DNA from: Candidatus Eisenbergiella stercoravium
GTDB lineage: Bacteria; Bacillota; Clostridia; Lachnospirales; Lachnospiraceae
Assembly (NCBI GenBank): GCA_019113175.1
Contig: DXHY01000083.1
Coordinates: 1-38,390, forward strand
Direction of reading: 5' to 3'
DNA: 38,390 bases
The notes beneath the pieces are model-generated. The model searched no databases. It worked only from the letters and a program-made list of their open reading frames with translations, and was not told the DNA's origin. Made by a program: the position numbers and the translations under genes. Positions 1 through 38,390 of this stretch are shown here, in pieces. The first letter of the stretch is position 1. Each line of letters starts with the position of its first letter.

Positions 1-927
1 ATGACCTTCATCATGGCTTTTGCCCTGGTTGGCTGCGCAGGCGGCAGCACTTCCGGAGAAACCACCGCAGAGACCGCTGCGGAAAGCACCGCAGCCGTTG
101 AAAGTACGGCTGTTGAGACCACCGAAAGCACCGAAGCCGCGGAAACCGAGACCGCTTCCGAAGAAGGAACGGCAGCAGCAGGCACCGTACTGAGCTATGA
201 TGAGTACATGGCCGCTGATCTGGACACTGAAGTTACCGTGGAAGCCTATGTACAGGCAACCCAGTCCTGGTGGGAGGACACCATCACCGTTTACGCACAG
301 GATGAAAACGGCGGATATTTCTTCTATAATCTGGCCTGCTCTGAAGAAGATGCAGCCAAGCTCGTTCCCGGCACCAAAATCCGCGTCACAGGATACAAGT
401 CTGAGTGGTCCGGAGAGGTGGAAATCATGGACGGCACCTTTGAATTCGTAGAAGGCGCAGATTCCTTCATCGCGGAACCTCTGGATGTAACCTCAATGCT
501 TGGCACCGACGAGCTGATTGATCACCAGAATGAGTTCGTAGAGTTCAAGGGACTGACCGTGGAAGCCGCAGGCCAGGATGAGAATGGAAACGATGTTGCT
601 TTCCTGTATAACTGGGATGGTTCCGGCACGGACGGCGACGATCTGTACTTCAACGCTTCCTATAACGGCGAGACCTACACCTTCACCATTGAGTCCTATC
701 TGTGCGACAACACTACGGATGTATATGCCGCAGTGAAAAATCTCCAGATCGGCGATGTGATCGACATGCAGGGCTTCCTGTACTGGTATGAGGGCGTGAA
801 TCCCCACATCACTTCCGTAACGCCTGCAGAGGCGTCCGATGCTGCGGAAAGCACGGCTGTGGAAGAGACAACTGCCGTTGCGGAAACCGAGACTGCCGCT
901 GAGGAGACCACTACGGCTGCAGAATAA
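1..927 (+). CDS. Secreted lipoprotein with OB-fold-like middle region (5'-partial)
   Basis: Surface lipoprotein of unknown function, probably cut at its 5' end by the window edge. The visible N-terminus has a lipobox (ALVGC, Cys12) but no positively charged n-region before the hydrophobic stretch, so the true start is likely a few codons upstream. After the Cys comes a Thr/Glu/Ala-rich linker (about residues 15-60), then a beta-rich domain (about 65-275) with the flavour of an OB-fold/nucleic-acid-binding-like domain ('VTVEAYVQ', 'GTKIRVTGYKSEW', 'IGDVIDMQGFLYWY'), then a second Thr/Glu/Ala tail (about 280-308). The two low-complexity arms probably act as cell-wall spacers. No enzymatic motif is visible. 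The OB-fold assignment is an inference from strand pattern only. Confidence 0.75.
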   Translation: MTFIMAFALVGCAGGSTSGETTAETAAESTAAVESTAVETTESTEAAETETASEEGTAAAGTVLSYDEYMAADLDTEVTVEAYVQATQSWWEDTITVYAQDENGGYFFYNLACSEEDAAKLVPGTKIRVTGYKSEWSGEVEIMDGTFEFVEGADSFIAEPLDVTSMLGTDELIDHQNEFVEFKGLTVEAAGQDENGNDVAFLYNWDGSGTDGDDLYFNASYNGETYTFTIESYLCDNTTDVYAAVKNLQIGDVIDMQGFLYWYEGVNPHITSVTPAEASDAAESTAVEETTAVAETETAAEETTTAAE

Positions 928-979
928 TGTTCCGGCGGAAAACAGAATTAAAACCCTGAAAATTATTAAGAGGCTACTA

Positions 980-1021
980 CATGAGAATATTCATATTTCG
1001 AAAATATTTATATTTTTCATG
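980..1021. repeat. Imperfect AT-rich palindrome downstream of the first lipoprotein gene
   Basis: A 42-bp imperfect inverted repeat begins CATGA and ends TCATG around a central TTCGAA. It lies about 50 bp after the stop at 927 and is followed by a C/T-rich stretch. It could act as a terminator for the upstream gene, but the stem is AT-rich with mismatches, so confidence is low. Confidence 0.35.
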
Positions 1022-1040
1022 CGGCAGCCCCTTTTTCTTT

Positions 1041-1080
1041 TCCCTGCTGCTCCCTGAGTTTCCCTGCTCTTCCCTGCGGC
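1041..1080. repeat. Four 10-bp periodic TCCCTG repeats
   Basis: TCCCTG occurs at 1041, 1051, 1061 and 1071, exactly every 10 bp, with variable 4-bp spacers (CTGC, AGTT, CTCT, CGGC). It lies between the convergent lipoprotein genes ending at 927 and 1151. It has no known role; helical-phase spacing or simple slippage are both possible. Confidence 0.6.
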
Positions 1081-1150
1081 TATACAGCGAAGCCCTGCAG
1101 CCGGGCAAGAGCCCTGCGGGTTCATTCACCACAGGCTGATATCCGGTTTT

Positions 1151-1900
1151 TTATTCCGACAGGGTCAGATAATTTCCGCTTTCCATATCGGCCGCAAGAT
1201 CATTGCAGAGAATGGCGGTTCCTGACAGAAGGGCCGGATCGATCACGGTTTCCGTCTCGGAAACGGTCTCATAGGCTCCATTTCCGTAGGAAAGCAGAAC
1301 CACCTCCGTCTCCGCTCCTCCGCCTGACCGGACCAGCGCCAGCTCACGATATCCGTTCATGATCTCATCCGTCACCAGAACCGGGGGATTCACCAGACTG
1401 AAGGTCTGAATCACCTCACCGCTTTCCTTCAGAAGCAGCGCAGAAGAACCGCCCGATCCGCTCACGGAGGGACCGACAGCAAGCGCGAAAATCTCATTTA
1501 CTCCGTCGTCGTCAAGATCCACATAGTTATAGTAATACCGGGTTGTCTCCCATTCATCTTCGGGAATCATATATTCATCGATGATGGCAGTGCGGACCGC
1601 CTCGTTTGGTTCCGTTTCTGAAGCCATCTGTACCGCTCCCGTCGGAAGCCATGCTCCATCCGCAAAACCTGCGCCATTCGTGCCGTGGTCTGCCGTCACA
1701 TCCTCTTCCGCCTGTTCTTCGGCCTGTTCTTCCCAAAGTCCGTCCGAGCCCTGCTCCTGCGTGCTTTCTTTTTCCATCAGATACTCATCTTCTCCTGATG
1801 CATCGGAATCCATGATACCGCTCAGGCCTCCCGAACAGCCGGCCAGCAGCGCAGATATCACAGCAGTTACACAGAGAATCTCTGCGATTTTCTTTTTCAT
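1151..1900 (-). CDS. Secreted lipoprotein, function unknown
   Basis: A 249-residue lipoprotein. The N-terminus MKKKIAEIL has a charged n-region, a hydrophobic core and the lipobox LLAGC (Cys22). An acidic Glu/Gln/Asp-rich linker (about 25-70) follows, then a compact domain (about 100-249) with the motif DLDDDGVNEIF near residue 130, an Asp-rich calcium-binding/FG-GAP-like loop common in secreted Firmicutes proteins. A good ribosome site (AAGGAGAG) sits 5-7 nt before the ATG at 1900. It stands alone on the minus strand, downstream of and co-oriented with the Wadjet genes but separated from them by 178 bp. Function is not recognisable. Confidence 0.85.
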   Translation of the reverse strand: MKKKIAEILCVTAVISALLAGCSGGLSGIMDSDASGEDEYLMEKESTQEQGSDGLWEEQAEEQAEEDVTADHGTNGAGFADGAWLPTGAVQMASETEPNEAVRTAIIDEYMIPEDEWETTRYYYNYVDLDDDGVNEIFALAVGPSVSGSGGSSALLLKESGEVIQTFSLVNPPVLVTDEIMNGYRELALVRSGGGAETEVVLLSYGNGAYETVSETETVIDPALLSGTAILCNDLAADMESGNYLTLSE

Positions 1901-2078
1901 TCAACTCTCCTTCCTGCCGTCCATACACATCCGGTCGGATCGCGGATATATTGACGGCATTCATATTGCATTATTTTCCGCCCCGCATGTATCTGATTCA
2001 AAGGCGCCTCGCAGCGGGCGGCGGTATAATCATGCTAACCGGGAAAGCTGAAGATATTATATAGAAAATAATAAAGAT

Positions 2079-3398
2079 TTATTTAGCTTTGCTGTGAATG
2101 TATTCCTGCAGATCGGCCGTCAGCTCATTCAGGATATTTTCCTGATAAGCCGCAAGGCCTGTTTTTCTGACCTGCTCTGAGGTTTCCCTGAGGATCGGAT
2201 TTTCCACATGGCACAGTCTGGACATGCGCTTTCCGTCTATCCGCTCCTCAGAAAGTCCATTCCGGTAATCCTCCGGCGACATCCGCCAGATCTCCAGCAT
2301 CTGGCCGAAACGTTTCCACAGCCGGTCTGCGATGTCAATTCCTTCCGGATCCATATCCCCGCTGTAACGGATCAGACATCCAGCCTCATCAAGCAGGGAC
2401 AGCACCTGAAGCGCCGCCGTCCTCGGCTGCCCCGAGGTGCACAGAAGTGTCAGCCCACAGTCCTCCTCTCTTTCCGCAAGGAAGCCTGTAAGAAAGCTGA
2501 AGACCATCTCATTTTCCACCACAAAAACGGTATTCCCTTCCGCTTCCGCTCCGACGATCCCTTTCAGATTTTCCCGCGTGACAACGCAGGCCTCCTTCCT
2601 GCGGCAGAATACCGCATAAGCCGGATGCTCTCCCTCTGCTGTCCGCAGATGAAGTCCATACGCGTGGATGCTGCTGGATATGAGATCCGGCGCAATGCCC
2701 GCCTGAAGCAGCAGCTCCCGCCATTCATGTGTCCCTTTTGGCAGTTCTCTGTCCATGCAGCAGCAGACAGCACTGACCAGAAGCTGTCCTGCCGCAGTTC
2801 CTCTGTCAAAGTAATGGGGACTGCCGGAAACGGCAGCGGCAAAAACCGCCAGAGCCGTTTCCGCCTTTTCCTCTTCATATTCTTCCAGTCTCAGCCGTGC
2901 CAGCGCTTCTCCCACATTTCCGATAAGCTGTGCCGCTTTCTCCCTGTCTCTGCCATATTCCCTAATCAGGAGCTGATAACCGAAGGCCTTTTCCTTTCTC
3001 ATACGCCGGAACCAGACAGAGTCAGCTCCTTCCGGTCCATGTTTCCGTTCCAGCAGTTTTCCGGTCTCCTCCAGAAAATTCTCCCGATCCTGCTCAGCCT
3101 TTTGCTTCTTCTCCTTCCGCACGGTAATCATCTCTCCGAAATAGGCTTCCAGCACGCTCTTCAGATCAACAGGCGCGAATCTGGTTTTCTGAAGGCCTCG
3201 CTCAAATTCCGCGCAGGAGAATCGGATATTTCCTTCTGAAAAGTTTTTCCCGAGAATTCCTCCCAGCAGGCAGCGCTCCGCTTCGGAAGCGTCGGAAAGG
3301 GTGATATAGCCCGCCGCCCTTCCATAGGATTCCCATTTTGCGCGAAGTGCCCGAAGGCATCTGCGGCATTCCCGCCAGGTTCCTTCATACTCCCTCAA
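2079..3398 (-). CDS. jetD: Wadjet nuclease subunit JetD (DUF3323/DUF2399, TIGR02679-like)
   Basis: JetD is the Toprim-containing nuclease of Wadjet anti-plasmid SMC systems, which cuts DNA once the SMC motor has extruded the plasmid. The N-terminal part ('LRAKWESYGRAAGYITLSD', about residues 16-35) matches the usual start of this family. The C-terminal DUF2399 Toprim fold shows FVVENE (Glu295, Glu297), TSGQP (321-325) and the acidic GDMDPEG (Asp348, Asp350), so catalytic residues appear intact. The called start is a TTG with AGGAAG just upstream; there is no in-frame ATG or GTG near it. The preceding in-frame sequence (EAEYEEAQEALREYE) reads like SMC coiled coil, suggesting the native jetD start was lost in a deletion that joined it to jetC. 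Last gene of the operon, 16 nt after the jetC stop. Confidence 0.85.
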   Translation of the reverse strand: MREYEGTWRECRRCLRALRAKWESYGRAAGYITLSDASEAERCLLGGILGKNFSEGNIRFSCAEFERGLQKTRFAPVDLKSVLEAYFGEMITVRKEKKQKAEQDRENFLEETGKLLERKHGPEGADSVWFRRMRKEKAFGYQLLIREYGRDREKAAQLIGNVGEALARLRLEEYEEEKAETALAVFAAAVSGSPHYFDRGTAAGQLLVSAVCCCMDRELPKGTHEWRELLLQAGIAPDLISSSIHAYGLHLRTAEGEHPAYAVFCRRKEACVVTRENLKGIVGAEAEGNTVFVVENEMVFSFLTGFLAEREEDCGLTLLCTSGQPRTAALQVLSLLDEAGCLIRYSGDMDPEGIDIADRLWKRFGQMLEIWRMSPEDYRNGLSEERIDGKRMSRLCHVENPILRETSEQVRKTGLAAYQENILNELTADLQEYIHSKAK

Positions 3399-3414
3399 CG
3401 CTTCCTGCGCTTCC

Positions 3415-5901
3415 TCATATTCCGCTTCTGTTCTCCCATAGGGCAGCGCTTTGCAGCATCTCCTGCCAGCACCGGTTCTTCCTCTGCTCCGCCTCCTGCG
3501 CCTTCCGCTCCCGCTCCGAGAACTGTCCGTTCAGCCAGTTCACCCGCAGCGCGCATTCCCGCAGCTTCTCCAGCGCGTCGTTGATTTCCGAAAAATCGGG
3601 AACCTCTCTGTACTCCTTCTCCAGCGTGTCCAGACGCCCGGACAGCGCAGACAGCTCTCCGGACAGCACATCCATAAGCGCTTCCAGCTCCGCAATCCGC
3701 TCCGTCAGCTGTCTGATCTTCTGCTCCTTCTTCTTTTTTCGCGCCAGCTGACCCACATATTCCGCTTCGCCCTCCTGCCAGGCCTTTCCCAGCAGGGCTC
3801 CCTGGCGAAACATACCGTTTTCTCCGATGGCGAGACGGCCTTCGGAAAAGCCGTCCCGAACTCCTTCCCGGTATCCTCCCCGCAGCCCTTCCCCGGATGC
3901 CCGGCCGTTTCGGATATGGCGCAGGATGCGGGCCGTTTCTTTTTGCAGTCCATCCTCCAGCTCCGTATTCACCGTCAGACCCGGAAAGGAGACCGCGGTA
4001 TCCCCGGCGTCCCGCTCCCCGGCAGGCTCCTTCCCGTCCACACAGATCACGCTGTCCAGAAACTCCGGACATTCCCCTTCGATCCGGAGAAGGTCCTCCG
4101 GCTGCACCACCAGCGCGTCCAGCAGTCCCATGCTCTTTAACTGCGCTTCCATTACCGCGCAGGCGGCCGGGTCCAGGCCATCCGCGAACTCTACCGCCTT
4201 ATAAAAGGGGACTGCCCGGATTCCCGCCTCCTCCATCGCCTTTCTGGACCGCTCAACCAGCTCTCCCCGCTCCGGCTCCAGCTCCGGCGCGCTCTGGACC
4301 GCAAGCAGCTCCTCCCGCGTCGGAAACGGATTCGTATTCCCTGGCCAGCTCTTCCGCTTCTCTGAGAACGCCCCTTTCCGGTTTCCACTCCAGGCTCTGT
4401 CAGCCTTCTCATACAGCAGGCTGATCCAGTCGTCCTGGCCCTCCTGCAGCCTTTTTTCTGCAAGCTGCCGCTTCTTTTCCTGCTCCGCCTTCTCCTTTTT
4501 CAGCTGCTCCAGCGCAAGAGCAGCCTCCTCATACTGTGCGGACGCTTCCTCGAAATCATGGATTCTCTTTTTCCCCTCAGCGAGATTTTTTTCATACTCT
4601 CCAAGGCGCTTTGTGATTTCCGGCATATCGGACAGCCGTCCTTCTTCAAGCATGCTGACCGCATCCGGATGTCCTTCCCACTGCAGAACTTCCTGCCGCT
4701 CCTGAAGCTGCGCCCTTTCCTCCTGCAGCTCTGCCTGTCTGCAGGAAAGCTCATCCTGAAGCTCCTTTTCCTTCCGCTCAGCGACAAAAATTTTCCCGTT
4801 GTAATCCTCCGCCTTTTTCTCCCACTGGCGCTCCCGCTCTTCGGCCTCCTGTTGCTCCCTTCTCGCCGTCTCCAGCCTGACATCCATATCCTTCAGCTTA
4901 TCGTCCAGCAGGCTGTCCCGTTCCGCGCGGGCCAGCCGTTCCCTCTCCTTGCGCGCATTCAGGCTCTCTTCGTTTTCCCTCTGCCGCTCCCGGATCTCCT
5001 GCGCCGCGGCAAGCTGTTCTTCCAGCCGTGCCTGCGCCTTTTCCACATCCACTTTTCTGGAAAGATAGGCCTGCGCTTTTTTCGCCAGCATGAACTGATT
5101 ATAGCGCGTGTACTCCGTCCGTATGATCCGCACATCCCCGAAGGCTCTTTTCAGCCTGTCCAGGCTTTCCTGAATCTCATCCATCTTTTCCATGGCGTCC
5201 ACCATGGGGCGCAGATCCTCGTCCGTCAGCGTCTGCAGGGAATCGTTCAGAATCTCATATACCTTCGTGGGCTTGAACTCCTTGGAAAGCTTCGGCGCGC
5301 GCACCTTCACCAGAAGTCGGATGAACTGCTCGTACTGCTCCAGCTTTCGAAAACCGAAAATATGCTGATTCACCAGCTTTTTATATTCGCTCGGACTGTC
5401 CGTAACCGGATTTTCCTCCCCGAGCACCTGCCTTAAATCCCGTCTGTCATAGGGGATCTTCACGCTGCCCGTCTGCTTATACAGCCACAGATCCTGTCCG
5501 ATCCTGCGCCCGTCCAGAATGAGAAAGCCCAGGAAATCCATCGGCCTTCCCCGTCTGGCGCGCTGTCCGATGCCGATCGAGCGGTACTGGACGCTTTTTT
5601 CTCCGTCCTCTTCTTCCGTTTTCTGAAACTCCAGGAAAAGATAGCCGGTGGATTCGTCCTTTCCCTCTTCTCCCAGAAAATAGTACTCCATTCTTCGGTC
5701 GCTGGAGCCGAAGGGATCCAGCCGGCTCGGCGTCCGGTCGCCGTCCAGGATAAACGGAATGAAGCTCTGGGTTGTGATCGATTTGCCGGAGCCGTTCTGC
5801 CCGCGCAGGAGAAGCCTGCCATCCTCGAACTGAAAATCTTCCTCATCATAAAGCCAGAAATTAACGAACCCGATCCGGTTCATCTTCCATCGGTTGTTCA
5901 T
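3415..5901 (-). CDS. jetC: Wadjet SMC-like ATPase JetC (TIGR02680-like), C-terminally truncated
   Basis: SMC/SbcC-like motor of the Wadjet system. The N-terminal ATPase half is clear: Walker A GQNGSGKS at residues 34-41, followed by the typical TTQSFIPFILDGD segment. Residues about 230-520 form one coiled-coil arm, about 520-690 a globular middle region, and about 700-825 the beginning of the returning coil. The protein then stops at 828 residues. Family members are, from memory, about 1,300-1,400 residues and end with a C-terminal ATPase half carrying the ABC signature and Walker B; neither is present here. The start ATG overlaps the jetB stop by 4 nt (ATGA), so coupling upstream is normal. 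The last about ten residues lose coiled-coil character while another frame gains it, indicating a frameshift/deletion scar. ATPase function is therefore doubtful. Confidence 0.85.
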   Translation of the reverse strand: MNNRWKMNRIGFVNFWLYDEEDFQFEDGRLLLRGQNGSGKSITTQSFIPFILDGDRTPSRLDPFGSSDRRMEYYFLGEEGKDESTGYLFLEFQKTEEEDGEKSVQYRSIGIGQRARRGRPMDFLGFLILDGRRIGQDLWLYKQTGSVKIPYDRRDLRQVLGEENPVTDSPSEYKKLVNQHIFGFRKLEQYEQFIRLLVKVRAPKLSKEFKPTKVYEILNDSLQTLTDEDLRPMVDAMEKMDEIQESLDRLKRAFGDVRIIRTEYTRYNQFMLAKKAQAYLSRKVDVEKAQARLEEQLAAAQEIRERQRENEESLNARKERERLARAERDSLLDDKLKDMDVRLETARREQQEAEERERQWEKKAEDYNGKIFVAERKEKELQDELSCRQAELQEERAQLQERQEVLQWEGHPDAVSMLEEGRLSDMPEITKRLGEYEKNLAEGKKRIHDFEEASAQYEEAALALEQLKKEKAEQEKKRQLAEKRLQEGQDDWISLLYEKADRAWSGNRKGAFSEKRKSWPGNTNPFPTREELLAVQSAPELEPERGELVERSRKAMEEAGIRAVPFYKAVEFADGLDPAACAVMEAQLKSMGLLDALVVQPEDLLRIEGECPEFLDSVICVDGKEPAGERDAGDTAVSFPGLTVNTELEDGLQKETARILRHIRNGRASGEGLRGGYREGVRDGFSEGRLAIGENGMFRQGALLGKAWQEGEAEYVGQLARKKKKEQKIRQLTERIAELEALMDVLSGELSALSGRLDTLEKEYREVPDFSEINDALEKLRECALRVNWLNGQFSERERKAQEAEQRKNRCWQEMLQSAALWENRSGI

Positions 5902-7031
5902 GCCTCTGTTCCTTTCTGAAAATCATCCGGATAATAGCCCTTCAGCTTTCCGACTGCCGGAAGAAGGATGCACAATTCCCCCTCTTCCCGAAGCAGCATC
6001 CAGTCCTTCATGTACCGCCTCACATTTTCCAGGAGCCTTCCGTTATCCATCTCCCGGTATTCCTTACTCCAGGCCGTCTTCCATCCGTCCCGCAGTTCGA
6101 TCCAGAAGGCCTCAAAGGTGTCGCGCTCCAGGATGACCGTCTCGTTCTCCTGTCTTTCCAGCCTTCCCGCCTCCAGAAGCTCCTGTATATACGCACAGAA
6201 CAGAAGAACCGCTTCAGGAAGCATGGCGTCCCGCGGATGAACCGCTCCGAACGCATCCTCCTCCAGCATCCAGAAAGCCGCGTTTTTATGGATATCCAGC
6301 CTTCCGCCCAGATTTTCTCCCAGATATCTGGTGATCCACTGTCTCTGGTTTTTCAGATAGAGCGCGTCCGCATCGTCATTTTCTTCCCAGTAAAAGGCCG
6401 GACAGGCCACAAGCTGTCTGTAAACGCGATGCACCCGTCCCTGCCCCCGCTCCTGGGAAAGCTCCTCAAAGTCCGCCTTCTCAAAGTCCTGCCAGGATTC
6501 GTATCCGGAAATATCGCGCGGGAAGCTTGTGGCAAAATATTTGGAATATCCCGTATTTTCATACAGGACCTCCCGTCCCGCTTCCTGGCCGAAGGCCTCG
6601 CTGCTGCCTTCATATACCCGCAGCACGTGCAGCTTTTCCAGATACTGAAGCACCCTTACCAGCGATTTTCTCTGGGTAAAGGACGTCCAGTCAATCTGCA
6701 TGAAACCTTTCAGCTGCGTCTCCACGTAATCGATCAGCTCCGACAGCAGAAACTGCTCCTCTTCCTCCCGGTCCTCCAGAAACATGAGGACCACGCACAG
6801 GATGCAGTAATCCCGGATCTCCGTAAATTCCTGAATCCCCATAAAGCCTTCCGCGTGGGCGGGAACCTTTTCCAGCTTAATCAGATTCTCCGTGTGGATC
6901 AGCTTCCATCCCATCTGTTCTCTGACGAATTTCTGAAAATTCGGCACATCCCGTCTGACCCTGTAATATTCTTCCTTATCCGCATCCCTGCAGATCCAGA
7001 ATTCTTCCAGCAATGTTCTCAACTCATTCAT
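5898..7031 (-). CDS. jetB: Wadjet subunit JetB (DUF2398, TIGR02678-like)
   Basis: JetB is the KITE-type winged-helix subunit that bridges the kleisin JetA and the SMC JetC. The 377-residue protein opens with LRTLLEEFWICRDADKEEYYRVRRDVPNFQKF, and continues with 'EIRDYCILCVVLMFLED' and 'DWTSFTQRKSLVRVLQYLEKLHVL', typical of the DUF2398 family, and is of normal length. No enzymatic motif is expected or seen. It starts 2 nt after the jetA stop and its stop overlaps the jetC start, so the three genes are translationally coupled. Neighbouring jetA, jetC and jetD make the assignment firm. Confidence 0.88.
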   Translation of the reverse strand: MNELRTLLEEFWICRDADKEEYYRVRRDVPNFQKFVREQMGWKLIHTENLIKLEKVPAHAEGFMGIQEFTEIRDYCILCVVLMFLEDREEEEQFLLSELIDYVETQLKGFMQIDWTSFTQRKSLVRVLQYLEKLHVLRVYEGSSEAFGQEAGREVLYENTGYSKYFATSFPRDISGYESWQDFEKADFEELSQERGQGRVHRVYRQLVACPAFYWEENDDADALYLKNQRQWITRYLGENLGGRLDIHKNAAFWMLEEDAFGAVHPRDAMLPEAVLLFCAYIQELLEAGRLERQENETVILERDTFEAFWIELRDGWKTAWSKEYREMDNGRLLENVRRYMKDWMLLREEGELCILLPAVGKLKGYYPDDFQKGTEA

Positions 7032-7033
7032 CT

Positions 7034-8509
7034 TTATTGAAACTCCATGATATAGGCCGGCATGGTAAGGTTTCCATCCTCACACTTTAAAACACAGCTC
7101 CCCTCCTGCCGGATCAGTCTGTATTCCTGCCCGTATTCCGTTCTTCCTTTTCCTTCCGTGTTCATATTCGCAAGACTAATCCACTGCAGAAACATGTTCT
7201 TCGTCGCCTCGGAAACCGTTTCCTCAATCTCCGCAAAGGCAATGCGGTTATCCCTGATATAGCGGAAAACAACTTCCCTCTGCCGCTCGGCAAGCTGCAG
7301 GTACTGCTGTCTCTGCATCAGCTTTTCCAGAGATTTGTCCGCAAAACCATGCCGGTCCTTTTTCTCCCTGTATGCCCTGGTATGCGGCTTCAGCAGAAAT
7401 TCTGCCGGCGCTTCCTCATAGACGCTTTTTCCCACCGCATCCGATTCCCGCGGTTCATTCGTCCGGAAATGCTCCATTTTCTGAATTCCAAACACATGAG
7501 CAGACAATCGGTGCGCTTCCTCCAGATCCTCACATTTCAGAAAAAGCTCCAGAAATTTCCGGTAATCCTCCTTCCTGCTGATTCCCCAGTTCTGCATCTG
7601 CACGATAAGCGCTGCATTCTGGATGATGCTCCGGATCACATCATTTGTGATCTGCAGCACTTTTCTGGCTTCGCACTCATGCTCCGGCGTATCCAGAAAC
7701 CAGTTTTTCAGCGATTCCCATTTTCCGGTCACATTCTCCCGGATGGACGGTTCCGCATTTCCGCGGTATTCTGAAACCGCGTGCGGAATATCCAGCTCGC
7801 TCTGTACCACCCGCTCCAGAATCGTTCCTTCCATCCGCTCCATATGCTTCTCAAGCAGCTGGCTGATTCTTCTGGAATGCCGCTGCAGCTCCTGAATGAA
7901 CTCATTCAGATATTTGATGAACTTATCCTTATGAAGCACAAATTCCACCGACTTCATCAGCCGGTCCGCCTTACCGGAATAAAAATCCCGCAGATAGTCC
8001 TGATAATTCTGATTCAGCCGCTTGAAATCCTCCTGCAGAAGATTCCACCACTCGTTCACCTCTTTCAGCGGAGCCTGCTCCATATCCTCCACTTCTTCCA
8101 GGCTTCTTTCCAGCCGCACGAAAAAATTGGTGGAAAGATTTCCGGATTCCAGAAACAGGTTTTCAAGCCGCACCGTCATTCTCTCAATTTCCACCGCGTA
8201 TTCTGACATGGTATAGCGATACTGCCTGTTCTTGTAATCCGCAATCGTATAGACCCGCCCCGGATCCTGGATCGGCGTCAGATTCTTCCACTTCACCAGC
8301 GCATCCAGGTCCTGTTCCAGCTGGGCCATGCCGTATGACTGGCCGGCAAATTCTTCTTCCCCCTTCACCAGCTCATAGACATCCTCCTTATAGAGCTGAA
8401 AGTGCATTTTCTCGTATTCTCTGTAAAACACGCGCATGATTTTTCTGTAAATGGGAGCATTCGGAACGGAAAGATAGGACGTTTCATTGATGGCATCGAG
8501 TCGCTGCAT
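7034..8509 (-). CDS. jetA: Wadjet subunit JetA (DUF2397, TIGR02677-like)
   Basis: JetA is the kleisin-like subunit that closes the SMC ring of the Wadjet complex. The 491-residue protein begins with the family-typical segment containing 'YLSVPNAPIYRKIMRVFY', has winged-helix-like N-terminal sequence (about 1-100), a long helical middle (about 110-350) and a C-terminal helical/winged region. Length is normal and there is no internal stop or obvious frameshift. It is the first gene of the operon; AAGGA lies about 8 nt before the ATG at 8509. The DUF2397-DUF2398-SMC-DUF2399 set corresponds, from memory, to Wadjet type II. Confidence 0.88.
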   Translation of the reverse strand: MQRLDAINETSYLSVPNAPIYRKIMRVFYREYEKMHFQLYKEDVYELVKGEEEFAGQSYGMAQLEQDLDALVKWKNLTPIQDPGRVYTIADYKNRQYRYTMSEYAVEIERMTVRLENLFLESGNLSTNFFVRLERSLEEVEDMEQAPLKEVNEWWNLLQEDFKRLNQNYQDYLRDFYSGKADRLMKSVEFVLHKDKFIKYLNEFIQELQRHSRRISQLLEKHMERMEGTILERVVQSELDIPHAVSEYRGNAEPSIRENVTGKWESLKNWFLDTPEHECEARKVLQITNDVIRSIIQNAALIVQMQNWGISRKEDYRKFLELFLKCEDLEEAHRLSAHVFGIQKMEHFRTNEPRESDAVGKSVYEEAPAEFLLKPHTRAYREKKDRHGFADKSLEKLMQRQQYLQLAERQREVVFRYIRDNRIAFAEIEETVSEATKNMFLQWISLANMNTEGKGRTEYGQEYRLIRQEGSCVLKCEDGNLTMPAYIMEFQ

Positions 8510-8673
8510 GTTGAATTCCTTTTTGTCAGTCAGGATATTCGATCTCCTGTTTCTTTTTCCTCACTGTTATCATGAGAAGCTTATGAATATCATTATGAGA
8601 CAGGTTGGAAGAATGTTCCATATCTATTTTCCGCTTTACAGAATTGTTTACAGGCATCTCCGCAAACATTATT

Positions 8674-8706
8674 CTGAATTGTCTGAAAAAACTGAATTGT
8701 CTGAAA
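8674..8706. repeat. 15-bp direct repeat upstream of jetA
   Basis: CTGAATTGTCTGAAA occurs at 8674-8688 and again, identically, at 8692-8706, an 18-bp period. Position (165-197 bp upstream of the jetA start) suggests a tandem regulator-binding site for the Wadjet operon, or slippage. Function is inferred only from location. Confidence 0.6.
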
Positions 8707-8719
8707 TTTTATTGCAAGA

Positions 8720-8748
8720 TTTACAACTCTTCAGATAAATGCTATGAT
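8720..8748 (+). promoter_or_regulatory. Candidate sigma-A promoter upstream of the first rpn gene
   Basis: TTTACA (8720-8725), a 17-nt spacer and TATGAT (8743-8748): five of six consensus bases in each hexamer at ideal spacing. It would give a leader of about 170 nt before the rpn start at 8925, in addition to the closer promoter. Confidence 0.5.
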
Positions 8749-8880
8749 ATGAAATATCTTCATTTTTACATTCATTTTCATGTCGGCAATTTCTGTAACT
8801 ATACTTTCTGAACAGTTTCCTATTCCCTTTTCTGTCACTTTTCTTATTTCATAAAATTTAATTTCAAAGTCGCGCTTCTG

Positions 8881-8909
8881 CTGACATCCCACTCAAATGA
8901 TGCTATACT
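8881..8909 (+). promoter_or_regulatory. Sigma-A promoter of the first rpn gene (duplicated element)
   Basis: CTGACA (8881-8886), 17-nt spacer, TATACT (8904-8909), followed by AAAGGAG (8911-8917) seven nt before the ATG at 8925. The transcript would have an extremely short leader. The same element precedes the second rpn copy, supporting function. Confidence 0.65.
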
Positions 8910-8924
8910 GAAAGGAGAAAACAT

Positions 8925-9776
8925 ATGGAAAAAACCATCCAAGAACTGAACCTGAGCGATGATTTTCTGTTTGCCAAAGTCATGGCTGACAGCGAAATCT
9001 GCCGCAGGGTACTGGAAAAAATCCTGAAGGTCCCCATCCGGGAGGTGGAGTCCCCCACAACGCAGCGAACGATTGATCTTCTCTTTGAGGGCAAGGGCGT
9101 CCGCCTGGACGTATATGTGAACGACGATGAGGGCACCGTTTATAACATTGAAATGCAGTGCAGCAAAAAGCGCAGCCTACCAAAACGGACGAGGTATTAT
9201 GCCGGCAGCATCGACCTGGATCTGATCACGGCGGGAGAAGACTACATAAACCTGAAAAAGGCCTACGTGATCTTCATCTGCACCTTCGATCCCTTCCGCG
9301 ACGGCAGGCACATTTATACCTTTGAAAACCGGTGTCGGGAAAATCTTTCCCTTTCTCTGGGAGATGAAAGCATAAAAATCTTTCTCAATACCAGAGGGAC
9401 ACTGGACGACGTGGATGAGGAAATGAAGGAATTTCTCGCCTATGTGGAGAATACTACAGACCGCTTTGCCGCGCAGGCGAAAAGCCTGCTGATCCGGCAG
9501 ATTCACCGAAAAGTAACCGAAGTGAAACAGAATCCCAAAATGGAGGTGGAATATATGACGTTGATGCAGAGAGACCGGGAAAATATTGAGCTGGGACGGG
9601 AAGAGGGGAGACAGGAAGGCTTTCAGGAAGGCCGTCAGATTGGAGTCAAAATGGCTCTTGATATCATCCGGCTTCATCTGGACGGAAAAGAAGTACAGGA
9701 AATTGCAGACCTGCTTGGCCTGGAAGTGGATTATGTCCGACAGATTCTGAAGGATTATGAAAATATGCCTGATTGA
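8925..9776 (+). CDS. Rpn-family PD-(D/E)XK nuclease / putative transposase, copy 1
   Basis: A 283-residue member of the Rpn (recombination-promoting nuclease; PD-(D/E)XK transposase-like, TIGR01784) family, whose characterised members cleave DNA and promote RecA-independent recombination. The catalytic core is visible: Asp62 in VRLDVYV and Glu76-x-Gln78 in IEMQ, then RTRYYAGSIDL. The N-terminus (LSDDFLFAKVMADSEICRRVLEKIL) is family-typical. Near residue 220 there is the characteristic GREEGRQEGFQEGRQIG repeat, then a C-terminal helix-turn-helix-like segment ('VQEIADLLGLEVDYVRQIL') that is probably the variable specificity tail. No terminal inverted repeats were seen, so it is not evidently an IS. 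A close paralogue lies at 10534-11349. Confidence 0.88.
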   Translation: MEKTIQELNLSDDFLFAKVMADSEICRRVLEKILKVPIREVESPTTQRTIDLLFEGKGVRLDVYVNDDEGTVYNIEMQCSKKRSLPKRTRYYAGSIDLDLITAGEDYINLKKAYVIFICTFDPFRDGRHIYTFENRCRENLSLSLGDESIKIFLNTRGTLDDVDEEMKEFLAYVENTTDRFAAQAKSLLIRQIHRKVTEVKQNPKMEVEYMTLMQRDRENIELGREEGRQEGFQEGRQIGVKMALDIIRLHLDGKEVQEIADLLGLEVDYVRQILKDYENMPD

Positions 9777-9818
9777 GCGGCCCCTTCATCCGGATTCACA
9801 GTCTCTCTCTGAACGTAT

Positions 9819-10370
9819 TTAATCTTTCGTAGAATAGATGGAACGCAGGTAAGGGATTAATGGACTATAGTCCTCCATCCGGATTGTTCTGTCATAATAC
9901 TTTTCCATATCATGATGAAACATAAGTTCATCCATGATCTCATGAGGATCCTCCACCACATAGTTTCTACCCTGCATTGCGCCGCAGTGTATGCATGTAT
10001 TCGCAGTATAGCGGCTTTTGATGGTATTACTGTACCGCGGTTGAATAGAAGGAATTTCTTTTTCCAGAATCTGATCCACACAGGGAAGTTCTCCCAGGCC
10101 CACCATACCAAAACTGCCCAAATATTCATCCAGCTCTTCCAACTCATATCCCAGATAGTACGAATAGACAGGGGTTTCTTTTCCACATTTCCAACATACC
10201 TTATTCCAGCGGTAAATACGGATTCCCTTCTCCTGAATATAAGCCATTACAAGCTCGTGAAGCTTCAGTGTTGATCTGCATGCCGGATAATTGGAACAGC
10301 CTGCAAATACGCCGAATTTCCCGTCTCTTAGCTTATAGTATCCAGCACATTGCCTGCATCTTATTTTCAT
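9819..10370 (-). CDS. Zinc-ribbon protein with topoisomerase-type C4 finger
   Basis: A small protein with three Cys pairs. The N-terminal MKIRCRQCAGYYKLRDGKFG-type segment, ending CSNYPACRSTL, is a topoisomerase I C-terminal C4 zinc finger. It is followed by CWKCGKET and, near the C-terminus, CIHCGA, which may form a second zinc site. No catalytic domain is seen, so nucleic-acid binding is the likely role. I chose the ATG at 10370 because it follows GGGGA at about 9 nt and begins right at the finger; the ORF extends in frame to an ATG at 10427 with a poor ribosome site. It sits on the opposite strand between two near-identical rpn genes, is convergent with copy 1 and divergent from copy 2, and might be cargo of that duplication. 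Confidence 0.7.
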   Translation of the reverse strand: MKIRCRQCAGYYKLRDGKFGVFAGCSNYPACRSTLKLHELVMAYIQEKGIRIYRWNKVCWKCGKETPVYSYYLGYELEELDEYLGSFGMVGLGELPCVDQILEKEIPSIQPRYSNTIKSRYTANTCIHCGAMQGRNYVVEDPHEIMDELMFHHDMEKYYDRTIRMEDYSPLIPYLRSIYSTKD

Positions 10371-10489
10371 AATCAATATTCCCCATCTTTCTTTTCTTCC
10401 CTTTCTCCATCTGTAATCATCATACAAAATTTTTCTTTATATATCTACCTGAAATTTCCTGATTCCCCCAAATTTGAATCGCGCTTCTA

Positions 10490-10518
10490 CTGACATCCCA
10501 CTCAAGTAATGCTATACT
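10490..10518 (+). promoter_or_regulatory. Sigma-A promoter of the second rpn gene (duplicated element)
   Basis: CTGACA (10490-10495), 17-nt spacer, TATACT (10513-10518), then GAGAGGAG just before the ATG at 10534. It is nearly identical to the promoter of copy 1 and shows that the duplication carried about 55 bp of upstream DNA. Confidence 0.65.
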
Positions 10519-10533
10519 GAGAGGAGAAAACAT

Positions 10534-11349
10534 ATGGAAAAAAACATCCGCGAACTGAACCTGAGCGATGATTTTCTGTTTGCCAAAGTCATGACTGACA
10601 GTGAAATCTGCTGCAGGGTACTGGAAAAAATCCTGAAGGTCCCCATCCGGAAGGTGGAGGCCCCCACAACGCAGCGAACGATTGATCTTCTCTTTGAGGG
10701 CAAGGGCGTCCGCCTGGACGTATATGTGAACGACGATGAGGGCACCGTTTATAACATTGAAATGCAGTGCAGCAGGAAGCGTAATCTCCCAAAGCGGACC
10801 CGTTATTATGCCGGAAGCATCGATCTGGATCTGATCACGGCGGGAGAAGACTACATAAACCTGAAAAAGGCCTATGTGATCTTGATCTGTACCTTTGATC
10901 CCTTCCGCGACGGCAGACACATTTATACCTTTGAAAACCGGTGCCGGGAAAATCTTTCCCTTTCTCTGGGAGATGAAAGCATAAAAATCTTTCTCAATAC
11001 CAGAGGGACGCTGGACGACGTAGACGAGGAAATGAAAGAATTGCTCGCCTATGTGGAGGATACCACAGACCGTTTTGCCGCGCAGGCAAAGAGTCCGCTG
11101 ATCCGGCAGATTCACCAGAAGGTAAACGAAGTAAAGCAGAATCCTAAAATGGAGGTGGAATATATGACGTTAATGCAGAGAGACCGGGAAAATATTAAAC
11201 TGGGGCGGGAAGAAGGCGTCAAAATGGCGCTCGACATCATCCGGCTTCATCTGGATGGGAAAGAAGCGCAGGAAATCGCAAACCTGCTTGGCCTGGAAGC
11301 GGATTATGTGAATCAGATTCTGGAAGACTATGCAAATCTGCCCAGATAA
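10534..11349 (+). CDS. Rpn-family PD-(D/E)XK nuclease / putative transposase, copy 2
   Basis: A 271-residue paralogue of the 8925-9776 product, nearly identical through the nuclease core (Asp62, Glu76-x-Gln78 conserved) but with scattered substitutions. It lacks 12 residues of the Gly-Arg-Glu-rich repeat: copy 1 reads GREEGRQEGFQEGRQIGVKM where this copy reads GREEGVKM. The C-terminal tail also differs (LEADYVNQILEDYANLPR). Both catalytic motifs look intact, so both genes are probably functional or only recently redundant. Similarity starts about 55 bp upstream of the ATG and ends at the stop codon. The gene is followed by a 263-bp gap and the AraC-type regulator. Confidence 0.87.
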   Translation: MEKNIRELNLSDDFLFAKVMTDSEICCRVLEKILKVPIRKVEAPTTQRTIDLLFEGKGVRLDVYVNDDEGTVYNIEMQCSRKRNLPKRTRYYAGSIDLDLITAGEDYINLKKAYVILICTFDPFRDGRHIYTFENRCRENLSLSLGDESIKIFLNTRGTLDDVDEEMKELLAYVEDTTDRFAAQAKSPLIRQIHQKVNEVKQNPKMEVEYMTLMQRDRENIKLGREEGVKMALDIIRLHLDGKEAQEIANLLGLEADYVNQILEDYANLPR

Positions 11350-11540
11350 TTTCACAAAACGGGTCACACACTTTTATTAACTGTTTATTTCTATTTTACA
11401 TCACATCTGTATTCATGATTATCATCATCTATATTCATCAGGCTTCCTAAAATTCTTTTTTATATGCCACTTTCCATAAACCGGACAAATTCCCTTTCAT
11501 AATGACAGGATAAGCATAATGAATCATGTTATTATACAAA

Positions 11541-11565
11541 TATCACCTGTATAAAAAATGTGATA
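11541..11565. promoter_or_regulatory. Inverted repeat upstream of the AraC/GyrI regulator
   Basis: TATCAC (11541-11546) and GTGATA (11560-11565), half-sites 19 bp apart, 48 bp upstream of the regulator start. Position and dyad symmetry suggest an operator, perhaps autoregulatory. A TATTAT-like -10 sequence lies just before it. Low confidence. Confidence 0.35.
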
Positions 11566-11612
11566 AAGAATCAAAAAACAATTGATTGTGACACAACATT
11601 ATGGAGGACAGT

Positions 11613-12515
11613 ATGGAGTGGACTGCCAGCTTAAGAAGAGCGATTGCTTATATGGAAAAACATCTTCTGGAACCAATAGACACGGATGCTGTTGCAAAAG
11701 AAGCACAGCTTCCTTCTGTTTCTCTGCAACAGGGATTTAAAATCATGACCGGATACTCGTTGGGAGAATACATTCGGTTTCGAAGATTATACCTGGCCGC
11801 CCTGGATATTATGGCAGGTCAAAACAGGGTAATTGATCTGGCGCTCAAATATGGTTATGAAACACCGGAAAGCTTCTCAAAGGCATTCCGCCGTTTTCAT
11901 GGAATCTCTCCTTCTCAACTTAGCGGAAACAGGAACAGTATTACCACCTTTCTTCCCCTTAAAATAGAGCTTTCCGTTCATGGAGGAGAAGAAATGGATT
12001 ATACGTTAGAGACTATGGATGCATTTCCAGTCATCGGCTTCGAATGCATCTGTTCCATGGACGATTCCTTTACACGGCTTCCCTGTTTCTGGTCTGAAAT
12101 CAGAGCAAAATACGAAAGATTCATGAATGGCACAGGACAGCCCATGAATGAAATCGAACAGGCGATTTCTGATTGTCACATAGGAGAATTCGGTGTATGT
12201 ATAGACGATGAATCCACAGAAATTTGCCGCTATCTGCTGGGCGGCCGTTATGACGGACGGAATGTTCCAGCTGGTCTGAGTGTATACGAGATTTCCTCGA
12301 AGCAATGGGCACGTTTCCGCTGTGCAGGTGCCATGCCTGGAGCCATACAGGCCGTTCTTCTTCGGATTTTTAGGGAGTGGCTACCGGGCAATCCAAATTA
12401 TGAACTGACTATGGGAGGTACTGTCGAATGGTACTCACAGGGCGATAACAGTCAGCCTGATTATCAGAGCAAAATCTGGATTCCGGTTTCTTCTGTCAAC
12501 AGGAAATCTGTTTAA
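11613..12515 (+). CDS. AraC-family regulator with GyrI-like effector domain
   Basis: A transcription factor of the Rob/SoxS-with-GyrI type. Residues about 1-100 hold two AraC helix-turn-helices ('DTDAVAKEAQLPSVSLQQGF', 'VIDLALKYGYETPESFSKAF', then FHGISPSQL). Residues about 125-300 match the GyrI-like small-molecule-binding domain (YTLETMDAFPVIGFECIC... PAGLSVYEISSKQWARF...). I chose the ATG at 11613 over the one at 11601: GGAGG at 11603-11607 lies inside the earlier codons and is perfectly spaced for the later ATG. It is 20 bp upstream of the ABC exporter genes, so it most likely senses a toxic compound and activates their expression. Confidence 0.9.
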   Translation: MEWTASLRRAIAYMEKHLLEPIDTDAVAKEAQLPSVSLQQGFKIMTGYSLGEYIRFRRLYLAALDIMAGQNRVIDLALKYGYETPESFSKAFRRFHGISPSQLSGNRNSITTFLPLKIELSVHGGEEMDYTLETMDAFPVIGFECICSMDDSFTRLPCFWSEIRAKYERFMNGTGQPMNEIEQAISDCHIGEFGVCIDDESTEICRYLLGGRYDGRNVPAGLSVYEISSKQWARFRCAGAMPGAIQAVLLRIFREWLPGNPNYELTMGGTVEWYSQGDNSQPDYQSKIWIPVSSVNRKSV

Positions 12516-12535
12516 AACACTTTGGGGGGGAGATT

Positions 12536-14344
12536 ATGACCTGTTCTTTCAGACAAATTCTCTTTGTTTTCAAGCTGGGCTATAAGGCGGATAAATACAG
12601 ATCACTTTTGTGTTTTCTTTATCACCTGTGGGTCACCTTTGTAAATCTTGTTTTTCTTACTCTGCTTCCGCGCTGGCTCATCGTTGCCTATGAACAGAGA
12701 ATCCCATGGTTCAGAGTTCTTGCCGTTTTACTGTTTTTATGGATTAGCCAGATTGGATATTCCCTGTATTCCAATTATTATAACCAGATCTTTAAACCAG
12801 TCTCCGATGAGCGTATTTATCATTTAATTCAGAAGGAAATTTTTTTAAATTCTCTTTCCATTCCTTTTTCCAGGCTGGATGAATCGGAATACTATAATGA
12901 TTTCATGAAAGCAGGCAAAGAAGCCAAAGGCCGGATCACTTCTGTCATGGATCAGATTTTTGAATTGATTCTGAATTTCGCTGCTCTTTTTATTCTGCTT
13001 TACGTTATGGCAAGAATCCATATCGGCTTTGTTCTTATAGCTTTACTTGCCTTTTTTCTTCCCTTACTTTGGAAAAACAGGCTTAATCATCTGATTTTTC
13101 ATGGAGATATGGAAGCTCTGAAGCAGGAGCGAAAAGCAGAATATGTTAATCGGGCTTTTTTTCTGAAGCAGTACAGCCGGGAAATCAAAATTTCAAACAT
13201 CAGCAAAGTACTGCTGAAACAGTTTTCCGACGCCATGAGGAATCTCAGAGAGATTCGCAGAAAATATGGTTTTAAAATCACTCTTCTGCAGATGCTTTCT
13301 TTTTTCTTCCATGACATTCTGTGCTATGTTCTTTTTGTTCTGCTTGCCGTTTTTCTTCTGTATCATCAATCTATCCTGTTAGGCGACTTTGTTCTGGCCG
13401 TAACCTCATTATCCGTTCTCACGGACCGAATGAATTCCTGCCTGAACGGATTCTTCCTTCTGCGTAATGCAGGCAATTATCTGGATAACCTGGAAGCTTT
13501 CCTCCCGGCATCCTTTCATAATGTTCCCGGCCAGAATAGAAAGATCACACCTTACTCTCATGGTTGCGGGCATCAGGAAGCGGAGTTTTCCAGCCTGAAA
13601 CTTCGAAGTTTGACTTTTCGTTACAATGGCTGTTCTCAATATGCCCTGAAAAACATATCTCTGACCATTCACAAAGGGCAGCACATTGCCCTGATCGGGG
13701 AAAACGGAGCAGGTAAATCTACTCTGATTAAACTGCTTCTGGGACTTTATGATGCAGCTAGCGGTGAAATTCTGTTGAATAACCGGTTGTTGTCAGACTA
13801 TGACAAAAACTCTTATCAGTCTCTTTTTTCCTGTGTTTTCCAGGATTATGCGGTTTTCGGATGTTCCATTGGAGAAAATATCCTGTGCAGGAAAATAGAA
13901 GAGTCGGATCTGCCCGTTCTTACCGATGCTTTGGAAAAAAGCGGGCTTTCAGAAGATATGAAACGGATGAATTTAACCGTTCATGATATTGTTACAAAGG
14001 AATTCGACGAAAATGGGGTAATATTTTCCGGCGGCCAGCTTCAAAAGCTGGCAATAGCCAGAGCACTTGCTCATGACAGAGAAATACTCATCATGGATGA
14101 ACCTTCCAGCGCCTTAGATCCTCTGGCTGAACAGAATATGTTCCGGCGTCTTAATGCCCTCTCCAAAGGGAAAACGCTGATCTATATCACCCATCGCATT
14201 TCTTCCGCTGTTACGGCAGATATGATTTATTTTCTGGAAAATGGAGAAATCACAGAACACGGAAGCCATCAGGAGCTGATGAGATTAAACGGAAAATATG
14301 CCCGTCTGTATTACATGCAGGCCCGCAGTTATAAGGAGAACTGA
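12536..14344 (+). CDS. ABC exporter half-transporter 1 (fused permease-ATPase)
   Basis: A 602-residue type I ABC exporter half: an N-terminal membrane domain (hydrophobic segments at about residues 35-75, 145-185 and 255-300) fused to an ATPase. Walker A GENGAGKS begins near residue 388, the Q-loop is in VFQDYAVF, the signature FSGGQ is near 497, Walker B ILIMDEP near 520 with the catalytic Glu, D-loop SSALDP and H-loop THR. All catalytic elements are present. GGGGGGGAG precedes the ATG. It is followed 2 nt later by a second half-transporter, so they likely form a heterodimeric drug/peptide exporter controlled by the upstream AraC/GyrI regulator. Substrate unknown. Confidence 0.9.
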   Translation: MTCSFRQILFVFKLGYKADKYRSLLCFLYHLWVTFVNLVFLTLLPRWLIVAYEQRIPWFRVLAVLLFLWISQIGYSLYSNYYNQIFKPVSDERIYHLIQKEIFLNSLSIPFSRLDESEYYNDFMKAGKEAKGRITSVMDQIFELILNFAALFILLYVMARIHIGFVLIALLAFFLPLLWKNRLNHLIFHGDMEALKQERKAEYVNRAFFLKQYSREIKISNISKVLLKQFSDAMRNLREIRRKYGFKITLLQMLSFFFHDILCYVLFVLLAVFLLYHQSILLGDFVLAVTSLSVLTDRMNSCLNGFFLLRNAGNYLDNLEAFLPASFHNVPGQNRKITPYSHGCGHQEAEFSSLKLRSLTFRYNGCSQYALKNISLTIHKGQHIALIGENGAGKSTLIKLLLGLYDAASGEILLNNRLLSDYDKNSYQSLFSCVFQDYAVFGCSIGENILCRKIEESDLPVLTDALEKSGLSEDMKRMNLTVHDIVTKEFDENGVIFSGGQLQKLAIARALAHDREILIMDEPSSALDPLAEQNMFRRLNALSKGKTLIYITHRISSAVTADMIYFLENGEITEHGSHQELMRLNGKYARLYYMQARSYKEN

Positions 14345-14346
14345 CC

Positions 14347-16122
14347 ATGAAATACTTTTCTGCACTGTCCCGCATTCCCGCAATTCTGCATTTTGCGAAT
14401 GCTCCTCTTTATATTTTTCTCCATATCCTCTGCACCTGTCTGAACCATTTCCGTTCAGCTGTACTTTTGGTCATCTTTCTTAACCTTTTTCTGCAGATGG
14501 TCAATATGCAAAATTCTCTGGTGTCAGTTTTTACATTATTGGGAATCTATATATTGCTTCTATCAGGAATCGGTACTTTTTCTGTATGGTTTGAGAATTA
14601 TTATAAACCGACAATCTGGCCACAGGTACAGGAAAAATTTCGTAATGTGCTGTTTCAGCGTTCCATTGCTTCCGATCTTGAGAATTTTGACCAGCCTGAC
14701 TTTTATAATGAATACATCTGGGCTATTACCCAGTCAGATACTGTCATTTCCGGAACGATAACGGCTCTGTCTGAACTCATGAATAATTTGATTACCACAA
14801 TCTGTATTGTTTGTATTTTCTTTCATGTTGATTTCCGAATCGCAATCCCTGTATTCCTCTGTGTAGCAGTTACAGCCATTCTGTTCTCCCGTATTATCAA
14901 CGAAAATTATTGCAGGGAAACAGAAATGGCTCCGCTTTCCAGAAAAACAGAATACTTCAAAAGAATTTTTTATTTTAAGGAATTTGCAAAAGAACTGCGT
15001 CTGACCGGCATCGATAAACTAATCACTCAACAGTTTGATGAGCATGAGGAAAACGTGTGCGGAATGAACCGTATTTGGGGAAGACGTCTGTGTTTTTGGA
15101 ATACTGCAAACGGCCTTGCCATCTCCACCTTTCTGGACATTGGCCTGCGGATTCTGCTCACTTATCAGCTTATGGTTTCACATACCATATCCATTGGAGA
15201 ATATACTGCTTCCACCTTTGCCATCTGGTCTCTGTTTTCCGGCCTGAATGGTTTATCATCAAGCCTGCACAGTCTTTCTGAATACTCCATGAAAGCAGAT
15301 AAAATATTCCGTTTTCTTAAGGAAAGACCTCAGGTATATGTGAATGGGAAAAAAGAGCCGCCCCTCCGGAACCAAAACAGGATTCTCTGTCAAAATCTTT
15401 CTTTTCGATATCCCGGGAATCAGGATTTTACCATTGAAAATCTCTCTTTTGAGCTTCATCAGGGTGAAACACTTGCAATAGTCGGGGAAAATGGTTCTGG
15501 AAAGTCTACTTTGATCAAACTGCTTCTTGGGCTCTATATGCCGCAATCAGGAGAGATTCTCATCAATGACCATTCTCTTATCAATTATAATATTACGGCA
15601 TATAGAAAATTATTTTCTGTGATATTTCAAAATTTTTCCTTCTTTTCTGCAAGCGTTGCACAAAACATTATGCTGGATCTGCAGTGGGACAAAACAGAAC
15701 TGTACGATGCTTTGGAACAGAGTCTGTACAGAAAAGATCCTTACCTGAAAAGGATTCCTCTGGATACCTGCATGACGAAAGAGTTTAATGATGATGGTAT
15801 TATTCTGTCCGGTGGTCAGGCACAAAAATTAGTAATTACCAGAGCCTTCCTGAAGCCTCCCTTTGTACTTATGGATGAACCATCAAGTGAACTTGACGTA
15901 TCCAGTGAACGAGAACTGAATGAACTGATTCTCCAGAATTCCAGACGAAAAGGAATTCTCATTATTGCGCACAGGCTGACGACTACCAGACGGGCAGATC
16001 GGATTCTTGTACTGTCTCATGGAAAAAAGGTGGAAGAAGGAAGCCATGAAGAACTAATGCGGCAAAAAGGGCATTATTATCGTATGTTCATGGCACAGGC
16101 GAAGCAGTATCAGGAAAACTGA
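14347..16122 (+). CDS. ABC exporter half-transporter 2 (fused permease-ATPase)
   Basis: A 591-residue partner of the preceding exporter half, starting 2 nt after its stop with AAGGAG inside the previous gene's end. The N-terminal membrane domain covers roughly residues 20-300. The ATPase has Walker A GENGSGKS near 380, Q-loop IFQNFSFF, signature LSGGQ near 487, Walker B FVLMDEP with the catalytic Glu near 508, D-loop SSELD and H-loop AHR. Both halves therefore have complete ATP sites, unlike many heterodimeric exporters with one degenerate site. The motif TKEF-(N/D) just before the signature is shared by both. Convergent with the gene at 16137. Confidence 0.9.
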   Translation: MKYFSALSRIPAILHFANAPLYIFLHILCTCLNHFRSAVLLVIFLNLFLQMVNMQNSLVSVFTLLGIYILLLSGIGTFSVWFENYYKPTIWPQVQEKFRNVLFQRSIASDLENFDQPDFYNEYIWAITQSDTVISGTITALSELMNNLITTICIVCIFFHVDFRIAIPVFLCVAVTAILFSRIINENYCRETEMAPLSRKTEYFKRIFYFKEFAKELRLTGIDKLITQQFDEHEENVCGMNRIWGRRLCFWNTANGLAISTFLDIGLRILLTYQLMVSHTISIGEYTASTFAIWSLFSGLNGLSSSLHSLSEYSMKADKIFRFLKERPQVYVNGKKEPPLRNQNRILCQNLSFRYPGNQDFTIENLSFELHQGETLAIVGENGSGKSTLIKLLLGLYMPQSGEILINDHSLINYNITAYRKLFSVIFQNFSFFSASVAQNIMLDLQWDKTELYDALEQSLYRKDPYLKRIPLDTCMTKEFNDDGIILSGGQAQKLVITRAFLKPPFVLMDEPSSELDVSSERELNELILQNSRRKGILIIAHRLTTTRRADRILVLSHGKKVEEGSHEELMRQKGHYYRMFMAQAKQYQEN

Positions 16123-16136
16123 AAATTAAAGCACCC

Positions 16137-16631
16137 CTAACCGCTTTCAGGGAATTTTTTCTGATCGATTGCCTGCGATGAGAGCGTCTGACCTTTCCTC
16201 CTTCCGTGGATACTTCCGTCATCGAGATCGCATTCAGCATGATGACCGAAATCCCAGGTAATTCTTCCAAAATCCGTCCCTTTCCTTCGTTTGGCACTGG
16301 CATACAGCTTCTGATATTTCTCCGATTTCGTACACAGCTTCTCCGACAGGGCAAAAACCGGTTCATAGCAGCCATAAGTACTGTAATAATCATAAGTCTC
16401 CATGTCAGTCAGAAGCTGTTTTCTCAGCTTCCAGATGCCGGCAAAACTGCTGTCCTGCTGCTGTAAAAGCGAAGACTGTATGCATCTGTAACGGATATTT
16501 GAGGCCAGTTCCCTCTTTCTGCGCAGCTCTTTTTCCGCTATGAATCTTTCTCTGGAATAACCCTGTCCGCGAAAACGTCTGTCCAGCTCCGCCTTTTCTT
16601 CGACAATCTCTTTTTCAAGCAGAACTGACAT
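16137..16631 (-). CDS. Hypothetical protein, likely 3' part of a frameshifted gene
   Basis: A 164-residue, strongly charged, probably helical protein (MSVLLEKEIVEEKAELDRRF...), not recognised. It lacks a convincing ribosome site at the ATG at 16631. Coding-like sequence continues upstream in another frame (about 16640-16790: ENTWQTAKRLKEILEHSMCD, then EINPEALLGKGIPDNIF). The two frames meet at a run of seven A's on the plus strand (16635-16641), and adding one base there would give DNIFFEMSVLLEKE as one continuous reading frame. It is therefore either a pseudogene, a sequencing error at a homopolymer, or a slippage-controlled gene. It lies directly downstream of the primase-helicase gene on the same strand and is a plausible partner. 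The C-terminal about 40 residues look less protein-like. Confidence 0.5.
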   Translation of the reverse strand: MSVLLEKEIVEEKAELDRRFRGQGYSRERFIAEKELRRKRELASNIRYRCIQSSLLQQQDSSFAGIWKLRKQLLTDMETYDYYSTYGCYEPVFALSEKLCTKSEKYQKLYASAKRRKGTDFGRITWDFGHHAECDLDDGSIHGRRKGQTLSSQAIDQKKFPESG

Positions 16632-16634
16632 TTC

Positions 16635-16641
16635 AAAAAAA
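16635..16641. other. A7 homopolymer at an apparent frameshift
   Basis: Seven A's (T7 in the coding direction) lie exactly where coding potential switches frame between the upstream segment (about 16640-16790) and the 164-residue ORF ending at 16137. One extra base would fuse the frames. Typical site for replication slippage, polymerase slippage or sequencing error. Confidence 0.6.
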
Positions 16642-16803
16642 TATTGTCCGGAATGCCTTTCCCGAGCAACGCTTCAGGGTTGATTTCATCACACATTGAA
16701 TGCTCCAGAATTTCCTTCAGCCTTTTGGCTGTCTGCCATGTGTTTTCGTCCTCTGCATATCCGGAAACAGCGTGTCCGGCTCCTGCACGGCCGGCTTCCG
16801 AAG

Positions 16804-19755
16804 TCAGTCCAGCCCCATTTCCATCAGCTCCGCTGCTGCCTTTCCGTCCCTGACACGGATCAGGTTATCCTCCCAGGCATCCTCTTTTCCCAGAAGATTC
16901 ACCCCTCCATGCCAGACCAGAACACGGTCAATCACCGCAAAGCATCTGGCTTCTTCCTCGGCCAGCCGGACACGGATACCCGCAGACTGCATCTGGCGGA
17001 TGAGCGCATACAGATATTCCGCATTTCCAAAGGCATTGTTTTCCGGTACGTCTGTGATTACTGTAACATTCACCCCGGCCTCCTGCCTGGATTTTACCAG
17101 CCGGATGAGGCGGTCCACTTTTTCGGAAATCAGGCTGGGGCTGGAAATCAGGATTTCTCTGTCCGCCTCCACCAGATCCCTCTCAAATATATCCGTATAG
17201 CTTCCGGAGTCATAGATGGCGTTTACCTCCTGCTTTTCAATGGCCGGATTGGAGATGACCCGGAAGCCGATCTTTCTATAGGCCTTCAGCCTTTTCTGAT
17301 ACATCCCATCGAAAACCGGGATGTGGGAATCGATATAATCATACACGATTACCCGTTTCTTTCCGGCATATTCCCGGCTCAGTCTGCCCACATACTGCTC
17401 CAGTCGTCCGGCAAAGGAGACAGGAGCCGCCAGCATCAGGGTATCCAGCCTGGGACAGTCGAAGCCTTCCCCGATTTTCTGTCCGGTGGCTATCAAAATC
17501 ATGGTTCTATCCGGCGGAAGCTCCTTCATCCGCTTTCTGACCTGCTCGTTTTCCTTCGCCGACTGATCCCCGTACAGGAGATAAACCGCATCCGCGTCAT
17601 TTTGCACCTGCCCGTAAATGAGTCTTGCCTGCTCCTTAAATCGGGTGAGCACCACCGGCGTTCTGCCCGCTTTCACACAGTTTCTGACATCCTCCGCGAT
17701 CTGTCGGTTTCTGTCTTCATTTTCACTGGTCAGCGCATATGCCGCGTTGATATCCGTTTTGTTTGAAAAATCCACCGTTCTGGTATATCTCGGATAAACC
17801 AGATATTCAATTCCCTGTTCGGCAGTCCGCTCCAGCGCCGTATATTTATGACGCACCGGCCCGAGCAGAAAGAAATTGATTTTTTCCAGGCTGTCGCTGC
17901 GGACCGGCGTGGCGGAAACGCCATATACGTACCTGGCATTCACTTTTTTCAGAATCTCCTGCGCCGTAGCGGATGCGGCATGGTGACATTCGTCCATGAT
18001 GACCATGCCATAGGAATTGAGTCTTTCGTGGAATTCGCCCTTTTTATAAAGAGAGCCGATCATGGCGATGTCAATAATTCCGGTCAAAGTGTCCCTGCCG
18101 CCCTTCAGCGTTCCAATTACACTGCCTCTCTTTTTAACGCGTCCCGTTTTGGTCCGGTATTCCGGCACTTCCTCATCGATCTTCAAAAATCGGTTCAGCT
18201 CTTCCTCCCATTGGGAAATGAGCTCCGTGCTTTCCAGAAGAATAAGCGTGTTCACCCTCCTCCGGGCAATCAGATAGCTGCATACCACGGTTTTCCCAAA
18301 GGCAGTGGCCGCACTGAGCACACCGGTATCCCCGGCGAGCAGGTTCTCCGCCGCCGGCTTCTGCTGCTCTCTCAGCTCTCCTTGGAAGGAAACGCGGATA
18401 GGCCTCCCCTTTTCTCTATGATCCTCCACATCACAGGTAATTCCCGCCTGCTCACACTTTTCTGTAAGCATTTCAAAAAGGCCGCGCGGGATTTTTACAT
18501 AGCCATCCGTATCCTCTCCCAGATAAACCGTACTGAAATTGTAGTAATTGGAATAGCCCAGACGTTTGTTTTTGTAAAAAACCGGATTGTCAAAGGCTGC
18601 AAGCGCGCGGATCTGATTTTGCAGTCTGGGCTGCAGATTCAGCGCGTCTACATAGATTCCGTCCGCAAGAACAATATGAAGCTTTCCCGTCACATCAAAC
18701 CGCGAAAAATTCTCCTTCCGGTTCCATGGCTTCGGACGTTTCTTCGGATCAGTATAGAACGAAACTGCCTGATTTCCCGAAAGCTCCGTCTGCCATCTGA
18801 GCGTAAGGCGCTCCACATCCTCCTGTGTCAGCTTTCCGGTTTCGAACAGCTTTCCCCACTGATCCGGAAAGGCGTTCCAGTTCTCATCCACAAAGGCGCT
18901 GTTTCCCGCCTTCAAAGCCTGCCCCTGAAGGGGCAGTGCCACCAGATTTCCCAGAAAGCCTGCCGTATCCTGCGAAGGATACATGCGGTCATAATAGCGG
19001 AAGGATTTCAGGTTGATGGTGGCAAGTCCCCTGTCAAGCAGGAGGAAGCCAAAGTTCCTTGCCGCGGCCGCATCCACCGGCCTTCGGAAGAAAATCCATA
19101 CATGGGCTCCCCGCCCGGACCGGGATCGTTCCACCAGCGCATCAATTCCGTTCTGACGGCAGATCAGGCGCAGCGCATCCACCTCATCCCGCCAGGAATG
19201 ATCCGTATTGGCAAAATCTTTCCGTTCCGCCCCTTTCTCGTGATTGTCAAAATCAAACACCAGGAACCGGCAGGTTCCATCCGGCAGAAGAGGATATACT
19301 CCAATCACATCCGTTCCATCCTCCCGGTATCCGTTTAAATGCGCGAGAATGATTTCCGGTCTCAGCTTCGTCCAGCTCATATGGGGACAGTCTTCACAGG
19401 AAATCTTTTTCGCTGTTTGGGATTCTCCTGCCTGCTTTGGACACAGGCTGTTCCAGCGATTGTCGCACTGAGGGTAATAATTTCCGTTTCTGGCTCTTTT
19501 GGCAAACACATCCTCCCGTCCCCAGAACATGCCGTAAAACCGTTTCGCCATTTCCAGATTAACCACCTGTCTGAAGATTCTCGCTCCCTGATCCGGATCG
19601 TAATCCTCCGCTTTCTCCGGCGTATCCAGAAATGCTTCGCTCTGCGCGCAGGGAACGTTCGCCTTTTGCAAAAGTGCCCGAAGCTCCTTATTTTCTTTCT
19701 GCAGATCCCTGACAAGCTTTCTGAGCGTGTCCAGATTATAGGGTTCGATGTTCAT
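16804..19755 (-). CDS. TOTE-type primase-helicase with C-terminal PLD-like domain
   Basis: A 983-residue multidomain nucleic-acid enzyme. A short N-terminal coiled coil (about 8-30) is followed by an archaeo-eukaryotic primase domain of the TOTE conflict-system type (about 60-340): a Cys cluster (Cys97, Cys105, Cys120, Cys123), the metal-binding VFDFDNH (Asp168, Asp170) and SGRGAHVW (His218). Then a superfamily 2 helicase: Walker A-like ATAFGKT (483-489), MDECHH (587-592), SATP (614-617) and the motif VI region QYVGRLSRE. The last about 150 residues resemble a degenerate phospholipase-D-type domain ('VWHGGVNLLGKEDAWEDNLI'). AAAGGA precedes the ATG. Such proteins are thought to act in conflict with invading elements, but the role of this stand-alone bacterial form is not established. 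Confidence 0.85.
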   Translation of the reverse strand: MNIEPYNLDTLRKLVRDLQKENKELRALLQKANVPCAQSEAFLDTPEKAEDYDPDQGARIFRQVVNLEMAKRFYGMFWGREDVFAKRARNGNYYPQCDNRWNSLCPKQAGESQTAKKISCEDCPHMSWTKLRPEIILAHLNGYREDGTDVIGVYPLLPDGTCRFLVFDFDNHEKGAERKDFANTDHSWRDEVDALRLICRQNGIDALVERSRSGRGAHVWIFFRRPVDAAAARNFGFLLLDRGLATINLKSFRYYDRMYPSQDTAGFLGNLVALPLQGQALKAGNSAFVDENWNAFPDQWGKLFETGKLTQEDVERLTLRWQTELSGNQAVSFYTDPKKRPKPWNRKENFSRFDVTGKLHIVLADGIYVDALNLQPRLQNQIRALAAFDNPVFYKNKRLGYSNYYNFSTVYLGEDTDGYVKIPRGLFEMLTEKCEQAGITCDVEDHREKGRPIRVSFQGELREQQKPAAENLLAGDTGVLSAATAFGKTVVCSYLIARRRVNTLILLESTELISQWEEELNRFLKIDEEVPEYRTKTGRVKKRGSVIGTLKGGRDTLTGIIDIAMIGSLYKKGEFHERLNSYGMVIMDECHHAASATAQEILKKVNARYVYGVSATPVRSDSLEKINFFLLGPVRHKYTALERTAEQGIEYLVYPRYTRTVDFSNKTDINAAYALTSENEDRNRQIAEDVRNCVKAGRTPVVLTRFKEQARLIYGQVQNDADAVYLLYGDQSAKENEQVRKRMKELPPDRTMILIATGQKIGEGFDCPRLDTLMLAAPVSFAGRLEQYVGRLSREYAGKKRVIVYDYIDSHIPVFDGMYQKRLKAYRKIGFRVISNPAIEKQEVNAIYDSGSYTDIFERDLVEADREILISSPSLISEKVDRLIRLVKSRQEAGVNVTVITDVPENNAFGNAEYLYALIRQMQSAGIRVRLAEEEARCFAVIDRVLVWHGGVNLLGKEDAWEDNLIRVRDGKAAAELMEMGLD

Positions 19756-20056
19756 TCCGCTTCCTTTCTCAGGGCTTCTCCCAGTCCATCACATAAATCT
19801 GGCAGGGATTCGCTTTATCCCATCCCATAGTCCCATATTCCATAAAATTATTTCCATTCTTCATAGATGCCTATAAAAAAGCTCCTTTTTGTCTCAGTAT
19901 ACCATTTTCTTTTTCTTTCTGCATAAAAATGAGCTGATATCCACATGGAAATTCTCTATCTCCTTTAAAAACGGACACAGAAGTGATAGAATAAAGAATA
20001 TCATCCTGAAGGCTGCCGGTACGGACGGCTGGTCCGGGATTCCCAGGGGAGGGATA
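19756..20056. other. Divergent gap between the primase-helicase and diguanylate cyclase genes
   Basis: About 300 bp between divergent genes. It contains a 31-codon minus-strand ORF (19769-19864) listed separately and the strong ribosome site of the cyclase. An in-frame upstream extension of the cyclase ORF to 19889 runs through it but has poor initiation signals. I saw no consensus promoter good enough to call. Confidence 0.5.
19769..19864 (-). CDS. Small 31-residue ORF upstream of the primase-helicase
   Basis: An ATG-TGA frame encoding 31 residues, starting MKNGNNFMEYGTMGWDKANP and ending YVMDWEKP. It ends 13 nt before the primase-helicase start, and the helicase ribosome site lies immediately after its stop, an arrangement suited to a leader peptide or coupled small protein. 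Its residue mix (Trp, Tyr, Asp) looks protein-like. The only strong Shine-Dalgarno candidate, AAGGAG, is about 17 nt upstream of the ATG, which is too far, so initiation is uncertain. It may instead be the remnant 3' end of a lost gene. Confidence 0.35.
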   Translation of the reverse strand: MKNGNNFMEYGTMGWDKANPCQIYVMDWEKP

Positions 20057-21178
20057 ATGGAAATGCCGATCATTCAATATCTGCCTGCGTTGGAACTGCT
20101 TTTTTTCAACCTGTTTACCATAAATCGGTGCTGTCACAGAAGATACAGCTTTTTCAAAACGTTTCTTACTCTGTTCCTGTTTTCCGCCGTGCTTTTTGGC
20201 TTTTCCTATACCTTTGCAGAGGAACTTTCCTTTCGGGGAGACGGAAGCCTCAGTCTGTGCGGCCTTATTTTTCTGATTCCCTTTCGATTCCTTTATAAGG
20301 AAAAGCTGCCGCTTCTGTTTATCATTGCCTGTACCTGCTGGGTGTACACGCTGGGAATTCTTTCCCTTTCCATCCAGATTGCAGGCATGCTGGAGCCCGG
20401 CAGCTGGATTTATATTCTAACCGTGCAGAATTTCCTTTATCTTTTGACTCTGGTTCCGTTTTACAAACATCTTGTGCCGAAATATATTTTTGTCATCGAA
20501 CATATCGGCATCTTTGAAAAACGCTGGTATAAATATATGATGCTGAGCAACTGCCTCAGCTTTCTGCTCTTGGTGGTATTAAACGGATATTTTCTGAAGA
20601 AAGAGGCCTCCTTTGGGAAAATACTGATCCTGTTCCTTCTTTTATCGACCATCTGTATATCCTATTTGATCCTGCATCAGATCGTTCTTGATGCCATTAA
20701 AATCAATGATCTGAAGCAGGAGGTATCCCACGATCCGTTAACCGGCCTTCGCAACCGTACGCAGCTTCTGACTGATCTGCAGTCCGTTTCGAAAACCGGA
20801 CAGACCTTTTCCGTGCTTTTTATGGATCTGGATCGTTTTAAACTTATCAATGATCAATACGGCCATATGGCAGGCGATCAGTATCTGAAGCATTTTGCCG
20901 GAATCAGTTCGGACATCCTGACGGATTTGGGAAGAGTTTACCGCTTTGGCGGGGATGAATTCGTCGCCGTATGCCCCGGCGTCATACCTCAGCAGATCAT
21001 TGACCGCCTGAAGGAATGCCGGGAATGGGATTCGGGCGCTCCCTGTCCGTTTAATCAGGTCAGCATCGGCATGCTGCTCTGTGAACCGCCTCATCCTGAT
21101 GCGGAAGAAATTCTGCGGCGGGTGGACAGGCTGATGTATCAGAATAAAACAGCCGGTACCTCTTTCGGGAAAGCCTGA
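20057..21178 (+). CDS. Membrane-bound diguanylate cyclase (GGDEF)
   Basis: Synthesises cyclic di-GMP from two GTP at the membrane. With the start at 20057 the protein has 373 residues: about six hydrophobic segments (roughly 5-215) act as a membrane sensor, followed by a GGDEF domain: DPLTGLRNR near 226, FMDLDRFKLINDQYGH, and RFGGDEFVAV with GGDEF at 298-302. The active-site motif is intact. I do not see an RxxD inhibitory site just upstream, so product inhibition may be absent. The ATG at 20057 is preferred over the ORF start at 19889 because GGGGAGGG lies 3-10 nt upstream and the hydrophobic segment starts there. It is monocistronic, 87 bp before a two-component system. Confidence 0.9.
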   Translation: MEMPIIQYLPALELLFFNLFTINRCCHRRYSFFKTFLTLFLFSAVLFGFSYTFAEELSFRGDGSLSLCGLIFLIPFRFLYKEKLPLLFIIACTCWVYTLGILSLSIQIAGMLEPGSWIYILTVQNFLYLLTLVPFYKHLVPKYIFVIEHIGIFEKRWYKYMMLSNCLSFLLLVVLNGYFLKKEASFGKILILFLLLSTICISYLILHQIVLDAIKINDLKQEVSHDPLTGLRNRTQLLTDLQSVSKTGQTFSVLFMDLDRFKLINDQYGHMAGDQYLKHFAGISSDILTDLGRVYRFGGDEFVAVCPGVIPQQIIDRLKECREWDSGAPCPFNQVSIGMLLCEPPHPDAEEILRRVDRLMYQNKTAGTSFGKA

Positions 21179-21265
21179 TTTTTCCGCGCATTCGCGCCTG
21201 AATCTTATGAAATATGGTTTTCCACAGGATATTCTAATGTTCCTAATCCGCGGGAAAGGATTGAT

Positions 21266-22990
21266 ATGCAGATGACCATAAAAAAACAGCTTTTGTTTAC
21301 AATTATCTTCTCCACGCTGATTCCCATGGTAATCATGCCATGGCTGGGTTACCTCTACATCCGTAATACCGTCAAGGAGCAGCTTCTGCTTCAGGGTAAG
21401 CGACAATTGGAGGAAATCACCAGAAATCTGGAAGAAATTATGGATGATGTTCTGATGGTATCCAACGTAGTAGCAGCGGATGAGTACATTTCAGGAGTTA
21501 TCCGGAGAAAGGGAGCGGATATTGGCGAACGGAAAGAGATCATCAAAATGCTGGAGAATTTTAACGCAGTTTATTTATACCGCTATAACGCTGCTATCGT
21601 AATTTATGACAGTGATGGCGAAGTATATAGTACACTAGGAGGCATGCTTCAGCAGGAAGACAAAGAGTTTCGCAGAAAATGGAAAGAGGATACCATAGAG
21701 AACAAGGATTATTTCCTGTGGAAAACATTTCCGGAGTTGTCAGGGGAAGATCCGATACTGGGAATGTCCCGCAATCTTTATGAAAAAAACGGGATCTGGA
21801 TCGGGGTGATCTGCATCGAAATCTATCAGGATCTCTATATGGGAAAGCTTTTATATCAGGACAATGAATTGGACCACACGGAACGATATTTGGTCAATGA
21901 AAACGGAGAATTTGTTTTATCTTATTCCAATCATGAGGGACCTCTTAAGTTTACAGAAACCCTGTATCAGGAGTTGTCAAAAAAGCCACAGACAGTCCGG
22001 GGAAGCCGAGAGATAAACATCGGGTCGGAGCGGTATATTTTCCTGCAGGATTCGGTGGAAAAGACCGGCTGGAAAATGGTACAGGTAGTACCCTATAATG
22101 AAATTTTTGCAAAATTGATCTACTACAGAAATTTCAACTTTATCAGCAATCTGGTGTGTCTGTTAATTCTGATTCTTCTTGGGACCTACATGGTTGGGAA
22201 TGTGGGAACCTCCCTTTCCCGGCTGGGCGAAGCCATGGGACAGGTGCGGAAAGGACATTTTATCACCCTTGAAAACCGGGAAAAAAATAAAGAAATCCGC
22301 CAGATATTTGATGACTTTAACAACATGAGCACCAGGCTGGGAATTCTTTTTGAAGAAAATCGGAGAATCACAAGAGAGAAGGAAAAAAGCCGCCTTTTGG
22401 CACTGCAGGCCCAAATACAGCCCCACTTCCTGCTGAACACGCTAAACGGCATTAAGTGGCTGTGTATCATAGAATCGGCCCCTACTGCTCAACGGATGAT
22501 TGAATCTTTGGGGCATATATTGGGATACTCTCTTGGAGAAAGGAAAGATTGTATCACTCTGGAGGAAGAGCTTATATGTCTGAAGCATTACGTAGAATTA
22601 CAGAAAATGCGGTACGGAAATATCTTTGATGTAGAATATCAGATACAGGAACCGTTAGCAGAACTGGAAGTTCCGGTACTGATTTTACAGCCTCTGGTAG
22701 AGAACAGTATTATACATGGGATCCGGGAAAAGAAAGAACGGGGACATATTTTAATCAGCGCTGCCATGGAAGACGGGCAGACTATCCTGACGGTAGAGGA
22801 TAACGGAGAGGGCATGAGCCGGGAACGAATAAAAGAAATTCTATCCCCAAACGATACTGAGCACAGTATTGGCGTTGCCAACGTGAAGGAGCGGATTGGG
22901 CTTTATTATTTGGACAGTAAATTTGAGATTACATCTCAACCGGGAAGGGGAACACGAATTCGCATGATTTTGGGAATCAGGAGGGAGTAA
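21266..22990 (+). CDS. YesM/LytS-type sensor histidine kinase
   Basis: Sensor kinase of the YesM family, which usually detects extracellular sugars or solute-loaded binding protein. Architecture: transmembrane segment about 10-30; extracellular Cache-like region about 35-285; second transmembrane segment about 292-312; HAMP about 312-365; His_kinase domain with QIQPHFLLNTLN (His387 the phospho-acceptor); ATPase with N-box PLVENSIIHG (Asn480), G1 box DNGEGM (512-517), SIGVANVKERIGLYY and GRGTRIRM. All key residues are present at normal length (574). AAAGGA lies 5 nt before the ATG. The response regulator begins 1 nt after the stop and a sugar importer follows, so it most likely controls that importer. 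Confidence 0.93.
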   Translation: MQMTIKKQLLFTIIFSTLIPMVIMPWLGYLYIRNTVKEQLLLQGKRQLEEITRNLEEIMDDVLMVSNVVAADEYISGVIRRKGADIGERKEIIKMLENFNAVYLYRYNAAIVIYDSDGEVYSTLGGMLQQEDKEFRRKWKEDTIENKDYFLWKTFPELSGEDPILGMSRNLYEKNGIWIGVICIEIYQDLYMGKLLYQDNELDHTERYLVNENGEFVLSYSNHEGPLKFTETLYQELSKKPQTVRGSREINIGSERYIFLQDSVEKTGWKMVQVVPYNEIFAKLIYYRNFNFISNLVCLLILILLGTYMVGNVGTSLSRLGEAMGQVRKGHFITLENREKNKEIRQIFDDFNNMSTRLGILFEENRRITREKEKSRLLALQAQIQPHFLLNTLNGIKWLCIIESAPTAQRMIESLGHILGYSLGERKDCITLEEELICLKHYVELQKMRYGNIFDVEYQIQEPLAELEVPVLILQPLVENSIIHGIREKKERGHILISAAMEDGQTILTVEDNGEGMSRERIKEILSPNDTEHSIGVANVKERIGLYYLDSKFEITSQPGRGTRIRMILGIRRE

Positions 22991-22991
22991 A

Positions 22992-24077
22992 TTGAAAATT
23001 GTAATCGCAGATGACGAGGTATTGGTCCGCAAGGGGATCTGTATGAGTATTTCATGGGAAGCATTGGGTATTGATGAGGTTTTTGAAGCAGCAGACGGGC
23101 AGCAGGCCCTAGAAATCATATCTCAAAATCCCATTGATATTTTACTGACAGATATTAAAATGCCAAAAATGGACGGATTGCAGCTCTTAGATAAGGTTAG
23201 TATTATCAGTCCTAATACGGTGAATATAGTGTTAAGCTGCGTGAATGATATGGCCTGCGTGCGGGAAGCCATGAAATTTAACAAAGCTGTGGACTATATC
23301 CCTAAGCTGACTATGAGTACAGATGAATTGCAGTCAGTGATTCGCAGGGCAGGCACCTATGTGAAGGAGCTCATGGAAGAACAGCCGGGAAAACTCCGGA
23401 CAGATACGCTCCCCCTCTTTTTTGAAGCGGAGCATGAAGCAAAGCTTCGGCAAACTCTGGAATACGGAACAGGGAAAGAGATAGAAGCCCTGTTAGAGAA
23501 AATATTTGAGGCCGCCTGTGTTCTCGGAAGCAGATGGCGTGAGAGTGGGGAATGGGAGGAAATCATCAGTGTGTTTGTCAGCGTTGGGAAGAAATACGGT
23601 ATTTATAATAAGGATTATCTTATGGATAAGGTAACACAGACCTTAAAAAAAGCTTCTGCAAGGGAAGCTTTGGAAAAAGTGATCCTAGGAGAGGCTCTGT
23701 GGGTTCATGAAAAGATTGAGGAAGAAAAGCGGAAAAGCTATGATGCCGGGATTCGGGCGGCTCTGGAATATATCAACAGAAATTATGGAGACAAAAAACT
23801 GAAGCTGGGAGAGATCGCCAAATTTATCGGAATGAGCGAATCTTATTTTTCACGATATTTTAAGAGGGTAATGGGCGAAGGTTTCAGTGAATATTTGAAT
23901 AAATTCCGGATCGGGAAAGCCAAGGAGGCACTGCGGGACAGAAGAAGTACCATGCAGGAGGTGGCGGAGCTGGTCGGCTACTCCAACCCGGCATATTTTA
24001 CGCAGATTTTCAAGGATCTTACCGGGATGTCCCCCAAAGCCTATCAAAAACAGTTTTTAGATACAACGGCCAGATGA
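22992..24077 (+). CDS. YesN-type response regulator (REC plus AraC HTH)
   Basis: Cognate regulator of the preceding kinase. The receiver domain (about 1-115) has the acidic pair DD (7-8), the phospho-acceptor Asp54 in LLTDIKMPKMDG, Ser82 and Lys105 (in PKLTMS, a variant of the usual KP that occurs in this family). A linker of about 140 residues leads to two AraC helix-turn-helices (about 255-358: 'LKLGEIAKFIGMSESYFSRYF' region and 'MQEVAELVGYSNPAYFTQIF', ending GMSPKAYQKQF). The start is a TTG one nt after the kinase stop, supported by AGGAGG seven nt upstream; no better in-frame start exists. Probably activates the downstream importer promoter. Confidence 0.93.
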   Translation: MKIVIADDEVLVRKGICMSISWEALGIDEVFEAADGQQALEIISQNPIDILLTDIKMPKMDGLQLLDKVSIISPNTVNIVLSCVNDMACVREAMKFNKAVDYIPKLTMSTDELQSVIRRAGTYVKELMEEQPGKLRTDTLPLFFEAEHEAKLRQTLEYGTGKEIEALLEKIFEAACVLGSRWRESGEWEEIISVFVSVGKKYGIYNKDYLMDKVTQTLKKASAREALEKVILGEALWVHEKIEEEKRKSYDAGIRAALEYINRNYGDKKLKLGEIAKFIGMSESYFSRYFKRVMGEGFSEYLNKFRIGKAKEALRDRRSTMQEVAELVGYSNPAYFTQIFKDLTGMSPKAYQKQFLDTTAR

Positions 24078-24124
24078 ATCTGTGGAACTGAAAGGGCTGA
24101 AACCGGTTAATATTGAGAAAGCAT

Positions 24125-24175
24125 GGCTTTTGCTGCCTGGTATGGAAATAGCAGTGTCGGCAGAAGCCGTTTTTT
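24125..24175 (+). terminator. Candidate terminator after the two-component operon
   Basis: GGCTT/TGCC (from 24125) can pair with GGCAGAAGCC (ending near 24168), alternatively as a tight CGGC-AGAA-GCCG hairpin (24158-24169), followed by T6 (24170-24175). It lies about 50-100 bp after the regulator stop, separating this operon from the importer genes. Confidence 0.55.
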
Positions 24176-24270
24176 GTGTATAATATCAGCAAAATTTTGA
24201 AAAAACAGGACAAAAAATATCACATGTTCAAAAAAAATAAATAATTTATAAATGCTGACAATTTATTGAC

Positions 24271-24299
24271 TGTTACGAAATATTTTGAGTTTGTATAAT
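24271..24299 (+). promoter_or_regulatory. Candidate promoter of the sugar importer operon
   Basis: A perfect -10 (TATAAT, 24294-24299) is preceded at 17 nt by only a poor -35 (TGTTAC, 24271-24276); a better TTGACT lies at 24266-24271 but with a 22-nt spacer. A good -10 with a weak -35 is what an activator-dependent promoter looks like, fitting control by the adjacent YesN-type regulator. The start codon follows at 24335 with GGGAGAGG. Confidence 0.5.
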
Positions 24300-24334
24300 G
24301 AGGTCACAATAAACAAACGAAGGGAGAGGTTAAA

Positions 24335-25702
24335 ATGAAAAGAAAGGTAATGTGTTTTTTGCTGGCAGGTATGTTGGCAATGACGGGGCTTGCGGGATGC
24401 GGAAATACTGAAGAGAAGGCAGACGAGGATCAGCAGACCACGCAAACCCAGGAAAAGGCAGCGGATATTGAAAAAGAGGAAAATACGGAACCAATTAAAC
24501 TGGTTATGTGGGGCGGAGTTCCCGGCGAGGATGGGCCTGATGCGGTAATTGAAGAGTGGAACAGCCAGCATCCTGAGGCTCCTGCAGAGTATGTACGGTT
24601 TGTAAATGATGACACCGGAAATACCAAACTGGATACTGCACTCCAGTCCGGTGAGCAGATTGATGTATTCTTTACATATTCCCCGTCTATCATGGCCCAG
24701 CGTGCTACCAGCGGTATGCTGGAGGATTTGGGAGCCATGGACACAGAAGGATTTATTGACAGCAGCATCAGGGGCGGCAGGGAGTCCTTCGCACAGGTGG
24801 ATGGTAAGGTTTACGGAATTCCTACAGTAACGGAGCCTGTGGGAATAATGATCAACAAGGACATGCTGGACGCCAAAGGAATTACAATCCCTGAAAACTG
24901 GACCATGAGTGAGTTTGAGGAAGTTGCAAGGCAACTTACCGGGGAAGCGGATGGTAAGATGGTATATGGCTGCAACGTGTATTATGGAGGCGAACCCCTG
25001 ATAATTCCTGAAACCATCCTTGGCGGTGACGCATTTTATAAATCCAGCACTGAAAGCAACTTTGATGCGGAAGAATTCAGGGTAAATACACAATTCAAGA
25101 AAATGATGGATGAGGGAATTGCGATGCCTTATGAGGAAATCTTCGCAAGGAAGCTGGAAACTTATTCTCATCCTGCATTTCTGGCAGGCGAGATTGCCAT
25201 GATGCCTTTTTCATCCTGGATGTTGAGATATGTAAACGACATGGAAAACTTCCCTCATGACTTTATAACTACATTTGCTCCTATTCCCGGCATGGACAAT
25301 GGAGAACCAAATCCCTATCAGTCCGAGAATAACAATTTCCTCTGCATCAACAGCAAGAGTAAAAACAAGGAAAAGGCATGGGAGTTTGTGAAATTCTGGA
25401 TTACTGATGGCTATAAGCACATTGGTAAAATGCCAGTATATAATGAAGCAGATCAGGAGATTGTCACTGCTGTCATTCTTGGAGAAAATCCGGAGGATCG
25501 ATTTGATGTAGAAGCCTACAAAGATGTTATGCTCAGAGATGATTTCAAATATCTGGTAGTATCTGAGACCACCGCTATCAATGAGATTACCCAGATTTAC
25601 AAGGAGGAGAGCCAGAATTTCTTCCTTGGCACTATAGATGAAGAAACGTATTATAAAAATCTGAAAGAACGGTCAGACGAAGCAATTAAATCGGCACAAT
25701 AA
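24335..25702 (+). CDS. Sugar ABC transporter substrate-binding lipoprotein (family 1)
   Basis: Captures an oligosaccharide or sugar outside the membrane and delivers it to the two permeases that follow. The 455-residue protein has a lipoprotein signal (lipobox GLAGC, Cys22), an acidic linker (about 25-50) and a family-1 binding-protein fold with recognisable segments: IKLVMWGG near 54, FFTYSPSIMAQRATSGMLEDL, 'VDGKVYGIPTVTEPVGIMIN', 'GEIAMMPFSSWMLRY'. Substrate cannot be read from sequence. It is the first gene of the importer operon after the YesM/YesN pair; no sugar hydrolase is next to it. A 12-bp inverted repeat separates it from the first permease. Confidence 0.93.
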   Translation: MKRKVMCFLLAGMLAMTGLAGCGNTEEKADEDQQTTQTQEKAADIEKEENTEPIKLVMWGGVPGEDGPDAVIEEWNSQHPEAPAEYVRFVNDDTGNTKLDTALQSGEQIDVFFTYSPSIMAQRATSGMLEDLGAMDTEGFIDSSIRGGRESFAQVDGKVYGIPTVTEPVGIMINKDMLDAKGITIPENWTMSEFEEVARQLTGEADGKMVYGCNVYYGGEPLIIPETILGGDAFYKSSTESNFDAEEFRVNTQFKKMMDEGIAMPYEEIFARKLETYSHPAFLAGEIAMMPFSSWMLRYVNDMENFPHDFITTFAPIPGMDNGEPNPYQSENNNFLCINSKSKNKEKAWEFVKFWITDGYKHIGKMPVYNEADQEIVTAVILGENPEDRFDVEAYKDVMLRDDFKYLVVSETTAINEITQIYKEESQNFFLGTIDEETYYKNLKERSDEAIKSAQ

Positions 25703-25710
25703 TGGCGGTT

Positions 25711-25756
25711 ATGGCTGCATGATCCAGATAGATTTTCCGGTCGGTCATGCAGCCAT
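25711..25756 (+). repeat. Perfect 12-bp inverted repeat between binding-protein and permease genes
   Basis: ATGGCTGCATGA (25711-25722) and TCATGCAGCCAT (25745-25756) form a perfect 12-bp stem with a 22-nt loop. There is no T-tract, so it is more likely an mRNA-stabilising or processing hairpin, or a leaky attenuator, giving more binding protein than permease as in malE-malF-type operons. Confidence 0.7.
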
Positions 25757-25774
25757 CTTAGAGGAAACAGGCGT

Positions 25775-26707
25775 ATGAAAACAAGAAAAGACAGGCGTAT
25801 GGCAGAGCAGACTAAAACTGGAAAACGAAAAAAGAAATTCACTATTGTGCCTTATCTGTTTATTGCCCCTAACTTCATCGGGTTTCTGATTTTTATACTG
25901 CTTCCAGTTTTAGTGTCGTTGGTTGTGGCCTTTACAGATTTTAATATTTTTAAGGGGTTGGAAGGCAGCAAATTTGTAGGAATAAAAAATTTCACGGACA
26001 TGTTTAACGATGTATGGTTTCGGGCGGCTCTTAAGAATAACGTGATCTATACGTTAGGAACCATACCGGCGCTTATATGCGGCAGTATTGTACTTGCTGC
26101 CGTTTTAAATGATAAAGTATTCTGTAAGACTGTTTTGCGGGTAATGATCTTCATACCATATATTTCCAGCGTGGTTGCTGTTTCATCCGTCTGGATATTG
26201 ATTTTAAATCCTTCACAGGGAATTTTGAACAACCTGCTGCGCAGTATCGGAATAACGGATCCGCCCGGATGGCTGGGAGATCCTCATTGGGCCCTGGCTG
26301 CCATGATCATAATAGGGATATGGCTTGGTCTTGGATACAATACCATTATCTATATGTCCGGTCTTCAGTCAGTACCTCAGGACTTATATGAGGCGGCGCG
26401 AATTGATGGAGCCTCCGGCATTCAGATTTTCTTTCGAGTGACAGTACCAATGCTGCAAAACACCACATTTTTTCTGTTGATTACCAATATTATCAGCTCT
26501 TTTCAGGTATTCGGGCAGATTAACATTATGACCAACGGCGGACCTGGAACAGCCACAACGGTGTTGGCACATTATATTTATCGAGCCGGCTTTAGTTATC
26601 ACAAGATGGGATATGCCTCTGCAATGGCATGGTTCCTTCTTATGATTATCTTTCTGGTGACAGTATTTCAATGGAAATTTCAAAAAAAGCATGAAGATGA
26701 TATGTAA
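25775..26707 (+). CDS. Sugar ABC transporter permease (MalF/UgpA type)
   Basis: First membrane subunit of the CUT1-type importer. 310 residues with about six transmembrane helices (first at about 27-50, LFIAPNFIGFLIFILLPVLV) and the EAA cytoplasmic loop for ATPase docking (YEAARIDGAS near residue 205, then FFRVTVPML). GAGGA lies 9 nt before the ATG at 25775; an alternative ATG in frame 24 nt later is possible. No ATPase gene is present in this operon, which is usual for Firmicutes that share one MsmX-type ATPase. Confidence 0.93.
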   Translation: MKTRKDRRMAEQTKTGKRKKKFTIVPYLFIAPNFIGFLIFILLPVLVSLVVAFTDFNIFKGLEGSKFVGIKNFTDMFNDVWFRAALKNNVIYTLGTIPALICGSIVLAAVLNDKVFCKTVLRVMIFIPYISSVVAVSSVWILILNPSQGILNNLLRSIGITDPPGWLGDPHWALAAMIIIGIWLGLGYNTIIYMSGLQSVPQDLYEAARIDGASGIQIFFRVTVPMLQNTTFFLLITNIISSFQVFGQINIMTNGGPGTATTVLAHYIYRAGFSYHKMGYASAMAWFLLMIIFLVTVFQWKFQKKHEDDM

Positions 26708-26717
26708 AAGGAGAAAA

Positions 26718-27554
26718 ATGAAGAAAAAACGTACCATAAAAAAAACAATGTTGACAGTCTGCGTATTCCTGATTGCTTTGCTTATTCTGTTTCCATTCAT
26801 TTGGATGTTGTTTTGCTCTTTTAAGCCGCTAAACGAAATATATGAATTTCCTCCCAGACTTATTTCGGAAAATATGTCTATGAAAAATTATGAGAAAGTA
26901 CTGTTTCAACAGGATCCATCCTTTCTGGTCTATTTGAAAAATACGGTTATCACAACAGTATTGTCCGTACTGGGGACCGTAGTAACTTCTGCATTGGCAG
27001 GCTATGCCTTCGCCAAAATGAAATTCAAATTCCGGGATCAGTTGTTTTTACTGTATCTGGCAACAATGATGGTCCCTTTTCAGGTACTGATGGTTCCCCA
27101 GTTTATTCTGTTTAAGGGAATGGGCATCTTCAACACTCTATGGGCACTGATTCTGCCAAGGCTGTTTACACCCCTTGGAACATTCCTGATGCGGCAGTAT
27201 TTTTTGGACGTACCTGATGAGATTATTGAGGCAGGTAAGGTGGAAGGCCTCGGAGAGTTCGGTATCTTCAGACGTCTGGTACTGCCGCTTGCCAAACCGG
27301 CAGTAGCCACTGTAGTTATCCTGAACTTCGTATGGAGATGGAATGATTACGAAGCGCCGCTGATTTTCCTGACAGATGACAAATTGTATACTTTGACAGT
27401 GGGACTGACAAACTTTATCGATGATGCCGGATTTTCACAGGACAATCTGATCATGGCGGCATCCACTATTGCGCTGATTCCAATTATCATTGTGTTCATT
27501 GTAGGACAGAGATATTTTATAGAAGGCCTTACCAGCGGAAGTGTAAAAGGATAA
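26718..27554 (+). CDS. Sugar ABC transporter permease (MalG/UgpE type)
   Basis: Second membrane subunit of the importer, 278 residues, about six helices and the EAA loop (EIIEAGKVEGLGEFGIF followed by RRLVLPLAKPA). I chose the ATG at 26718 because AAAGGAG (26707-26713) overlaps the end of the previous gene and is ideally placed; the ORF is open to 26691 without such a site. It starts 10 nt after the first permease stop. Last gene of the importer operon, followed by a likely terminator. Confidence 0.93.
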   Translation: MKKKRTIKKTMLTVCVFLIALLILFPFIWMLFCSFKPLNEIYEFPPRLISENMSMKNYEKVLFQQDPSFLVYLKNTVITTVLSVLGTVVTSALAGYAFAKMKFKFRDQLFLLYLATMMVPFQVLMVPQFILFKGMGIFNTLWALILPRLFTPLGTFLMRQYFLDVPDEIIEAGKVEGLGEFGIFRRLVLPLAKPAVATVVILNFVWRWNDYEAPLIFLTDDKLYTLTVGLTNFIDDAGFSQDNLIMAASTIALIPIIIVFIVGQRYFIEGLTSGSVKG

Positions 27555-27556
27555 AG

Positions 27557-27592
27557 CTGAAATGGATTTAACGGTCCGTTCAGTCCTTTTTT
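27557..27592 (+). terminator. Candidate terminator after the sugar importer operon
   Basis: CTGAAATGGA (27557-27566) pairs imperfectly with TCCGTTCAG (27575-27583), followed by a T6 tract at 27587-27592, directly after the second permease stop. Confidence 0.5.
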
Positions 27593-27656
27593 CCGTTCCA
27601 GTCATTCCCGCCCCTCTTCTTTCATAAACTGATAAAAAGCACATCAGGACATCTGC

Positions 27657-29501
27657 TTGAAAAAGAAACTCCCCTGTCTGTTTACAGCCGCCTTTTTTTT
27701 CTGCTTTATCGGCGTATTTCTTTATTTTTTTCTTAACAGCGATGCCAGACGCTTCCGGCAGGTGACGGAAAATTTTTTTACATCGTCTCTGGCCGGAGAC
27801 AGTCTGAGCCTTCACTATACGCTGGCTGATCCATCACCCTGGCTGGAAGGTCCTTCCCCGGCCACGCTTTCCGTCTATTCCAGTCCGGGAAGACAGACAT
27901 CCGCGGCCGTCATGGAAAATCTGCTCACCGCTCTCTGGGATATCGATCCGGAAAGGCTGAATGAACAGGACGCCTATACCCTGTCCCTTTTGACTTCCTG
28001 GCTGGAAAATGAACTGGTGGGAGCGCAGTGCGAATATTTTGAAGAGCCGCTGTCCCCAACCTCAGGCATGCATCTGGAGCTCCCCGTCCTTCTGGCGGAA
28101 TATGCCTTCCGAAGCAGAGAGGATATGGAGGATTATCTGGAAATTCTGGAAAGCATTCCGGACTATCTGAACGGTCTCGGAGCATATGAAAAGGAAAAGG
28201 CCGCCGCAGGGCTTTTCATGACCGAAGAGGATGCGGCCGAAGTGGTCAGTCAGTGTGATGCTATTCTGAATGAAACGCTGCTGGAGAGTGGAACTCATTT
28301 TCTGCAGACCACCTTCGCGGAACGGCTGGACCGGCTGATTGAAGCGGGAGAAGTGGACGCGGATGACCGGGGAAAATATATTTCGGAAAACGACAGGCTG
28401 TTAAAAACGGTGGCCGCGCCTGCTTACGAATCGCTGGGAGACACCATTTTTCTTCTTTCCGGAAGCGGACTGTATGAGGGAGGGCTGGGACAGATATCCG
28501 GGGGAATCATTTATTATACTTATCTGCTGAAACGCAATACGGGTTCTTCCAGAACGCCGGAGGAGATCACGCGTCTTCTTTCCGAGCAGCTTCAGTCTGA
28601 TGTTCAACAGCTTCAGGAGCTTTCCGGCCGCTACAGGCAGCTTACCGGACATACGCCGGATTCCGCCTCCTCCCTGTTCCGGTTTCCCCTTGAGGATGCC
28701 CGGGAGATTCTGACAGACCTGCAGCAGCGCATGCAGGACGACTTTCCGCCGCTTTCCGGGCTCACCGATATGACTGTCTCCTGTGCTATCAAAACGGTTT
28801 CCGAAAGCCTGCAGAGCTATACCTCACCGGCCTTCTATCTGACGCCGCCTCTGGATGATCTGACTGAAAATGTGATTTATATAAACCCGGCTTCCACCGG
28901 AACCGGCCTGGAGCTGTATACCACGCTGGCCCATGAGGGCTATCCGGGCCATCTGTACCAGACCGTTTACAGCCGGCTTTATGAAAATTCCGTAACCGAT
29001 AATCCGGTGCGTGGCGTTCTTTCTTTCAATGGCTTTGTGGAGGGCTGGGCTTATTATGTGGAAAATATTTCCTACGGCTACGCCGCAGACGTGCTTCTGG
29101 AAAACGGCGGCTCCGAAGCCGATCAGGTGCTCGTTCAGCTTCTGTGTCTGGAGAGGAACCTTCAGATCAATCTCTACTGCCTGCTGGATCTGTCCATCCA
29201 TTATTATGGCGCCGATCGGGAGGATGTCTTCCGCTCTCTGGCAGCCTTCGGCATTTCCGATACAGCGACGGCGGGAGCCATCTACGATTATATCCGCAGG
29301 GAGCCGGCCACTTATTTAAAGTATTATCTCAGTTATCTGGAGATTCTTTCCCTCAAGGAAGAAGCGCAGGAGCTTTGGCAGGAACAGTATTCCGATCTTC
29401 GCTTTCATACCTTCCTTCTGCAGACGGGGCCTTCCGATTTTACGAACCTGGAAAAACGTCTGAGGGAACAAAATCCGGGCGTGCAGCAGCCGAAAGTGTA
29501 A
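27657..29501 (+). CDS. DUF885-family membrane-anchored/secreted metalloprotein
   Basis: A 614-residue DUF885 protein, a family related to zinc carboxypeptidase-like metallopeptidases. A single N-terminal hydrophobic segment (about 5-27) makes it secreted or anchored. The candidate metal site is clear: HEGYPGH (residues 426-432) and EGWAYYVE (from Glu462). The N-terminal half (NFFTSSLAGDSLSLHYTLADP...) is typical of the family. It starts with TTG at 27657 with AGGA seven nt upstream; no better start was seen. Its neighbours give no functional clue: it follows the importer operon by about 100 bp and a terminator, and is convergent with the MarR gene. Peptidase activity is inferred from the family. 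Confidence 0.9.
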   Translation: MKKKLPCLFTAAFFFCFIGVFLYFFLNSDARRFRQVTENFFTSSLAGDSLSLHYTLADPSPWLEGPSPATLSVYSSPGRQTSAAVMENLLTALWDIDPERLNEQDAYTLSLLTSWLENELVGAQCEYFEEPLSPTSGMHLELPVLLAEYAFRSREDMEDYLEILESIPDYLNGLGAYEKEKAAAGLFMTEEDAAEVVSQCDAILNETLLESGTHFLQTTFAERLDRLIEAGEVDADDRGKYISENDRLLKTVAAPAYESLGDTIFLLSGSGLYEGGLGQISGGIIYYTYLLKRNTGSSRTPEEITRLLSEQLQSDVQQLQELSGRYRQLTGHTPDSASSLFRFPLEDAREILTDLQQRMQDDFPPLSGLTDMTVSCAIKTVSESLQSYTSPAFYLTPPLDDLTENVIYINPASTGTGLELYTTLAHEGYPGHLYQTVYSRLYENSVTDNPVRGVLSFNGFVEGWAYYVENISYGYAADVLLENGGSEADQVLVQLLCLERNLQINLYCLLDLSIHYYGADREDVFRSLAAFGISDTATAGAIYDYIRREPATYLKYYLSYLEILSLKEEAQELWQEQYSDLRFHTFLLQTGPSDFTNLEKRLREQNPGVQQPKV

Positions 29502-29559
29502 CACCTTCAGGCACAGCGTCCGAAGGTGTTACACCTGTTGACGCAGCACCTGAAGGTGC
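29498..29559. terminator. Hairpins between convergent DUF885 and MarR genes
   Basis: GTAACACCTTC (29498-29508) and GAAGGTGTTAC (29522-29532) form a perfect 11-bp stem with a 13-nt loop that overlaps the DUF885 stop codon. A second small hairpin GCACC-TGAA-GGTGC lies at 29546-29559, just past the MarR stop. The ACACCTTCAG/CTGAAGGTG words repeat in both. There is no long T-tract, so termination, possibly bidirectional, is an inference. Confidence 0.5.
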
Positions 29560-29563
29560 AGAC

Positions 29564-30004
29564 TCATCCCTTCATCTTTTCAAAAAAGTCCATCAGGTTC
29601 AGGAGCGCCCTGCGCAGGACCTCCTGTTCCTCTCCGTCAAGCCCTTTGAGGACCTGACGGATCATTTCGTCATGAAACCGCTTGTGATGGGCAAAAGCGC
29701 GTTTTCCCTTTTCTGTCAGAGACACCAGAACCACCCGCCTGTCTTCTTCGCTGCGCACGCGCTGGACATAGCCTTTTTTCACCAGGGAATTCATGGAAAT
29801 GGTCAGGGTTCCCGTGGTGACGGACAGGATTTTGGCCACAGTGGTCATATTTTTAGGTTCCCCGGTTCCAATGGCCTCAATCACATGCATATCATTCGCG
29901 GTCACATCCCTGTATTCTCCGGTGCGGATCGCCCTTTCCTCAATGGTATTAATATCACGGAACAGCTTTACCAGCACTTCATTCAGCGTTTCATTGATAT
30001 CCAT
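29564..30004 (-). CDS. MarR-family transcriptional regulator
   Basis: A 146-residue winged-helix regulator. The core 'DMHVIEAIGTGEPKNMTTVAKILSVTTGTLTISMNSLVKKGYVQRVRSEEDRRVVLVSLTEKG' contains the recognition helix and the wing with the DRR motif typical of MarR proteins. GAAGGAGG precedes the ATG at 30004. It is the last gene of the operon Mrr-like nuclease, ABC ATPase, FtsX-type permease, MarR, 18 nt after the permease stop, so it most likely autoregulates the exporter in response to a small ligand. Confidence 0.93.
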   Translation of the reverse strand: MDINETLNEVLVKLFRDINTIEERAIRTGEYRDVTANDMHVIEAIGTGEPKNMTTVAKILSVTTGTLTISMNSLVKKGYVQRVRSEEDRRVVLVSLTEKGKRAFAHHKRFHDEMIRQVLKGLDGEEQEVLRRALLNLMDFFEKMKG

Positions 30005-30022
30005 TCCGCTTCCTCCTTCGGA

Positions 30023-33000
30023 TTATTCAATGGACTTCATGGATTCCGCCATGTTGATGGCGTCAAGCTTTCTGTTCATCACTCCGCAGACAAACGCCGC
30101 GAAAACAAACGTCAGCACAATGCTGTAAAGAATGCTCAGCGGAGCGATGTGAACATCAAATGCAATCATATCGATATCAATCTGAGCCATGACGAAGCTG
30201 TGCAGATATTTTCCCATGACCAGCCCTGCCAGAGCGCCCAGTCCTGTCAGAATCAGATTCTCCCGAAATACATAGCTGGCCGTTTCGTTACGGTAAAAAC
30301 CCAGCACCTTGATGGTGGCAATCTCCCGAAGACGTTCCGTAATATTGATATTCGTCAGGTTATACAGCACGATGAAGGCGAGCGCTCCGGCGCAGACGAT
30401 GATCAGCACCACCACATAATTCAGGCTGTCCATCATACTGTTAAACCGTGTCCGCATATCCTCATAGGCGGACACACTTGCCACGCCGCTGCAGTTCATG
30501 ACAGCGGCTGAAGCCTCATGAATATCCTGCCCCTCCTTTACGTTCACATATGCGGTCTGATATTCAGGCTCCTGACCGATTTGTTCCTCCCAGGTTTCCG
30601 GGGACAGATAGGCGTAGTGGTAGATATAGTTTTCGCTGATTCCGGAAATGGTAACCGTCAGCCGGTTTCCATCCTCGTCCTCCAGTACCGTTTCATCTCC
30701 CACGCGCAGTCCGGCCTTGTCCGCGAGCTTCGCCGTGAGCACCGCTTCCCCTTCCTCCGGCCAGGGAATGGCTTCTCCATTCTCCGTATGCAGATTCAGA
30801 TAGGCGTCTGTTTCATCCGGCTCCTGCGGAATCACCAGGGTGACAGATTCCGTCTCCTCTCCATGAGTCAGGTCAACGCTTTCCTCATATGCGAGCATGA
30901 AGCCTTCCGCCATCTGCTCCATGACCGTCTCAAATTCCGTCCGGTCCTTCTGCGCGTAAGCGTCGCTGAATGTCACGCCCAGATCGTTGATCTGAATTTC
31001 TCCATACTGAGCGTCAATAATGCCTCCGATGGAATCCCGGATGCCGAAGCCTGTCAGCAGCAGGGCCGTACAGCCGCCGATTCCAAACACCATCATAAAA
31101 AATCGCTGCTTATAACGGAAAATATTTCTTGCCGATACCTTGACCAGAAACGACATGTGATTCCAGAGAAAAGGGATTTTCTCCAGGAAAATGCGCTTTC
31201 CGCTCTTCGGCGCCTTCGGACGCATGAGCTGCGCGGCCACCTCTGCAAGCTCATACCGGCAGGTGGCAAAGGTGGTTCCCATGGAACACAGAACAGCCAC
31301 CGCGAGCGATACAGCCGCAAGCCTCCAGTCAAGCAGAAGCACAAAATCCCCCATCTGGTACATGATGCCGTAGGCAAACCAGATCACCGTAGGGAACAGC
31401 CAGGAGCCCACAAAAAAGCCGATCAGACAGCCGATCAGGGCAGCGCTTCCGGAATAGAACAGATATTTTCCCATGATCCGTCCTTTTCCATAGCCCAGCG
31501 CCTTGAGCACGCCGATCTGGGTTCTCTGCTCCTCCACCATGCGGGCCATGGTGGTCATGCAGACCAATGCCGCCACCAGGAAGAAGAATACCGGGAAAAC
31601 GCCAGCGATCCCCTCCACAATGCTGGAATCGCTTTCGTAACAGGCGTAGCCGATATTTTCATCTCTCGTGAGGACATAGGTATCCGGCTCCTCCAGATCC
31701 GCAAGCTCCTGCCTCGCTTCCTCAAGCTCTTCCTCCGCCTCCGCGATCTGCTCCTCAAAGCTCTGCAGATTTTCTTCATATTCCGCCCAGCCGTCGGCAA
31801 CCTCTTCTCTGGCGTCCGCCAGCTCCGCTTCCGCCTCTCTCAGCCGTTCTTCATTTCTGGCGATCTGATCCTCCCCGGCCTCAATCTGCGCCTGTCCCAT
31901 ATTGGCCAGCCCCAGCCCGGCTTCCACCTGCGCTTCGTTTCCGTAAAGCTGCGCTTCCGCCAGATTCAGGCCGGCCTCCATATTATCTCTTTCGTCCTCG
32001 TCATCCAGATCGGCCGCCGCAGTCCGCTGATCTGCAAGCTCAGACCTTCCATCCGCAATCTGCGTCTGACCATCCTCCAGCTCCTGTCTGGACTCCGCCA
32101 GGGTCGCCCGGTTATCCTCAATCTCCTGTCTGGCGTCCGCGATCTCCGCCCAGCCGTCGTCAATCTCCTGCTGTCCGTCCGCGATTTCCTGCTCCGCGTC
32201 CTCCAGCTCCTGTCTGGCGTCCGCAAATTCTGACTCCGCCTCCGCCCGGTTTTCTGCAAGCTGCCGTTCGCCTTCCTCGATCTGCCACTCAGCATCCTCC
32301 TTCAGAGCCAGATATCGCTCCTGCGCAAGATTTTCCGCAAGAGGCTCCGCCCAGTCCACAGCCGCGTCCACCGCATCGTCATATTCCTGGCTGTACAGCT
32401 CATACCGGTCCTGCAGAAATACATAGATATCCGTGTAGTAATCCGTGTTGAAGCCGTCCTTCGGGATATAGACAAACCCCTTCAGCCTTCCGCTTCCGAG
32501 CGATGTTGTTCCGCGTTCATAGTTAATATAATAGGAAGAATTACACAGCCCGACGATGGTATATTCCGTATAACGGAACATATCCGCCGTATCCTCGTCA
32601 TTATTTTCCGATACCCGGATCGTTGTACCCAGAGCGTCCTTACCATAAGCCTGCGCATCCACCATGCATTCATTCCCGGCTGTCGGCTTTCTTCCTGCCG
32701 TCACCACGGTCTGATTCAGCTTCCACAGCATGGAATGGGCGCGGAGCACATTCTCCTCTCCGTTTTCCTCCACCGCGAGAAAATCCGTATAGATCTCACC
32801 TTCGGCGATCTCCACTCCGTCCCGTTCATTCAGCGCTTTCACATCCTCCTCATCATAACCGATGGTGGAAACCAGCCTCAGGTCATACAGCTTATTTTCT
32901 TCCAGATAGTTTTCTCCGGCTGCCAGCATATCCGGCGTCGTCACCGTCAGTCCCACATACAGTCCGACCCCCAGCGCCACAATGGCAAGAATCGCCATAT

Positions 33001-33058
33001 AGCGCCCCAGGCTCTCCTGAATCTCCCTCAATGTTGTTTTCATTATGGTAGATTTCAT
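30023..33058 (-). CDS. FtsX/MacB-type ABC permease with long periplasm-facing coiled coil
   Basis: A large permease (1,011 residues from the chosen start). Topology: first transmembrane helix about 20-40, a very large extracellular segment, three helices around residues 490-620 (first FtsX domain), a second extracellular domain, and three helices at the C-terminus (second FtsX domain: 'NYVVVLIIVCAGALAFIVLY'). The first extracellular part carries an unusually regular heptad coil (about 260-470; repeats such as ELEDAEQEIADGQQEIDDG). I chose ATG 33058 because GGAG sits 5 nt upstream; the ORF extends to 33085. With the ATPase encoded just upstream it likely forms a mechanotransmission-type exporter or cell-envelope regulator. 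Confidence 0.9.
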   Translation of the reverse strand: MKSTIMKTTLREIQESLGRYMAILAIVALGVGLYVGLTVTTPDMLAAGENYLEENKLYDLRLVSTIGYDEEDVKALNERDGVEIAEGEIYTDFLAVEENGEENVLRAHSMLWKLNQTVVTAGRKPTAGNECMVDAQAYGKDALGTTIRVSENNDEDTADMFRYTEYTIVGLCNSSYYINYERGTTSLGSGRLKGFVYIPKDGFNTDYYTDIYVFLQDRYELYSQEYDDAVDAAVDWAEPLAENLAQERYLALKEDAEWQIEEGERQLAENRAEAESEFADARQELEDAEQEIADGQQEIDDGWAEIADARQEIEDNRATLAESRQELEDGQTQIADGRSELADQRTAAADLDDEDERDNMEAGLNLAEAQLYGNEAQVEAGLGLANMGQAQIEAGEDQIARNEERLREAEAELADAREEVADGWAEYEENLQSFEEQIAEAEEELEEARQELADLEEPDTYVLTRDENIGYACYESDSSIVEGIAGVFPVFFFLVAALVCMTTMARMVEEQRTQIGVLKALGYGKGRIMGKYLFYSGSAALIGCLIGFFVGSWLFPTVIWFAYGIMYQMGDFVLLLDWRLAAVSLAVAVLCSMGTTFATCRYELAEVAAQLMRPKAPKSGKRIFLEKIPFLWNHMSFLVKVSARNIFRYKQRFFMMVFGIGGCTALLLTGFGIRDSIGGIIDAQYGEIQINDLGVTFSDAYAQKDRTEFETVMEQMAEGFMLAYEESVDLTHGEETESVTLVIPQEPDETDAYLNLHTENGEAIPWPEEGEAVLTAKLADKAGLRVGDETVLEDEDGNRLTVTISGISENYIYHYAYLSPETWEEQIGQEPEYQTAYVNVKEGQDIHEASAAVMNCSGVASVSAYEDMRTRFNSMMDSLNYVVVLIIVCAGALAFIVLYNLTNINITERLREIATIKVLGFYRNETASYVFRENLILTGLGALAGLVMGKYLHSFVMAQIDIDMIAFDVHIAPLSILYSIVLTFVFAAFVCGVMNRKLDAINMAESMKSIE

Positions 33059-33103
33059 GATATCTCCAATCCGGAGCTCCATCAACGGAGCATACGCCTT
33101 ACC

Positions 33104-33805
33104 TTACCACTCGATCTCTTCCACCGGAGTGATGTGTTCATTGATCTCCATGCTCTGTACCGTGCCGTTTTTTACCCGGATAATCCGGTCCGCCATGGCT
33201 GTCAGCGCCTGGTTATGCGTGATCACCACCACTGTCATTCCCGTATTCCGGCAGGTATCCTGAAGGAGCTTGAGCACCGCCTTTCCGGTGTTGTAGTCCA
33301 GAGCGCCGGTGGGTTCGTCGCACAGAAGCAGCTTGGGATTCTTCGCAAGCGCTCTGGCAATGGCAACCCTCTGCTGCTCTCCGCCGGAAAGCTGGGCCGG
33401 AAAGTTCCCGATCCTGTCTCCGAGACCCACTTTTTTCAGCGTTTCCGCCGCATCCAGAGGATCCTTTGAAATCTGGGAGGCCAGCTCCACGTTTTCCAGC
33501 GCCGTCAGATTCTGAATCAGATTGTAGAACTGGAATACAAAGCCGATGTCATATCTCCGGTAGGTAGTGAGCTGCTTCTGATTGTAGGCGGAGATTTCCT
33601 TTCCATCCAGGATGACGCTTCCCTCCGAAAGGGTATCCATTCCTCCCAGGATGTTGAGGATTGTCGTCTTGCCCGCTCCGGACGCTCCGACGATCACACA
33701 GAACTCTCCTTCCTCAATTTCAAAATTTACGTTCCTGAGCGCTTCGATATCCACCTCTCCCATATGATAGACTTTTTTCACATTTTTAAATTCCACAAAG
33801 GCCAT
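33104..33805 (-). CDS. ABC transporter ATPase (LolD/MacB type)
   Basis: 233-residue ATPase partner of the FtsX-type permease. Walker A GASGAGKT (40-47), Q-loop [12 protein letters not shown], signature LSGGE (139-143), Walker B LLLCDEP (159-165) with catalytic Glu164, D-loop TGALD, H-loop VVITHN. All sites are intact and the sequence is typical of the MacB/LolD/BceA class. It starts 4 nt after the Mrr-like gene and is followed 45 nt later by the permease. Confidence 0.95.
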
Positions 33806-33809
33806 GCCG

Positions 33810-34274
33810 TCACTCCTTCTCTTCCATCATTGCCTCCACGTATCCCCGGTCCCACAGAAGAATTTTCAGCTTTCCGGCCGCCTGAACGGCCGCGGAAGTA
33901 AAATACTGATTGGTCATGACCGCTCCCACCATCCTGTCATAGTAGTCCCGGCCCGCATAGACCTCCTGCACCGCCCTGACGCCAATCGGATCTGTATGGC
34001 ACTTACACTGTACCGCGTACGTCACGCCATCCTTTTCCGCCAGAATATCCACACCATAATCCCCGCTTCCTCTCGTCACCTCCACCTCTGTAAATCCGTT
34101 GTCCTTAAGCAGATCCGCACAGAAGTATTCAAATTCATGGCCCTCCATATCATCCATTTCCGACCGGCGGCTGCGGCTTCTGAAAAATCTGACCGTAAAA
34201 ATGGCTGCCAGAGCCAGAAGAAGGATGCCGCCCGCGGTCAGCAGAACGGGCCATGCTGTCGATAACTGTTCCAT
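33810..34274 (-). CDS. Membrane-anchored Mrr-like PD-(D/E)XK nuclease
   Basis: A 154-residue protein with one N-terminal transmembrane helix (about 8-32) followed by basic residues (RFFRSRSRR), placing the domain in the cytoplasm. The rest is a restriction-endonuclease/Mrr_cat-like fold: GHEFEYFCADLL (45-56), GSGDYGVDILAE with Asp76, and AVQCKCH with Gln89-x-Lys91, i.e. a complete D-QxK site. Such membrane-tethered nucleases occur widely in Firmicutes and their role is unknown. It is the first gene of the operon with the FtsX-type exporter, 4 nt before the ATPase, so it is co-transcribed with a transporter, which is odd for a nuclease. Confidence 0.85.
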   Translation of the reverse strand: MEQLSTAWPVLLTAGGILLLALAAIFTVRFFRSRSRRSEMDDMEGHEFEYFCADLLKDNGFTEVEVTRGSGDYGVDILAEKDGVTYAVQCKCHTDPIGVRAVQEVYAGRDYYDRMVGAVMTNQYFTSAAVQAAGKLKILLWDRGYVEAMMEEKE

Positions 34275-34401
34275 TCAAAAAAATCCCCATTCCGACCGGC
34301 GCTTTTATCAGGAAAGGCCGCCGTACGGCAGCCGGTCCCCGTTTCAAACTCAGGTCCTTATCTGATAATCTTAACACAAGGGGTGGGCTTTCTCAAGGTG
34401 G

Positions 34402-34441
34402 TTTTCTCTTTGGAATCCGCCTTTTCTCTTTGGAATCCGCC
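34402..34441. repeat. Perfect 20-bp tandem duplication
   Basis: A 20-bp unit beginning TTTTCTCTTT and ending GGAATCCGCC is present twice back to back (34402-34421, 34422-34441), with a partial third start (TTTGAATC). It lies in the 255-bp gap between the Mrr-like and solute-binding protein genes, just beyond the terminator. Probably slippage. Confidence 0.75.
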
Positions 34442-34451
34442 TTTGAATCAG

Positions 34452-34488
34452 AAAAAAACGGCAGCTCCGTTTTACACGGAAGCTGCCG
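34452..34488 (-). terminator. Rho-independent terminator of the solute-binding lipoprotein gene
   Basis: On the minus strand CGGCAGCTTCCG pairs with CGGAGCTGCCG (plus-strand arms 34459-34469 and 34477-34488, one bulge) and is followed by T7 (A7 at 34452-34458). It lies about 40 bp after the stop at 34530. Confidence 0.9.
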
Positions 34489-34529
34489 CTGTGATGCCTC
34501 TTTTCTTTATTTCAGCCGTTGCTCCGGAA

Positions 34530-36275
34530 TTACTCTGCCAGTCTTGTTGTCTGGCCGGCTTCATAGGCTGCCAGTCTCTCATCGATGATTTCCTGATATC
34601 CGGCATCCAGATATTCCTGAGCCCTCTGGTCATACAGAGAGTCAAACTCGTCCGGATCGCACATGGTCAGCTCATCACGATACTGGGTATACAGAGAGCT
34701 GAGAGTATCTCTGTATTCGCTTTCCGATTCAATTGCGGTGGAGAACTGGCAGTCCACGATCGCCATTCCCTGATCAGCCAGTTCTACACGATCATTATAG
34801 AACTGAATGATCTGTTCCACCAGCTCATCTCTCTGAGGAAGATCCATCGGGAAGCTGCTGCTGATATCTACCTCCGGGTCCCCTGTAATTCTTGCGTTCG
34901 TAACCACGGAAACATAGTCGCCGTTGTAGTTATAGCCCTGCTGGTATTCGCCGCTGTAATCGCCAACGCTCACTTCATTGCCATTCTCATCTACAGTGTA
35001 GTTCTCACCTTCAACGCCCCACTGCAGAGTATGAAGCACATCCTCCTGGCTCATCCACTCCAGATACATCCAGGCTGCTTTGATCTCATCCTCGGAAGCG
35101 CTGGAAGAGAAGCCCACGATAACGCCAAACGGGTTATTCGCACGATAAGCCGGAGTTTCTCCATAGGAGGCTGCCAGACCTGCTGCCGCGGGAACAACCG
35201 CAAGCTTTGCATCCGGGTTCTGCTCATAGAAGGAAGTCAGCCAGTCCATGCTGGCGGAAATATATCCACCATAGGCGTACTGTCCGCCATTTACAAAATT
35301 GGCCTTCTCTGTCTCAGTATCTGTAACATAATACTCAGGGTTCGTGATGCCAAGATTGTATTCTTCGTTCTTCGCCTTCAGCAGCTTCTTGTTGGGCTCC
35401 CATCCAAGGGATACAATGTTGTAATCGCCATACATTGCCCACTCCTGCTCGTCCTGAGGAAGGGTTCTGAAGCTGTGGTTCTGATCAGAGCCAAGGCCGG
35501 TCAGCATGCTGCCTCCGCCGGGATGCTCGCAGATACCTGCATCCATAATCTTCTGCATGGCATCCAGATATTCCTCACGGGTAGTGGGAACATGGTCATA
35601 TCCAACCTGCTCCAGCCAGTCCATACGAACAAAGGTCTGCCAGGTATATGCCGTCTCATAATAGGTGCTTTCGCCCATTACAAAATAGGTATCTCCATTG
35701 ATGGTGGTATAATCCAGCTGTCCCTGATCTACCATTCTGTTATAATAGGTAGGAGCAACGGACGCAAACTCGTTCATATCGATGGTGGTCAGATAACCGT
35801 CATTCGCCCACTGTGCCAGCTTGGGATAATCAAACTCCGTCAGCATGGTAGGAAGCGTTCCTGCGGATGCGAGCAGCGCATAGTCCGTCATAACATCGTT
35901 ACGGGTGATCGGAACGAATTCTACGGTAACATTCCACTGATCGCCGAAGTTTTCCTGAATCCACTGGGTCCAGTAATTGTTCACCACATCCGGAACACCT
36001 TCCACGCCTCTGTCGTAAACAGGAACCTGAAGGGTTACATTCTCCGCAAACGGCTCCCAGCTGTCCATACCTGCTCCCGCTTCCGCGGATGCCGTTTCTC
36101 CTGAAGCATCCGTCTCTGCTGCAGTACTTTCTGCCACTTCTGAAGCAGCTGCACTTTCTGTTGTTGATGCAGCGCTCTCTGTCGTATTGCTGCTTCCGCA
36201 GCCGGCAAGCGTTCCCATGGCCATTATCGCAGCTGACGCTACGGCAATCGCCCTGTGAAGCGTTTTCCTCTTCAT
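34530..36275 (-). CDS. Orphan extracellular solute-binding lipoprotein (LplA-like)
   Basis: A 581-residue binding protein of the large family-1/LplA type that serves polysaccharide or oligosaccharide importers. Lipoprotein signal with lipobox TLAGC (Cys26), then a Ser/Thr/Ala/Glu-rich linker (about 28-70) like that of the first lipoprotein in the window, then the binding fold (NVTLQVPVYDRGVEGVPDVVN..., 'WNVTVEFVPITRNDVMTDYALLASAGTLPTM', 'SQEDVLHTLQWGVEGENY'). It is monocistronic: AAGGAGG seven nt before the ATG and a strong terminator right after it. No permease genes are adjacent in the window, so its transporter must be elsewhere. A cre-like palindrome lies about 40 bp upstream of the start. 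Confidence 0.92.
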   Translation of the reverse strand: MKRKTLHRAIAVASAAIMAMGTLAGCGSSNTTESAASTTESAAASEVAESTAAETDASGETASAEAGAGMDSWEPFAENVTLQVPVYDRGVEGVPDVVNNYWTQWIQENFGDQWNVTVEFVPITRNDVMTDYALLASAGTLPTMLTEFDYPKLAQWANDGYLTTIDMNEFASVAPTYYNRMVDQGQLDYTTINGDTYFVMGESTYYETAYTWQTFVRMDWLEQVGYDHVPTTREEYLDAMQKIMDAGICEHPGGGSMLTGLGSDQNHSFRTLPQDEQEWAMYGDYNIVSLGWEPNKKLLKAKNEEYNLGITNPEYYVTDTETEKANFVNGGQYAYGGYISASMDWLTSFYEQNPDAKLAVVPAAAGLAASYGETPAYRANNPFGVIVGFSSSASEDEIKAAWMYLEWMSQEDVLHTLQWGVEGENYTVDENGNEVSVGDYSGEYQQGYNYNGDYVSVVTNARITGDPEVDISSSFPMDLPQRDELVEQIIQFYNDRVELADQGMAIVDCQFSTAIESESEYRDTLSSLYTQYRDELTMCDPDEFDSLYDQRAQEYLDAGYQEIIDERLAAYEAGQTTRLAE

Positions 36276-36313
36276 AATTATACCTCCTTCGTCATTTTGA
36301 CTTTACCAGTAGA

Positions 36314-36327
36314 TGTAAACATTTACA
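36314..36327. promoter_or_regulatory. cre-like / LacI-family operator candidate
   Basis: TGTAAACATTTACA, a 6-2-6 dyad that matches the catabolite-response consensus TGWAANCGNTNWCA except at one central base. It lies 39 bp upstream of the binding-protein start, just downstream of a TATGAT/GATAAT-type -10 sequence on the minus strand, a position suited to repression by CcpA or a LacI-family regulator. Confidence 0.5.
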
Positions 36328-36595
36328 TTATCATACATGTTACAGTTCTGTTCCATTCATTTTCTCATCATTTCTATGCAAAAATGACCTTTTATTCTTT
36401 TTTCAGCTTTTTCATCCCATTTTTTATGGTTTAATTATATAATTTTAACTTTTTACGATAGTTATAATATACAAATTCACCATAATATTTCATTGTTTTT
36501 CCATCTATTTTCCATTTTCACACTTCTTTGTGCATCTTTGCCATTCATATTTTCGTATACGGGATTTATTTTATAAATTCCGTCATTTCTCCATA

Positions 36596-36622
36596 TTGAC
36601 TTATTTTCATAATCTCTATAAA
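36596..36622 (+). promoter_or_regulatory. Candidate promoter of the symporter gene
   Basis: TTGACT (36596-36601) and TATAAA (36617-36622) with a 15-nt spacer, shorter than ideal. It lies 55 bp upstream of the start codon at 36677. Confidence 0.4.
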
Positions 36623-36630
36623 CTGGAAAC

Positions 36631-36648
36631 GGACGGCGCATGCCGTCC
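36631..36648 (+). promoter_or_regulatory. Leader hairpin upstream of the symporter gene
   Basis: GGACGGC (36631-36637) and GCCGTCC (36642-36648) form a perfect 7-bp stem with a GCAT loop in the expected 5' leader, about 10 nt after the candidate -10. No T-tract follows. It may protect the mRNA 5' end or act in post-transcriptional control; it matches no riboswitch I recognise. Confidence 0.5.
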
Positions 36649-36676
36649 AAAATTGTCGCAAGGGGGAATACTTCCA

Positions 36677-38050
36677 ATGGAAAAAAGAGAAAGCTTTTCA
36701 TCCCGGCTGGGCTTCATCCTGATTTCAGCCGGCTGCGCCATCGGACTTGGAAATGTATGGCGTTTTCCCTATATCACGGGAAAATACGGAGGTGCGGCCT
36801 TCGTGGTTATCTATCTGATTTCGCTCGTCATTCTTGGCCTTCCCATCATGGTCATGGAATTTTCCGTGGGCCGTGCCAGCCGCAGATCAGCGGCAAGAAG
36901 CTTCCATGTACTGGAACCGAAAAACACGAAATGGCATCTGCTTTCCTATCCTGCCATGGCAGGCAACTATCTGCTCATGATGTTCTACACCACGGTCGCC
37001 GGCTGGATGCTGGCCTATATTGTAAAAATGCTCCGGGGAGAATTCACCGGACTGACGCCGGATGAGGTTGGCGGTGTCTTTAATGAGATGCTGGCGCAGC
37101 CCGGCCCCATGACGTTCTGGATGGTTGTTGTTGTTCTTGTCTGCTTCGGTATCTGCGGCATGGGCCTGCAGAACGGCGTGGAACGGATCACCAAGGTCAT
37201 GATGGTCGCGCTGTTTTTTATCCTTATTCTGTTGTGCATACGCAGTGTCACTCTGCCGGGCGCGGGAGAAGGCATCCGCTTCTATCTCGTTCCCGACTTT
37301 GGCAAGATCGAGGAATACGGCTGGTTCGAGGTGGTATACGCCGCCATGGGACAATCCTTCTTCACCCTGAGCCTCGGTATCGGCGCCATGGCAATCTTCG
37401 GAAGCTACATTTCCAGAGACCATGCCCTCACCGGAGAATCCGTCCGCATCTGCTGCCTGGATACCACGGTAGCCCTGCTGTCCGGCCTGGTGATCTTCCC
37501 CGCCTGCTTTGCCTTCAATGTCAATCCCGGCGAAGGTCCCGGACTGGTATTTGTCACCCTGCCCAACATCTTCAACCAGATGGCCGGGGGACGGATTTTC
37601 GGCGCGCTCTTCTTCCTGTTCATGAGCTTTGCCGCCCTGTCCACCGTCATCGCGGTATTTGAAAATATCATCAGCTTCGGCATCGATCTGTTCGGCTGGA
37701 CGAGAACAAAATCCACTCTGGTCAACCTGGTCCTGATCCTGATTCTTTCCCTTCCCTGTGTCTTCGGCTTCAACGTGCTGAGCGGCTTTGCTCCGCTGGG
37801 AGAAGGTACCACAATCCAGGATCTGGAAGACTTTATCGTTTCCAACAACCTGCTTCCTCTGGGCAGCGTAGGATATCTGCTCTTCTGCACAAGCCGCTAT
37901 GGCTGGGGCTGGAAAAACTTCATCCAGGAGGCAGATGCCGGAAAAGGGCTGAAATTCCCCAAATGGGCGCGCTGGTATGTCACCTATATTCTGCCTCTGA
38001 TCGTCCTGTTCATTCTGGTCATGAGCTATATCCAGAAGTTTGGCGCATAA
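36677..38050 (+). CDS. Sodium:neurotransmitter symporter (SNF) family transporter
   Basis: A 457-residue LeuT-fold secondary transporter that imports an amino acid or related amine with Na+. The N-terminal GFILISAGCAIGLGNVWRFPY with KYGGAAF is the family's TM1 substrate and sodium site; later GQSFFTLSLGIGAM (TM6 region) and the SFAALSTVIAVFE segment (TM8) are also conserved. About 11-12 transmembrane helices span the protein. The ATG at 36677 is preferred over the ORF start at 36530 because AAGGGGGA lies about 9 nt upstream and the family's N-terminus starts there. Monocistronic, followed by a strong terminator. Substrate is not readable from sequence. Confidence 0.95.
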   Translation: MEKRESFSSRLGFILISAGCAIGLGNVWRFPYITGKYGGAAFVVIYLISLVILGLPIMVMEFSVGRASRRSAARSFHVLEPKNTKWHLLSYPAMAGNYLLMMFYTTVAGWMLAYIVKMLRGEFTGLTPDEVGGVFNEMLAQPGPMTFWMVVVVLVCFGICGMGLQNGVERITKVMMVALFFILILLCIRSVTLPGAGEGIRFYLVPDFGKIEEYGWFEVVYAAMGQSFFTLSLGIGAMAIFGSYISRDHALTGESVRICCLDTTVALLSGLVIFPACFAFNVNPGEGPGLVFVTLPNIFNQMAGGRIFGALFFLFMSFAALSTVIAVFENIISFGIDLFGWTRTKSTLVNLVLILILSLPCVFGFNVLSGFAPLGEGTTIQDLEDFIVSNNLLPLGSVGYLLFCTSRYGWGWKNFIQEADAGKGLKFPKWARWYVTYILPLIVLFILVMSYIQKFGA

Positions 38051-38102
38051 GCACACAGGCTTTGAAATTTTTCGACCGTATTTTTTTAATATTTTCAAAT
38101 CA

Positions 38103-38148
38103 AATGCCGCAGAATCTTATTTTCCGGGATTCTGCGGCATTAATGTTT
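38103..38148 (+). terminator. Rho-independent terminator of the symporter gene
   Basis: AATGCCGCAGAATC (38103-38116) and GATTCTGCGGCATT (38128-38141) form a perfect 14-bp stem with an 11-nt loop, followed by a T-rich run (AATGTTTTTA), about 50 bp after the stop at 38050. Confidence 0.9.
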
Positions 38149-38195
38149 TTATAAGGAAAATCAGAAAATCAGGACACAGAAAGTTCACAATTTTA

Positions 38196-38222
38196 TTAGC
38201 ACTCACCTCTTGACAGTGCTAA
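38196..38222. promoter_or_regulatory. CIRCE operator (HrcA binding site)
   Basis: TTAGCACTC (38196-38204), nine spacer bases, CAGTGCTAA (38214-38222). It matches the CIRCE consensus TTAGCACTC-N9-GAGTGCTAA at 17 of 18 positions. It overlaps the -35 box of the following promoter, as expected for HrcA heat-shock repression. Confidence 0.93.
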
Positions 38223-38238
38223 TAATAGGTGTTATATT
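38210..38238 (+). promoter_or_regulatory. Sigma-A promoter of the Hsp20 gene
   Basis: Perfect TTGACA (38210-38215), 17-nt spacer, TATATT (38233-38238), with the -35 inside the CIRCE element. The transcript would start near 38245, giving a leader of about 120 nt before the ATG at 38366. Confidence 0.85.
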
Positions 38239-38257
38239 ACAGCTAGAACAAAGGAAA

Positions 38258-38303
38258 GGGGTACAGAAAAGAGGAAACCGAAAAGGTTCCGAAAATCCGT
38301 ACC
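38258..38303 (+). promoter_or_regulatory. Structured 5' leader of the Hsp20 gene
   Basis: Within the leader, GGTAC (38260-38264) can pair with GTACC (38299-38303), enclosing a hairpin GGAAACC (38273-38279)/GGTTCC (38285-38290). An RNA thermometer is conceivable for an hsp20 leader, but I find no clear segment that would pair with the ribosome site (AAGGAGAG, 38351-38358). Confidence 0.35.
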
Positions 38304-38365
38304 GGAGCCGGAGTTCCAGAAAAAAACAAATAACAACGGATTTATATAAAAAGGAGAGATGACTT

Positions 38366-38390
38366 ATGTTACTGCCCAGCATTTTTGGAG
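38366..38390 (+). CDS. Hsp20/alpha-crystallin small heat-shock protein (5' fragment)
   Basis: Only eight codons are inside the window: MLLPSIFG, the usual beginning of clostridial Hsp20 proteins (which continue ...ENLFDD). AAGGAGAG lies seven nt before the ATG. The identification rests on this short peptide plus the CIRCE operator and heat-shock promoter upstream, which suit a small chaperone holding unfolded proteins. Confidence 0.7.

Follow-up and report, generated by a model that had tools for sequence, protein, structure and literature searches.

A probably decayed Wadjet type II operon with four deletions in jetC in Candidatus Eisenbergiella stercoravium

When Wadjet works, the two halves of the SMC-type ATPase JetC, the N-terminal one with Walker A and the C-terminal one with the signature and Walker B, fold back into one head, and JetABC, driven by ATP, acts on small circular DNA and thereby triggers the JetD nuclease, a picture drawn mostly from type I work. 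According to PMC10586767, type I is the subject of most Wadjet work, cleavage needs ATP as well as a functioning JetC ATPase, and all four Jet subunits are needed in B. subtilis. The same source describes a laboratory strain of M. smegmatis that takes up plasmids well and has a null mutation in EptABCD/MksBEFG. For Clostridium cellulovorans, PMC12287153 reports that deletion of jetABCD raised transconjugation by about five orders of magnitude, and also a spontaneous deletion taking in jetABCD. The locus described here resembles the former case in that a Wadjet-type SMC system on the chromosome carries a loss-of-function mutation, and the latter as a natural deletion striking a Wadjet operon in a clostridial species. 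However, improved plasmid uptake was observed in M. smegmatis and the gene cluster was lost in Clostridium cellulovorans, whereas our locus keeps most of its operon and is known from sequence alone.

The window, i.e., the whole stretch of DNA analyzed, is a contig of 38,390 bases (C18) from the draft genome G000, an assembly of 4.10 Mb in 89 contigs with a completeness of 95.09%. It contains the adjacent genes jetA-jetB-jetC-jetD on the minus strand (Table 1). PADLOC assigns type II to all four genes, and JetA, JetB, and JetD score above the cut-offs of the type II families. In gene order and in the family matches of its four genes, the locus is thus like Wadjet type II (JetABCD; TIGR02677–TIGR02680, PADLOC JetA2–JetD2), but it is unlike that system in the length of JetC, which compares with 1355–1431 codons in uncut relatives, in the missing signature and Walker B, and in a jetD gene without its original start. 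With high confidence, we read the locus as an anti-plasmid operon of Wadjet type II that has decayed, probably at a fairly recent date. Very probably, the operon is dead and represents ordinary gene decay, not a new kind of machine.

Table 1. Features of the Wadjet type II operon and its lesions in the window, and of the type I operon on another contig (C26) of the same genome (stretch L072).
Feature	Position	Strand	Description
jetA (type II; DUF2397)	7034..8509	-	491 aa, unbroken; TIGR02677 254.2 bits, PF09660 480.9 bits
jetB (type II; DUF2398)	5898..7031	-	377 aa, unbroken; TIGR02678 190 bits, PF09661 358.8 bits
jetC remnant	3415..5901	-	828 aa; Walker A, without signature, without Walker B
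jetD (type II; DUF3323 + DUF2399)	2079..3398	-	439 aa from a TTG; TIGR02679 209.7 bits (cut-off 196), PF11796, PF09664
Lesion area 1	4312..4393	-	1-nt loss between 4392 and 4393; 119-nt loss, junction 4312-4319
Lesion 2	3456..3462	-	one unit of 8-bp tandem repeat lost
Lesion 3	3364..3372	-	1534-bp deletion junction; one copy of 9-bp direct repeat remains
Type I genes on C26	L072 3653-10269		JetA1 477 aa, JetB1 216, JetC1 1105, JetD1 422

The first-pass annotation had described an 828-residue JetC with Walker A at residues 34–41 and with neither signature nor Walker B, and our analysis confirmed this description; the motif names follow general knowledge of such ATPases. The product retains the N-terminal ATPase half, the coiled coil, the middle, which would by inference be the hinge, and the start of the returning coil. 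Against TIGR02680 it scores 381.7 bits, under the curated cut-off of 462.85, and in the genome search the profile is covered only to position 835 of 1356. The PADLOC profile JetC2 (PDLC00550) gives 785.4 bits, with the best stretch at profile positions 1–493 of 1355, and a Pfam scan of JetC returned no match. Because the signature and Walker B are missing, the operon would not be expected to restrict plasmids.

We compared the gene with 47 related loci from one-genome-per-species assemblies. The JetC frame extends beyond residue 828 in 45 of them, and in the other two (L053 and L055) it is cut earlier by a contig end. Uncut frames span 1355–1431 codons from stop to stop, and a short JetC as the normal form, the outcome that would have overturned the reading of truncation, was ruled out by the frame lengths in these relatives, with no regular form of about 830 residues among them. 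The frame of L058 (1593 codons) is open at its start, that of L018 starts at the contig edge, and the frame runs off the contig in L019, L030, L044, L053, and L055. Matches of the 828-residue query end at residues 816–822 in 44 of the 47 loci and elsewhere in L053 (505), L055 (382), and L058 (777); L054 is matched only from residue 529. Downstream of this region, 43 loci have the signature and Walker B strings in a single frame, and in the four without both motifs (L030, L044, L053, and L055) the gene leaves the contig. The exact Walker A string occurs in 44 of the 47.

The closest locus compared is L016 (G001:C83) from Candidatus Eisenbergiella intestinipullorum, with a DNA identity of 94.8% from the jetB end to the 119-nt lesion and 92.2% thence to the large deletion. 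When the window was aligned base by base with L016, L017, and L018, these three agreed with one another against it and revealed deletions of 1, 119, 8, and 1534 nt in jetC, all of them indels known from one draft assembly. These lesions cluster strongly in jetC, as no frame-breaking deletion was found in jetA or jetB. The 1-nt and 119-nt losses jointly preserve the frame, with 40 residues gone and about 27 out-of-frame residues (approximately 504–530) left, and the kept frame might mean that the protein was retained for a time. The 8-nt loss, about 40 nt before the JetC stop and about 86 nt before the 1534-bp deletion, shifts the frame into the stop at 3415–3417, i.e., at residue 828. A link between this stop and the large deletion, as proposed in the first-pass annotation, therefore holds only in part: the C-terminal half was deleted, but the stop itself stems from the 8-nt frameshift. 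The first-pass annotation also missed the three further jetC deletions, the loss of the jetD start, and the fact that the genome has other Jet operons.

The 1534-bp loss took the C-terminal ATPase half of jetC and, from jetD, the start codon with about 20 codons; it also brought jetD into the frame in which jetC was originally read, giving an open frame of 541 codons. Compared with L016, the domains of jetD are otherwise in place, and the in-frame TTG 16 nt past the jetC stop might act as a replacement start. The view that JetA, JetB, and JetD were all intact is thus correct for the uninterrupted jetA and jetB, each with an ORF of equal length at the corresponding place in L016, but not fully for jetD. 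At the breakpoints, L017 carries two exact 9-bp copies 1534 bp apart and L018 matches it in both copies, whereas L016, the nearest relative, has one mismatch in the downstream copy, so that the exact pair exists only in L017 and L018. Among simulated deletions of 100–1700 bp in this gene (400,000 random draws for each locus), end homology of at least 9 bp arose in 0.0245% for L017 and 0.014% for L016. Since 9-bp repeats at the breakpoints are so rare by chance, the large loss fits recombination or slippage between short direct repeats. The deletion of about 1.5 kb suspected at first was therefore borne out in size and placed between such repeats, but it may be less fresh than supposed, given the relaxation hinted at in jetC and jetD.

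The following course of events would best account for the locus. As comparison shows, losses at short direct repeats, probably by slippage or illegitimate recombination, removed 119, 8, and 1534 nt, plus a single nucleotide, from jetC, and jetD was deprived of its own start; the remnant, judging by the missing motifs, would be unable to form the ATPase head. The operon would presumably no longer restrict plasmids, a loss that the cell may be able to afford with a complete type I Wadjet operon on another contig.

The age of the decay was approached through parsimony N/S counts in which L016 served as the sister and L017 as the outgroup (32 codons skipped). On the window branch, the counts are 4/25 for jetA, 3/18 for jetB, 13.5/22.5 for jetC 1–503, 12/17 for jetC 534–818, and 20/13 for jetD; on the L016 branch, they are 8.5/25.5, 14/21, 11/22, 10/13, and 10/16, respectively. 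None of the five segments differs significantly between the two branches (p = 0.36, 0.07, 0.80, 1.0, and 0.12 in the same order), and the totals are equal (p = 1.0). With a window-branch dN/dS of about 0.04 for jetA and 0.05 for jetB, compared with about 0.16 for jetC 1–503, jetA and jetB are still strongly conserved. In comparisons picked after the counts were seen, jetD (20/13) and the jetC pieces (26/40, rounded) are more relaxed within the window branch than jetA and jetB combined (7/43), with p = 1.3e-5 and p = 0.003, respectively; for the sister branch the same tests give p = 0.63 and p = 0.57, and for the outgroup branch p = 0.026 in both cases. This is a hint that jetC and jetD might be relaxed relative to jetA and jetB; if so, the loss may be older than "fresh", and the decay need not be brand new. 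We also counted invariant columns among 46 loci, with L018 left out and loci without a hit or with less than 90% coverage dropped per segment (39–45 used). The window breaks 2 of 128 such columns in JetC 1–503, a segment in which L016, L017, and L020 have no break, and 0 of 29 in JetC 534–818, 0 of 135 in JetA, 0 of 84 in JetB, and 0 of 45 in JetD. Such breaks also occur in the intact relative L020 (3 of 138 columns in JetA, 1 of 30 in JetC 534–818) and in L016 (1 of 46 in JetD).

A C-terminal half supplied elsewhere, which the first-pass annotation had considered, would be a separate SMC half that pairs with JetC and rebuilds the head, and the conservation of Walker A and most of the N-terminal half would suit such an arrangement. 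Searches at the protein, DNA, and family-profile levels, however, found no isolated JetC C-terminal half in this approximately 95% complete genome. The C-terminal part of the L016 JetC retrieved the two deletion flanks and a 31% match over 99 residues on contig C77, and 1651 bases of L016 DNA matched the flanks alone, the deleted 1534 bp being nowhere else in the assembly. The C77 protein was rejected as a free half because it is a complete JetC1-family protein of 1208 residues (PDLC00505, 1508.6 bits) with its own N-terminal half, a P-loop, and an SbcC-type Walker B. Moreover, no split JetC occurs among the 43 relatives in which both ends can be seen, the motifs following in one frame with a single in-frame stop in L023, and the 1-, 119-, and 8-nt losses harm the remaining half as well, making the two-part arrangement extremely improbable. 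Loss of the segments from the draft by an assembly or consensus error, in an organism with a normal jetC, is unlikely, though less remote than a two-part JetC. The draft is fragmented and incomplete, and the four indels, read from the assembly alone, cluster in one gene; yet the absence of the 1534 bp from the rest of the assembly, a 9-bp junction repeat that is shorter than usual assembly k-mers, and a stretch that is otherwise not rich in indels argue against such an error. A 4427-column alignment to G001 over jetA, jetB, and the first part of jetC contains only 4 gap positions, and these include the 1-nt lesion.

The in-frame joining of jetC and jetD by the 1534-bp deletion, the frame preserved across the 1-nt and 119-nt lesions, and the strong conservation of jetA and jetB on the window branch could also be taken as signs of a new role. 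The N-terminal half of JetC, or a JetC-JetD fusion arising by frameshifting over the 8-nt lesion, would then, together with JetA and JetB, either regulate the other Jet complexes of the cell or act as their decoy. The 8-nt lesion, however, parts the two frames again, the arrangement occurs in none of the 47 loci, constraint seems looser on jetC and jetD than on jetA and jetB, and decay accounts for the data more simply, so that we give this reading hardly any weight. Equally far-fetched is its historical version, in which an in-frame jetC-jetD fusion came before the small deletions and a short SMC arm, kept with JetA and JetB, modulates or competes with other Jet complexes.

Decay of the operon, the reading we prefer, is also supported by other broken type II loci. 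Within the genus, the window JetC was matched in 5 of 13 genomes, G000 included, and the genome G012 contains a ruined type II locus (G012:C17, L085 5463-6926) with jetA pieces in several frames followed by approximately the last third of jetD. No match to jetB or jetC was found in this 16-kb stretch, nor any match to the window JetC in the whole G012 genome. In the family sample, at least 31 of 397 genomes, again with G000, match the N-terminal part of JetC, a lower bound because up to four first-look candidates were scored per genome. Of these frames, 24 have 1345–1446 codons and 7 are shorter; three of the shorter ones lie at contig ends (G173, G181, and G158), and that of G220, which starts at base 6 of its contig, is probably cut in the same way. 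With these four set aside as contig-cut, JetC is apparently interrupted in 3 of 27 assessable family genes, namely G000, G018, and G215. In G018 (L023 in G018:C37), an apparent in-frame stop at 5660–5662 lies just before the signature, the rest following in the same frame, and the JetC frame ends at 1242 codons; in G215, an apparent frame change follows approximately residue 280. Family scans recognize all four genes of our locus, and a presence count could take it for a working Wadjet; the 3 interrupted genes among 27 suggest that presence counts overstate active systems. The locus adds a further probable case of a Wadjet system in decay, at a stage early enough to show how it broke, through short-repeat losses in a long coiled-coil gene.

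Besides the window operon, the genome carries a complete Wadjet type I operon on G000:C26 (Table 1), whose JetC1 scores 1814.1 bits over profile positions 1–1098 of 1098. A JetA1-JetB1-JetC1 row lies on the minus strand of G000:C77 (L073 4138-8976), with the JetA1 gene incomplete at the edge of the examined stretch. The gene after this row had no PADLOC match, and a JetD_C family search of the genome gave a match on C26 only and none on C77, so the C77 row resembles a Jet/MksBEF-like complex that lacks a nuclease of its own. Its JetC1 was also rejected as the housekeeping SMC, since it reaches just 26 bits against the SMC family (cut-off 567.35), whereas a protein encoded on C33 exceeds that cut-off with 1112.7 bits and is the housekeeping SMC. 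JetC-like genes in G006 and G012 likewise best match PDLC00505. Only G000 and G004 have JetD_C matches of more than 50 bits, the level of a type I JetD. Of 13 genomes, 10 are matched by the type I JetC query, most at 23–26%, and we therefore dropped a pattern in which a broken type II operon is accompanied by another JetC in the genome.

A search of viral contigs gave no relative, with one stretch matching a pattern, and the matches listed for the literature on Wadjet and its inactivation contained no report of this locus, although one may still exist in print. Around the operon, the window encodes a 983-residue protein (16804-19755, minus strand) in which a primase domain of the TOTE conflict system and a helicase domain were recognized, along with a weak PLD-like match. 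Over 281 bp, this gene region has a 93% identical copy near the Wadjet operon in G001, implying that the neighborhood was rearranged between the window and G001. Near jetA are two similar PD-(D/E)XK (PDDEXK_2) genes on the plus strand (8925-9776 and 10534-11349), both of which match one single stretch adjoining Wadjet in G001. From the jetA side to the next common stretch, the window spans approximately 19 kb (8738-27599) compared with about 0.9 kb in G001, and a family scan identified, among other genes, an ABC transporter gene and a GGDEF gene in this region.
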